From: a virus
Virus record (IMG/VR): IMGVR_UViG_3300038701_001055
Location: 1-48,215 of that record
Strand: one strand, 5' to 3'
DNA: 48,215 nt
The notes beneath the pieces were generated by a model. The model was not told where the DNA came from. It saw nothing but the letters and a program-made list of their open reading frames with translations, and did no database searches. This document shows positions 1 to 48,215 of this stretch, in pieces; within the stretch, counting starts at the first letter, position 1; each line of letters opens with the position of its first letter. The position numbers and the translations under genes are program-made.

Positions 1-210
1 AGTGATGGATATCTCCTGCCCATTAGTTAGCTGTGTAAAAGAGTTATCAGGATTTCTTACAGAAATGCCTTGTTTGTCCTGTTCTCCTAAATAAATTGGA
101 ACATTAGTTCCATTTACATTTAACTCCAATACTGGTTGGAATGCTTTCTGATTCCCTTGATAGTATTGTATGTTAATTATAGTTCCATTTAATATATTGT
201 CATTACTCAT
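1..210 (-). CDS. Probable ssDNA-binding protein, N-terminal part (gene continues at the other end of the window)
   Basis: The gene starts at ATG 210-208 (MSNDNILNGTII) and runs off the window start. Joined through the end repeat to 47571-48088 it makes a 241-aa protein. The first ~90 residues alternate hydrophobic and polar residues as in a beta-rich OB-type fold, but I see no diagnostic motif. It lies between the DNA polymerase and exonuclease genes, where T7-like phages keep replication accessory factors. The ssDNA-binding role is inferred from context and from the low-complexity tail of the other half. Confidence 0.6.
   Translation of the reverse strand, partial: MSNDNILNGTIINIQYYQGNQKAFQPVLELNVNGTNVPIYLGEQDKQGISVRNPDNSFTQLTNGQEISIT
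3..127. repeat. Left copy of the 125-bp end repeat (circular overlap)
   Basis: This stretch is identical, base for base, to 48089-48213, and the match breaks two bases from each end of the window. The repeat lies inside a protein gene whose reading frame is restored when the two copies are merged. This is best read as the overlap left by assembling a circular (or circularly permuted, terminally redundant) genome. A true short direct terminal repeat is possible but less likely, because the gene would then be cut by the physical ends. Confidence 0.93.
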
Positions 211-229
211 TTTCATTTACCTCTTTGGT

Positions 230-2323
230 TTATAATTCAATTTCATTTACACAAGCATCCGCCCATGTCTTTCCTCTATTTGTACCTACAATCATTGGCA
301 CCTTAAGTTTAATACCATTCTCCATAATATACTTTACTTTCTTTGCTATGTCAATGCTTTTTGTACTAAAGTTTATTTCATCATGAACTGGGAAATAAAT
401 AGGTATACCCATCCTATAACACATGGCCAGACTAATGTAAAGTAAATCAGCGCCAGATCCTTGAATCTTATAATTGAACATCTTATACGACAAATCAATC
501 CATCTCTTTGCTTTTGTACTATAGAAAGTCTTTGGGCAGCCAATCTTTCTTCCTGTAACTGAAGTAACGTAACCAACTCTTTTTCCTTCATCCATACACT
601 TTTCCCCCATATCTTTGATATAAGGAAATTTATCCATATAGATATTGTATATAACTTCACCATCTTCCCATCCAACTCCTAATGCTGTTCCATATAGTTT
701 CTTTTTACCCATTCCGTAACTTATTCCTAAGTTAACACCTTTGGCGTACTTCCTAAGTTTCTTAAACTCTTTTGAACTTTCATCTAATGTGTTCATTTCT
801 GGGAACATGCCTTTCCCTACAAACACATGTACATCCATGTAAGGATTTAAGTTCCATTCATCGCAGATAGTGTCTGCGGATTCCATACCTTCTGCTGATG
901 CAAAGTGTGCCTGCAGTCTTGGCTCTTGTGCAGACCAATCATATGTATACCAATCTTCTCCAGGCTCTGGGTGGAATATATCTCTTATTAATGTTCCTAC
1001 TTCAGGGTCTTTATCAATGGATGACATTTGTTGTATGTTAGGTTTAGAGCCTGTCATTCTTCCAGAAGCATCAGCGCCTAAAGGCTTAAGTTGTGGATAT
1101 ATTCTTCCATATTCTCCACCCATCTGGTCTGTAAGTTCTAAGAATTCAAGTATCTTGTCACAGAAGTTATTCCTTGGCACTTGGAACCTTCTGTATTCAA
1201 GTATACATTTTAATCTTTCATCTTCTGTCTGTTTATATGCAGACTCTATCCATGCATGGTCTATTGAGTAGTTGTTTGTTTCTTCATTAAATTCAGGCGT
1301 ATGTCCTAAAGATACTAAGTATTTGGAAAGTTTAGTAGGAGATGCTAAGTTGACTTCCATGCCATTTATCATTAATACATCTTCACCGTCAACATCTATT
1401 ATTTTACCACCTGATATCTTGACAAACTTGTCATATGCGGCTCTTTCTTTCATGTAAAGAACATCTCTGCTGGCTTGTAAGGTCTTAATGTGTACAGGAA
1501 CACCTCTTTGTCTAGCTTGTAATAAACATTTACATACATCACTAAATAAGTCTACATGCCATTGGTCAACATCTTTTATAAAGAAGTTATATAGCTTAGC
1601 ACCACCTAACGAATCATCTAGGCAATACTTATCTACAGTTTCCTTTCCTCCTTGTTCATATATGATGTCCATATTCTTTTTACACCATAAAACAGCTGAT
1701 TTCTTTACTTTATCTTTCTGTTCTCGAGTCCTTACTGGCCCTGTTGCTGGAGGTTTCCAAGGCTCTTTAGTTCCATTTCTTTTGTTTACATGCCTAAATT
1801 CAGGTGCTTTGCTGTAATACTTCTTCTTGTACTTCACCCTAGACAGGCACTTTAAGTTCTGGAATCCTTTAATGTACTTTCTATTCTTTATGGCCCACAA
1901 CGCCATAGGCATCTCTGATTTCTTCTCATTGAAATATATGTCTAATAAATAGTTAAGACTGAATGAGCTTACTGTGTTGTCATATAGAGCAGCTAGTATG
2001 TATGTATCGACCATCAATGCATCCCATATATTTATGCCTAGCTGTAACATTATGCCCATATCATATAAGACATTGTGCGCTGATATGGTGTGACAGTTTT
2101 CTACTATCTGTTTTAAATAATCCCAATCACTTGTAACAAACCCTTCACCTGTATCTATGTTTATTACAGAACAGCACAGAGGCTTACAGCCACCCCACGG
2201 CCAGTTGCTTCCATACTTTACTATGTCTAGTTCTTCTTTAGATTCAAAATCAAAGTAAACCTTCTTCCATGTTAATGGGTCAGATTTTAATGTCTCGAAA
2301 TTGTAATCTTGAAACCTGCTCAT
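230..2323 (-). CDS. Family A DNA polymerase with 3'-5' exonuclease domain
   Basis: This 697-aa replicative polymerase is close in length to T7 gp5 (704 aa). The proofreading domain is intact: exo I DFE at 25-27, exo II around N84-D88 (HNVLYD), exo III YCLDD at 233-237. The polymerase domain has motif A YDWSAQEPR (D462), motif B with R524, K528 and N531-L532-G533, and motif C VHDE (646-649). The residue matching E. coli Pol I Phe762 is Leu532. The gene overlaps the upstream adenine methyltransferase by 4 nt and is followed by the probable ssDNA-binding gene. I am sure of the family; host factors such as thioredoxin cannot be judged. Confidence 0.97.
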   Translation of the reverse strand: MSRFQDYNFETLKSDPLTWKKVYFDFESKEELDIVKYGSNWPWGGCKPLCCSVINIDTGEGFVTSDWDYLKQIVENCHTISAHNVLYDMGIMLQLGINIWDALMVDTYILAALYDNTVSSFSLNYLLDIYFNEKKSEMPMALWAIKNRKYIKGFQNLKCLSRVKYKKKYYSKAPEFRHVNKRNGTKEPWKPPATGPVRTREQKDKVKKSAVLWCKKNMDIIYEQGGKETVDKYCLDDSLGGAKLYNFFIKDVDQWHVDLFSDVCKCLLQARQRGVPVHIKTLQASRDVLYMKERAAYDKFVKISGGKIIDVDGEDVLMINGMEVNLASPTKLSKYLVSLGHTPEFNEETNNYSIDHAWIESAYKQTEDERLKCILEYRRFQVPRNNFCDKILEFLELTDQMGGEYGRIYPQLKPLGADASGRMTGSKPNIQQMSSIDKDPEVGTLIRDIFHPEPGEDWYTYDWSAQEPRLQAHFASAEGMESADTICDEWNLNPYMDVHVFVGKGMFPEMNTLDESSKEFKKLRKYAKGVNLGISYGMGKKKLYGTALGVGWEDGEVIYNIYMDKFPYIKDMGEKCMDEGKRVGYVTSVTGRKIGCPKTFYSTKAKRWIDLSYKMFNYKIQGSGADLLYISLAMCYRMGIPIYFPVHDEINFSTKSIDIAKKVKYIMENGIKLKVPMIVGTNRGKTWADACVNEIEL

Positions 2324-2865
2324 CGTCTATCCATCACTATTATGCAGCAAGGGAAATTGTAAGTTCCGCCAGGTACTCCGTTTCTCTCAAACTTTAATCG
2401 TTTAGGTAATCTTATAATATAGCTTGACGGCTTATGTACGCGTTCACTTGTTATATTATGTAAGTGTAGAGAGTCAAATTTACTTAAATACCAAGTCAGC
2501 ATGCCATATTTAGGCTCAGATGTATGTATATCTTGGAGTATTTTTTTATACCATTTTGTGGTTGGGTCATCTCTAACCAGACATACAACTTTCATGTTCT
2601 TACTAAACTCCCACGCCCTTTCTAAGAAAGGTCCTGGGTTTGAATATGGAGGATTCAAGAACACTGCATTTTTGCTGTCTTCGGGGCACTGGCCTGGTAT
2701 TTTCAAATATTGACTCTTCCACTCTTTAGAGGCATCTTGAAAGAAGTTTCCGTTTTGTGCTTTAACGTTATCCTCTACGGCACATGCGTCTACTACGAAA
2801 TTAAATTCTTTATCTAGTAAGTCAAACAACCATTGTGGCGTCTCCCAACTATCTGAATCGCTCAT
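2320..2865 (-). CDS. DNA N6-adenine methyltransferase (phage Dam type)
   Basis: This 181-aa protein matches the phage DNA N-6-adenine-methyltransferase family (Dam, PF05869). It opens with the typical WETPQWLFDLLDKEF block (7-21), followed by DACA (27-30), and has the catalytic NPPY at 71-74 followed by SNPGPF. It probably methylates adenine in phage DNA using S-adenosylmethionine; the target site cannot be read. No cognate restriction enzyme is nearby, so self-protection against host restriction is the likely role. Four-nt overlaps on both sides place it in one transcript with the cytosine methyltransferase and polymerase. Confidence 0.88.
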   Translation of the reverse strand: MSDSDSWETPQWLFDLLDKEFNFVVDACAVEDNVKAQNGNFFQDASKEWKSQYLKIPGQCPEDSKNAVFLNPPYSNPGPFLERAWEFSKNMKVVCLVRDDPTTKWYKKILQDIHTSEPKYGMLTWYLSKFDSLHLHNITSERVHKPSSYIIRLPKRLKFERNGVPGGTYNFPCCIIVMDRR

Positions 2866-3842
2866 AAATCCTCCTCTTTGTTTAGATATTCTAATATACT
2901 GACTCCCAGCATCCTGGCCATTTCTACAGGAAACGCATTTCCTATTTGCCTATACTGGGAAGAGATGCTTCCTCTAAATATCCAAGAAGGTTCAAATGTC
3001 TGAATTGCTGCGTATTCTGGGATATTCAAAGGTCTGGTTTCTTCAGGATGGCACCTTTCTGTCTGCCTCTGCGTCGGGCTGCATAACAAGGTCAATGAAG
3101 GTTCTTCCCACTTTAGCCTTCTGGCCATTCCTGTTTTTCCTCCTCCAGAATTTAAAGAATTTCCCATGTACTCTGACTTAATTGGTTCAGGCAAGTCTCT
3201 CCAGCATCCGCCAGGTGGTACTAAATTAAATATCTCTTTCTTTTTTAAAGGGTAATCATACCCAGCACCTGACATGGTGGGATAAATAACATCCCTCAGG
3301 GTCGCTATTTTATCAACCTTTTCTGGAAATTTAAATGTCAGTTTTTCACAAAAAGTACTAGCAATTATTATAAGTCTCTCCCGCTTTTGAGGTATTCCAT
3401 AGTCTACTGTATTTAATACTTTGACAAATTGATTGCCGTAACCTATGTTTTTTAACTCTGCTAGTATTGTTTTCAGCGCCTTTCCGTTGTCTTGAGTCTT
3501 TAATCCTTTAACATTTTCTATGAGAACAAGCCTTGGGCTTACCTTTTTAATTACATCCAGTAGGTCATAAAAAACGCCCCCTCTTTCATCATTAAGTCCT
3601 TTTCTATTTCCAGCATAGCTGTAAGATTGGCAAGGTATTCCAGCACTAACTATGTCCGCATAAACTTCTGTGAAGTCAACATCTTGTATTTTTTTATTAA
3701 TGACTCTCCAGTCAGTATTAGACACTAAGGTGTCACACGCATCTTTATTAGACTCTACAGCCATTTCTGTTTTTATTCCTGACATTTCCAAACCTCTAGC
3801 CATGCCTCCGGCTCCAGCAAACAGTTCTATGCAAGTTATCAT
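2862..3842 (-). CDS. DNA (cytosine-5) methyltransferase
   Basis: This is a C5-cytosine methyltransferase of 326 aa from the chosen start. It shows motif I FAGAGG (residues 8-13), motif IV PCQS with catalytic Cys71, motif VI ENVKG (about 109), motif VIII QKRER (about 152) and motif X QIGNAFPV (about 299). An upstream in-frame ATG at 3875 exists, but a strong Shine-Dalgarno (GAGGGGGG) sits just before the ATG at 3842 and inside the longer version, so I prefer 3842. No restriction endonuclease is adjacent, so it likely protects phage DNA together with the neighbouring Dam-type enzyme. Confidence 0.93.
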   Translation of the reverse strand: MITCIELFAGAGGMARGLEMSGIKTEMAVESNKDACDTLVSNTDWRVINKKIQDVDFTEVYADIVSAGIPCQSYSYAGNRKGLNDERGGVFYDLLDVIKKVSPRLVLIENVKGLKTQDNGKALKTILAELKNIGYGNQFVKVLNTVDYGIPQKRERLIIIASTFCEKLTFKFPEKVDKIATLRDVIYPTMSGAGYDYPLKKKEIFNLVPPGGCWRDLPEPIKSEYMGNSLNSGGGKTGMARRLKWEEPSLTLLCSPTQRQTERCHPEETRPLNIPEYAAIQTFEPSWIFRGSISSQYRQIGNAFPVEMARMLGVSILEYLNKEEDL

Positions 3843-3867
3843 AACACCCCCCTCATCGTCTGGAAAC

Positions 3868-4062
3868 CTACTCACTTAATGTCCTTCCAAGGTAATCAAA
3901 ATATATAACCCTAGCTTCTTCAAGAAAATGTTTAGGAGTGTTATAAAGTTCTTCATCAACCAGCTCTCTATATATCCCTTCATCGTAAAGTACATATGAC
4001 AGTATGTGGTATTTTCCATCAACTTTAATTATTCTATCGAAATAGTCTCTAGGGTTTGTCAT
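3868..4062 (-). CDS. Small unknown protein, 64 aa
   Basis: I do not recognise this acidic/aromatic protein (MTNPRDYFDR...). It overlaps the primase-helicase by 4 nt upstream and ends 26 nt before the preferred methyltransferase start, so translational coupling is likely. No membrane segment or metal-binding motif is visible. Support is its position in a gap-free operon and ordinary amino-acid composition. Confidence 0.65.
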   Translation of the reverse strand: MTNPRDYFDRIIKVDGKYHILSYVLYDEGIYRELVDEELYNTPKHFLEEARVIYFDYLGRTLSE

Positions 4063-6686
4063 GAAGCTTCTCCATCATCTGAAGGGAAGCAGGCTTTCTC
4101 TACGTCCCATGTCTGTTCATTTAATCTGTACACATCAGTAAGTTTATCAAACTCCTTGCCATATCTACTCTTAATAACTCTTATCCATCTTATGCTCGGG
4201 TCGAAAGGCTTAGAGCCGCTTGGTGTGTAGTAAGCTCTTGTCTGTCCTTCAATAGATATAACATTAAATGCCATATTTGTTATGTTCCCTGACCCTCTTA
4301 TGTCGCCCTCTGCGCACTCTTTGCCTTGTTTCCATGTCTTTCCTTGTCCTGGGTTTTTTAAGTGGGCTACAAGCACTACACTAACTCCTGTACGCATTAC
4401 AAAGTGCTCTAAGTGTCCCATAAACAGGTCAATATCCTTTCTTTCTCCGTCCTTAGAGGAATGTTCGGAGGAAAACGCAATAGTCAAGTTATCAATGAAT
4501 ATAAAATCTGACTTATTTATCACTGCACAGTAGTTTAGCAAGTCCATTAAGCTATTTACATTACATATTCCTTCATGTTTGAAGAAATTCATGTAAGGGA
4601 ACAGCCTTTCCCTACTTGCCTGTACCTGTTCATCTGTTAATATGTTTGGATGTTCTAATAATACCTTAAAAGGCACATGATTATCCATAGCTATAAACTG
4701 TAGTGCGTTGTAGTTGTAAGGTGACTCAATTTTAATATCATCTACCTTCAATTTATGCTTAACTACTAGCTCATATTGAAGTCGTGTAATTGCATCCGTT
4801 TTTCCAAGTCCGCTATTTCCTGTTATAAAGATGCTGTCTTCACATCTAAGAACTAACATACCTGTAGGCACAGTAAAGCAGTATTTAAGTCCATCAATTG
4901 ATTTGATTCTATTTACTTCAGAACCTCTAATTCCTATAAGGTCTCTTTTTGTTCTATGCACAACATATTCTACCCCTCTAGTTCTGTCTTTATCCTCTGT
5001 TCTGTTATATGAAGATATGGAAGCTTTGTAACCTGAACATGTGAAACAGTATTGTATAAAATCAGCACACTCTTTACTATTAGTATAAAATGTATTCCTA
5101 CAATTACCATCCCAGTGCAAGCACTCTTCTGATATCAAATCTAATTGTTTTTGATTACATTTATAGAACTCTCTTATGAAGTTCTTTTCTCTGTACGGTG
5201 CATTGAATTTAAATATAGTAAATCCTGTGCATTCTTGTACTCTTTCCTTGAACTCTACTCCTGCATCAAGTAGCAAGGCTCTTAGTCTATCTATTTTTCT
5301 TTGTTTCTTTAATCTTACATTGCACCAATTAGTTCTTTTTGATTTTGGTGAAAAATACCCATCTGCCATTACAGCTACTTGTAATCTTAAGTCTGTGTCA
5401 CTTAGCTCTAGTCCATTTCCTTCATTGTTAGTGAAGGTTGTTTTAAATCTACCTCTAAATTCTGATGTAAGTTCTGAAGCTTTAATTTCTATAAACTCTC
5501 CATCACTTCTTTTCTCTGGCAAGTATAAACATCTATGTTCATCTGATAGTTTTTGTGAAACTCCATATTTAGTTTTTAAATAAACAAACTCTTCACAAGG
5601 TTCTACTATATATCTTTCAGGTTTTACAAACTCAATTGAGCCGTCTTGTTTGTACTGAGCGACGAGCTCTCCGTGAGTATATGTAGACATTCTTCTCCAC
5701 CCATTGGGGGATAAGTATTCTGTATCCTTGTCAACACAGCCGCCGGCCACTACAGTAAGTTCTCCTTTAGCAAATCCATTCAAAGCTCTGTCTAATCCAG
5801 GGAACGTATTAAGCCTGTACCCCACTCTAAGCGGCTTTCTTAGTTCTTCTAATGAAATGTCTACCCCTTTAATTAAATGGGCAGGCGGGGCGGGCTGTGC
5901 CTTCATTACAGAGAATTTAAGCTCGTTGCTTCCATTCTCTTTTGCCAATAGCTCACATGCATCCTTGGCCTTAACATCTATTATGGACAGCTTATAAGGC
6001 GGTACTAGCTTTTTCACCATGTCCAGCGCTGCTTGTCCCTCTTCATCCTTGTCAAAGAATACTATGATATTATCATGTCTCATAATGTCATCATAATCAA
6101 GCTTAAATGACTTTTCTACACTACCGGCGCCGTTAGGCAGGGAAGATACGTTGTAACGAAAGTCAGTAGCCTGCGCCACTGCCATCATGTCTTCAACTCC
6201 TTCTGTTATTATCAGCTTTCTTTTCCCACTCTCCCAGAAATGTTTACCTATCAAGCCATAGCCTTCATCTGGGAAGTTGACAGCCTTAAATGATTTACTT
6301 GGGCCTCTTATTTTTTGCCAAAGCAGTTTCCCATCCTTGTCAAGTATGTCCATCGTGGCGACTTCAATAGGGTTTTCTATTGAGCCGAAGTAGTGCTCTA
6401 CTCCGTTAATCTTTTTTACTAAAGTCCCAGAATACTTACTGTAATGGTATAGGTATTTTTCACATGTAGCTTTTGATATCCCTCTGTTTGTAAGTTCTCT
6501 AAAGCTTCCTCTTTCTATGTAGGGCACTTTTCTTTTAGGCGGTTTCTTAAATTCACTCACACCGTCTCCTTTAGAGTGGTTATTGCATCCAGGGGTAAAG
6601 CAGTGCCACCCCCCATCGGTGTCTATTACTACATTATCTGAAGAGTGACATTCCTCACATGATTTAGTTTGTGTTGTAAATGCCAT
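4059..6686 (-). CDS. T7 gp4-like primase-helicase precursor interrupted by an intein
   Basis: The 875-aa precursor unwinds DNA and primes lagging-strand synthesis. An N-terminal zinc ribbon has Cys10, Cys13, Cys29 and Cys34. The Toprim primase core has ITEGVEDMM (E162) and FFDKDEEG (D212, D214). The RecA-type helicase has its Walker A completed only after intein removal (AGG + SGLGKT at 625-630), Walker B FIFIDNL (about 731), VAHLKNP (773-779) and RGSG (797-800). Removing the 308-aa intein (317-624) leaves 567 aa, almost exactly T7 gp4 (566 aa). It lies directly downstream of GroEL in the replication operon. Confidence 0.95.
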   Translation of the reverse strand: MAFTTQTKSCEECHSSDNVVIDTDGGWHCFTPGCNNHSKGDGVSEFKKPPKRKVPYIERGSFRELTNRGISKATCEKYLYHYSKYSGTLVKKINGVEHYFGSIENPIEVATMDILDKDGKLLWQKIRGPSKSFKAVNFPDEGYGLIGKHFWESGKRKLIITEGVEDMMAVAQATDFRYNVSSLPNGAGSVEKSFKLDYDDIMRHDNIIVFFDKDEEGQAALDMVKKLVPPYKLSIIDVKAKDACELLAKENGSNELKFSVMKAQPAPPAHLIKGVDISLEELRKPLRVGYRLNTFPGLDRALNGFAKGELTVVAGGCVDKDTEYLSPNGWRRMSTYTHGELVAQYKQDGSIEFVKPERYIVEPCEEFVYLKTKYGVSQKLSDEHRCLYLPEKRSDGEFIEIKASELTSEFRGRFKTTFTNNEGNGLELSDTDLRLQVAVMADGYFSPKSKRTNWCNVRLKKQRKIDRLRALLLDAGVEFKERVQECTGFTIFKFNAPYREKNFIREFYKCNQKQLDLISEECLHWDGNCRNTFYTNSKECADFIQYCFTCSGYKASISSYNRTEDKDRTRGVEYVVHRTKRDLIGIRGSEVNRIKSIDGLKYCFTVPTGMLVLRCEDSIFITGNSGLGKTDAITRLQYELVVKHKLKVDDIKIESPYNYNALQFIAMDNHVPFKVLLEHPNILTDEQVQASRERLFPYMNFFKHEGICNVNSLMDLLNYCAVINKSDFIFIDNLTIAFSSEHSSKDGERKDIDLFMGHLEHFVMRTGVSVVLVAHLKNPGQGKTWKQGKECAEGDIRGSGNITNMAFNVISIEGQTRAYYTPSGSKPFDPSIRWIRVIKSRYGKEFDKLTDVYRLNEQTWDVEKACFPSDDGEAS
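4815..5738 (-). other. Intein (308 aa) inserted in the helicase P-loop, with degenerate LAGLIDADG-type region
   Basis: The intein runs from Cys317 (CVDKDTEYLS) to Asn624 (IFITGN) of the precursor; the first extein residue after it is Ser625. Block A (Cys plus a turn at about 324-330), block B (KLSDEHRCL, His384) and blocks F/G (YCFTVPTGMLVLR ... FITGN) are visible. The penultimate residue is Gly rather than the usual His. The middle has LRLQVAVMADGYF (433-445), resembling one LAGLIDADG motif; a convincing second is not seen, so the homing endonuclease may be degenerate. Splicing rejoins AGG and SGLGKT into a perfect GxxxxGKT loop. Confidence 0.93.
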
Positions 6687-8330
6687 TTATTTTCCATCAT
6701 CATGAGTCATTACAGTGTCAGTTCTAATTACAGTTGTCGCTATTGATACGGCTTGCCTTACAGCTGAGGCTACAACCTCGCTTGGCTCTATTATTCCATT
6801 GTCCACAAGGTTTACAAGAAAAGGATGTGAGTTCTGGAAATCAAAACCAACTAAATCTTTGGTTTTTGAATGGTCTGGTATTTTATTTATCAATCTTTTA
6901 TTTCCATAGTTAGATAACAATTTTTCTAACGGCTTGCTAAGAGCCTCAACAACTATTTTATATCCCAGCTTGGTGTCTCTTGAACAGTATTTAGGAAGTG
7001 TGCTTTTCATGTTCTTTATAAAGCCTTTGGATAAAGAGTTAGTAAACACCCCGCCCCCTGGCAAATATCCAGACTTGAGCGACGCCCTTACTGCATATAT
7101 TGCATCTTCATATCTGTCTTTTCTTTCTTGATTTTCTACTTCAGAATTACTTCCGACTTTAAGTACAACAATCCTTCCTTTAAGTTTTGATATCCTTTCT
7201 TCACTTACCGCCCGTTGCCAGTCGGCTCCGGCCATTTTATGTATCTCTCTAACTTTGTTCAATTGTTCTTCTAATCCTTTTGAAGAGCCGCCTATGATAG
7301 AACACTTATTGCTTTCTGTAATTACTTTCTCACACTCTCCAAAGTCTTTGTATTTAAACTTGTGCACGTCATTTAAATCTATTCCTTGGTTCACCTTAGC
7401 CCCTGTAAACGCCGATATGTCTTGTAAGAAGTCATTCATGGTCGCAGTATATCCTGGAGCTTCGACACAACAAATTTGATTTGTTCCTTGTTGATGATTC
7501 CCTATAAAAGTTGCCAAAGCTCCTCCTGACACACCTTTAGCTATAACTAACAAAGGTCTTGGGTCTGATATTCTTTTCGGCTTGCCGTTCTCAGTCTCAG
7601 TAAGGGAAATTCCCATCGATGCCGTTATAATGCTTGCCGCCATGGTGGGAGAGGAAAGCTCCTCATTTGTTATAAAAATCAAAGGGTTAAGTAGTATGCT
7701 TTTCATCTTATCAGAGTTGTTTGCAAAACTGTTATCAAAATACCCCCTGCCCCACTGCCAGCCATTTACTATGTCTAAATCATCTTTTGGTAGATGGTTG
7801 TCTTCAATAATTACTGACATCTCAGAATCGGCTGTCTCAAATGCTTGTGCTATTGTGCTGGCCATGTGTTCATCGCCATTTACTGACATTTTTGCAATGG
7901 ATTTAATTTGACTTGGCTTTATTTTTAAAGCCGAGCCTTCGACTGAACTTACAATGTGCTTTTCAGCTATTTGCATGCCCTTGACAATGTCTGGTATGTT
8001 ATGTTTTTTATCAGCTAAGTGTAATGAGTTTTTCATAATCTCATATGCTAATATGGTTGCTGTAGTTGTCCCATCCCCTACTTCAATAGCCGTGTTTTGT
8101 GATACAGCTTTAAGTAAGTTTACACCTTGCTCCATTTGTCTATCTGCTATGTTGATATGCTTGGCGACTGTAGCCCCGTCCTTTGTAATGTACGGCCCAG
8201 TGCCTGTCTCTATTAAAGCATTACGCCCACAAGGGCCGAGCGTTGAACTCACTGCAAGATATACTAATTCAAATCCTTTAAATAGTTTTTTTCTTGCATC
8301 ACTTCCAAATATAATTCTCTTGTTATTCAT
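6687..8330 (-). CDS. groEL: Phage-encoded GroEL-type chaperonin
   Basis: This 547-aa protein has normal GroEL length (E. coli 548). ATP-site signatures are present: STLGPCGRN (29-37), ITKDGATVA (48-56) and GDGTTTAT (85-92). Near the C-terminus it keeps DRYEDAIYAVRAS, including the Asp matching the ATPase residue D398, then the PGGG turn. It lacks the Gly-Gly-Met tail, ending in THDDGK. It should form a folding chamber for phage proteins. It sits in the leftward replication operon, while a GroES-like partner is in the late head operon. The coding frame looks intact and functional. Confidence 0.96.
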   Translation of the reverse strand: MNNKRIIFGSDARKKLFKGFELVYLAVSSTLGPCGRNALIETGTGPYITKDGATVAKHINIADRQMEQGVNLLKAVSQNTAIEVGDGTTTATILAYEIMKNSLHLADKKHNIPDIVKGMQIAEKHIVSSVEGSALKIKPSQIKSIAKMSVNGDEHMASTIAQAFETADSEMSVIIEDNHLPKDDLDIVNGWQWGRGYFDNSFANNSDKMKSILLNPLIFITNEELSSPTMAASIITASMGISLTETENGKPKRISDPRPLLVIAKGVSGGALATFIGNHQQGTNQICCVEAPGYTATMNDFLQDISAFTGAKVNQGIDLNDVHKFKYKDFGECEKVITESNKCSIIGGSSKGLEEQLNKVREIHKMAGADWQRAVSEERISKLKGRIVVLKVGSNSEVENQERKDRYEDAIYAVRASLKSGYLPGGGVFTNSLSKGFIKNMKSTLPKYCSRDTKLGYKIVVEALSKPLEKLLSNYGNKRLINKIPDHSKTKDLVGFDFQNSHPFLVNLVDNGIIEPSEVVASAVRQAVSIATTVIRTDTVMTHDDGK

Positions 8331-8534
8331 TTATGCCTCTTCTATTGTAACTTCTATATCATGGCCAAAAACACCTATAAGGCCTATATCCATGTATGCT
8401 GTATTTTTAACGTATGTTTTTACAAACGATTCATCTATTTCATGTTTGTGCGCCACGGCATATGCAACCTCATTAAGTATAAAAGAATATACATGTTCTT
8501 TATTACTTACTTTATGTAATACTTTAATGTTCAT
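8331..8534 (-). CDS. Small unknown protein, 67 aa
   Basis: An unrecognised protein (MNIKVLHKVSNKEH...) directly abuts the GroEL start with no gap, which suggests coupled translation. The centre is rich in His, Val and Tyr; no transmembrane segment or known motif is visible. Reality is supported by tight spacing on both sides (2 nt from the Gp157-like gene). Confidence 0.65.
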   Translation of the reverse strand: MNIKVLHKVSNKEHVYSFILNEVAYAVAHKHEIDESFVKTYVKNTAYMDIGLIGVFGHDIEVTIEEA

Positions 8535-8536
8535 AT

Positions 8537-8947
8537 CTATCCAAATTTAATTAATACTGATTGTTTACCTTCTCCAAGCTCACACCCTGACACCTTGCCA
8601 CCTGCCTTTAGTCTAGCTTTTATTAGGGTTTTGTCCAGTTCCCTTTTAATCTTCCAAAGCCCTTGGTCTGTAATCTTAGATTCATCTGTTACTTTTAACA
8701 CTTCAGGAGCTTTTCTGATTGTTATCTTGTAGTTGTCTCCACTTATAGACTTGATTCCATGTTTGTTCATCCCCTCAAGAATTCCTAATTTGCTCTGTTC
8801 TAATTCATCCTTTACTTTATCCATTTTGATAGATATCTTATCTTTTAATTTATTTAACTCCACTATTTCCTGTTCCAAGGATTTTATGGCCTGTATTTTG
8901 TCTACAGGCGCTATGGCAGTTGTATCCGCTGTTTTAAGCTGACTCAT
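8537..8947 (-). CDS. Siphovirus Gp157-like protein
   Basis: This 136-aa protein has a predicted coiled coil at about residues 18-60 (IQAIKSLEQEIVELNKLKDK). A C-terminal domain follows with YKITIRKAPEVLKVTDE, then the DKTLIKARLKAGGKVSGCEL pattern. This order fits the Gp157 family (PF05565), common near phage recombination and replication genes. Its biochemical role is not settled; phage-resistance and nuclease-modulating roles have been proposed. It overlaps the upstream TetR-like gene by 14 nt. Confidence 0.75.
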   Translation of the reverse strand: MSQLKTADTTAIAPVDKIQAIKSLEQEIVELNKLKDKISIKMDKVKDELEQSKLGILEGMNKHGIKSISGDNYKITIRKAPEVLKVTDESKITDQGLWKIKRELDKTLIKARLKAGGKVSGCELGEGKQSVLIKFG

Positions 8948-9239
8948 GTTCTTTCTCCACCTTTTTAACTACTTCATAAAGTTCTTTTTTTGTTCCAAAA
9001 TAGTAACGAACTGTGCTTGATTTAAATCCGGCTGTTTTTTCTATGTTTCTCACCCTTGTATATTCATACCCTTTTCTGTTAAATTCTTCTATTGCAGTTT
9101 TTAACAACTTTGCCCTGCTTTTATTCCCTTTTTCTATACATATCCTTCTCATGTTCTCCCTATGCATTTTCATATGTATAGATATCTTTTCTATAGGTTT
9201 ACTCTTTTCTTTGTAATGATTCTCTAATAAATCAATCAT
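8934..9239 (-). CDS. Mini TetR-like DNA-binding protein (HTH domain only)
   Basis: This 101-aa protein carries a TetR_N helix-turn-helix at about residues 43-92: SRAKLLKTAIEEFNRKGYEY, then VRNIEKTAGFKSSTVRYYFG and TKKELYEVV. TetR regulators usually run to about 200 aa with a C-terminal ligand and dimerisation domain, which is absent here. The stop is followed by normal genes, so this is a stand-alone domain. A basic N-terminal extension (about 40 aa) precedes the HTH. It may act as a phage transcription regulator; the operator motif at 14.1-15.6 kb is one candidate target. Confidence 0.85.
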   Translation of the reverse strand: MIDLLENHYKEKSKPIEKISIHMKMHRENMRRICIEKGNKSRAKLLKTAIEEFNRKGYEYTRVRNIEKTAGFKSSTVRYYFGTKKELYEVVKKVEKEHESA

Positions 9240-9481
9240 TGTACATCCTCTTGTGAGTCAATCATATCGTGCACTTCATCTTCTATTATCTTATAAAGCT
9301 CAAACCACGCTATACACTTATCATACAGATTTTTGTTCAACAATTCAAGTGTTTTGTTTTCATGCTCTTTTGCTGTAACTCTAAACATAAATTTAAGCAA
9401 GTCTCCATACACTATCTCATTAGAAAATACTTTCCAAAGCTCTTCCTCTTTTTTTGTAAGTCTCTTGTTTCTTAGCTTCAT
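9236..9481 (-). CDS. Small unknown protein, 81 aa
   Basis: This charged, mostly helical-looking protein (MKLRNKRLTKKEEELWKV...) has an acidic C-terminus (DEVHDMIDSQEDVQ). It overlaps the TetR-like gene by 4 nt downstream and abuts the next gene by 1 nt upstream. No known domain recognised. Confidence 0.65.
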   Translation of the reverse strand: MKLRNKRLTKKEEELWKVFSNEIVYGDLLKFMFRVTAKEHENKTLELLNKNLYDKCIAWFELYKIIEDEVHDMIDSQEDVQ

Positions 9482-9792
9482 TATAGTTCCAATTGATTGA
9501 GTTTTTCCAACACATTTGTCTTAAACTTTTTTCTGAACTTTTCACTGTTCTCTATAGACTCTAACAATATGTAAAGGATTACTTGTCCAACTATGTCATG
9601 CCCTATGTCCGTGAGCTGTGTGAAAGAAGAGTCAGGTTCAAACATTATAGTTCTTGAAGTTTCACAATCATCGTCCCACCACTCCACTGAGAATCGATAG
9701 TTTGAAGACAGGTCAGGTTTACACATTTTTAATTTCTTTATTTGTAAAAGCTTTCTTTTGTCTTTCATGCTTATAACATTCTTATCATTCAT
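9481..9792 (-). CDS. Unknown protein, 103 aa
   Basis: An unrecognised protein with a basic N-terminus (KDKRKLLQIKKLKM), a central acidic/aromatic stretch (VEWWDDDCETSRTIMFEP, about 38-55) and a helical C-terminus. It overlaps its upstream neighbour by 4 nt. Nothing indicates secretion or membrane insertion. Confidence 0.62.
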   Translation of the reverse strand: MNDKNVISMKDKRKLLQIKKLKMCKPDLSSNYRFSVEWWDDDCETSRTIMFEPDSSFTQLTDIGHDIVGQVILYILLESIENSEKFRKKFKTNVLEKLNQLEL

Positions 9793-10322
9793 CTTTTTAA
9801 ATCTCTCTTACTTATAGTGTACATGTATCTGCCCGTTTTTATGTAACCAAGACTTTCCCACTTAGCAAACTTCTCCCTGCCCAGTGCGGGGCACCCCCAA
9901 CTCCTGCCGGGTGTCGTATTCTTTGACATATAAGTATTACTTGCGTACCTTGCTGTGTGTGCTACAATTGCACGCTTTCTGGCGTTGTCATTGACGCCCT
10001 TCTCTAGTCCATCTAATCTGTAAGAGATTTTGAACTTCATTGACTTGTACTTTTCAGCATACCTCATAAGTCCGGCTGACGACTTACGACTGTTTGGCTT
10101 GTTGCTTAGTATTAAATTTCTACCAAGCCTTGAACCTGAACCTGAGCCATGAGTCAAAAATCCGCTGTCAAGTATTCTTCTATTCTTTACATCAATCATA
10201 AATGCCCTATGTTGGTCCGCATCTCTTGTAAAGTCATTCATTTGAATTATATCATCATCAAGTTTTAATTTAAATCTTTTTACAACAGCTATGGCGCAGT
10301 CTAATATCTCTTTATTGTTCAT
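9789..10322 (-). CDS. L,D-transpeptidase-like (YkuD_2/murein transpeptidase) protein
   Basis: This 177-aa protein resembles the murein L,D-transpeptidase catalytic family (PF13645). It has AFMIDVKNRRILDSGFLTHG (40-59) with GSGS, LSNKPNSRKSSAG (72-84), then GLEKGVNDNARKRAIVAHTA with His122, and GRSWGCPAL with the expected catalytic Cys144. Such enzymes crosslink or remodel peptidoglycan through a Cys thioester. No signal peptide is visible, so periplasmic access would need lysis, a holin or another route. The gene overlaps the exported M48-like protease gene by 4 nt, suggesting a joint envelope role. Confidence 0.8.
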   Translation of the reverse strand: MNNKEILDCAIAVVKRFKLKLDDDIIQMNDFTRDADQHRAFMIDVKNRRILDSGFLTHGSGSGSRLGRNLILSNKPNSRKSSAGLMRYAEKYKSMKFKISYRLDGLEKGVNDNARKRAIVAHTARYASNTYMSKNTTPGRSWGCPALGREKFAKWESLGYIKTGRYMYTISKRDLKR

Positions 10323-10867
10323 TTACTTACCTCTTCTTTCGGGAAATCATTAATCATTGACATAAAGTATTTATATCTTGTTATCAAGCATGGATGTAGC
10401 GGATCGTTTACAGGTACAGTATGTTCATGAAAGAATAGAAATAGTGATGCACCATCTTTTAAGTTATATATCTTAGATTTAGACAATAAGTTTTTAGCTA
10501 TTCTATCCGCATTTTTCTCATTTTCAAGTGAGGAACTTTCATGTCTTAAATATATATGTGCAAGTTCGTGATATAAGACAGTTGCTATTTGTGAGTCATT
10601 TTCAAGACCTCTGACTAAATTATAATTCACACATATTCTATTTTTTTTAATGTCAGCATACGCCCAAGATGCATTTCCTTTTAATAAGCATTTAGATTCC
10701 GTCAAGCGCGGCCTTGACTTGATTTTATACTGTTTGTTAAATTCATAAAAAACATTTATATATATGTCGTTCAATTTCTTGCTGGGGACTTGGGCGTAAG
10801 AATCTATACATAAACATAAACAATACGCTGCCACAAATACTACTATTGATTTTACTAATGTGTCCAT
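10319..10867 (-). CDS. Exported M48-like zinc metalloprotease
   Basis: From the chosen start (MDTLVKSIV, 182 aa) there is a classic signal peptide: a short charged n-region, hydrophobic core at about 7-20, and a probable cut after SYA (residue 25). The zinc site is YHELAHIYL with His100, Glu101 and His104, followed by ExxAD (E117-D121) as in family M48. An upstream in-frame ATG at 10888 would bury the signal peptide, and the Shine-Dalgarno AAGGTGAG lies just before 10867, so I prefer this start. It probably cleaves envelope proteins; the target is unknown. Confidence 0.82.
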   Translation of the reverse strand: MDTLVKSIVVFVAAYCLCLCIDSYAQVPSKKLNDIYINVFYEFNKQYKIKSRPRLTESKCLLKGNASWAYADIKKNRICVNYNLVRGLENDSQIATVLYHELAHIYLRHESSSLENEKNADRIAKNLLSKSKIYNLKDGASLFLFFHEHTVPVNDPLHPCLITRYKYFMSMINDFPKEEVSK

Positions 10868-11064
10868 TTCGTACTCACCTTGCTGCATCTTTCTTTGATA
10901 ACTTCATCTATTGCTTGTTTCGCCATTTTATATTTAAAGTAATAGTGACTAAATAACGGATCTTTTAACTTAATCAATAATTCATTTCTGTACTCTAATA
11001 GTTCAGATGATTTTCTATCTCTAAACTCATTCTTATAATTGTCAACTGTATGTAGTATCATCAT
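10855..11064 (-). CDS. Small unknown protein, 69 aa
   Basis: A basic, helical-looking protein (MMILHTVDNYKNEFRDRK...) with many Lys and Tyr residues in the middle (FSHYYFKYKMAK). It overlaps the protease start by 13 nt and the upstream gene by 4 nt. No recognised domain. Confidence 0.6.
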   Translation of the reverse strand: MMILHTVDNYKNEFRDRKSSELLEYRNELLIKLKDPLFSHYYFKYKMAKQAIDEVIKERCSKVSTKWTH

Positions 11065-11357
11065 ACCAAGCCCCTGCCTTTATCTAAAATATCGTAATCA
11101 TATTCTGTTTCTGAGATTTCTCTGTCAAAGCTTACTTGTTTGGTTGGGTTACAATTTTCTGCCCACTCTTTAGTTTCGTATTTAGCTTCCCTTTTAATTA
11201 GAAAAGCTTTTTGTAACCCAATACCAAATGGCGCACCAAGCTTGTAAACAGTTATCATATTTCTAATTCTATCACTTGATAAGTCACAGTCAGTATCCCA
11301 AGACTCTTCCTGCAGCCTCATGTCCTGTTCTTCTCTCATCGTGTCTATGTCTCTCAT
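11061..11357 (-). CDS. Unknown protein, 98 aa
   Basis: An acidic protein (MRDIDTMREEQDMRLQEES...) whose centre contains YKLGAPFGIGLQKAFLI. No membrane segment or catalytic motif stands out. It is coupled by 4-nt overlaps to both neighbours in the leftward operon. Confidence 0.62.
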   Translation of the reverse strand: MRDIDTMREEQDMRLQEESWDTDCDLSSDRIRNMITVYKLGAPFGIGLQKAFLIKREAKYETKEWAENCNPTKQVSFDREISETEYDYDILDKGRGLV

Positions 11358-11590
11358 TTCTTTTTAACCTCTTCAGCTGTGGGCTTAACAACTATTACAC
11401 CATTTCTTAACATGTAAGCTACATATGTAGTATCTGATCTTAGTAGCTGAAAAAATGAATTTAGTTTCTTGTAAACTGGGAAGCCTTTGTAAAACTCACT
11501 AACATCAACATCTAAATCTCTTGAGATATCTCCCCGCCTATCTGTATGAAACGCCCTTACTCCAATTATTTTCATATCATCTGTCATCAT
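11354..11590 (-). CDS. Small unknown protein, 78 aa
   Basis: An unrecognised protein (MMTDDMKIIGVRAFHTDR...) that looks mixed alpha/beta with a basic end (EEVKKK). It overlaps the 3' end of the AAA+ ATPase gene by 14 nt. Confidence 0.6.
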   Translation of the reverse strand: MMTDDMKIIGVRAFHTDRRGDISRDLDVDVSEFYKGFPVYKKLNSFFQLLRSDTTYVAYMLRNGVIVVKPTAEEVKKK

Positions 11591-12659
11591 TAAGTCCTAG
11601 TGTATCAGCATATTTGTCATAAATCAATGTATTTAATTCTCTAATTCCGGCTTTGCTTTTTAAAGCTTTATCGGCTATATCTCTTTTATCTTCATCTGAC
11701 AAAAATGGTGTATTATCATTTAATCTTACATATTTCATGTATATACTTGTACTACTATCAATTAGTTTTATAACTTGTTCTACTGTTATTTGTTCAGTTT
11801 CTGCAAATGTTAAAAATCTACCAGCCAACTCAGTCATGATTCCGCCCTGTGTTAATAGCTCCCTGCCATTTTCTAAATCTGTATTTAATAATTCTTCATA
11901 ATCTTCTAACTCTTTCATTTCTTCTACGGTCTTGCTTTTATCCTTAATAGTTTTGTTAATTGTCTTTGTCTCTAAACTAGACAAGAATCCAATTTCTCTT
12001 ACTTCTATTTGTTCTGTTTCCTGTGTATTCTCTTTATCAGTCTTGTTCTTTCTTTCAATATTCTTCTCTTTTTCTTCTTTAATTGCCTCTATCATGTCCC
12101 TTGCTGTTTGAAATGAGCCAGACGCTATTATAAGTAAGTTATTGTACTTTATGCCGTTAAACTCCGCATCACCGTCAATCAAATCTAACAACCCTTGTTG
12201 TATTAAGTGCATGTACCCTGTATTATGTGCCTTACCTGAACCACTAAGCTTGTCAAACTCATCTAAGAACAATATGCCGCCAATCCTGCCGTTTACATCA
12301 TACGATCCCCATTTTTTTAGCACTTCACTTATATGTACACTATCACGTCCGGGGCTTGCTTCTAAATTAGAACAGTCAACTCTAAAATATGGAATGTTCA
12401 AATATTCAGCTAACATCTTTACGCCGTATGTTTTCCCCGTTCCGCTTGCTCCGGTAATGAACATGTTTAAATTCGGTAAGTCTTTTAGATCTATGTTTTT
12501 ATCTAAATTACTGTGCAACATGTTTGAATATGCGCTGCCGATCTTGCTTAGTTTATTTACTAAGTCAGTATTTCCGTATATGTAAGATTGCAACCAAGCC
12601 CTGATTTCTCTTGCTGTTATAATGTTTACTTTATTCTGCTTCACTTGTAATGTAGTCAT
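11577..12659 (-). CDS. ClpX/HslU-like AAA+ ATPase
   Basis: The 360-aa protein (start MTTLQVKQ) has Walker A GASGTGKT (70-77), Walker B GGILFLDEFDKL (D133, E134), the HslU-like IIASGSFQTAR strand-turn, and a C-terminal AAA lid with GGIMTELAGRF and the sensor-2-like AGIREL. About 70 charged residues (EEKEKNIERK...) are inserted between the core strands. There is no ClpX zinc domain. A longer ORF starts at 12674, but AAAGGTGA directly before 12659 is a better ribosome site. It likely unfolds or remodels a protein; no cytoplasmic peptidase partner is encoded nearby. Confidence 0.88.
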   Translation of the reverse strand: MTTLQVKQNKVNIITAREIRAWLQSYIYGNTDLVNKLSKIGSAYSNMLHSNLDKNIDLKDLPNLNMFITGASGTGKTYGVKMLAEYLNIPYFRVDCSNLEASPGRDSVHISEVLKKWGSYDVNGRIGGILFLDEFDKLSGSGKAHNTGYMHLIQQGLLDLIDGDAEFNGIKYNNLLIIASGSFQTARDMIEAIKEEKEKNIERKNKTDKENTQETEQIEVREIGFLSSLETKTINKTIKDKSKTVEEMKELEDYEELLNTDLENGRELLTQGGIMTELAGRFLTFAETEQITVEQVIKLIDSSTSIYMKYVRLNDNTPFLSDEDKRDIADKALKSKAGIRELNTLIYDKYADTLGLNDDR

Positions 12660-12663
12660 GCTT

Positions 12664-12843
12664 TCACCTTTCATGCTCTTGCTCTTTTATGAGTGATAGG
12701 ACTGTGCTGTATAGCTCATGCTCGCATTGAATGTTTCTGTAGTCTTGTATCATCTCGTTAGCTATTTCAAACGCCTGTTTGCCTGTTATCTTTTTTTCTT
12801 CAAGTGTCGTAAATACTTGTTTTAAAAAGTCTTGTCTTTTCAT
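12664..12843 (-). CDS. Small unknown protein, 59 aa
   Basis: This ORF (MKRQDFLKQVFTTLEEKK...) is helical and charged and ends EQEHER. Its ATG shares the TAATG junction with the upstream mini-TetR stop, and its stop lies between the two candidate ATPase starts. This classic coupling fills an otherwise empty 180-nt gap. No domain recognised. Confidence 0.65.
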   Translation of the reverse strand: MKRQDFLKQVFTTLEEKKITGKQAFEIANEMIQDYRNIQCEHELYSTVLSLIKEQEHER

Positions 12844-13136
12844 TATAATTCCTCATTTAATTTTTTAACTTCTTTCAGTATTCTTTTCATTCCGCCCCTA
12901 AAATGCTTCGACACATTTGATTCGGAAGTTTGAGCAACTTTTGCAATGTCTTTCATTTTTGTATTAATAAATCCTTTCTCTTTGAACAAAGAGTCAGCAA
13001 CTAAAAGAATCTTTTTGCGCGTTCTTTCTCCTTTTTCCGCGCTGCCCGACCTCTTTTGATAATTTATAGTCTTATAATCTTCTTTATTTATCATTAAATT
13101 GCTTTTATTAATAAATTTCACATTATTCTCCCTCAC
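12843..13136 (-). CDS. Second mini TetR-like DNA-binding protein
   Basis: This 97-aa protein ends with a TetR_N helix-turn-helix at about residues 38-90: RTRKKILLVADSLFKEKGF, then MKDIAKVAQTSESNVSKHF. As in the gene at 8934, no C-terminal sensor domain exists and the protein stops right after the HTH. The first ~35 residues are basic and low in structure. It overlaps the upstream gene by 14 nt. With two such proteins in the leftward operon, a transcription switch acting on the 14-16 kb control region is plausible but inferred. Confidence 0.82.
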   Translation of the reverse strand: MRENNVKFINKSNLMINKEDYKTINYQKRSGSAEKGERTRKKILLVADSLFKEKGFINTKMKDIAKVAQTSESNVSKHFRGGMKRILKEVKKLNEEL

Positions 13137-13353
13137 TGTTTAGCATATCATTGTAGTAATTAACTAACAAGTCTATATCTACATATTCAATATTTATTAC
13201 TTTTTCATATGCTAGCTGACTGATTGCGTCAATCAATCTTGTTTCTAATTGCTTCATACTATTAGATTCAAGTATTGTATTCAACATGTTGTCATCATCA
13301 TTAATGAACTCAAATGCTGTGTATGTTTGCTCATCTTCAAATAATTTCTTCAT
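13123..13353 (-). CDS. Small acidic unknown protein, 76 aa
   Basis: A strongly acidic protein (MKKLFEDEQTYTAFEF...; ends LNSEGE), probably helical, with no recognised motif. Small acidic early phage proteins often inhibit host enzymes, but nothing here specifies a target. Confidence 0.62.
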   Translation of the reverse strand: MKKLFEDEQTYTAFEFINDDDNMLNTILESNSMKQLETRLIDAISQLAYEKVINIEYVDIDLLVNYYNDMLNSEGE

Positions 13354-13362
13354 TTTAATCTC

Positions 13363-13539
13363 TTAGCAGATGCCTGTGTGTTTGAATTTTATGTCCTTAG
13401 TCGGATTTAAAAACTGCGACATAGCATATTTTTGCATTTGAGACCAATTTCTTTGTGGGACATACACTACATTGCGTGTATGCTCGTCTCTGAATATGCC
13501 AACGTTATTTTTTACTTTAACTAGTTTGTAATTACTCAT
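13363..13539 (-). CDS. Small unknown protein, 58 aa
   Basis: The ORF runs from ATG 13539-13537 (MSNYKLVKVKNNVGIF...) to TAA at 13365-13363. It follows a strong AGAGGTGA ribosome site and fills the gap between two other small genes. The protein is basic with several aromatic residues; no domain recognised. Confidence 0.66.
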   Translation of the reverse strand: MSNYKLVKVKNNVGIFRDEHTRNVVYVPQRNWSQMQKYAMSQFLNPTKDIKFKHTGIC

Positions 13540-13552
13540 ATTTCACCTCTTT

Positions 13553-13762
13553 TTACTTGAACCGTTCTTTATTTAATACTAATGTCTCTGTACTTACAGT
13601 TATCACTCTGTCGTTATATAGCTCTAAAACTAACGACCCGTCAAACTTTTCTATAAAATATCCTAACCTCGTTCCGTTGATTTCTATAACTAACATTTCA
13701 TCGTCTGACTTTACTAGTTCGATTACATAACTATCTTTCTCTTTTACTATAAATTTACTCAT
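13553..13762 (-). CDS. Small unknown protein, 69 aa
   Basis: A beta-rich pattern of alternating hydrophobic residues (SYVIELVKSDDEMLVIEING) suggests a compact all-beta fold. No motif recognised. The spacing to its neighbours is 13-20 nt with purine-rich ribosome sites. Confidence 0.62.
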   Translation of the reverse strand: MSKFIVKEKDSYVIELVKSDDEMLVIEINGTRLGYFIEKFDGSLVLELYNDRVITVSTETLVLNKERFK

Positions 13763-13781
13763 ATCTATTTACCTCTATTTA

Positions 13782-14003
13782 TTAATTGATTACATGCAGC
13801 AACACTACTAATGCAAGTGCAACTGCGCATATTTTAACTACTAGTAATTCTCTTTTATCTAGTTCTGTATCTAGATTGTCGTTGTCTTTATTGTTTAATT
13901 CTTTCTGTACAGAGTTATGAATACGTCTCTCAGTCCAGTTTGGGTGCTTTTGCACTCTATCTATATACAACTCTCTTTCTCTTATTTGTCTACTTGTTTT
14001 CAT
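13782..14003 (-). CDS. Small tail-anchored membrane protein, 73 aa
   Basis: A highly charged N-terminal part (KTSRQIRERELYIDRVQK...) is followed by one C-terminal transmembrane helix (LLVVKICAVALALVVLLHVI, about 52-71). The soluble part should face the cytoplasm. It is the first sizeable leftward gene below the repeat-rich region. No known family; interaction with host membrane proteins would be a guess. Confidence 0.65.
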   Translation of the reverse strand: MKTSRQIRERELYIDRVQKHPNWTERRIHNSVQKELNNKDNDNLDTELDKRELLVVKICAVALALVVLLHVIN

Positions 14004-14037
14004 TTCAATGTCTCTTTATTTTTTAATGTCTCTGTCT

Positions 14038-14043
14038 ATTATA
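14038..14043 (-). promoter_or_regulatory. Candidate leftward -10 box (TATAAT) for the 14.0 kb gene series
   Basis: The minus strand reads TATAAT here, about 35 nt upstream of the ATG at 14003. The -35 position lacks a TTGACA match, but a GATGAACGGC copy of the repeated motif sits just beyond it (14071-14080). That is the same geometry as at the consensus promoter at 15130-15158. Confidence 0.45.
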
Positions 14044-14128
14044 ATGACATACTTATATTTCAATATCTATGCCGTTCATCGGATTAAGGTAATAGTTTAT
14101 TTAAGTAGATAATTTAGTGCTTATAATA

Positions 14129-14171
14129 CCCTCTAAGGTATATTTATTGAACTATGCCCTATAAGGTATAT
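14129..14171. repeat. Two 15-bp direct repeats, CCCTMTAAGGTATAT, 28 bp apart
   Basis: Copies at 14129-14143 (CCCTCTAAGGTATAT) and 14157-14171 (CCCTATAAGGTATAT) differ at one base. The centre-to-centre distance of 28 bp is not a whole number of helical turns. They could be protein-binding sites or promoter elements; I see no gene between them. Confidence 0.75.
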
Positions 14172-14199
14172 ATGTCGAGTTATTTACTTATCACAGTAT

Positions 14200-14295
14200 T
14201 TATAACAACAAATAACATGCACCTACAAGCAATAAGAATGCATATATTCCAAACAATCTGATGAATATAAATGAACACAGTAATGTAATTAACAT
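14200..14295 (-). CDS. Tiny hydrophobic membrane peptide, 31 aa
   Basis: The ORF begins ATG at 14295-14293 (MLITLLCSFIFIRLFG...) and ends TTG TTA TAA at 14202-14200. Nearly all of it is one or two membrane segments. An AGGGGGT ribosome-like site precedes the ATG by 4 nt, and it starts 10 nt after the upstream gene's stop. Real small membrane peptides are common in such phage regions, but length alone makes this uncertain. Confidence 0.45.
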   Translation of the reverse strand: MLITLLCSFIFIRLFGIYAFLLLVGACYLLL

Positions 14296-14304
14296 ATCAA
14301 CCCC

Positions 14305-14469
14305 CTATCTATTGCCAAATTCATCAACTTCAAGTACTACATATTCCTCGTACTCGCTTTCATCTACTACTGAACATATCGCTTCCCATGCATCTTCAAA
14401 TGAGTTAAATACTTCACCGCCAAACATCTCAGCGTATATCCAATCAAATATCTTATATTGCTTATTCAT
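14305..14469 (-). CDS. Small acidic unknown protein, 54 aa
   Basis: The ORF (MNKQYKIFDWIYAEMFG...) ends FGNR and is acidic in its second half (SVVDESEYEEYVVLEVDE). An AGAGG site lies about 10 nt upstream of the ATG. It would be the first protein gene of the leftward transcript that starts at about 15.1 kb. No domain recognised. Confidence 0.6.
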   Translation of the reverse strand: MNKQYKIFDWIYAEMFGGEVFNSFEDAWEAICSVVDESEYEEYVVLEVDEFGNR

Positions 14470-14625
14470 CTCTATCTGCCTCTATTTATTAACCCTATGA
14501 CTATATAATGACATGGGACGAACGGTAAGTAAACAGCTTATTAGTATTAACAGATGAACGGTAGTGCATCTCATCTAACTGTATGAGATACTTATTAATA
14601 GATAATAATAGAGGAAATATATAAG

Positions 14626-14940
14626 ATGATATATATATATATAGAAATGACAGATAAGACAGTAAATACACTATTACATACAATCATGAAAGGTAGGATA
14701 AGGTGTAAATACAGAAAAGACTTACACAAATATATGTGGGCGTTAACTGACATTGAATATAAGCAATTACAGCAATCTCTATATGTTGTAGAATATCTCG
14801 ACAAGCTAACTAAAGCAATGAAGGATAGGCAAAGAAAGAAAGCTATAACTATTCCACCATTACCGCCTTTAAGAAGGGCAAAGAGATGGCCTAGATGGTA
14901 TTGGCAAATGTATAACAGAATACATGGTACTAACTATTAG
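14626..14940 (+). CDS. Basic unknown protein, 104 aa
   Basis: This is the only sizeable rightward ORF left of 16 kb. The protein is very basic, with a C-terminus of PPLPPLRRAKRWPRWYWQMY, suggesting nucleic-acid or membrane contact. An alternative start is the ATG at 14647 (MTDKTVNTLL). AGAGGA lies about 11 nt upstream of 14626. It lies opposite the path of the leftward consensus promoter at 15130-15158, so it would be transcribed antisense to that leader. No family recognised. Confidence 0.55.
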   Translation: MIYIYIEMTDKTVNTLLHTIMKGRIRCKYRKDLHKYMWALTDIEYKQLQQSLYVVEYLDKLTKAMKDRQRKKAITIPPLPPLRRAKRWPRWYWQMYNRIHGTNY

Positions 14941-14970
14941 ATGAAAGAGGTGGAGTGTGGTACTATACTT

Positions 14971-14999
14971 ACATAGTACATCTATCTACATAGTACATC
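14971..14999. repeat. 12-bp direct repeat ACATAGTACATC, two copies
   Basis: Identical copies lie at 14971-14982 and 14988-14999, 17 bp apart. They lie just past the end of the 104-aa ORF and just before the 15011-15035 stem-loop. Function unknown. Confidence 0.75.
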
Positions 15000-15010
15000 C
15001 CTGTACGGTG

Positions 15011-15035
15011 TTAGCCCGTTTTCGGTTAGGGCTAA
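15011..15035. other. Stem-loop, 7-bp TTAGCCC/GGGCTAA stem
   Basis: TTAGCCC (15011-15017) pairs with GGGCTAA (15029-15035) around an 11-nt loop. There is no T-run on either strand, so it is not a standard intrinsic terminator. In the leftward transcript from 15123 it would sit about 90-110 nt into the leader. Confidence 0.6.
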
Positions 15036-15129
15036 TCTTGAGTTGGTTGCCTGCCTGAAAGCCAAACCAACATCAAGACAGAGTCAAAGACTTGCTCTGC
15101 TCGGGCATCCATGCCCTCTTTTAATCTAT

Positions 15130-15158
15130 TATACATATAAGTATTTATCTTGTCAAGT
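15130..15158 (-). promoter_or_regulatory. Perfect sigma70-type consensus promoter, leftward
   Basis: On the minus strand TTGACA (15158-15153), a 17-bp spacer and TATAAT (15135-15130) match the bacterial consensus exactly. A GACGAATGGT motif (15161-15170) ends two bases upstream of the -35 box. Transcription should start near 15123 and run towards the early genes; the first leftward ORF with a good ribosome site begins at 14469, leaving a leader of about 650 nt. Confidence 0.9.
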
Positions 15159-15652
15159 ACCATTCGTCGGTTTATATGAAATAAACCTCCCATTCGTCGG
15201 TTAGTGAAATTAATTACCTTTCTTTTCACTATACCTCTTATTTCTTATAATTTCATACACGCAGTCATGCTATTCCTGCTATGCTTATTTCTTTTTATAG
15301 GTTTTTTTTATGGTCTAAAGTAATGTCTATTAGTTACATATTGGCATGAATATGCCTTATATTAGTATAAATACTGCATGAATTGCAGTGATTATGGTAT
15401 ATATTCACCTTATTTATTACTATAGTTTTGATATCTTGCCACTATTCATGCAAGACTGCAACTGCTTGATATATATGCATATAGTCCACTCTTGATGACT
15501 ATTAGATTCTCTGTGATGACTATCTACGATACTCTTACCTATTTGAAATAGCAAGAGCTGAGCTGATCTATCCGATGAACGGTAGTATTACTACATGTCA
15601 AGTGCATATGCATACAACTAATAGACGAATGGTTAATAGACGAACGGTATGA

Positions 15653-15680
15653 TTGACATACCCTTCATTTTATGCATGAT
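15653..15680 (+). promoter_or_regulatory. Candidate rightward sigma70-type promoter next to the operator motif
   Basis: TTGACA (15653-15658) is followed after 16 bp by CATGAT (15675-15680; a 17-bp reading gives ATGATA). The GACGAACGGT motif at 15639-15648 ends 4 bp upstream of the -35 box, mirroring the leftward promoter. Two more rightward TTGACA boxes downstream (15709, 15777) have poorer -10 matches. Confidence 0.6.
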
Positions 15681-16011
15681 ATAGGGCATGCCTCGCTTCG
15701 CTAACCACTTGACAAACACCTACTGGTATGGTAGGGATATAGCATGCCTATCATATCTATTACTAAATGTCAACTCTTGACATAGTTCCCACGTTGTGGT
15801 AGTGCTTACGTCAGGTATGTTGTAAATACAACACCCGGGGGGGTAATCATTTATAAGTAAGAGGGAAGGGGGGACGTCCCACATACACAATAGGAGGGGG
15901 TTTATATAAAGGGTTTACTTACACTAGTGTTAGTAACGTATATAGTTTATAATAGGGTATATAACTAAACTAATAGTTAACAAATATGAAACTAAATGAA
16001 GAGGGCCAATA

Positions 16012-16272
16012 ATGAACAGGCGTATACTTAAATCTAAAAGAACGGGCAGAAGATTTGTGGCGGTACGTAGAAGGCCGTCTGTCGGGACTGATTCAATAAA
16101 GGTAGTACCAGAAGAAGATTACCAAGATTATTTGAATAACATACATTATGGTTTGACAGGAAGTTATGAAGGATACTCTCCTTGGCTAGTTCCGGTTAAT
16201 GATTTAGAAGATACTGGAGAAGTATATACACCTAAACAGGCAAATAATAAAGTTAAGGAATATTGGAAATGA
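16012..16272 (+). CDS. Small unknown protein, 86 aa
   Basis: The first gene of the rightward unit. It has a very basic N-terminus (MNRRILKSKRTGRRFVAVRR) and a more acidic, aromatic C-terminal half. A GAGGG site sits 12-16 nt upstream, inside an 8-codon mini-ORF (ATG 15988) whose stop overlaps this start (TAATG). No family recognised. Confidence 0.62.
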   Translation: MNRRILKSKRTGRRFVAVRRRPSVGTDSIKVVPEEDYQDYLNNIHYGLTGSYEGYSPWLVPVNDLEDTGEVYTPKQANNKVKEYWK

Positions 16273-16376
16273 AAGAGTTAATGTTTGTATCTATTTATGT
16301 ATTTACTCTAATTATGGTGTTCTTAATGTCTGGAATTGAGGTACAGGAAGTTACACAGGTTATTTTAGGGAAGTAG
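16269..16376 (+). CDS. Tiny single-pass membrane peptide, 35 aa
   Basis: An ATG overlaps the previous stop (ATGA) and opens MKELMFVSIYVFTLIMVFLM..., one transmembrane helix followed by a short polar tail (EVQEVTQVILGK). Translational coupling supports it; length makes it tentative. Confidence 0.45.
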   Translation: MKELMFVSIYVFTLIMVFLMSGIEVQEVTQVILGK

Positions 16377-16537
16377 ATGTTTAATAATATTGAACAATTG
16401 GTAGAATGGAACTAAAAATTCGTGAAAAATAGATGTAAGATAGATAAGAGGAGATTTTTCTAGTATACACATCAATGGATGTAAGAAGTAACTACACTAT
16501 ATCTTGCATTTAAAAAATAAAGGTGTTACACTTAATG

Positions 16538-16611
16538 TGCGATATGGAGTAATAGTAACTTATCAGTCTCATTCGCTGAAGATGGCGGTGCAATTCCGCC
16601 TATCGCATCCA
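16538..16611 (+). tRNA. tRNA-like gene, anticodon-position CAT, with encoded CCA; loops atypical
   Basis: All cloverleaf stems have standard length: acceptor TGCGATA/TATCGCA (16538-16544, 16601-16607), D stem GAGT/ACTT (16547-16550, 16558-16561), anticodon stem TCAGT/GCTGA (16563-16567, 16575-16579), T stem GGCGG/CCGCC (16584-16588, 16596-16600), then T73 and CCA (16609-16611). The anticodon loop is CTCATTC, giving CAT. Deviations: no GG in the D loop, TGCAATT instead of TTCRANY in the T loop, and T at position 37. It may be a diverged tRNA or a tRNA mimic; the isotype (Met or Ile2) is unresolved. Confidence 0.72.
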
Positions 16612-16633
16612 AGTTATATAGAAGAGATTAAAA

Positions 16634-16768
16634 ATGAATAAACTTTTAAGTAAAGTAAAGAATTTAGTAGAACCAGTAATTATTTTAGCTGGATATAGTG
16701 TTATTGCACTATTAGCTCTAATAGGGTTCATAGTTGTTGTACATGCACTTGCTGTGAGTACAATGTGA
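16634..16768 (+). CDS. Small membrane protein, 44 aa
   Basis: The ORF (MNKLLSKVKNLVEPVIILAG...) has a short amphipathic start and one long hydrophobic segment (IILAGYSVIALLALIGFIVV, about 15-34). AGAAGAG precedes the ATG. It starts 23 nt after the tRNA-like CCA end and its stop overlaps the next start by 4 nt. No family recognised. Confidence 0.6.
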   Translation: MNKLLSKVKNLVEPVIILAGYSVIALLALIGFIVVVHALAVSTM

Positions 16769-16965
16769 GTACAGGTAAAAGAGAGAAATGCCCTGCTTGT
16801 GGGTCTAAAATGGGAGAATATACACATCTAAATGATAAATCTCCCTATATTTTCTTAGGAAAATGTACTAAGAAAAGATGTGAAATGACTTATAGTTATG
16901 TAGACATGCAGATGAAGAGAAAGTTATTAAAGAAAGAGGAATCGCCAAATGACAGCAATGCCTAA
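16765..16965 (+). CDS. Small zinc-ribbon-like protein, 66 aa
   Basis: It uses a GTG start overlapping the upstream TGA (GTGA). Two Cys knuckles are seen: CPACGSKM (9-16) and GKCTKKRCEM (about 32-41), a C-x2-C / C-x4-C pattern typical of a zinc ribbon such as Ogr/Delta-like late-gene activators. The rest is basic. A transcription-related role is an inference from the motif only. Confidence 0.62.
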   Translation: MSTGKREKCPACGSKMGEYTHLNDKSPYIFLGKCTKKRCEMTYSYVDMQMKRKLLKKEESPNDSNA

Positions 16966-17704
16966 AGCAACCTTATTTATAGTATTCCTTATAGGGATGT
17001 TATTTGGAAAAGAACTATTTGCCAATACGCTTATAGATTTAGACAATATAAAAAATAATTGGCACTCAACCTACAAAATAGATACCTCAACTAAAGAATT
17101 AAAAGCCAACTTTATTGAATTGCTTATGGCCGTGCCAAGTATAAGGGGTGAAAATTGCAAAGAATCTATTATGTCTGTCCCACTTCTAAATACAGTCCCA
17201 ATAGAGCAAAGATTAAATCCAAAAACTATTAAAATGTGTGAAAAGTGGCACATAAATTTGAATTACTTGATAGGTCCATTATTTCTCTACAATGACGTTA
17301 TATTAATTCTTCAAAATACGACAGAAGAGCAAGAAATAATATTTCATATAGCTAATTTTGGCGGCTATATACATACAGGAAATGTACTTTTAAATGAAAT
17401 TTCACAATCAAAAGCATATACAGTTGCTTCTGTTGAGGGGCAAAGTTATTCAATGGCTGCAAATATAGCTTGCTCTACAAATAAGTTAGATTTAAAGAAA
17501 TTTAGCTATTTGATGTTTCACACATATAGAGGCGGGATTTCAGGAAACGGACAAGAGATGAGAGCAAGATCGGCAGCGGCTGACAAGAACTTTGGCATAC
17601 AACTAGATCAATGTGCAGCTAAAGGCGTTCTTACAATAGAACAAAGAGACTCTATATTGAATGGAACAGATATATACGTATTCCCAGAGGATATAAGAAA
17701 ATAA
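16949..17704 (+). CDS. Exported ClpP-like serine peptidase-fold protein
   Basis: The 251-aa protein begins with a signal peptide (hydrophobic core about 9-20, likely cut after LFA, residue 25). Its second half matches the ClpP/crotonase fold: NFGGYIHTGNVLLNEI (136-151), VEGQSYSMAANIA with Ser168 at the ClpP nucleophile position, and YLMFHTYRGG with His191. It ends at DIYVFPEDIRK, just short of where ClpP places its third catalytic residue (Asp). The frame stays open in -1 after the stop. Its place before the terminase and its signal peptide argue against an ordinary prohead protease. Confidence 0.72.
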   Translation: MTAMPKATLFIVFLIGMLFGKELFANTLIDLDNIKNNWHSTYKIDTSTKELKANFIELLMAVPSIRGENCKESIMSVPLLNTVPIEQRLNPKTIKMCEKWHINLNYLIGPLFLYNDVILILQNTTEEQEIIFHIANFGGYIHTGNVLLNEISQSKAYTVASVEGQSYSMAANIACSTNKLDLKKFSYLMFHTYRGGISGNGQEMRARSAAADKNFGIQLDQCAAKGVLTIEQRDSILNGTDIYVFPEDIRK

Positions 17705-17781
17705 ATAATTTAAATGATATAAAGTATTGGAAAGTTATTAGAGGGGATTACATAGTTCTCTCTAATTTTTTTGGGTCTGCG

Positions 17782-18021
17782 GTGCTTATAGACAAGAAGT
17801 CCTATTTTAATAATAGCATCAAATTGATTAAAAAGAAAGAGGATATTGAATATTTAACTGTCATTTTTTATAAAGATAAAAGGGAATTTCCAACATTAAA
17901 ACAACTTGACAGGATGGGAATAACCAGAGGCATATTAAGGGGCGTTTATGGAAGAGAACGTGCCTATGAAAAGTTAATTAATTCAATTACAAAACTTATA
18001 GACGATTCAGAGCTTCTATGA
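17782..18021 (+). CDS. Unknown protein, at least 79 aa, start uncertain
   Basis: The annotated start is a GTG with only a weak ribosome site. The frame is open upstream to 17623 and the added residues after 17701 look coding (INNLNDIKYWKVIRGDYIVL), but no ATG, GTG or TTG starts them. Possible explanations are a -1 frameshift from the ClpP-like gene at its AAAA-TAA end, a non-standard start, or a sequence error. The body is basic (LDRMGITRGILRGVYGRERA). The stop overlaps the terminase small-subunit start by 4 nt. No domain recognised. Confidence 0.6.
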   Translation: MLIDKKSYFNNSIKLIKKKEDIEYLTVIFYKDKREFPTLKQLDRMGITRGILRGVYGRERAYEKLINSITKLIDDSELL

Positions 18022-18536
18022 AAGATAAAGAGACAAAAAAAGAGATAAAAAAACAAGACTGTATTAAGTCATGGGCCTCTAAGTATAAAAAAGAGATGGC
18101 ACAAGATTTTCTAGATAAATGCAGCATGGGAATGAGCCTGCCAGAGATAGCCGCCAGTTGGGGGGTTTTAGAAAAAACCATGGGAGAATGGAGAGACAAT
18201 CCAAAACATAAAGAATTTGCCAGGGCATTCGAGCATGGAAGGACGGCATGTCATGCATATCATACAGCAAAATTAAAGCAATTAATTGCAGATGGTGCCG
18301 CAGGCCCGGCCATAAACGGGCAAATAACAATATTGAAGTCTTTATTCCCTGAAACTTGGAACATTGCCACCAGGCAAGAAGTTAAGAAAGAAGAAAAGGC
18401 ACAAGATCCTGAAAAGATAAATAAAGAACTTATTCACCACTTAAATACTCCACAAATTAAAAATGCGATGAAAAGGATGTTAAAAGATGACAGAGTAAGT
18501 CCACTTATAAGAGAAGTGAAGTCAGACAATGTCTAA
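18018..18536 (+). CDS. Terminase small subunit
   Basis: The 172-aa protein has a Lys-rich start and a helix-turn-helix-like stretch (MGMSLPEIAASWGVLEKTMGEW, about 36-57), then a helical middle and a charged tail. This arrangement and its position 8 nt overlapping the large terminase fit a DNA-recognition subunit that selects packaging sites. The catalytic subunit follows immediately. Family assignment rests on motif type and synteny. Confidence 0.82.
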   Translation: MKDKETKKEIKKQDCIKSWASKYKKEMAQDFLDKCSMGMSLPEIAASWGVLEKTMGEWRDNPKHKEFARAFEHGRTACHAYHTAKLKQLIADGAAGPAINGQITILKSLFPETWNIATRQEVKKEEKAQDPEKINKELIHHLNTPQIKNAMKRMLKDDRVSPLIREVKSDNV

Positions 18537-20049
18537 AGTAGATGATTATGTATTAGATTCCCTTGAAAGAATGCCTTATGAAAAAAAGGCCGCCCTTTTA
18601 AAAGTAATAAAACAACATTATGAAAGATCCAGATATAACCATTTAGAAGAGTATTATCCAGATACAGGTCATTTGTCAATTGATGCATATCCCAAACATT
18701 TTCAATTCTTTGAAGCGGGTAAAAAATATAAATTTAGGGCGTCGATCGGAGGTAACCGTTCAGGGAAAAGTATTCACTCACATGTTGAGCTAGTTTATCA
18801 TTTAACTGGACTATATCCGCACTGGTGGCCTGGTAGGAAATTCTATAAACCAATAACTTCCGTCGTAGGATCTCCAAGTCCTGATAATCTAAGGCGTATC
18901 AATCAAAGGATACTTTTAGGCTCTTTAAGAGATCCAGGAACTGGGCTTATTCCCAAAGACCTTTTAGTAAAAGGTGGAATAATAAAAAGACCCGGAGGCG
19001 GTGAAGTGTTTCAAGAGATATATGTAAAACATGTATCCGGCGCACAGTCCCTTGTAATTGGAAAAACCTATAAGCAGGATGTTGATTCCTACGCAGGAGA
19101 TGAACTAGATTTTGCATTACTTGACGAAGAGGTTCCAGAGTCTATATATTCAGAAGTTATGACCCGGCTAATGACTACAAACGGTTTAAGTATTTTATGC
19201 TTTACTCCCTTAGACGGTCTTACCAATGTTGTAATGAAATACTTACCAGGTGGTACATTTCCAGATACTCCAAACAGGTGCGGCAATGTAAAAGGAACTA
19301 AACATTTATGGGTAACTAATCTAACTTGGGACGATGCGCCTCACTTGGACGAAAAGGAGAAGGAGTCACTATATGAGGCATACTTACCTCACGAAAGAGA
19401 TGCCCGTACAAAAGGTATTCCATCTATCGGATCTGGTAAAGTTTGGCCTGTGGATGAAGAGTTATTTGTATGCAATTCATTTAAAGTGCCCGACTACTGG
19501 TTAAGATTTTTTTCAATTGACGTAGGTGCAGGGAGTACAGCCGTTACTTGGTGGGCTGTAGATCCCAACACCGGGGTTGAGTACGTGTATGATGAATATA
19601 AAGCAGAAAATAGACAAATATTTGAACATGTAAATTACATAAATTCAAGAGGTTCTTGGATTAAAGGGGTAGGAGACCCGTCAGCTCAAAAATTAAGAGA
19701 CTTTAACAACAATCAAACTGTTTTAAAACAGTATAGAGATTTGGGGCTTCCATTTGAAATGGCCGACAACGCCATTGAGCCGGGAATAAGGGCAGTTTAT
19801 ATCGGGCTATCTACTGGTAAAGTTAAAATAATGTCACATTGCACTAAATTATTAGATGAGATGAGAATTTATAAATACGGCAAAGACGGAAAGCCTGCCA
19901 AAAACCAAGAAGACCATTTATGTGATACATTTAGGTACGGTGTTATGTCTGGAAGAAGGGTTGCAACAGCAACTCCTGAATTTGAAGATAGATTTAAAAG
20001 AAAAGTACAAAGAAACAACTCTAATAGAGATAGGACAACAGGTTATTAA
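18529..20049 (+). CDS. Terminase large subunit
   Basis: The 506-aa packaging motor has an N-terminal ATPase with Walker A GGNRSGKS (about 75-82), Walker B FALLDEEVPE (about 195-204), and a C-terminal RNase H-like nuclease opening with FSIDVGAGSTAVTWWAVDP, where the first Asp is a metal ligand. Length is typical. Paired with a P22-like portal and permuted ends, headful packaging is likely, but the packaging mode cannot be proven here. Confidence 0.95.
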   Translation: MSKVDDYVLDSLERMPYEKKAALLKVIKQHYERSRYNHLEEYYPDTGHLSIDAYPKHFQFFEAGKKYKFRASIGGNRSGKSIHSHVELVYHLTGLYPHWWPGRKFYKPITSVVGSPSPDNLRRINQRILLGSLRDPGTGLIPKDLLVKGGIIKRPGGGEVFQEIYVKHVSGAQSLVIGKTYKQDVDSYAGDELDFALLDEEVPESIYSEVMTRLMTTNGLSILCFTPLDGLTNVVMKYLPGGTFPDTPNRCGNVKGTKHLWVTNLTWDDAPHLDEKEKESLYEAYLPHERDARTKGIPSIGSGKVWPVDEELFVCNSFKVPDYWLRFFSIDVGAGSTAVTWWAVDPNTGVEYVYDEYKAENRQIFEHVNYINSRGSWIKGVGDPSAQKLRDFNNNQTVLKQYRDLGLPFEMADNAIEPGIRAVYIGLSTGKVKIMSHCTKLLDEMRIYKYGKDGKPAKNQEDHLCDTFRYGVMSGRRVATATPEFEDRFKRKVQRNNSNRDRTTGY

Positions 20050-20054
20050 TTTAA

Positions 20055-22187
20055 ATGAATAAACTAATAGAAAATCCAATAGATTTTAAAACAATACTAA
20101 AAACAGAGAATATGGTAGATGTCTTGGATGAACAAGACCTAAAAAGATTATCTGATTCTGTATTTGAAGGGTTGAATGAGGATGAACAAAGCTGGGGCAG
20201 CGATTTAGACAGATTTGATGAGATAATGGACTTGGCCTTAATGACAGAGGAAAAGAAGAATTTCCCATGGGAAGGGGCTTCAAATGTCAAATGGCCTTTA
20301 ACTTCAATGTCCATGGTTCAGTTTACTTCCACGTCTTCTCCTGAGTTTGTCAAAAATGGTAAAGTATTTGATTATAGAAAGACCATTAATGATGAAACTG
20401 GGGCGGTTGAAAGGAGAGGCAACCGAAACATAAAGTACTATAATTATAAGATACTTAAACAGTACCCCAATAAATATATAGATGAAACTGAGTCAATGCT
20501 TAATCAAGCGTCTTTGCTGGGAACATCCGTTAAGAAGATATATGTAGATCCTGTACTGGGAGAAGTTATATCAGAGTCTATACCTTATGACTGTATAACT
20601 TATAATAAGGGCATAAAAGACTTTTCAACAGCACCAAGAATAACAGAATGGTTTAACCTCTCAATGGTTGAATATTTAAATCTAGTAAATATGGATGAAT
20701 ATGTTCCAACAAGATCAGATACAATGTCTGACAAAGAGCTTACAGATTTAGAAATAGCTAAAAGGAACCTTGAAAGCAAATCTATATCATCTTTTGATGA
20801 TAAGTCTAATTTCTTATTTATATCTCAATTTACTTATGCAGATCTTGACGGGGATGGATATCCAGAACCTTATTTTATTATATGCAATGTAGATTCAAGA
20901 GAGATATTAAGAATATCAAAAGGATTTAAACCAAAGGACGTAAAAAGAAAAGTTAGAGACGGCAAGTCTGTAATCAAATACATTAAACCTCAGAAGCGGT
21001 ACATAGCTTATAGATTTATCCTATCTCCAGACTTATCTTTCCCAGGAGTTGGGTTTGGCTCTTTACTTCACAGCCCAAATAAAGTCATTAATACTTTGGC
21101 CAACCAGCTTATAAACTCAGGCACCTTAGCTACTACCCAATCGGGATTTTATGATAAATCATTAAATTTGCCAGGAGGCGAGTTCAATACTGATATTGGA
21201 AAATACCAAGAAGTTGATAGCTTTAACAACAAGCCAATCTCTGACTCTTTCCACCAATTGACATTTCCAGAGCCTTCACAAGTTCTTTTCCAAATGTTGG
21301 GGATGGTGTTAGAAGCTGCTAAAGATTTAACTGCAACTACAGACGCCTTGCTAGGAAAGGCAGATACTCAAAATGCATCTCCCGATGTTATTCAGCAGAT
21401 GGTTGCGCAGGGCAAGAAAGTGTTAGTAGCCATCTTAAGAAGAATACTTGCCACAGCAGAAGAAGAGGCCTCATTAATTGTAGAATTAATGGCTGAAAAT
21501 GTAGATCCGGCAGAATACGCAAGAATAGTTGGAGTTCCCCCCAAAATACTGACAACCCAACAAGATCCTCAAACTGGAGAGCCTGTACAAGTAGAAATAG
21601 ACAACCCAGAATATAACGAAATGTTTGACATGAGCGAAGGAGGCAATGGAGAATTTATTGATCTTAAGCGCGCTAATTTTGAAATCATTCCAGTAATTGA
21701 CTCAAACAGTACGACTAAATTAGAAGAGAATTTTAAATATGACTCTGCCTTAATGACCGTTCAACAAACAGGTACGGCAGGATTGGTCGACATGGCGCTT
21801 ATTTTGAAGCGCAAATTTAAAGCCCTGGGCATAGAGAATGTAGAGGAGCTTGTCCCTCCTCCAAAGCCCGCCCCGCCTGATCCAAAACTATTAGATTTAC
21901 AGTCTAAGATAGACGAAAGAGGGAGGATACTTTCTCTAAAAGAAAGGGAACAGCAATTAAAAGAAGCTGAGCTTCAATTAAAGGCAGAAAGGCAGACTTA
22001 TGAAAATGAGAAGACAAAAGCTGAAATAGCTGAAATCTTGGAAGAGATTAGAAAGGCTGCTGATTTAAAAGACGTGGATGCTTTGCTTAGAAGGGCAGAA
22101 ATTATTAAGATAAACGCAGATGTTGCAAAGACTAAGAAAGAAACAGGCCAAATAGGAAAGGATAATGAAAAAGACACAGATAAGTAA
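20055..22187 (+). CDS. Portal protein (P22 gp1-like)
   Basis: The 710-aa protein follows the large terminase and matches P22-type portals in length (P22 gp1 is 725 aa). Recognisable features are WEGASNVKWPL near residue 75, the central TTDALLGKADTQNASPDVIQ segment (about 430), and a long C-terminal Glu/Lys/Ala coiled coil (about 615-705) like the P22 barrel. It forms the dodecameric ring through which DNA is packaged and ejected. The 3' end overlaps the next gene by 23 nt. Confidence 0.92.
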   Translation: MNKLIENPIDFKTILKTENMVDVLDEQDLKRLSDSVFEGLNEDEQSWGSDLDRFDEIMDLALMTEEKKNFPWEGASNVKWPLTSMSMVQFTSTSSPEFVKNGKVFDYRKTINDETGAVERRGNRNIKYYNYKILKQYPNKYIDETESMLNQASLLGTSVKKIYVDPVLGEVISESIPYDCITYNKGIKDFSTAPRITEWFNLSMVEYLNLVNMDEYVPTRSDTMSDKELTDLEIAKRNLESKSISSFDDKSNFLFISQFTYADLDGDGYPEPYFIICNVDSREILRISKGFKPKDVKRKVRDGKSVIKYIKPQKRYIAYRFILSPDLSFPGVGFGSLLHSPNKVINTLANQLINSGTLATTQSGFYDKSLNLPGGEFNTDIGKYQEVDSFNNKPISDSFHQLTFPEPSQVLFQMLGMVLEAAKDLTATTDALLGKADTQNASPDVIQQMVAQGKKVLVAILRRILATAEEEASLIVELMAENVDPAEYARIVGVPPKILTTQQDPQTGEPVQVEIDNPEYNEMFDMSEGGNGEFIDLKRANFEIIPVIDSNSTTKLEENFKYDSALMTVQQTGTAGLVDMALILKRKFKALGIENVEELVPPPKPAPPDPKLLDLQSKIDERGRILSLKEREQQLKEAELQLKAERQTYENEKTKAEIAEILEEIRKAADLKDVDALLRRAEIIKINADVAKTKKETGQIGKDNEKDTDK

Positions 22188-22545
22188 AGAACTGTATACT
22201 GATTTTAAAACTAACATAGTAGTAAAGTGCATAATGGAGGAGTTAAGAAACAAGTTAGAGAATAGAAAGTTAACGTTCTTTAAGGAATTGTCCCCCGCCA
22301 TGTCTGGAGAAGAGATAGGGATGAAGGCACATGAAATCATAGGATTTGAGCTTGCGGTGAGCGTCTTAAATGATTTTGACCACATGAAAAACACCTTATT
22401 GTTTGATAGATTTGAAGAAGAGAGAGAGTTAGAAAATGACAAAGATAGCAGAGAAGATAAAAGTACCGTCGTGGAAAGTCTTAGTTCAGGTTCTAAAAGA
22501 ACCAGAAATAGACGAATTCGGAGTCTACAGATCAGGAGATCATAG
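22165..22545 (+). CDS. Unknown protein, 126 aa, overlapping the GroES-like gene
   Basis: A helical, charged protein (MKKTQISKELYTDFKTNIVV...) of the kind often found between portal and scaffold in podoviruses. Its last ~36 residues (Ser/Arg-rich, low complexity) are read from the same DNA as the start of the GroES-like gene in another frame, a 110-nt overlap that is unusually long for this genome. No domain recognised. Confidence 0.65.
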   Translation: MKKTQISKELYTDFKTNIVVKCIMEELRNKLENRKLTFFKELSPAMSGEEIGMKAHEIIGFELAVSVLNDFDHMKNTLLFDRFEEERELENDKDSREDKSTVVESLSSGSKRTRNRRIRSLQIRRS

Positions 22546-22789
22546 ATCGGTAAGAGAGGCTGGGTGCAGGGTTGGCTATATAGTATCCACCGGGCCGTTG
22601 GCAATGACAACTAACGCCGATAGGGATATGGGCAAACTAGAAAAAGGGGATAAGGTAGTATTTAGAAGATACGGAGGAGATGCTTTTAGAATAAAAGACG
22701 ATCCAGATGATTTCCTGTACAGACTGCTCACTGACAGTGAAATAGAAATGATTCTTCAAGAAGGTGTGGAGGTACAGTATGAAGACTGA
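22436..22789 (+). CDS. GroES-like co-chaperonin
   Basis: The 117-aa protein shows the GroES (Cpn10) pattern: VPSWKVLVQVLKEP (10-23), a flexible segment in the mobile-loop position (DEFGVYRSGDHRSVREAG, 26-43), VGYIVSTGPLA (46-56), KGDKVVFRRYGG (70-81) and FLYRLLTDSEIEMILQEG at the end. It is about 20 aa longer than E. coli GroES, like phage co-chaperonins such as T4 gp31. It would cap a GroEL ring, probably to fold the capsid protein, as it lies between portal and scaffold. The Ile-Val-Leu tripeptide of the loop is not conserved. Confidence 0.83.
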   Translation: MTKIAEKIKVPSWKVLVQVLKEPEIDEFGVYRSGDHRSVREAGCRVGYIVSTGPLAMTTNADRDMGKLEKGDKVVFRRYGGDAFRIKDDPDDFLYRLLTDSEIEMILQEGVEVQYED

Positions 22790-23549
22790 TGAAAGAGAGG
22801 TATTCACTATTGAAATACCAGAGGACATAGCGGCTAACTTTAGCCGACAAGAAGAAGATTTTTCAAGTGAGGAGACCCCTGCTGAGCAAAAAGATCCTGT
22901 ACTGTCCGCCATAGAGGTTCAAAAAGCTGAGATGGCAGCATTGAAAGAAACTCTCAGCCAGTACACGGCCAATCAGGAAAAGATGTCAAGAGAGCAAAAA
23001 CTTGAAAAAATACAAGACATGAAAATTCAGGCTAAGGATTCTTCAGATTTTGAACTGTTCGCCAAACTGGCTAAGGCTGAAAATGACCTTATGCAGCAAG
23101 AGCCTTCAAATCAAAGTAACCAAATATCTGTAGCCGCCCACAAGTTTCACATGAAAAATCAATGGTGGGGCAGCGGGACTCCAGAGGCCAATGAGTTAGA
23201 AAAACAAGCAATTGGAATACAAAACAGGTATTTGAATGCAAACCCGAACGCATCTGAAGATGATATATTTAACTATGTACATACACGACTAAGGGCTGAG
23301 AATCCAGACAATGAGACTCTTGGGACTGTGGTTAAGAAAAAAGAGGAAAATGATATGGTACCATTAACAAATATGAGAAATACGCAAAGATACACGAAAG
23401 TGACAGTCGACAAGTCAGATATGCATAAATATCTTAACCAGTCTGAGCTTCAATATCTTAAATATAAGCAGAACGCCGGGGACGATGAAAAGTCTATTGA
23501 AAGGTGGTTCCAAGCTGTAATGAAAGATAAACAAGAAGGTAGAAGATAA
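22779..23549 (+). CDS. Scaffolding protein (probable)
   Basis: This 256-aa acidic, coiled-coil-rich protein lies between portal and capsid genes, the usual scaffold position. Glu/Gln/Lys-rich helices dominate (EVQKAEMAALKETLSQYTAN, about 45-64). The basic end, MKDKQEGRR, is suited to binding coat protein. I chose ATG 22779 (MKTDEREVF) because a perfect GGAGG lies just before it; a longer frame begins at 22764. Assignment is by position and composition. Confidence 0.75.
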   Translation: MKTDEREVFTIEIPEDIAANFSRQEEDFSSEETPAEQKDPVLSAIEVQKAEMAALKETLSQYTANQEKMSREQKLEKIQDMKIQAKDSSDFELFAKLAKAENDLMQQEPSNQSNQISVAAHKFHMKNQWWGSGTPEANELEKQAIGIQNRYLNANPNASEDDIFNYVHTRLRAENPDNETLGTVVKKKEENDMVPLTNMRNTQRYTKVTVDKSDMHKYLNQSELQYLKYKQNAGDDEKSIERWFQAVMKDKQEGRR

Positions 23550-23550
23550 A

Positions 23551-24111
23551 ATGAGTGAAGATAAACGCAAAGACACGTCTGTAGATCGTCCAAGGGCACA
23601 GGCCTTAGAAACGGATAGATTAAGTGAAAGATTCAAAAGACCTGTAATCTCTGAAGAAGAACTAGCAGCTTTTGAAGTATCGTTGAGATCTAACGTCAAA
23701 TCAGGGAACTTACACGTACCTGAAGAGCTTCTAAATCCTTATTACGCACATTTCTGGGCACTTATCGATTCTTCAAAGCCGTACGAAAGTCAGAAATACT
23801 ACAGAATGGGCTGGGGCAATATACCAGAAGAAGAGGCTCAGCACATAAGAGCGGCAATCACTGATACAAGTGGTTTCAATAAAGTAAACAACGGGGAAGG
23901 CTCAGTTGTAGAGATTCGGTTAAGTAATACCGTAACTCAAAGACTGTTGAGAATTCCAAAAGAAAAACATAGACTTCTAAAGAAAGCCTATGATGATAAA
24001 ATTAAATCTATTGATGAAAGTTTGGGCAAAGATTTAGTGCACGAAGGCGGTGTACCAATTCAGAGCATAAAAACTACTGTTAGTAGAGAACGAGACTATA
24101 TTAAACAGTAA
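23551..24111 (+). CDS. Unknown head-assembly region protein, 186 aa
   Basis: A charged protein (MSEDKRKDTSVDRPRAQALE...) with YRMGWGNIPEEEAQHIRAAI in the middle and VVEIRLSNTVTQRLLRIPKE later. It sits between scaffold and capsid-type genes with a 1-nt gap. It could be a head-assembly factor; no known family identified. Confidence 0.6.
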   Translation: MSEDKRKDTSVDRPRAQALETDRLSERFKRPVISEEELAAFEVSLRSNVKSGNLHVPEELLNPYYAHFWALIDSSKPYESQKYYRMGWGNIPEEEAQHIRAAITDTSGFNKVNNGEGSVVEIRLSNTVTQRLLRIPKEKHRLLKKAYDDKIKSIDESLGKDLVHEGGVPIQSIKTTVSRERDYIKQ

Positions 24112-24115
24112 CTAC

Positions 24116-24129
24116 GAGGTTATATAACA
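24116..24129 (+). promoter_or_regulatory. Palindromic ribosome-site element, copy 1
   Basis: GAGGTTATATAACA contains a GAGG ribosome site followed by the perfect palindrome GTTATATAAC, ending 3 nt before ATG 24133. The identical 14-mer precedes the major capsid start. A shared leader before the two most abundant head genes suggests it sets high translation or mRNA stability. Confidence 0.65.
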
Positions 24130-24132
24130 TAA

Positions 24133-24777
24133 ATGGCTAATCCAACAAAAGCCTTCGGCTTGGTTGCAATTAAAAACTCAGGTGATTCTCATTTACAGGC
24201 AACTGTAAATCCATACCTAGTAGCATCCGATAATGCAGATGGCAACTTATTCAGAGGCGATCCTGTAAAGGCGCTTAGTACTACTAACACAAGTGTAGTT
24301 TCTACAGGAGGTTATGTCGGCGGAGGTGTCGGTTCTCCGGCAGGCTCTCTTCCCTCAGTCGGCATTGCATCAGCAGGTGCAACTAATAGAATATTAGGCC
24401 CGATTGCTTCCATCGGCTATAAAGCTGGCGGGCAGGCGGGTGTTTTATATAAACCTGCACTAACAGAGGCTGTTGTATACGTGCATGACGATCCTGCTAC
24501 TTTATTTGAAGTAATGGCGTCAGCAGGATTGGCGGCTACGGATGTTAGAAATAATGCAAACTTGGTTGCAGGTGCAGGAGGCGACACTGCTTTTGGTGTC
24601 TCCAGCTGGGCGTTAAACTCAGCAGCCATAGGCTCAGACGCTACATATCAAGTACTTATTCATTCAATTTCAAAAGATCCTGTCAGAAATGATTTATCAT
24701 CATCTGGAACAAATGCAGTAGCAGTTGTTAAGATCAATTTGCATCAATTTACTAGCACAGCAATAGCTGGCGTATAA
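24133..24777 (+). CDS. Probable head decoration/minor capsid protein
   Basis: The 214-aa protein is Gly/Ala/Ser/Thr-rich with few charges, as in structural proteins. It starts MANPTKAFGLVAIKNSG and contains GNLFRGDPVKAL and ILGPIASIGYKAG. This resembles a structural family often found just before the phage capsid gene. It shares the same palindromic leader as the capsid gene. The exact location on the virion is not shown by sequence. Confidence 0.65.
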   Translation: MANPTKAFGLVAIKNSGDSHLQATVNPYLVASDNADGNLFRGDPVKALSTTNTSVVSTGGYVGGGVGSPAGSLPSVGIASAGATNRILGPIASIGYKAGGQAGVLYKPALTEAVVYVHDDPATLFEVMASAGLAATDVRNNANLVAGAGGDTAFGVSSWALNSAAIGSDATYQVLIHSISKDPVRNDLSSSGTNAVAVVKINLHQFTSTAIAGV

Positions 24778-24791
24778 GAGGTTATATAACA
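24778..24791 (+). promoter_or_regulatory. Palindromic ribosome-site element, copy 2
   Basis: This 14-mer is identical to 24116-24129 and ends 1 nt before the major capsid ATG at 24793. The GTTATATAAC part could fold as a short hairpin or bind a protein. Confidence 0.65.
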
Positions 24792-24792
24792 A

Positions 24793-25719
24793 ATGGCAAC
24801 TCCTTCATTAGCTTCAGATTTTGCATCAGCAATAGATCCTGATATCGTAAATTTCATCGATGTAGGTCAGCAACAATGTGAAGCAACTTATCCTAAACTA
24901 TTTAATATCCAAGGCACTACTAAACCTTGGGAGAAAGTAGCTAGTTTGTCAGGTCTTGGTATGTTTCAAATCCAGACTTCTGGCCAAAATGCTTCATACG
25001 ATAAACCTTCTCAATCAGCTGAAAAGATCTTTGAGACTCAAACCTATGCATTAGAATGTGCAATCGGTGAGGACATCATTGAAGACCAACAAGCAGGTTT
25101 TGACGTAGTAAGAATGCACATGACCCAGTTAGGTGATTCTGCTAGACGAACTACTGAGACCAACTGTGCTCAAGTTCTTAACAAAGCAAATAATACAACT
25201 GACTCATCAGCACTTGGCTGGGACGGCAAACCTATTTTGTCAACTACTCACCCAACAAGAACAGGTGTAAATGCTAATAAGCTTTCTACCCCTGCCGCTG
25301 CATCATATGCTATGTTCCAAGATTTATATCAGTTACTTCCAAACATCAGAGATGATAGAGGAGAAAGAATTGATAACAAAATGGATAAAGCTATTATTTC
25401 AAGAGCACAGGTGTTTGTATTAAACACAATCATGAAGACTATGCAACTTCCAGGCGGCATGGACAACGACATCAACTCAATAAGAGATATGAACATTGTA
25501 CCAGGCGGCTTTGTTGTATGGGATTATCTTGAATCAGATACTCAAACTCTTGTAACAACCAATCATGCTAAGTATGGCCTTTCTTTGCTTAGAAAGAAAC
25601 CTCTTACTATGCACAATGATACTGCGTTCTCTTCAAGAAGTGTCATGTATCAAGGTTACTTTAAAGAAGTTCCTATTTACAGAGATTACAGAGCGTTTGT
25701 CGGCTCAGAAGGGGCGTAA
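24793..25719 (+). CDS. Major capsid protein (HK97-fold type)
   Basis: The 308-aa protein has the layout of Mu gpT-like/HK97-fold coat proteins. It has an early conserved block (AIGEDIIEDQQAGFDVVRM), GWDGKPILSTTHP in the centre, FVLNTIMKTMQLPGGMDNDI later, and EVPIYRDYRAFVGSEG at the C-terminus. It follows the scaffold and decoration genes and has an optimised leader. No N-terminal protease-cleavage delta domain is evident. The GroES-like protein upstream may assist its folding. Confidence 0.87.
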   Translation: MATPSLASDFASAIDPDIVNFIDVGQQQCEATYPKLFNIQGTTKPWEKVASLSGLGMFQIQTSGQNASYDKPSQSAEKIFETQTYALECAIGEDIIEDQQAGFDVVRMHMTQLGDSARRTTETNCAQVLNKANNTTDSSALGWDGKPILSTTHPTRTGVNANKLSTPAAASYAMFQDLYQLLPNIRDDRGERIDNKMDKAIISRAQVFVLNTIMKTMQLPGGMDNDINSIRDMNIVPGGFVVWDYLESDTQTLVTTNHAKYGLSLLRKKPLTMHNDTAFSSRSVMYQGYFKEVPIYRDYRAFVGSEGA

Positions 25720-25722
25720 ACC

Positions 25723-26241
25723 ATGGTTGCAGCGAATACAATTTCACATAAGTCTAATAGCTTAGATTTAGAAGACCACAATGGAACTGATACAGGACTC
25801 AGGCTTGGAGGTACATTAGTTACTTCCAAAGCCGCTGAAGTTAACATATTGGATGATGCATGTAATTCTGTATCTATTGAATATGCGGCTTCTGCCACTA
25901 CTGACGGCATTGAAGCAACCTTAACTGTACTAGATGCAGATGGTGTCGCAATTGATGCCATTCATACATTAGAGGTATATATCTCCGATGATGCAACTGG
26001 AACTGGTCTTACAGCCACTTCAGCTTCTGGTGCGCTCACCGCAGTTACTGGAACTATTCTTTCTGTATTGACAGCTAAGAAACATGTAGTAGCCAATACT
26101 GACGTAAATGGTGTACTAACATTAAAGCTAGTAGATTCTGCAAACACAGCTGATGAAAGATTCTGTGTAAGACACCCAGTGACAAGCAAAATGATACTAG
26201 GTGATGCGACAGTAGCCGGGGACTATGAAGGTGGATCTTAA
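25723..26241 (+). CDS. Ig-like/decoration structural protein, 172 aa
   Basis: A Thr/Ala/Val/Asp-rich, beta-type protein (EATLTVLDADGVAIDAIHTL, then EVYISDDATGTG and TDVNGVLTLKLVDSANTADE) follows the capsid gene by 3 nt. The composition and repeated strands fit a head surface or fibre-base protein. The end overlaps the next ATG by 1 nt. Confidence 0.62.
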   Translation: MVAANTISHKSNSLDLEDHNGTDTGLRLGGTLVTSKAAEVNILDDACNSVSIEYAASATTDGIEATLTVLDADGVAIDAIHTLEVYISDDATGTGLTATSASGALTAVTGTILSVLTAKKHVVANTDVNGVLTLKLVDSANTADERFCVRHPVTSKMILGDATVAGDYEGGS

Positions 26242-26861
26242 TGCAAACCCCACAACTAATAACAATTACACCGGATGATGTAGATGCTGATGGAATAGCA
26301 GAAACTCAATCTCCATCAGATGGAGTGGCTTTGTCTTTGGACGGAGCTGTTCAAACAGCCGGCCTAGACTTAGCTAGAAAGATAGAAATATCCTCCGCCT
26401 CTAACATCTCAGCTATTGATTTTACTATTGTAGGGCTAGATGCTGATGGAAATGCAGCTACAGAAGTCTTGACCGGACCTAATGCAACTACTGTAACATC
26501 TACATTATATTATAGTGTAATAACTTCTATCACACCTGACGGTACAAGTGGAAGTTCATTGACTGTAGGCACTTCAGATGAAATAGCTTATAGATCTATA
26601 TGTTTAGACTATCTTAGTGATGAAGCAGCTTTAGTTGATGTTGACGTAACAGGCACTGCCAACTATACAGTACAAGAATGTTTCCAAAGAATAAATCAAG
26701 GCGAGACTGCCAACTATAAGAATACTACGTCCTTGTCCTCTAAAACAACGGATACACATGCATTCATTACAAAATACTCTACTGCCGTAAGGTTTATAAC
26801 TTCAAGTTATACTAATGGCGCTTCTTTCAAAATCGGGGTGTTTCAAAGTGGTAGGTTATAA
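26241..26861 (+). CDS. Structural protein, 206 aa, unknown
   Basis: A Thr/Ser/Ala/Asp-rich beta protein (LITITPDDVDADGIAETQSP..., EISSASNISAIDFTIVGLDA). It is similar in style to its neighbour and lies in the head module, overlapping the following gene by 1 nt. No domain I can name. Confidence 0.6.
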   Translation: MQTPQLITITPDDVDADGIAETQSPSDGVALSLDGAVQTAGLDLARKIEISSASNISAIDFTIVGLDADGNAATEVLTGPNATTVTSTLYYSVITSITPDGTSGSSLTVGTSDEIAYRSICLDYLSDEAALVDVDVTGTANYTVQECFQRINQGETANYKNTTSLSSKTTDTHAFITKYSTAVRFITSSYTNGASFKIGVFQSGRL

Positions 26862-27166
26862 TGTTCATACAAGACAGCAGATCATATGCCAATGAAGAAT
26901 CAGCTACAGTATCAGTAGTGGCCACGGCTGGAGGCACTCAGCTGCTTCCAAAAGCTACATCAGCAAGAAATCTATTAACAATAACCAACTGTGACGCCTC
27001 AGCTTTTATGTATATAGGTATTGGGTTTGTCCCAACGTCTTCTCTCTTTACAGTTAAATTAGGGCCAGAGACAGTATTTGGTTTTGATGTAACTGTTCCT
27101 CAAGATAAAATAACTGCATTATCTAGTTCAGGAACTATAACAGCTAAAGTATACTCAGGAGCCTAG
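26861..27166 (+). CDS. Small structural protein, 101 aa, unknown
   Basis: A small beta-rich protein (ESATVSVVATAGGTQLLPKA ... TITNCDASAFMYIGIGFVPT) with a pattern seen in phage virion accessory proteins. The position between head and fibre genes supports a virion role; nothing more specific can be said. Confidence 0.55.
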   Translation: MFIQDSRSYANEESATVSVVATAGGTQLLPKATSARNLLTITNCDASAFMYIGIGFVPTSSLFTVKLGPETVFGFDVTVPQDKITALSSSGTITAKVYSGA

Positions 27167-27174
27167 CATTTATT

Positions 27175-28341
27175 ATGTTTATATATAATCCAAATTCAGG
27201 TTCAGGAGGCGGGGGCAGTGGAGAATCTAACACAGCTTCAAATGTCGGAAGTACAGGCACCGGGCTATACAAGCAAAAGACTGGTGTTGATTTAGAGTTT
27301 TATAAAATAAATTCTGCTAACAGCGCTTTAACAGTTGCCTTAAATGGCACTGATAGGATTGATTTAACTTTCAATGCTGCAAACATCTCAATAGCTGAGT
27401 CACAGATCAGCGACTTAGGCTCTTATATCACAGCCAACAGTTCGAACACGCTAACGAATAAGTCAGGTAATATATCCCAGTGGACCAATGACTCAGGGTA
27501 TATAACAGGTAGCAGCTCTAGTGCATTAACTAACAAGTCTGGTAACATCTCGCAGTGGACTAACGATTCAGCTTACATGACTGCTTCGTCTTCAAACACA
27601 TTAACTAATAAAACATTTGATGCAAATGCAACAGGTAATAGTTTAATTAATGTAGACCTAAGCGCAGATGTAACAGGTAACTTGCCGGTAACCAATTTAA
27701 ATTCAGGTACCTCAGCAAGTTCCTCAACATTCTGGCGGGGCGACGGCACGTGGGCTGCTCCTGCAGGTGGAGGCGGCGGAGACACTATTTTTGATTATGG
27801 ACCAGGTAATTTTATTAACACGTCCCAGGATTTTTATTACACTGGAGTGCCTACTTCGTTCACAGGAACAAAATCACTTCTAGCAGGTTTTTTATATTTA
27901 AAATTAGGAATGTTTGCGGAGGCAACTTACACTAGAATAGGCATAAACATGACATCTGGAGGGGGTGCGTCTACAGTAGCGAGGTTAGGTATATATGAAG
28001 TGAATAGCAGCGGCAGTCCAGGACCAATAGTTTTAGATGCCGGGACGGTAGATACTTCAACAACTGGAATGAAAGAGATAACTATTTCTGAAACCTTAAC
28101 CGCAGGTAGGTATTTTTTAGCTTGTTGGGTTGAGGCTACAACGAGCGTTACTGCTCATTCAGTTTACGGGGGAGACTCTTTAGTAGGTTTGGAAGCAGTC
28201 AATAGTATTATAATCCCTGTAGTTCGTAGAGCTTACTCTGGAGTAGACACAGGAGGTCTCCCGACCATTGGCGCCAGTGACGCATTTGTTGCCGAAACTA
28301 GCGTGGGAGCATTTCCAGGCATATTTTTAAGGGTAGTTTAA
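27175..28341 (+). CDS. Repeat-rich fibre-like protein
   Basis: The 388-aa protein begins with a Gly/Ser-rich linker and TGLYKQKTGVDLEFYKI. It then has three tandem units of the type SSNTLTNKSGNISQWTNDSG (about residues 86-145), then TFWRGDGTWAAP, a frequent junction in phage tail fibres. A globular beta domain (about 205-388) likely binds a receptor or surface. It lies in the head module, apart from the main tail fibre at 37.5 kb, so it may be a head or neck fibre. Confidence 0.75.
   Translation: MFIYNPNSGSGGGGSGESNTASNVGSTGTGLYKQKTGVDLEFYKINSANSALTVALNGTDRIDLTFNAANISIAESQISDLGSYITANSSNTLTNKSGNISQWTNDSGYITGSSSSALTNKSGNISQWTNDSAYMTASSSNTLTNKTFDANATGNSLINVDLSADVTGNLPVTNLNSGTSASSSTFWRGDGTWAAPAGGGGGDTIFDYGPGNFINTSQDFYYTGVPTSFTGTKSLLAGFLYLKLGMFAEATYTRIGINMTSGGGASTVARLGIYEVNSSGSPGPIVLDAGTVDTSTTGMKEITISETLTAGRYFLACWVEATTSVTAHSVYGGDSLVGLEAVNSIIIPVVRRAYSGVDTGGLPTIGASDAFVAETSVGAFPGIFLRVV
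27436..27618 (+). repeat. In-gene tandem repeats of the fibre protein
   Basis: About 60-nt units each encode an (S)SNTLTNKSGNISQWTNDS-like block, diverged in codon use. Two full units and a partial third are visible. The divergence shows these are protein-level repeats and not a recent duplication or CRISPR. Confidence 0.7.
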
Positions 28342-28748
28342 TGTACACAGGTAAAAGATATCAATTATTTGACGGCAACGGCAACATAGTAGAAGAGTAT
28401 GACACACGTATATTAGAAGAAGAAATAAAATTAAATATAAAAGAACTTGATAAGGACTTCACAGATAACTACCACATCAAACTAGGCTTCGACGAACTAC
28501 AAAAAGAAAAGGCTAATAGAAAGATACTAGAAGCAAGACAAGGATTGCTTTCAGACAAAAAAGAAACAGAAGCGTTGCTTTCAAAAGATAAAGAACTTAA
28601 AGAAGAATATAGATTACGTAAAGAAATGATACTTAACGCAAAAGACTGCGATGAATGTTGCGAAGCAGTCTATAAACCTAAGAAGCTAGTTAAGGTATCA
28701 AAATACTTAGGATTGTCGTCAGAATATAAATTAGAGGATATAGAATAA
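28341..28748 (+). CDS. Unknown charged protein, 135 aa
   Basis: It starts with a short beta segment (MYTGKRYQLFDGNGNIVEEY) followed by long Lys/Glu-rich helices. A Cys cluster, DCDECCEAVYKPKK (about 102-115), could bind metal. It overlaps the fibre gene and the holin gene by 1 nt each. Possibly a fibre chaperone or small virion protein; not recognised. Confidence 0.58.
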   Translation: MYTGKRYQLFDGNGNIVEEYDTRILEEEIKLNIKELDKDFTDNYHIKLGFDELQKEKANRKILEARQGLLSDKKETEALLSKDKELKEEYRLRKEMILNAKDCDECCEAVYKPKKLVKVSKYLGLSSEYKLEDIE

Positions 28749-29281
28749 TGGGGCTATTTGCACTTGCACCTTTATTAAGCACTGGACTAGAGATATTAAA
28801 TAGAGTAATCCCTGATCCAGATTTAAGAGAGAAGTTATCAAATGAATTAAAGTCCTCTGTAGAGGCTGGAAGGTTACAAGAAGCTATAGAGAATTTAAAG
28901 TTGCTAGGAAAGCAGTTAGAGGTCAATGCAGCTGAAGCAAAGTCTCAATTCCTGTTTGTGGCAGGCTGGAGACCGGCCATTGGTTGGACATGTGGCATAG
29001 CTTTATTCTACAATTTAATAATAATATTGACACTTCAAATAGTGGCTTGGTTCAGTGGAATGGACATCACAGGCTTCCCACAAGCTGACAATGACACCTT
29101 AATGCAGATAGTTTTAGGTATGCTGGGCATAGCAGTGACTAGAACATATGAAAAGTACAAAGGCGTAAATGGGGACCATACTGGTAAAGATCACGAAGTA
29201 GATGAATTAAAATGGTATAAAGCCAAAATCAAAAGACTAGAAAGACTAGTTAAAGAGCATGAAGATGAGCAGAAGAAATAG
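28748..29281 (+). CDS. Holin of the three-TM type
   Basis: The 177-aa protein fits the Holin_3TMs pattern: an amphipathic start (LLSTGLEILNRVIPDPDLRE), SQFLFVAGWRPAIGWTCGIA leading into the first membrane helices (about 77-100), and MQIVLGMLGIAVTRTYEKYKG (about 118-138), then a charged tail. It would form the membrane lesion for lysis. It lies 10 kb away from the endolysin, within structural genes, which is unusual. Confidence 0.82.
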   Translation: MGLFALAPLLSTGLEILNRVIPDPDLREKLSNELKSSVEAGRLQEAIENLKLLGKQLEVNAAEAKSQFLFVAGWRPAIGWTCGIALFYNLIIILTLQIVAWFSGMDITGFPQADNDTLMQIVLGMLGIAVTRTYEKYKGVNGDHTGKDHEVDELKWYKAKIKRLERLVKEHEDEQKK

Positions 29282-29558
29282 AAGAGGAAGAGAAAAGTAT
29301 CCAAGCAAGGGTGTAAAGTATAAAGATGACGAAACAGGATTCTATATCTATGAAAAAGATATAGTAATAACTGAAGACGGTTTTGTAACTCACCCTGACA
29401 ACATTGCTCCTTACTTTCCTAAAGTATTGCCTAGACCTGTAGAGCCTGTACTGGTGACAAGGCCGGATGACGACCCCAATTCATGGGAACTTGTAGACAT
29501 AGCCAAAAAGGTTTGGTCTGATGCAACTAAAACATGGGAATACCCAGATGAGGATTGA
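29265..29558 (+). CDS. Small unknown protein, 97 aa
   Basis: A basic N-terminus (MSRRNRRGREKYPSK) precedes an acidic, Pro-rich, aromatic remainder (ENIAPYFPKVLPRP-like region and SWELVDIAKKVWSDATKTWE). I prefer ATG 29265 over 29259 because of ribosome-site spacing. It overlaps the holin 3' end. Function unknown; a virion assembly role fits the position. Confidence 0.57.
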   Translation: MSRRNRRGREKYPSKGVKYKDDETGFYIYEKDIVITEDGFVTHPDNIAPYFPKVLPRPVEPVLVTRPDDDPNSWELVDIAKKVWSDATKTWEYPDED

Positions 29559-29565
29559 TACATAA

Positions 29566-30537
29566 ATGGCAACTTCAGGAAATGACTCATTTGCACTTAC
29601 CACCGGCACCCTTATAAAGCACATATTTGTCAAGCTTGGACTGCTATCTCCTGATGATGAAGTTCCAGGAAATGACTATGAGCACGTGAGAGTGGCTTTA
29701 AATATGATGGTCAAGGCGTGGCCGACTAGTGGAGTATATCTTCACCTACATACGGATGCTGTATGCTTACTGGATGCAGGAAAAGCATCCTATAAAATTT
29801 CATCATCTGGTGATAGGGTGTCAGAGGATATAATTAAAACAACTACAGATACAGCTACGGCTATATCCGACACTGTAATCCCAGTAACTTCTACTGAAGA
29901 CATCGAGGTTGGGGACAATATAGGAATAGTGATAAACTCAACCACAACCTTTTGGAGCACAGTTGCTTCCATATCTTCAGGAGTCAGCGTGACTATAAAT
30001 GATGCAATGACTTCAGCGTCAACATCAGGTTCAAATGTTTATGTTTATACATCCAAGTTAAATAGGCCATTTGACGTAGTCCAATGCGGGATCATTGACA
30101 CTAATGGGAACTACAGAAAACTAGAACCTTACACCAGAGAAGAATACAATAACATAAGTAACAAGACTCAGGCCGGAGAACCTAGTATCTATTATGTTGA
30201 AAGAAAGAGAGACTTTACTAAGCTTCACTTTCATCCTGTCCCAAATAATGAAACAAGCAGAATATTGTTGACATTCAAAAAGACTATACAAGATTTTACA
30301 TTCTCTTCTGATGAGCCTGATCTTCCACAAGAATGGTTGGCGGCTTTGATGCTGAACGGCGCAGTGTTTGTATCGTCAGACTATGGGAAAGGCAGAAAGG
30401 CGTTGACAGAGATACAGCCATTAGCTTCTTCACATCTTATTGCACTTAAGTCTTGGGACAAAGAACATGTAGCTACATACTTTACACCCTCAAGAGGAGG
30501 CAGAAGAGGGGGAAGTGGAGGTAGAATTGGAAGATGA
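29566..30537 (+). CDS. P22 gp4-like tail accessory (head-completion) protein
   Basis: The 323-aa protein begins with the gp4-type start TLIKHIFVKLGLLSPDDEVPG and LNMMVKAWPTSGVYLH. It has a mid-protein insert of Thr/Ser-rich beta strands and a Gly/Arg-rich C-terminal tail (SRGGRRGGSGGRIGR). P22 gp4 caps the portal and starts the tail. P22 gp4 is 166 aa, so this is about twice as long, as in many podovirus relatives. It overlaps the next gene by 4 nt, which supports the P22-type order gp4-gp10. Confidence 0.82.
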   Translation: MATSGNDSFALTTGTLIKHIFVKLGLLSPDDEVPGNDYEHVRVALNMMVKAWPTSGVYLHLHTDAVCLLDAGKASYKISSSGDRVSEDIIKTTTDTATAISDTVIPVTSTEDIEVGDNIGIVINSTTTFWSTVASISSGVSVTINDAMTSASTSGSNVYVYTSKLNRPFDVVQCGIIDTNGNYRKLEPYTREEYNNISNKTQAGEPSIYYVERKRDFTKLHFHPVPNNETSRILLTFKKTIQDFTFSSDEPDLPQEWLAALMLNGAVFVSSDYGKGRKALTEIQPLASSHLIALKSWDKEHVATYFTPSRGGRRGGSGGRIGR

Positions 30538-32024
30538 AACAATCAGTAAACTTTCTATCAACTACTTCAATAGCTCCTTATTTGAGTACAGTGGGGCATG
30601 AAGAGCTTCTAAACTTCTACCTAAAGCTGTACAAGAAAGGCGATGTTCAAAAACTTGCTGCAATATACACTCCAGGGACTTATGCATATTTAGATTTAAA
30701 TGTAGATAAGACTAGAGGTGCTCTATCTATAAACGACAAAGGATATGTAGTAGGGGACAATAAGTTATTCTTAATAGAGAATCCAACTACATCCCCCTCC
30801 TTTCAAGAGCTTGTGTATTCAGGAGCTACTTGGTCTACAACCAACAACGTCTCCATGTCTTCTAATAATTCAGAAGTTATTATAAATGATGGGACAAATG
30901 TAATCTATCATGAAATAGGTACATTGTCATTTTCTAATGAGACCTCAACTATCGGAATACCTAATAACCAAATATCCTTTGTAACTACATTCAAAGGATT
31001 TACTTTCTATGGACAAAAAGATTCTAAGAGATTTTACGCCTCAGCGTATGAAGATGCCCTAAATGTGTCTGATTTCTTCAACGCCAATACGGATTCTAAC
31101 TTAGTTGTAGGAGTGTCTACCAAAACTTACATGTACATGTTCTCTAATACTGATTGTGAAGTTTGGGGAATATCAGGAAATACAGGCATACCAATAGACC
31201 CTGTGCCTGGAGGCAATATAGACTTAGGAACATCCTCACCGTTGGCATGGGAGTCATTTGACAATAAGCTATTTGGGCTGGTAAGGGACGAATCTGGAGT
31301 TAGAGGTGTGGCAATAATACAAGGCTCTGACTATAAGATAGTAAGTGATGATTTGTTTGTCAAGACTATTAAAGGATACAGCTCAATAGATGATGCTTAT
31401 TGTTGGAGAGATACCCATGATGGTCACGTATTCTTAAACATTACATTCCCATCTGCCAACACATCAGAGCAATATGACTACAACGAAGGTGCCACTTGGA
31501 CATACGACCCGTCATTAGAGGTGTGGTTTAAAAGATCTTCATACGACTCAACTACACAAAGTTATGAAGGCAGGCATCTAACTAACTGCACCATGAATCT
31601 AGGCAATAAGCAAATAGTAGGAGACTTTAAGTCAGGAAGCCTATATATATTGTCTCAAGACTACTCAGATGAAAATGGTAATAAGATAAAAAGAAGACTT
31701 AGAACTCCTGTATTTTGGGCTAATGATGAAGTGTTCTCTGTTTATGAATTGCAGATAACTACAGAGCAGGGAAGAAATCCTGTAATGCCGGATGATGGAT
31801 CTCCACCCCAATTTACCTTGAGATGGTCTAAAGATTATGGAAATACATGGTCTCCTTATGTTGAGAAGAATGTTCCTCTTACTGGGGATTTTAAATCTAA
31901 GATAAAACAGTTGTCTTGCGGCGGGGGCTCGTTGATGCAATTTGAAATACAAACCACTGATTCTATAGGTTGGATATTCTCAGACATGACCGCTCAAATG
32001 GAGATAGAAGATGACGATCAGTAA
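30534..32024 (+). CDS. P22 gp10-like packaged-DNA stabilisation / tail hub protein
   Basis: The 496-aa protein is close to P22 gp10 (472 aa). Diagnostic features are an N-terminal ALSINDKGYVV-type segment, repeated beta-propeller-like strands (VSTKTYMYMFSNTDCEVWGI), and a C-terminal FTLRWSKDYGNTWSPY motif. It plugs the portal and holds the fibre or needle. The position after the gp4-like gene matches P22 order. Confidence 0.82.
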   Translation: MKQSVNFLSTTSIAPYLSTVGHEELLNFYLKLYKKGDVQKLAAIYTPGTYAYLDLNVDKTRGALSINDKGYVVGDNKLFLIENPTTSPSFQELVYSGATWSTTNNVSMSSNNSEVIINDGTNVIYHEIGTLSFSNETSTIGIPNNQISFVTTFKGFTFYGQKDSKRFYASAYEDALNVSDFFNANTDSNLVVGVSTKTYMYMFSNTDCEVWGISGNTGIPIDPVPGGNIDLGTSSPLAWESFDNKLFGLVRDESGVRGVAIIQGSDYKIVSDDLFVKTIKGYSSIDDAYCWRDTHDGHVFLNITFPSANTSEQYDYNEGATWTYDPSLEVWFKRSSYDSTTQSYEGRHLTNCTMNLGNKQIVGDFKSGSLYILSQDYSDENGNKIKRRLRTPVFWANDEVFSVYELQITTEQGRNPVMPDDGSPPQFTLRWSKDYGNTWSPYVEKNVPLTGDFKSKIKQLSCGGGSLMQFEIQTTDSIGWIFSDMTAQMEIEDDDQ

Positions 32025-32424
32025 GAAGTATTTATCCGAACCTCCATATGGGCAGGAAATATCCAATAGAAACTTGCCATGGGTTCAGTGGTTCAATGAC
32101 TTGCACTACAGGCTGGGCAGTAGAAATCATCAAACTATAACAGCAGCTAAAGAAGTCAATCTGGACGCCAGATATGTGGCCTTAAAAGCTAATTCAGGAA
32201 GCTATGTAATTACACTGTCCCCTCCTGTATCTTCAGGGGAAACTAAAGTAATAGAATTAACAGAGAAATCATCAACTTATGAGGTGTCTTTGACATTAAC
32301 TAATGTAATGAGTGAAGCAGATTCTACAACTTGCACATGGTCTTCAGTAAATGATTCTTTAGTTATGATATCATTGAAAGACAAATGGCTGATTATTAAC
32401 GACAAAGGGGTGAATTTATCATGA
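32011..32424 (+). CDS. Unknown tail-region protein, 137 aa
   Basis: A beta-rich protein (VIELTEKSSTYEVSLTLTNV) with PWVQWFNDLHYRLGSRNHQT near the start, a phrase common in small virion proteins downstream of gp10-like genes. It overlaps gp10-like by 14 nt. Likely a tail component. Confidence 0.6.
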   Translation: MTISKKYLSEPPYGQEISNRNLPWVQWFNDLHYRLGSRNHQTITAAKEVNLDARYVALKANSGSYVITLSPPVSSGETKVIELTEKSSTYEVSLTLTNVMSEADSTTCTWSSVNDSLVMISLKDKWLIINDKGVNLS

Positions 32425-33458
32425 TGCAGGGAGTATTTAAAGGTGTAAATACATTATCAGGAATAAATGCCCAAGAGGCTTATCAAAATCAACAGGCACA
32501 ATTTGCTGCAGCAGGGCAAAGGTCTGCTGACGTCACCGCTGAAATCGAAGAACTATACAATAAGTTCTCAGCTGAAAATATTGGAACTCTTCAATCGCAG
32601 TACACTCAGGCCAATGAGGCCTTAGCCCCTTATGCCCAACTTGGAGTCCAATCAAGTCAAATGTTAATGGAAATTATGCAAGGAATGGCGCCCGGACCTG
32701 GTGAATCTGGGTTTGACGAATACTTTATGAACATAGCCCCTGAGCAATATGCCACTACAGTATTGAATGCTTTACAAGATCCTGCCAACAATGCAATGGC
32801 AGATTATTTGAACAATCCATTAGTTAAGCAATCAAGAGAAGAGCTGCTAAAGGCGTCTAATGCTTCTGTTGAAAACAGTGCAGCTGCAAGAGGTACTGGA
32901 ATTTCTTCAAGAACCTTGAATGATTTACAAACCTCAGCCCAAGGCCAGATTGCAACACACTTACTTCCACAGCTATCTAATATATACAATCAAACCATTG
33001 GCCAAGGTACTCAACTAGCCAACGAACAACTAAGAGCCTCAGTAGAAACAGCCGGGCAGTCCCAACAATTAATGTTTCAGTCTTTGAGCAATTTTACAGG
33101 CATAGGTGCAGGAGCTGCACAGAATCAGGCAGGAGTTCTCACTCAACTGGGCGATTCAATAGTTAATCAAAAGAATTTCCAACTGGAAGGCGTGGCTAAC
33201 TCTAAACTCGCTGGAGTAAACGCACTCAATCAAGCAGGGCTGGGCGCGGCAGCGGCTGCTGTTAATGCATCCAACACTCCATTATTTGACTTGTCTTCAA
33301 GAAAAGATAGAAACCTATATAGAACTCTTTTTAAAGGGTTTGGAGGTTCAGGCGGAGGCGGCTCTCCAATGGGCAACTATAATAACCTTCCAGCAGGGGA
33401 AATACCTTCATCTGGCGCGAATGGAGTAATAGACTCTGGCGGAAACATAGGACTATAA
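32421..33458 (+). CDS. Probable DNA ejection / internal virion protein 1
   Basis: A 345-aa Gln/Ala/Asn-rich helical protein (AYQNQQAQFAAAGQRSADV, NEALAPYAQLGVQSSQML, LGAAAAAVNASNTPLFD). This low-complexity helical style with a Gly-rich tail is typical of podovirus ejection proteins (P22 gp7/gp20 class, T7 gp14). It is the first of four such genes in a row before the tail fibre. ATG 32424, three bases in, is an alternative start. Confidence 0.7.
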   Translation: MMQGVFKGVNTLSGINAQEAYQNQQAQFAAAGQRSADVTAEIEELYNKFSAENIGTLQSQYTQANEALAPYAQLGVQSSQMLMEIMQGMAPGPGESGFDEYFMNIAPEQYATTVLNALQDPANNAMADYLNNPLVKQSREELLKASNASVENSAAARGTGISSRTLNDLQTSAQGQIATHLLPQLSNIYNQTIGQGTQLANEQLRASVETAGQSQQLMFQSLSNFTGIGAGAAQNQAGVLTQLGDSIVNQKNFQLEGVANSKLAGVNALNQAGLGAAAAAVNASNTPLFDLSSRKDRNLYRTLFKGFGGSGGGGSPMGNYNNLPAGEIPSSGANGVIDSGGNIGL

Positions 33459-33461
33459 ACA

Positions 33462-34547
33462 ATGCCTGTAGATTTCAGACAACTAGACAATAAAATATAT
33501 ACCTCGGTATTAGAGAATTTTAGTAACCTTCTTGATAATGAAAAAAATAGACAGCTAGAAGGCCAGAAGGCTTTGCTTGCAAGCAGTGTACAGAGAAGGG
33601 GGCAAGACATACAGTCAAACACGGCAATGGCACAGCTAGATCAGTTGGCTAAATCTCAAAAGCTACAAAGAGAGCTAGAGTCTGAAAAATCCCAAATGTC
33701 TGCAAGGCAGGCATATCTCGAAGAATCCGGGAAACAAAGCAGACATTTAGACCAATTAGAGCTGGACAGAAGAAAGCAAGGCTTTAGTGAACAAGAAGCA
33801 GCTGCAAGAATATCACTAGACGATAGAAGAGTTGATTTACTTGAGTCAAAAGACGAAAGAGACTCTACACTATTTGAACAAGAGCAGCTTGACAGAGAGA
33901 CCATAAGAAACGCAGGAGCTAAATACGGGCTTGGCGGAATTAAGCAGGCACTTATTGAGGCTGGAAAAGGCGAAGAGGCACTCAAATTAGATAAATTGGC
34001 GGCAGAGATAGACAGCAGCATACTGGGCGATGCAAAGACGGAAGTAGAGATAAAAGGCGCTGAAGCTAAATTTAAAGCTGGAGAACAGACTAAACAATTA
34101 ATAGACATGGCCTCATCTTTTATGTTTAATCCTGACAAAAAAGCAGGGCTTAGACAATTGAGAATAGCAGCAGAAGCATATGACAGAGAGCATGGAACTG
34201 GCATGTCAGAATACAGTGACAACCAGCTGGCCGCCACCGTTACTGCTATGGCAGTTGCTAAGCAGAAAGGCATACAGACTTTAATGACAGATCCTTACAC
34301 TAGAAGCACAGTTAATGACTTTGCACAAGGGTATTTTGGAATTAAACCAATACCTTACTCAAAACAAGGCAAGGAAGCACTAGATGCTGAAAACTTTGAC
34401 AACATAGATGTAGGCGCACCTTCAGTGGTTATAAATACGAATGGCACCGCCTCTGTAAATAGCAGTACAGAGGGCTCCAACGCCCCACTGTTTACAGTAG
34501 GGAATGAAAAAGCTGGCGTGGTGTTTGAAGACAGGGAATGGGAGTAG
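33462..34547 (+). CDS. Probable DNA ejection / internal virion protein 2
   Basis: A 361-aa, highly helical Gln/Arg/Glu/Leu-rich protein (LEESGKQSRHLDQLELDRRK) with likely coiled coils at about 20-150 and a more globular C-terminal part. It fits the internal protein class that leaves the capsid with the DNA. No enzymatic motif seen. Confidence 0.65.
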   Translation: MPVDFRQLDNKIYTSVLENFSNLLDNEKNRQLEGQKALLASSVQRRGQDIQSNTAMAQLDQLAKSQKLQRELESEKSQMSARQAYLEESGKQSRHLDQLELDRRKQGFSEQEAAARISLDDRRVDLLESKDERDSTLFEQEQLDRETIRNAGAKYGLGGIKQALIEAGKGEEALKLDKLAAEIDSSILGDAKTEVEIKGAEAKFKAGEQTKQLIDMASSFMFNPDKKAGLRQLRIAAEAYDREHGTGMSEYSDNQLAATVTAMAVAKQKGIQTLMTDPYTRSTVNDFAQGYFGIKPIPYSKQGKEALDAENFDNIDVGAPSVVINTNGTASVNSSTEGSNAPLFTVGNEKAGVVFEDREWE

Positions 34548-34550
34548 ATA

Positions 34551-35429
34551 ATGGCTAAAACTAATACCAACTCTCCTTCACAATCTACTGTAAATAAATT
34601 ACATCAGGAGATATCAAAAGTAGATCAAGCCTTGATGAAGGCTCATAATGTGCAAAAGGTAATAGATGAAAATCCAGACGCCTTTACATATATAAGCCGA
34701 ATTGAAAATTTAGGCGCCGTAGGTATAGATAAACTTGTAACCCAGTCTATGGCAGAAGGAGGAGGACTGGCAGGTAAATCTAAAGAGTATGCCCAAAATG
34801 TCATTAAAAAACAAGCTGAGACGATGTCAGTTATAGGGGAGCTGTACAGTCAGAATGTACTTAACTTTGCCGGGGCAGTTGTCAAAGGGGATGAATTAGA
34901 AAGGCTTAATCTTTGGGTTCCTTCTCCAAAATCCTCTGCCGCAGAAAACCAAGTAAAGGCCAAGACTCAGGTAGACAACCTAACTAATACAATAAAGAAA
35001 TACAGAGAGCATTTGCAGGGAGTGGGAAGGCAGAAAGCCCTAATAACAGGAATATCAGAATATGATATGGAAACTATATCTTCATTACAAGATAAAGTTG
35101 ATTCAAACCTAACTGCATTAGAAGCAGATCCAGGGAACAGAAAACTTAATAAAGCATATGAAGAATCTAATAAAATGCTTGAATCTTATGTAGATAAATT
35201 TAATAAGCACTATAAAGATAAGGGTGAAAAGTCTTCCCCTCCTCAATCAGCAGAGGAGGCGATATCAAGGCAGGATTCTCAATTTAAAGGGGAAGTGACT
35301 GGTGACTTGCAAAGACAAAAAGCCAGAGCAGACATGAAAGAATCTGAACTGACTAATAGTCAAAAGTTTACCCCTGAACAATTAAGAGCTTTAGCAGAAG
35401 TTAGAGCAAGAAGAAGGCAGGGCCAGTAA
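34551..35429 (+). CDS. Probable DNA ejection / internal virion protein 3
   Basis: A 292-aa helical protein with a basic C-terminus (LRALAEVRARRRQGQ) and a central YREHLQGVGRQKALITG region. It sits in the same block with a 1-nt overlap to the next gene. Function inferred from position. Confidence 0.62.
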   Translation: MAKTNTNSPSQSTVNKLHQEISKVDQALMKAHNVQKVIDENPDAFTYISRIENLGAVGIDKLVTQSMAEGGGLAGKSKEYAQNVIKKQAETMSVIGELYSQNVLNFAGAVVKGDELERLNLWVPSPKSSAAENQVKAKTQVDNLTNTIKKYREHLQGVGRQKALITGISEYDMETISSLQDKVDSNLTALEADPGNRKLNKAYEESNKMLESYVDKFNKHYKDKGEKSSPPQSAEEAISRQDSQFKGEVTGDLQRQKARADMKESELTNSQKFTPEQLRALAEVRARRRQGQ

Positions 35430-37555
35430 TGAAAGAATTTAACCCAGAATCATTTTCCAATGAAGAAATAGACGCAATTCTTGGAAAACAGGAGTCTCAA
35501 CCTCCTGAGAAAGAGTTTGTCCCAGAGTCATTCTCCAATGAGCAGATAGATAATATTTTAAGAGATTCTGGAAGTGTACCACATCAGGACTATAAATGGC
35601 CAGAGATTACAATGCTTACTGCTGCTGAGCTTTTATTTAGCGGAATAGAGGGCGGATTTGACCTCATAGCCGGTGCCGGGACATTAATGGGGAAAGCTGC
35701 AAAAAATACAAATACAGGAAGGCTGGTCAGCGGTCTTAGTGGAAAAGAAGAGCTTAAAGCCCCGTTCTCTGGAGAAGAGTTGATTGGCGAATTTAGCCCA
35801 GTCAATGTTTATAGAAGAAATTTTGCCAATACACAAAGCCAAAGAGATGTGCTGAATAGCATAGAAACCGGGGGAGAATTTGGACAAATAATTCCACAAT
35901 TAATGGCACCGATCAAGTCTTTTCCTACAACCAGTGGGGCTGGAAGAGTTGTAAGTGGAGCCGTTCAGCAAGGCGCCTTGGCAGCCACCCAGGCGCTGGG
36001 AAAAACAGGAGATGAACTATCAGCTTTAATGGAAGGCGGAATAAATGCCGCTGCATTTGGGGCAATGTCTGGAGCCGGAAGAGCCGTTAAAGGGGCATCA
36101 GACTGGTTTAGTAAATTTTTTACTCCTGACACTGCCAAGGCAGAAGAGGCCGCAGTAAGAGTGATGTCCAAAATACAGCAAACTGCAAAAGATAAACAAA
36201 GACTAGCAACATTTGAAGAGGCAAGGAAAGTAAAAAGAGGGGAGACCCCTTCTTGGCAGAAGTATGATGACTCTTATGTGACAGAAGGAAGAGTTTTAAC
36301 TCCTGATGATCTTGGAAAATCAGTAAACAAGTCAGAGTCGAAAATGAGAGCCGCAGCAACTAAAGACCAGGAAGGTGTTAAGAACCTAGTAAGAAACCTA
36401 TATGATGATGCGTTTAAAGTAGATATTTCTAACATAGAGACGAATAAAGCCTACAAAGCCTTGCAATCAAGCGAGCCTGAAATGAAAAAGGTTATTGATG
36501 AAGCATTTGACATACTAAGTAAGGGAAAAAATGGAAATGTATTCAACCCAGACGGCACTAAGGCTGACATATTGTTTAAATTTCATGACAAAAAGGGGAT
36601 ATATGCAGTAAGTAATTGGGATGCTGTTAAAAGATTTTTACAGCAAAATGCTGATAAAGGACAAATACTTACAGGATCCTTGGACGACAAAGGAAGACTT
36701 GTAATGAAGGCTGCCGAAGCAGGAGACGAGGCTGTACAGAAAAGAGCTATATCATTAATAACAGACATGATGGACGACGCCACAGGCGGCAAGTATTACA
36801 ATGCAAGAATCGTAGCTCAAAGACAAATAACAGGAGCGGATGGCTTAAAGACTACTTTAGAAAAAGCTTTAGCCAAGGGCGACATGTCAACTGTGAGAAA
36901 AGGGCTGTTAAGTCAAAACATGTCTAAGCCTGAGCTGGACATGATAAAGGCTAATATGGATAGAAGCGATTATGTATCCTTAATAAGGCATACAATGGAC
37001 GATTTACTGTCCACTGTTCAGAGGCCAGGACTGGCTCAGCCATCAGACATATATGACAAATTATTAAAAGATCCTAAAACTAGGGACTTTTATATGGAAG
37101 CATTAAATGTTCCTGGAATGGAGAATGCTAGACTTAAACTAATGTTTATGTCCAAGTTGGCTGGAAAGGTAAAGATATCACAAGGATCAGAAGAGGTCGG
37201 AAGAGTAGCCGAGCGCGGCTTACAAAAGATAGCGGCGTCCGACGGAGAGAATGCTGCCAACAACGCTTTTAACAGAAAGATGATTAAATTTATGACAGAC
37301 CCTGAAATAGAGAAAGAATTCATTAAAGTATTAAATACTCCAGAAGCCAGGAATATGTTAATAAATGATGCAATACCAAGTAAAGATTTGGTAAATGCTA
37401 CTATTAATATAATAAACAATAAACAGCTTAAGAATTTTGATACAGCAGTTAAGTTCTCTGCCGCCGCAACTAAGCAGGCATTTCCAGAGGAAAAGAAGAC
37501 AGAAAGAGATAGAACAGCGACTAGATTAAAACAAGGAGTTAATCCATGGGATTAG
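35429..37555 (+). CDS. Large internal/ejection protein, 708 aa
   Basis: It begins with two copies of a (N/V)PESFSNE(E/Q)IDxIL unit (about 4-18 and 32-46), a short linear motif repeated 28 residues apart. A Gly/Ala-rich amphipathic region follows (LIAGAGTLMGKAAKN, GGINAAAFGAMSGAGRAVKG), then a long helical body. These match large ejection proteins such as P22 gp16 (609 aa). No lytic-transglycosylase Glu-Ser motif is evident. It overlaps the tail fibre gene by 10 nt. Confidence 0.68.
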   Translation: MKEFNPESFSNEEIDAILGKQESQPPEKEFVPESFSNEQIDNILRDSGSVPHQDYKWPEITMLTAAELLFSGIEGGFDLIAGAGTLMGKAAKNTNTGRLVSGLSGKEELKAPFSGEELIGEFSPVNVYRRNFANTQSQRDVLNSIETGGEFGQIIPQLMAPIKSFPTTSGAGRVVSGAVQQGALAATQALGKTGDELSALMEGGINAAAFGAMSGAGRAVKGASDWFSKFFTPDTAKAEEAAVRVMSKIQQTAKDKQRLATFEEARKVKRGETPSWQKYDDSYVTEGRVLTPDDLGKSVNKSESKMRAAATKDQEGVKNLVRNLYDDAFKVDISNIETNKAYKALQSSEPEMKKVIDEAFDILSKGKNGNVFNPDGTKADILFKFHDKKGIYAVSNWDAVKRFLQQNADKGQILTGSLDDKGRLVMKAAEAGDEAVQKRAISLITDMMDDATGGKYYNARIVAQRQITGADGLKTTLEKALAKGDMSTVRKGLLSQNMSKPELDMIKANMDRSDYVSLIRHTMDDLLSTVQRPGLAQPSDIYDKLLKDPKTRDFYMEALNVPGMENARLKLMFMSKLAGKVKISQGSEEVGRVAERGLQKIAASDGENAANNAFNRKMIKFMTDPEIEKEFIKVLNTPEARNMLINDAIPSKDLVNATINIINNKQLKNFDTAVKFSAAATKQAFPEEKKTERDRTATRLKQGVNPWD

Positions 37556-39339
37556 CAATAAATTATCCTAAAAACCAATGGATGTATATAGACTCTAACG
37601 GCAACTTCAAGCCAGCTGCTGGTTACAAACTGCATGTATATGAAGCTAATACAACTACTGAACAATCTGCTTATACAGAAGTAACCGCCACAACCCCACA
37701 CAACAATCCAATAACTTTGGATTCTGAAGGTAAGGCTTCTATTTATCTTGATGTTACAAAGCCTTCATATAAGTTTGTATTGAAGGATCCTACAGACACA
37801 ACAGAAATTGAGACCATTGACTATGTAAACTATAATCAGCCACCTGCCTTGACAGCGCCAAGCACCTCTCCTTACTTGACTGCATCTTCTTCTTCTGCCT
37901 TAAGTGCAGAGAGAACACTTGCAGTAGGCAGCAGTCTACTTAAAACAGACAATGGAGCTAATAGTACTTTACAATTAGATGCACAAGCACCTGTACTTCA
38001 AAAGACTGGAGCCTATGAGGTCACAACCTCTGACAGAGGGAAGGTAGTCTACTATACAGGCTCTGGTGGAGTTGCTTTAACCTTTCCAGCTTCTGCTACA
38101 TTAACTGACGGGTTCTTCATTAATGTTTCTAATAGGTCTTCCGGCAATATAACACTGACCCCTGATGGGTCTGAAACCATTGACGGAAGCTCAACCTTAG
38201 TGCTTACCCCGGATCAAGGTGTAAACTTATTCTGTAATGGAAGTAATTTATATACATTACAGCCTAGTATATCCGGGCAGCTAAACTCCAACTTAAACAC
38301 AAATACATTTAGCCTAGTATCTGATGCAGCGGTTGACATGCCGCTTACTCCCGGAGCCGGTGGGTACATAAATGCTACCAGACTAAAAGCAATAACAAAT
38401 GTAGACATGAATGGTCAGAATCTAGTATTTGACACATCTACAGGCATAATAGATGAAAATGACAATGAACAAGTAACATTCACTACTGTATCTAGTGCAG
38501 TTAATAATTTCAACTTCACCAATTCAATAACTGCAACAGATCCTATACTGTCAGCTGTTGGCGGCGATACCAACATAGGCCACAACTATCAAGCTAAAGG
38601 TACAGGGACTTATAATTTTCTTGGAACCTCTACAGCTTCTGCTGAGTTAAGGCTTTATGAAAACACAGCCAATGGATCTAATTACACTGGATTTAAAGCT
38701 GCAAATAGCACTACTTCTAGTACGACTTATATTCTTCCTGCTTCCGCCCCGGCTACTCAAGGGGCATTAAATTCTGATTCCAGTGGAAATTTAAGCTGGG
38801 GCAGACCAGGACTTACTATATATAGTACGGACACGGAAGCTAGTGGCACGTTAGGTGTCGCCACAAAAGACATAGATATATCAAGCGTAGACTGGGCTGC
38901 AGCTCCTTTTTTAGGGCTTAGATTTTTCGGTCAGTTGCAGACAGCAGGCAGTACAGCACCGACGATAAATATAAATTTTGAACACGGCGCCTCAACAATA
39001 GACGGTACCACCTACATAGATATTTATGATGGTACAACATATTCAAGAAGTACTAGTTCGAGCGGAGACGTTACGTCCCCAGCTCTTGCCGATAATGGTT
39101 CATTAAATTTTGATTTAACTTTATTACCTACATTTATTAATGAGAGCGCAGGTTCCGAGTACCCGTATACATATAATTTAACTGGTTCTATAAGCTATAT
39201 TAACGGGTCAACTAATAGAGTTATAGGGAAGGTATTCGGTATTTTAGGGTTTCAAAACGGGATAGAGCTAGATAATATAGAAATAACAACCAGTAGCGGA
39301 AATATAGGCACTTTACATTGTCAGGTTGTGACAATATGA
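37546..39339 (+). CDS. Tail fibre / tailspike with head-binding-type N-terminus
   Basis: The 597-aa protein opens with KNQWMYIDSNGNFKPAAGYK, HNNPITLDSEGKASIYLD and PSYKFVLKDP, the pattern of virion-binding domains in podovirus fibres. The central part is beta-helix-like Thr/Ser/Asn-rich repeats (LTLTPDGSETIDGSSTL-type), then a linker near 420 (SNSSGNLSWGRPG-like) and a new globular beta domain (about 425-597) likely to contact the host receptor. No endosialidase or lyase motif seen. Confidence 0.82.
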   Translation: MGLAINYPKNQWMYIDSNGNFKPAAGYKLHVYEANTTTEQSAYTEVTATTPHNNPITLDSEGKASIYLDVTKPSYKFVLKDPTDTTEIETIDYVNYNQPPALTAPSTSPYLTASSSSALSAERTLAVGSSLLKTDNGANSTLQLDAQAPVLQKTGAYEVTTSDRGKVVYYTGSGGVALTFPASATLTDGFFINVSNRSSGNITLTPDGSETIDGSSTLVLTPDQGVNLFCNGSNLYTLQPSISGQLNSNLNTNTFSLVSDAAVDMPLTPGAGGYINATRLKAITNVDMNGQNLVFDTSTGIIDENDNEQVTFTTVSSAVNNFNFTNSITATDPILSAVGGDTNIGHNYQAKGTGTYNFLGTSTASAELRLYENTANGSNYTGFKAANSTTSSTTYILPASAPATQGALNSDSSGNLSWGRPGLTIYSTDTEASGTLGVATKDIDISSVDWAAAPFLGLRFFGQLQTAGSTAPTININFEHGASTIDGTTYIDIYDGTTYSRSTSSSGDVTSPALADNGSLNFDLTLLPTFINESAGSEYPYTYNLTGSISYINGSTNRVIGKVFGILGFQNGIELDNIEITTSSGNIGTLHCQVVTI

Positions 39340-39629
39340 TAGAACACGTAAAAGACTACATAACAATAGCGATTACAGTATTTACCATAATAGCGGGATA
39401 TTTCGCGTATATTCACAAAAGAATAAACAATATAGGAAAAGAGCTGCACAGAAGAGTGCACAAGGACGACTTAAAGGAAGAGATAAAAGAAATACATGAT
39501 TATGTTGACAGATCACATCTGCCAAACCAGGTGAGGCACGCCAAGACTCAAGAAGACATACATGAAATAAAAAGCAAGCAAGATAAGATGTATGATATTA
39601 TGATAGAAATACTTAAGAAAATTACTTGA
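39336..39629 (+). CDS. Small membrane protein, 97 aa (possible lysis accessory)
   Basis: From the ATGA-coupled start (MIEHVKDYITIAITVFTIIA) it has one N-terminal membrane helix (about 8-25) and a long charged helical tail with coiled-coil character (EEIKEIHDYVDRSH, EIKSKQDKMYDIMIEILKKI). Type and location just before the endolysin suggest a holin-like or spanin-like helper. A longer frame begins at 39318, but the coupled start is more likely. Confidence 0.6.
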   Translation: MIEHVKDYITIAITVFTIIAGYFAYIHKRINNIGKELHRRVHKDDLKEEIKEIHDYVDRSHLPNQVRHAKTQEDIHEIKSKQDKMYDIMIEILKKIT

Positions 39630-39654
39630 CACTATGAAATAGATAAGACATAAT
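39626..39654 (+). promoter_or_regulatory. Sigma70-type promoter upstream of endolysin
   Basis: TTGACA (39626-39631), a 17-bp spacer and CATAAT (39649-39654) match the consensus in 11 of 12 positions. It starts at the stop codon of the small membrane protein gene. It could give the endolysin and the downstream RNA/tRNA block their own transcript. Confidence 0.75.
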
Positions 39655-39660
39655 TAATAC

Positions 39661-39715
39661 AAGTGGGCGGGCGGCTTAATTCTATCAACCAAAGCGCTTG
39701 TATGCTCGCTCACTT
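39661..39715 (+). promoter_or_regulatory. 12-bp stem-loop in the endolysin leader
   Basis: AAGTGGGCGGGC (39661-39672) pairs fully (two G-U) with GCTCGCTCACTT (39704-39715) across a 31-nt loop that contains the palindrome AAGCGCTT. It lies at the 5' end of any transcript from the 39626 promoter and ends 18 nt before the endolysin ATG. No T-run follows, so a leader structure or RNA-stability element is likelier than a terminator. Confidence 0.7.
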
Positions 39716-39733
39716 ATTTAATACAGGGTAGAT

Positions 39734-40282
39734 ATGAAAATACTGACTATACAACAATTAAAAAAACTTTACCCAAATGCAATAAATAGTGTATTGATCA
39801 TATTGTCCCATAAAGATACTTTTACATCCTTTGGAATCAATACAGATTTAAGATATAGACACTTCATGGCACAGATGGCACACGAGTCTTGGGGGTTCAG
39901 TAAGTTAAGGGAAGTTACAACACCCCAAAAGGCCAAAAGAAAGTATGGAGTAGGTACAAAAGTTGGCCAAATGCTGGGCAATGTGGTTCCTGGAGACGGG
40001 GCCAAATATATAGGAAGAGGTCTTGTACAGCTCACCGGCAGGTGGAACTATTGGAGACAAAGCAAGCTGCTTAAAGTAGATATATTAAAGAACCCTGAGT
40101 TATTAGAAAACCCTTTATTAGGCACCAGAGTTGCATTCACATTTTGGAACAGTAAAGGGTTGACAAAATGGGCTGACTCTGATAATATTAATAAAGTAAC
40201 TAAGAAATTGAATGGAGGATATAACGGCCTTCAAGATAGAATAAGAGAATATAGTCGCATCTCCAAGATGCTTAATAAGTAA
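39734..40282 (+). CDS. Endolysin, GH19 chitinase-like muramidase
   Basis: The 182-aa lysozyme has the GH19 endolysin arrangement: HFMAQMAHESWGFSKLRE with Glu51 and Glu60 (nine residues apart, as in phage GH19 endolysins) and YIGRGLVQLTGRWNYW (about 96-111), then GTRVAFTFWNSKGL. It should cleave the glycan of host peptidoglycan at lysis. No signal peptide, so it needs the holin. Length matches single-domain endolysins of Gram-negative phages. Confidence 0.92.
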   Translation: MKILTIQQLKKLYPNAINSVLIILSHKDTFTSFGINTDLRYRHFMAQMAHESWGFSKLREVTTPQKAKRKYGVGTKVGQMLGNVVPGDGAKYIGRGLVQLTGRWNYWRQSKLLKVDILKNPELLENPLLGTRVAFTFWNSKGLTKWADSDNINKVTKKLNGGYNGLQDRIREYSRISKMLNK

Positions 40283-40284
40283 AT

Positions 40285-40719
40285 AGGGAGGTGATCAATA
40301 TCTCTGACACAGGTCAGTAGGAGGCCTGCCCAGTTGTAAAAGGACTGCCTAGACAAGACATGAGTCTATAACAAATGTCAAAAGTGTGGGGGTCGGGCGA
40401 GAGCCGGAGCACTGGGAAACATGACCCCGCGAATTATAAAGAGCTAACGGGCCCTCGCTCTTAGAATCAATCAACATGTCTGTTGTTGGTCCGTGACAGG
40501 GGAAGACTATGCATCAGATTGACTAAGAGCACTTATTATAACAGTTTAGCTTGTTAGGTTAAGTGTAGTACCATAGTAGGTGCACAGATATAAACCGACC
40601 CACTGATAAAGGGTTAATGTAAGTATCGAATCTTACACAGGCTATCTAAATTGGGCATATGCCCTAAACAAGCAGGTGTAGTTAAATGGCATAATAATTG
40701 TTCCACTACATCGACTGAT
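40285..40719 (+). ncRNA. Candidate large structured RNA upstream of tRNA-His
   Basis: No ORF fits this 435-nt stretch, which is richer in G+C than its surroundings and packed with perfect stems. These are CTGAC/GTCAG (40304-40308, 40313-40317), GGGGTC/GACCCC (40389-40394, 40423-40428) enclosing a GGC-GAGA-GCC tetraloop, and GCTCTTAG..TCAATC with GATTGACTAAGAGC (40457-40472, 40517-40530; 14 bp with a 2-nt bulge). Others are TGTAAG/CTTACA (40618-40623, 40632-40637), GGGCATATGCCC (40653-40664) and TGTAGT/ACTACA (40677-40682, 40705-40710). GOLLD- or ROOL-type giant RNAs occur beside phage tRNAs, but I cannot assign a class. Confidence 0.75.
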
Positions 40720-40796
40720 GTGACTATAGCTTAATTGGACAAAGCTCCTGGCTGTGAACTAGGAAGATTCGGGTTCAAGCCCCGATAGTCACCCCA
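40720..40796 (+). tRNA. tRNA-His (GTG), CCA encoded
   Basis: A full cloverleaf: acceptor GTGACTA/TAGTCAC (40720-40726, 40786-40792), D stem GCTT/AAGC with GG in the loop, anticodon stem CCTGG/CTAGG (40747-40751, 40759-40763) with loop CTGTGAA and anticodon GTG, T stem TCGGG/CCCGA with TTCAAGC, discriminator C73 (40793), CCA (40794-40796). The base at -1 is T, whereas most bacterial tRNA-His genes encode G-1 opposite C73. It lies between two structured non-coding stretches. Confidence 0.95.
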
Positions 40797-40800
40797 AATG

Positions 40801-40935
40801 AGTCTTAAATTAGACATAGAGCCGCCTTGGATGGATGACGGTCCTTAGAAAATCCATCCTAGTAACAAGGTTTAAAGAGCCTGAAAGGTCGTAGCCTACT
40901 GACGATGTTACGGAAGTGTAGGACTAATTTAGACT
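40801..40935 (+). ncRNA. Structured RNA downstream of tRNA-His
   Basis: A closing helix AGTCT(T)AAATTAG / CTAATTTAGACT (40801-40813, 40924-40935) encloses a multibranched region with CCTTG/CAAGG and a perfect GGATGGAT/ATCCATCC hairpin (about 40829-40836, 40852-40859), plus CCTAC/GTAGG (about 40895-40899, 40918-40922). The 3' arm could instead pair with TCTAAATT at 40645-40652 upstream of the tRNA, so this segment and the upstream RNA may be parts of one RNA with the tRNA embedded. It ends about 12 nt before the next ATG. Confidence 0.7.
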
Positions 40936-40947
40936 AGGGAGATTATT

Positions 40948-41145
40948 ATGAAAATAGAATGTACTGAATACCAATTAAGCATATTGCTTCAGAGTGTGTC
41001 TGAGCGGTTAGACTATTTAGACAAAATGATTGAAGATGAAGCCCTGATTCCTCCTGAAGCTAAAGACGAGTTGAAAGAGACTAAAGCCCTCATGAATGAA
41101 TTAAATGAAATCTCATTAGAAAAATATGGATATGAGGCATTATGA
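40948..41145 (+). CDS. Small acidic helical protein, 65 aa
   Basis: An unrecognised protein (MKIECTEYQLSILLQSVSER...) with a likely helical hairpin (LDKMIEDEALIPPEAKDELK). Its ribosome site AGGGAG lies just after the structured RNA. It is coupled to the next small gene through an ATGA overlap. Confidence 0.65.
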   Translation: MKIECTEYQLSILLQSVSERLDYLDKMIEDEALIPPEAKDELKETKALMNELNEISLEKYGYEAL

Positions 41146-41321
41146 AATACGAAACTAAGGAGAGGATATTAGATATAATATGGGAGACAGTTGTTTACAC
41201 TGTAGCTTTTATGTTTATAGTGATAGTTCCGTGGCTATACCTTGCTGATGTGCTTATATGGCAGCCTGCAAAGAAAGCGTATCATCTTTTATCAAACAGC
41301 TCTCTATTCAAATCCATGTAG
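41142..41321 (+). CDS. Small membrane protein, 59 aa
   Basis: The ATG overlaps the preceding TGA (ATGA). MKYETKERILDIIWETVVYT leads into one or two membrane segments (VAFMFIVIVPWLYLADVLIW, about 21-40) and a basic end. It is the last rightward gene; its final 40 nt overlap the end of the convergent leftward gene. No family recognised. Confidence 0.6.
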   Translation: MKYETKERILDIIWETVVYTVAFMFIVIVPWLYLADVLIWQPAKKAYHLLSNSSLFKSM

Positions 41322-41560
41322 TGCGCCATTCCCTGCCCCCACTCGGTTTTAAGTAATTTAATAGCAGTCTCCCCGCCCCAGTCCTTAAACTCTTTCTTAA
41401 ATAAAGAAGTATCCTTACCATCCTTAATTCTATCAACCAGTTCATAAGCTCTCTTGTCCCACTCTGCATCGGATATAAGCGTCCAGCCGTAGTATTCATA
41501 TAAGATGGCTGATACTATCAGTGAACGTTTAAGTTGATTAGTTCTACATACACCTTTCAT
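41282..41560 (-). CDS. Small LigA-related protein, 92 aa
   Basis: The segment AILYEYYGWTLISDAEWDKRAYEL (about 18-41) resembles the extreme N-terminal Ia helix region of NAD-dependent DNA ligase (YYxxxxxxISDAEYD). The nucleotidyl-transfer domain is absent. Small LigA-related proteins of this size occur in phages with unknown role. It is the last leftward gene and overlaps the convergent rightward gene by 40 nt, with no clear terminator between. Confidence 0.62.
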   Translation of the reverse strand: MKGVCRTNQLKRSLIVSAILYEYYGWTLISDAEWDKRAYELVDRIKDGKDTSLFKKEFKDWGGETAIKLLKTEWGQGMAHYMDLNRELFDKR

Positions 41561-41564
41561 TTAA

Positions 41565-41876
41565 TTACCAATAATAGCAGTGAGGACGCCTATTGCCTGT
41601 AGGAAAACATATGCCGTCAGCAAGTTCCGGGTCTTTAGTTAGCCGTTTCATAATTCTCTTAGCTTCCCTTCTCTTGGGGACTGTATGGAATCTTCTGTTC
41701 CAGTCTTTAGGACATCTTGGAAGCATGTGCAAGTCTGAAAAAAGTAATTTAGTTCTCTTTTGTTTTTGTTTATAATTACTTGAGAATCTAAAACACAGGC
41801 ATCTACAGGGTTGTTCTACAAATAGAGAATCAGAATTCCTCCACCACCTCTTGTATTCCTCTCCCATTCTACTCAT
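41565..41876 (-). CDS. Unknown basic Cys-containing protein, 103 aa
   Basis: A Trp- and Arg-rich protein (EYKRWWRNSDSLFVEQPCRC) with cysteines at CRCLC and PRCPKDW, and a final GICFPTGNRRPHCYYW. The Cys/His pattern could bind zinc, but no known finger is matched. It overlaps the next gene upstream by 8 nt. Confidence 0.58.
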   Translation of the reverse strand: MSRMGEEYKRWWRNSDSLFVEQPCRCLCFRFSSNYKQKQKRTKLLFSDLHMLPRCPKDWNRRFHTVPKRREAKRIMKRLTKDPELADGICFPTGNRRPHCYYW

Positions 41877-42474
41877 AGTTTATACGCCCTTTAAGTTTGT
41901 TATCATGATAGGGCTCTGTTATGTACCTTTTAAAAGCTAATTCAGAAACCTTACCGCTCCTATGTTTAGTAAGCATCTTGTCAGTTTCTCTATTGTAATC
42001 AGATAACTTATACCAACTGTCTTGTTTAGTAAAATACAGCCCGTCTTTTACATGTTTATAATTAGGGTAATGTTTATCCACAGAGTCTTGTAACTCTTCT
42101 ACAGAAGGGGCTCTTGGGGTTTCTTGCACATTTACTGTCTTAAACGGGTCTATTAACTTACATCCAGTGGGACTATGAAAAACTACAGCACATCCTGTAG
42201 CTGCTGTCCTGTTACACACTTCATTCATCCATTCCCCTAATCCAGCCGATATTGGCACATCTTCCCAAGTTAATTTAGTTGTCCAGGGGTCTTTTTTCTT
42301 GTTCTTATACTGCATATATTCTTCATATATCTTTAGGTGGGACTTTCCGTTTCTATTTCCGAACGGCCTGCCGTAACGCTTTTCGCCAATAAATGGTGGT
42401 TTAATTTGTACTGATTGTAATAATTCTAACAGGTTTTTCTTTTCATTAGCCAAGGGGAATTCCTCCATCTGCAT
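41869..42474 (-). CDS. Unknown protein, 201 aa
   Basis: An unrecognised mixed protein with KRYGRPFGNRNGKSHLKIYE early and LTWEDVPISAGLGEWMNEVC in the middle. The first codons overlap the upstream membrane gene by 49 nt; a TTG at 42450 just after a GGAGG may be the true start (LANEKKNLLELL). No motif linked to a function. Confidence 0.58.
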   Translation of the reverse strand: MQMEEFPLANEKKNLLELLQSVQIKPPFIGEKRYGRPFGNRNGKSHLKIYEEYMQYKNKKKDPWTTKLTWEDVPISAGLGEWMNEVCNRTAATGCAVVFHSPTGCKLIDPFKTVNVQETPRAPSVEELQDSVDKHYPNYKHVKDGLYFTKQDSWYKLSDYNRETDKMLTKHRSGKVSELAFKRYITEPYHDNKLKGRINYE

Positions 42475-42677
42475 ATATAATAAGAATCTATAAATATAAA
42501 TACCAATTGTAATAGTATAACACCATAATCATCCCTCATCAAGCCTAATATAAGCATAGCTGCACTTGATATAATGAATAGAACAAAACCTAGTCTTCTT
42601 TGCTCTCCTACAAGTATCGCACCTAAAATTCCTGTGATACAAGTAACTGTGTTTAGCGACAGTACTAGATCAAACAT
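42426..42677 (-). CDS. Small membrane protein with three TM segments, 83 aa
   Basis: Hydrophobic segments at about 3-22, 29-46 and 52-67 end in YYICRWRNSPWLMKRK, a positive-inside tail. The pattern (GxxxVGEQRRLGFVLFIISS) vaguely recalls part of PnuC-type vitamin transporters, but it is too short to be one. AAGGTGGGG precedes the ATG. Confidence 0.6.
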   Translation of the reverse strand: MFDLVLSLNTVTCITGILGAILVGEQRRLGFVLFIISSAAMLILGLMRDDYGVILLQLVFIFIDSYYICRWRNSPWLMKRKTC

Positions 42678-42768
42678 GACCCCACCTTCTTCTTGCCTTT
42701 ATGTCACTTATATGGCTGAATGCGACTTTAAAAACTCTTGCCAGCTCCTTACTTGGGATGTGAGACAA
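42670..42768 (-). pseudogene. HTH motif remnant without a normal start (32 codons)
   Basis: Read from TTG 42768, the frame gives LSHIPSKELARVFKVAFSHI then SDIKARRRWGHV and a stop overlapping the next gene's ATG. This is the helix-turn-helix tail seen in HNH homing endonucleases and related small phage proteins. It has no ATG and is out of frame with the truncated macro-domain gene just upstream. It could be a tiny TTG-started gene, but a leftover of a deleted or inserted endonuclease is more likely. Confidence 0.5.
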
Positions 42769-42773
42769 TTCTC

Positions 42774-42992
42774 TTATAATACATTGTCACAAAAGAACCA
42801 ACCACCTGGCACTGCTCTGTTTCCTTCATCGTCCCCGTTTTTACAATAGTTCTTATATTCTAAATAATTCTCAGGGAACCTTTCTCTAAACTGCTTAGCC
42901 AGTCCAGCCCCCATTACTCCTTTACAGTTAACTGGGTTGACCAATATCTCAGCATTAGAGGTAAATATATCACCTGTTTTATATACTATCAT
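42774..42992 (-). pseudogene. Truncated macro-domain (ADP-ribose-binding) protein
   Basis: From MIVYKTGDIFTSNAEILVNP through VNCKGVMGAGLAKQF and RFPENYLEYKNYC, the N-terminal half of a TARG1/DarG-like macro domain is clear, including the NPVNCKGVMGAGLA ligand loop. Full domains are about 150 aa; this frame stops after about 72 (77 with the longer start at 43007). The second half, including the second ligand loop, is missing downstream. It looks like a decayed gene but may be a short product. Confidence 0.72.
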
Positions 42993-43572
42993 TACTATAT
43001 ATCTCAAATATACTCTTATTCATTCTGTTCCTGTAACTTATCCCCAACGGGGACAGTCTCCTTTCCCAAGACCGTATTAATCCCCAAGCCTCTTCCTCTG
43101 TAAACTTATGTATCTTATCTTCTTTTATTTCTATTTCTATAAACCTAGAGATTTCCCCATCTTCATTTACAACAGAGTAGTAAGGGATGTATACACTTTC
43201 AAATTCAAATATGTAGACTACAGGCTTGTGTATAGTAAAGTCAAGTTTAAACCCTATGCCTTTTATAAGCTCTTTTGTGTTTTCTATGCCTTCTTTATTA
43301 TTGTCTTTAAGCTCCGCATTAATTTCTTTTCTTATTATATTGTCCCCACCTCTCAATTTCTTCTTCCATGTTAATGTGTTTGAGCCATACCTTTCAGAGT
43401 ATCTATGTCTAATGAATTCTCCGCCAGATACATAGTAATCATCCTGAATATCTTGGAATATTAAAGTATCTTTGTAATCCTTATCTGATTCATACGCTTT
43501 CATGTGCAAGACAAATGACTCTACCGTCATTTTATCTACTCTATATTTAGTTTCAAATTCTATGTGTTTCAT
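42979..43572 (-). CDS. CYTH-domain protein (triphosphate tunnel enzyme-like)
   Basis: From the coupled start (MKHIEFETKYRV, ATG sharing TAATG with MazG) the 197-aa protein has the CYTH signature ExExK (E5, E7, K9). The next strands, EFIRHRYSE and LTWKKKLRGGD...IRKEI, and a later FIEIEIKE, follow the fold. CYTH enzymes act on organic triphosphates (thiamine triphosphatase, RNA triphosphatase, class IV adenylyl cyclase); the substrate here is unknown. It may belong to nucleotide control with MazG and the dATP/dGTP-type enzyme upstream. Confidence 0.82.
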   Translation of the reverse strand: MKHIEFETKYRVDKMTVESFVLHMKAYESDKDYKDTLIFQDIQDDYYVSGGEFIRHRYSERYGSNTLTWKKKLRGGDNIIRKEINAELKDNNKEGIENTKELIKGIGFKLDFTIHKPVVYIFEFESVYIPYYSVVNEDGEISRFIEIEIKEDKIHKFTEEEAWGLIRSWERRLSPLGISYRNRMNKSIFEIYSNDSI

Positions 43573-43868
43573 TACTTGCCCCATCCTCTTGACCTTAACT
43601 TACTTTCATTGTAATGCATTAAGTCATCTATAGTAAACCCTGCGTGATAGGACACAGTTAATAAATAATATAGTACATCCCCCAATTCAGAAAGTAAGTC
43701 CTTATAATTTGGATTCTCTCCTTTTCTTACTGCTTTTTGTATAACTCCCATAACTTCACCTGTCTCAGCAGCAAGGCCGTGTATGGCCTCCGACATATCT
43801 GCTTCCAGACTTTTATAATGAGTTCTATTACGTTTTATGTATTTTACATATTCTTCTATATTATTCAT
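43572..43868 (-). CDS. MazG-like nucleotide pyrophosphohydrolase
   Basis: The 98-aa protein has the all-alpha NTP-PPase motif: E35xxE38 (AAETGEV) and E61xxD64 (SELGDVLYYLL), giving the usual metal-binding set, then TIDDLMHYNESKLRSRGW. It would hydrolyse NTPs/dNTPs to monophosphates and PPi, or lower ppGpp indirectly as suggested for some phage MazG. It overlaps both neighbours by a few bases. Confidence 0.88.
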   Translation of the reverse strand: MNNIEEYVKYIKRNRTHYKSLEADMSEAIHGLAAETGEVMGVIQKAVRKGENPNYKDLLSELGDVLYYLLTVSYHAGFTIDDLMHYNESKLRSRGWGK

Positions 43869-44383
43869 TTTACCGCCCTATCGTCTAAATCTTCCCTGCC
43901 TCTTTTAATTTGAGTAATAGCCATTCCTATATTCACCATTGCACAAGCTAGGTGGTGCACCTCTTTACATTTACCACTTCCATCTAATTTGTCCTCAACA
44001 TTATAATCAACACCTGACTGGTACTTAAATATATGGCTTATTGCTGAACTTAAGGAAGCCTCGCATATAGGCAGCCCTTTCTCCCAATTTCTCTCTGGAT
44101 ATCCTTTTTCCATGCCCAGCTGCAGTGCCTCTGCCAGAGCATCCATCATTTCTTTAGTTATCAAGTAGTATGGAAGCTTGCCAGAGTTGTGCTTTTGGCC
44201 TCCTCCTTTATGTACTTTAACTCCTTTTATTAAAGACTCATGATCAATATACTCTACTTTTTCGCCGCTTTTTGGCCTTACCGGGGGAATTTCTAATTTT
44301 TCCCTAATTCTGCCATCAGCAAATGCGCCTGATGTAACATCTATGTTACTATTTCTAGTATATGGCCATTTGTCTCTACTCAT
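43865..44383 (-). CDS. dATP/dGTP pyrophosphohydrolase-like protein (DUF5664 type)
   Basis: The 172-aa protein contains KHNSGKLPYYLITKEMMDAL, ALQLGMEKGYPERNWEKGLP and a later EVHHLACAMVNIGMAI. This order (GKL-x-Y-x-L-I, Y-x-x-x-NW, H-L-A) fits the N-terminal domain of dATP/dGTP diphosphohydrolases such as MazZ, a MazG relative. It is coupled to the canonical MazG gene. A strong AAGGAGG precedes the ATG. No PurZ gene is recognised in the window. Confidence 0.78.
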   Translation of the reverse strand: MSRDKWPYTRNSNIDVTSGAFADGRIREKLEIPPVRPKSGEKVEYIDHESLIKGVKVHKGGGQKHNSGKLPYYLITKEMMDALAEALQLGMEKGYPERNWEKGLPICEASLSSAISHIFKYQSGVDYNVEDKLDGSGKCKEVHHLACAMVNIGMAITQIKRGREDLDDRAVK

Positions 44384-44582
44384 TTCCTGCCTCCTTTAAG
44401 TATTCTGTAGCTTTAATTAATATATGTCTTTTAGTTTCTGATGTTATTAAATGGTCTTTTAAATATATATCCAAAGATCTTTCTAGCTTCTTCAAAGACT
44501 TTTTTGAGGGGTTGGTATAAAAATCTGACTGTGTCAGGAATAAATCTGTCAATGTCCAGTCTCCTTTAATTTCTTTAATCAT
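44376..44582 (-). CDS. Small unknown protein, 68 aa
   Basis: I start it at the coupled ATG 44582 (MIKEIKGDWTLTD), since GGAGG lies 5 nt before it; the frame could begin at 44594. A helical, charged protein with no recognised domain. Confidence 0.6.
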   Translation of the reverse strand: MIKEIKGDWTLTDLFLTQSDFYTNPSKKSLKKLERSLDIYLKDHLITSETKRHILIKATEYLKEAGNE

Positions 44583-46324
44583 TATGGCCTCCATTTCTTA
44601 TTTACTATACTGATAGGTGTTCTCTTGCCATTAGGATATGTTAGCACATGTACATGCGCATTACTACTATATCCAGGATTATAATTCATTTGATTCTCAG
44701 CACAGTGTCCTCCTTGATAAGTGTCCCCGTGTATTCCCGGGGTGTGGCTATGTCCAATAGTGTTAGGGACTGATGTCTTAGAAAAGGCCATTATGCTCCC
44801 CCTGGCACCATTCGGGCCTCTGTCTCCGTGCTGGCTAACATCTATTCCGAATAGTCTTGATTTACAATTTCTCCCTACCCAGCTAAGCTTATCCATATGC
44901 TTTTTATCCATTACTCTTGATAATGCTATTTTCAGTACGTTATCAATGTTAAGAACTCCTCCTTTCCCTATTATGTTCTTAGTTGCAAATATATCTTTTA
45001 ATATGTCTACGTACATAAACATGTCTTTATAGTGTGATATGTTTTTTAAAGGGGTCTCATTCAAGAATCTATACAGATGATCATGATGATTGCTACTTAT
45101 AACTCTAAACTCTTTGGTGTGTGGCGAATTATCTATTATTTCCTCTAACTTGTCGCCAGTCTTCTTAATACTAGAGAATGCTGATGCAATCTTAGTTTTT
45201 TTAAGTGCATATCTATAGATTAAATCATTCTTATTATGATGGCTGTGCTCTATGTTAAAGTCAACTACGTCATGCAGTACCTGGGTCTCGATTGGCAGTA
45301 TCTTACATAAAGAATTTTTATCACCCCATGTTGCTTGAAATACTCCTTCATTCATTACTTCACAGTGCAAGTCTCCTAATACAAGGCCATACTTATCTTC
45401 ATCATGTAGATGAAACCTTTCACCATTTTCATAGAAGTACTCTAAATGGTAGAAAGATCCTGCATTATCGGCCTCTACTAAGAATGGATAGAATGCATCT
45501 CCGTCAGTGTAGATTACCAATGCTGATGTTTTATGATAATACGCCCCTTTAGCTCCTGCCTTGGATATAGTGTAATTCTTATTACTTACGCTCCCAGTAG
45601 TCATCATAAGCTTAGGGAACTGCCCAGGAGGAGTAGGGACATACTCCCAAGATATCTTTGGATGTGCGACTATAGATGACCTTTCACCTGTTACTCCATG
45701 AAAACCACTGAGCGGTTTTTCAGCTGTAGCATTAATATGAATTCCTGCGCATATCTCAATATTGTCTGTTAACAATGTAGGCTCTGTCACATAGTAAGGA
45801 TTAAGTTCTTCAGACCATGACGGGCCTGCCAATCTCTCAGTCATAGCTTTATACTTTTCTTTGCTCATTGTCTTGGCTAAGGCTCTAAGCTCTTCTGGCT
45901 TAAGGTTTACTTTCCTCTTTTTCCTTTGTGCTATTCTAGTCTCATAGAATGTTGGTAGTACTAGCAGTTCCGCCTTTAGGTGGCGCTTTAAAGCTAACAG
46001 GTTGTCCAAGAACTTCTTATTAAAGTCAGTATTATTTTGATGAGAGGTTATTATGTATACACCTTTATCTTTCTTTCTTATAGATTTCCTAGTACTTTGT
46101 GGCAGATAGCCCACATTTCCTATATGTGCGGCACCTAATTTCTCCATGTGTTCAGTGAACTTTACCAACCCTTCAAAGTTATATACCAGGGAGTTGTTGG
46201 TTACTCCCATCTCATTCATCTGTTTTGCTCTTGGAACTTCTCCATATACTTTCATGTACTCTAGTGCCATCTTTTCTATAAGAGCTTTCTTATTCTTAGT
46301 CTCTGTTTTCTTCTTAGCTGCCAT
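44582..46324 (-). CDS. Metallophosphoesterase-like protein, 580 aa
   Basis: From MAAKKKTETKN the protein has an N-terminal basic/helical part (SKEKYKAMTERLAG) and a C-terminal calcineurin-like phosphoesterase core: LVLGDLHCE (about 314-322), VISSNHHDHLYRF (about 408-420) and a late GHSHTPGIHGD. The phosphoesterase could act on nucleic acid or nucleotides; T5 A1-type host-DNA degradation proteins are a possible relative but I cannot show homology. It overlaps endonuclease I by 11 nt. GAGGT precedes the chosen start. Confidence 0.72.
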   Translation of the reverse strand: MAAKKKTETKNKKALIEKMALEYMKVYGEVPRAKQMNEMGVTNNSLVYNFEGLVKFTEHMEKLGAAHIGNVGYLPQSTRKSIRKKDKGVYIITSHQNNTDFNKKFLDNLLALKRHLKAELLVLPTFYETRIAQRKKRKVNLKPEELRALAKTMSKEKYKAMTERLAGPSWSEELNPYYVTEPTLLTDNIEICAGIHINATAEKPLSGFHGVTGERSSIVAHPKISWEYVPTPPGQFPKLMMTTGSVSNKNYTISKAGAKGAYYHKTSALVIYTDGDAFYPFLVEADNAGSFYHLEYFYENGERFHLHDEDKYGLVLGDLHCEVMNEGVFQATWGDKNSLCKILPIETQVLHDVVDFNIEHSHHNKNDLIYRYALKKTKIASAFSSIKKTGDKLEEIIDNSPHTKEFRVISSNHHDHLYRFLNETPLKNISHYKDMFMYVDILKDIFATKNIIGKGGVLNIDNVLKIALSRVMDKKHMDKLSWVGRNCKSRLFGIDVSQHGDRGPNGARGSIMAFSKTSVPNTIGHSHTPGIHGDTYQGGHCAENQMNYNPGYSSNAHVHVLTYPNGKRTPISIVNKKWRP

Positions 46325-46751
46325 TATTATTGACCTCATCTATCCATTCTTGTGGTATTAATTTATCTGCATACAGTATGCCTTCTTTGTCACACCATTG
46401 TCCGCATGTTATTTTTCTCCCTTCACATTTCTGTCTGCTGTTAGAAAATACCATTCTTATATCTTTTTCTGGGTAAGCTTTCTTAAACCACAGCATCTTA
46501 TCTCTATCAGCTTTACTGAGCCTGCCTTTGGCCTCTATAAGTATCTTCAAATTTCCTTCTTTATCATATAGGAAAAAGTCAGGTGTGTATGTTCTGTTCT
46601 TTGCAGGCTGCACAAAGGAGTACCTCTTCTCTTCATATGTATAGTCTATGCCAGTGCTATTGAGATGTTTTCCTATAGCTTTTTCTAGTCCTCTATTAAT
46701 TCCTTTTATCTTTAGAACCTGGTCTTGTGTTAAATTCTTTTTCTTAGCCAT
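46314..46751 (-). CDS. Endonuclease I, Holliday-junction resolvase (T7 gp3-like)
   Basis: The 145-aa protein aligns in motif order with T7 endonuclease I: GLEKAIGKHL with Glu23, TPDFFL with Asp58, IEAKG with Glu73 and Lys75, then WFKKAYPEKDIRMVFSNSRQK, CGQWCDKEGILYADKLIP and EWID. It resolves branched DNA and helps degrade host DNA. It is immediately downstream of the exonuclease gene. Confidence 0.95.
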   Translation of the reverse strand: MAKKKNLTQDQVLKIKGINRGLEKAIGKHLNSTGIDYTYEEKRYSFVQPAKNRTYTPDFFLYDKEGNLKILIEAKGRLSKADRDKMLWFKKAYPEKDIRMVFSNSRQKCEGRKITCGQWCDKEGILYADKLIPQEWIDEVNNNGS

Positions 46752-47571
46752 TTGGTATGTCCCACATTTGATTCCAGTCTCTTCTAACCCAAAGCACTCT
46801 ACCTGCCAAAGTCATTGTATCCCTCCACTCATTCCCGTACACTTTCTTGTATTCATTTGACACAACTTCTACCATCTGTTCTTCTGTATTACAGTTCTTT
46901 ATTAAGTCGTATGCTTTCTTAATTCCACATCCATATAAGAACTTGACATTATCTGATGAATCTCCTGCTAACATCTTATAATAGAAGCATTTAAGTCCTG
47001 TTGCAAACACCTTAGAGTATTCCAGATTACCTGCCTTATTAATCTTAGCTCCTTCTAAATATATGACGCCAGGGTCTTCAACATAAAACGAACTTCTCCA
47101 GAAATTTTGATTCCACTTCTTAGGGCACAGATGCCATCCAGGCACCATCAACATGTCCATATCATTTGATATTATCATTGTATTCTCAGGGTCAGCTGAT
47201 GCTATAATTCCCATCAAATCATCAGCCTCTTGCCCTGAAGCAACCCATGCGCCGTACTCTCTTACTAAGAAGTCTTGAACCTCTAACGGATTCTTTGGCC
47301 TGTTCTCGTCAGGCCTATTCTCCTTATAGTCAGGAAATATGTCCTTCCTAAAGTTCCCTGACCTGTTGTCCTTCATGCAGAGAATTACTGGGACATCTCC
47401 TAGCTCATCCATAAGTCTTTCCCTTCTAAACTTCTCTATATGGCTTCTAACTGCTGTACAGCTATAGCTGGGAAGAGGGTCTGTTACCCCCTTCTCCATG
47501 CCTTTACATCCTGTAAATATGAATTGGTCAGCGTCTAAGATGATTTTAAGTTCCCTCTTCTTTTTAGCCAT
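46744..47571 (-). CDS. 5'-3' exonuclease (T7 gp6-like, FEN-type)
   Basis: The 275-aa protein has an early ILDADQFIF (D13, D15), a mid ASGQEADDLMG (metal-binding Asp pair) followed by ISNDMDMLM, and CFYYKMLAGDSSDNVKFLYG, where the Asp set is typical of FEN/gp6 enzymes. It removes primers and degrades DNA 5' to 3'. It abuts the ssDNA-binding gene by 1 nt and overlaps endonuclease I by 8 nt. Confidence 0.93.
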   Translation of the reverse strand: MAKKKRELKIILDADQFIFTGCKGMEKGVTDPLPSYSCTAVRSHIEKFRRERLMDELGDVPVILCMKDNRSGNFRKDIFPDYKENRPDENRPKNPLEVQDFLVREYGAWVASGQEADDLMGIIASADPENTMIISNDMDMLMVPGWHLCPKKWNQNFWRSSFYVEDPGVIYLEGAKINKAGNLEYSKVFATGLKCFYYKMLAGDSSDNVKFLYGCGIKKAYDLIKNCNTEEQMVEVVSNEYKKVYGNEWRDTMTLAGRVLWVRRDWNQMWDIPNG

Positions 47572-48215
47572 TAGTAGCCGCCACTTGGAACTACAGTTTC
47601 AACTTCCTTAGTCAGCTGTGCGATACTTGGCTGTACAACACCAGGCGCTACAGGCTGTGGTGGAATTTGTTGCACTTGAGGCGCCGGAGCAGGGGGCGGG
47701 ACGGGCTGCGCCACTGGTTGAGCCGCTGCCTGTGGCTGGGCAGCCTCTTTTGCCTTCATCTCTGTTTTAACAGATTCTGCCATATTATAGATGTCTACAG
47801 TGATAGCTCTTAATGTTGCCATGTCATTAGCTTGCTTCTCTCCTTTTTCTACTAATACAGCAAATACTCTGGTTGCTGCGTTTACTGCACCGCCTACAGC
47901 CGCACCTACTGTGTCAAACTCCTTCTTAGCCCCTACTCTGTTGCCACCAGAGTTACCGCCGCTGTAGCCTCCTTTCTTGAAGTTTCCTCCAGTCCCATTA
48001 CTTCCTGAACCAAACTCTTTAGGAATACCTTTACCTAATGCAATGTACGACTTAAACCCTGTCATTCTTCCATCTTTTTCAAAAGCTCTGATGGATATCT
48101 CCTGCCCATTAGTTAGCTGTGTAAAAGAGTTATCAGGATTTCTTACAGAAATGCCTTGTTTGTCCTGTTCTCCTAAATAAATTGGAACATTAGTTCCATT
48201 TACATTTAACTCCTT
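47571..48215 (-). CDS. Probable ssDNA-binding protein, C-terminal part (continues at 1-210)
   Basis: Joined with 210-3 across the end repeat, the gene encodes 241 aa. The part here holds a Gly-rich linker (GSGSNGTGGNFKKGGYSGGN), a helical stretch (GAAVGGAVNAATRVFAVLVE), and a Pro/Gln/Ala-rich tail (QPQAAAQPVAQPVPPPAPAP) ending EVETVVPSGGY. The layout (folded N-terminus, flexible tail) resembles SSB-type proteins, though the acidic tip common in SSBs is missing. It precedes the exonuclease and endonuclease I, like T7 gp2.5 near gp3. Confidence 0.6.
   Translation of the reverse strand, partial: KELNVNGTNVPIYLGEQDKQGISVRNPDNSFTQLTNGQEISIRAFEKDGRMTGFKSYIALGKGIPKEFGSGSNGTGGNFKKGGYSGGNSGGNRVGAKKEFDTVGAAVGGAVNAATRVFAVLVEKGEKQANDMATLRAITVDIYNMAESVKTEMKAKEAAQPQAAAQPVAQPVPPPAPAPQVQQIPPQPVAPGVVQPSIAQLTKEVETVVPSGGY
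48089..48213. repeat. Right copy of the 125-bp end repeat
   Basis: Identical to 3-127; the two bases beyond it at the window end differ from 128-129, and the base before it (C at 48088) differs from G at 2. Merging the copies gives a circle of 48,086 bp (48,213 minus 127). Confidence 0.93.

Follow-up and report, generated by a model that had tools for sequence, protein, structure and literature searches.

Why should a phage of 48 kb encode both a GroEL-type barrel and a GroES-like lid, and why do the two genes lie in blocks of opposite orientation? The initial annotation of this virus had taken the split between them as a pointer to a phage-controlled folding switch. We arrive at a different explanation: the two chaperonin genes very probably have separate origins and came together in a complete podovirus-type genome. 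Their most likely working mechanism, for which we see roughly an even chance, would be that of a cognate pair formed by the phage GroEL and the lid of the phage's own head module. Taken as a whole, i.e., with separate origins and cognate-pair mechanism combined, this explanation appears moderately probable.

Genome layout and the two chaperonin genes

The window that we analyzed, a stretch of 48,215 nucleotides, is the entire IMG/VR virus record IMGVR_UViG_3300038701_001055. An exact 125-bp terminal repeat (positions 3-127 and 48089-48213, with two unmatched bases at each end) yields a circle of 48,086 bp, and the join of the record's ends is spanned by one ORF of 243 aa. Because of these two features the map looks closed, which makes gene absences within the record meaningful, and the same features speak against an assembly fragment or a chimera. 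The phage is likely of the podovirus type, since none of its scanned proteins matched a tail tube or sheath and since podovirus is the annotation given to several related genomes.

The groEL gene (6687-8330, minus strand) is part of a leftward block together with genes for a family A DNA polymerase (230-2323, minus strand), a primase-helicase, Dam and C5 methyltransferases, an exonuclease, and an endonuclease I-like protein. It abuts genes at both flanks, a 67-aa ORF directly upstream (8331-8534, minus strand) and a T7-type primase-helicase of 875 aa directly downstream (4059-6686, minus strand; profile matches), so that GroEL is indeed embedded among replication genes as had been proposed. 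The rightward block (all plus strand) comprises the small (TerS, 18018-18536) and large (TerL, 18529-20049) terminase subunits, the portal protein (20055-22187), the Cpn10 gene (22436-22789), three ORFs, the major capsid protein (24793-25719) as the presumed main client, a holin, the head closure protein Hc3, and an endolysin. One ORF between Cpn10 and capsid (22764-23549) occupies the same place in relatives and is a possible scaffold by position. A perfect consensus sigma70 promoter (15128-15156, minus strand, running from 15156 to 15128), the sole 12/12 match within the window, precedes the leftward block in the divergent region, and a terminator-like hairpin (17737-17766, plus strand) lies ahead of the packaging and head block; both elements were recognized by consensus only. 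With their genes in oppositely oriented blocks, GroEL and Cpn10 belong to different transcription units, as the initial annotation had stated.

The groEL reading frame encodes 547 aa with zero internal stops, and its product matches Pfam Cpn60_TCP1 (182 bits, E 1.8e-53), PHROG 5725 "chaperonin groEL" (E 1.3e-107), and the GroEL chains in the PDB (E about 1e-76). The protein belongs to group I and not with the thermosome or CCT, as it scores 349.5 bits with the NCBIfam GroEL model vs. 83 or less with the CCT/thermosome models. However, it remains below the curated NCBIfam cut-offs for GroEL (349.5 bits vs. 352 for PRK12849 and 340.8 vs. 582 for the equivalog TIGR02348) and would, by this cut-off standard, class as a diverged group I member but no equivalog. 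The ATP-binding and hydrolysis residues D52, D87, and D398 are retained along with the GDGTTT and GGG motifs, while position D495, which is D in all other aligned GroELs, is E, and the GGM tail is missing. An AlphaFold model (pLDDT 91) comprises a full subunit with equatorial, intermediate, and apical parts, without a built-in helical lid, and its best fold matches are GroEL/Hsp60 structures. We also considered that this might be a natural single-ring chaperonin from the residue at R452, which is E in this protein, but set this reading aside, as the alignment column varies (E in 13%) and gaps lie nearby.

The co-chaperonin of 117 aa exceeds the Pfam Cpn10 cut-off (23.6 vs. 21.1 bits) and matches PHROG 3188, co-chaperonin GroES (E 2.8e-4). 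A head-lineage profile of its relatives, built with this protein excluded, recognizes it at 51 bits (E 2.3e-15), compared to only 22 bits for a profile of GroEL-linked Cpn10s. Its AlphaFold model, made with an alignment of relatives, reaches pLDDT 79 with loop residues 29-32 as the sole stretch under 50, and the 30 best matches in a PDB fold search with this model were all Cpn10 structures. The Cpn10 fold on which the initial annotation had staked its interpretation is thus what the model shows, and both genes are real. A profile search found no second Cpn10 in the window. The 67-aa ORF upstream of groEL was considered as a hidden second Cpn10 and dismissed, as it showed no match to Cpn10 profiles.

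Several other genes of both blocks deserve mention. The primase-helicase contains a probable intein of 308 aa (4815-5738, minus strand; residues 317-624) that is inserted in the helicase Walker A motif, with the junctions ...VVAGG|CVDKDTEY... and ...IFITGN|SGLGKTDA... and G as the penultimate residue where H is usual. It matches PHROGs named for other proteins (PhoH-like, ribonucleotide reductase), as expected of an intein shared between host genes. The neighboring Dam-type N6-adenine and C5-cytosine DNA methyltransferase genes (2320-3875, minus strand) lie between those of the polymerase and the primase. Elsewhere in the leftward block, an L,D-transpeptidase (YkuD_2) adjoins an M48-like metallopeptidase (9789-10888, minus strand), and the two could possibly modify the cell wall early in infection. 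A ClpP-like protease (16949-17704, plus strand) that matches both ATP-dependent and head maturation protease families is encoded before the terminase genes, with the terminator-like hairpin in between.

Origins of the co-chaperonin and of GroEL

Comparison with capsid relatives, which share the capsid protein at 21-29% identity, shows a common gene order of portal, at least one small ORF, co-chaperonin, three ORFs, and capsid. We saw this order in CRP-901/902, ct2G2228, ct2os315, QDWS535, 023Pt_psg01, DSL-LC04, HTVC023P, HTVC027P, and Pag-Yong1, while the Cpn10 of vir526 lies elsewhere, outside the stretch displayed. Altogether, 12 of 13 annotated relatives have a Cpn10, the one without it being EBPR podovirus 1, which had been drawn into the sample by its terminase, and so do 19 of the 20 IMG/VR capsid relatives tested. 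In line with this, GroES is among the 13 core genes of HTVC023P-type phages (PMC9599517). A GroEL was absent from all 13 annotated and all 30 IMG/VR relatives, though many of the latter are fragments, which makes each absence weak singly. In Caulobacter phage GB2A, a protein annotated as "hypothetical" (L010 3311-3742) is a head-module Cpn10 at the same place that had gone unannotated.

By this comparison, the Cpn10 encoded at 22436-22789 is the co-chaperonin native to a head module that is widespread and has the order TerL, portal, small ORF, Cpn10, three ORFs, capsid. Its place between portal and capsid, the family profile, and a mobile loop that is ca. 4 residues longer, as in head-module Cpn10s, all assign it to the HTVC023P-like head lineage as judged from sequence. 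The best Cpn10 tree puts it on the head side with support of 96, but placement with the GroEL-linked Cpn10s stays compatible (AU p 0.68 and 0.84) and the tree alone is not decisive. Because the same Cpn10 layout is found in relatives without any GroEL, the place of the lid in the head module is ancestral, and its late position owes nothing to the GroEL of this phage. The split between the two genes, which the initial annotation had taken to suggest a folding switch, does not by itself point to one, as a Cpn10 between portal and capsid is inherited with the head module. More generally, almost the whole of this head lineage has Cpn10 whereas GroEL is very rare in it, so the default reading of a Cpn10 gene next to a capsid gene should be dependence on host GroEL.

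GroEL itself is intact but highly diverged and, by the same comparison, a group I member located in the replication block that appears in no examined relative. With Cpn10 near-standard in the relatives and GroEL in none of the 43 examined, GroEL is to all appearances an addition in this phage and Cpn10 the resident. Since this GroEL is an orphan with at most 34% identity to other GroELs (ca. 30% to ordinary group I GroEL), the two genes seem to have been inherited separately. We rejected capture of a bacterial groESL operon, as there is no linkage between the genes and the Cpn10 belongs to the head-module type. In a tree of 115 GroELs (that of this phage, 9 from phage isolates, 80 from IMG/VR, and 25 bacterial ones), it forms no supported grouping and has an end branch of 4.07, which is so long that the tree is uninformative about a donor. 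Single-protein searches of IMG/VR found no close relatives of its GroEL, GroES, DNA polymerase, or capsid, and a terminase search found one relative at 40% on a 6-kb contig that also has a Cpn10.

Chaperonins of other phages

Phages that carry both GroEL and GroES are already mentioned as published in PMC7185714, which cites Marine 2017 for them. A marine survey reported GroEL in 36 genomes of the phi38:1-like group (PMC5332604), and cpn10 is listed among the core and structural genes of Pervagoviridae (PMC8776804). The presence of both genes in a 48-kb podovirus had been called unusual, which holds for a genome under 50 kb, but less strongly than stated, given the published examples and podoviruses of 60-72 kb that carry both. 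In a sample of 60 GenBank hits spread over the ranking, no isolate genome with a full-length GroEL match was smaller than 59.8 kb. This phage differs from those known by its closed genome of under 50 kb, by encoding only a head-type Cpn10, and by the interface changes described below; it is an unusual combination of known parts, not a new kind of system.

The Flavobacterium Elemovirus (60 kb) and Cellulophaga phi40:1 (72 kb, Pervagoviridae) are podoviruses that, like this phage, combine GroEL with a Cpn10 in the structural module (recognized by annotation in Elemovirus and by profile in phi40:1), and the GroEL of phi40:1 lies near DNA polymerase and exonuclease genes, akin to the placement here. 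However, both have an extra Cpn10 beside groEL that this phage lacks, and their GroELs share only about 27% identity with the one described here. The structural-module protein of phi40:1 (49842-50426; L283 7843-8427) is annotated as "hypothetical" but has a Cpn10-like stretch, making it a second co-chaperonin. GroEL and Cpn10 are also encoded far apart in Vibrio phages 207E48.1 and 1.244.A. In other phages such as immuto, Bacteroides SJC03, and many IMG/VR contigs, both genes are present as well, but there groES and groEL adjoin each other, the mobile loop is short and host-like, and the isolates have genomes of about 160 kb.

HTVC023P-type pelagiphages and their relatives (CRP-901/902, DSL-LC04, Alcaligenes QDWS535, ct2G2228) share the Cpn10 between portal and capsid, the gene order, and the longer loop with this phage. 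Unlike it, the HTVC023P-type phages are without GroEL, and their loop tip keeps a hydrophobic third residue (GGI-x-L type) compared to FGVYR here. T4 gp31 and RB49 CocO are phage lids linked to capsid folding. They work with host GroEL, whereas a phage GroEL is encoded here, and the structure of T4 gp31 ranks 34th among the fold matches of our Cpn10, at 13% identity in the fold alignment. EL gp146, OBP gp246, and AR9 gp228 are, like the GroEL of this phage, phage-encoded GroEL-like ATPases (PMC7185714, PMC9598537). Yet these chaperonins belong to giant phages, are described as lid-independent, and are more diverged from GroEL than ours. A chaperonin of this type would be expected to work without a co-chaperonin in a genome with no Cpn10 described; a Cpn10 gene is present here, which the GroEL of this phage may or may not need.

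The GroEL-lid interface and possible working mechanisms

Ten well-conserved apical positions of E. coli GroEL are, as we take from established structural knowledge, in contact with GroES or substrate. Seven of them are changed in the phage GroEL, the joint highest count among 116 GroELs and one that only 3 of the other 115 aligned proteins match. A 15-aa apical insert that is unique in the set directly follows the segment that aligns with helix H; in the model, the insert is of lower confidence and contains no helix. On the side of the lid, the loop tip reads EFGVYR vs. mostly KGGI-x-L in the family, with F replacing the first glycine in this protein only. The third tip residue is R, while it is hydrophobic in 64/66 head and 49/52 GroEL-linked Cpn10s, and the mobile loop is present in the model with low confidence and a VYR tip whose third position is not hydrophobic.

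Oddity on both sides is the pattern that a co-diverged cognate pair would give, though it is suggestive only because the phage GroELs L164, L169, L175, and L183 have apical sites changed to the same or almost the same degree, yet go with Cpn10s whose tips are normal. For a cognate pair, GroEL would be made early from the leftward block, with the timing read from gene order and promoter consensus, and assemble into an ATP-driven folding ring. Later, the lid encoded in the phage's head module would join it in folding the capsid protein, perhaps along with replication proteins, and the phage would thereby no longer need the host GroEL on which its relatives have to rely. The altered GroEL contacts and the altered tip of the mobile loop would then reflect co-divergence of the two partners. 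It is possible, though we would put it forward only tentatively, that a head-module lid originally for host GroEL was re-targeted to the separately derived phage GroEL, resulting in a private co-diverged chamber without host cross-reaction. This would include non-standard docking via the arginine of the loop tip and an apical pocket rebuilt with the 15-aa insert. If the cognate pair is true, it would be a compact example from nature of a lid that changed from a host to a viral barrel. It would allow a test of the contacts that determine GroEL-GroES specificity, and would bear on why over 3% of so small a phage genome goes into a barrel of its own.

The interface changes would also fit a lid-free GroEL beside a host-directed GroES. 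The main rival explanation, which we consider a real but lesser possibility, is that of two independent systems: Cpn10 would still cap host GroEL, and the phage GroEL would work without a lid like the chaperonins of EL, OBP, and AR9. Relatives possess Cpn10 without GroEL, so theirs must cap host GroEL, and 7 of the 10 conserved apical contacts are lost in the phage GroEL. Moreover, the EL chaperonin fails to bind E. coli GroES (PMC7185714), and those of AR9 and OBP are described as lid-independent (PMC9598537). However, the tip of the Cpn10 loop is unusual for a host-directed lid, and the phage GroEL, at about 30% identity, stands closer to ordinary group I GroEL than that of EL does (22%; PMC7185714). 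In addition, 24 of 33 GroEL-bearing IMG/VR records tested also contain a Cpn10.

A folding switch, in which the phage GroEL uses host GroES early until the head-module Cpn10 takes over late, seems unlikely. The two genes are in opposite blocks that probably differ in timing, and an early GroEL with a late lid, as the initial annotation had suggested, can fairly be read from gene order and the single perfect sigma70 promoter that precedes the leftward block. This layout is consistent with an early barrel and a late lid, yet it is no evidence of a switch, as the place of Cpn10 in the head module is inherited and explained without one, so that the late position of the lid is not due to this GroEL. 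The altered apical docking residues further argue against binding of ordinary GroES. Finally, it is very unlikely that GroEL is a relic, whether decaying or unable to fold proteins, or that it moonlights with no activity as a chaperonin, because its extreme divergence (end branch of 4.07) and scores under the NCBIfam cut-offs are set against an open frame of normal length, retention of every catalytic residue, a confident fold, and tight packing within the replication block.
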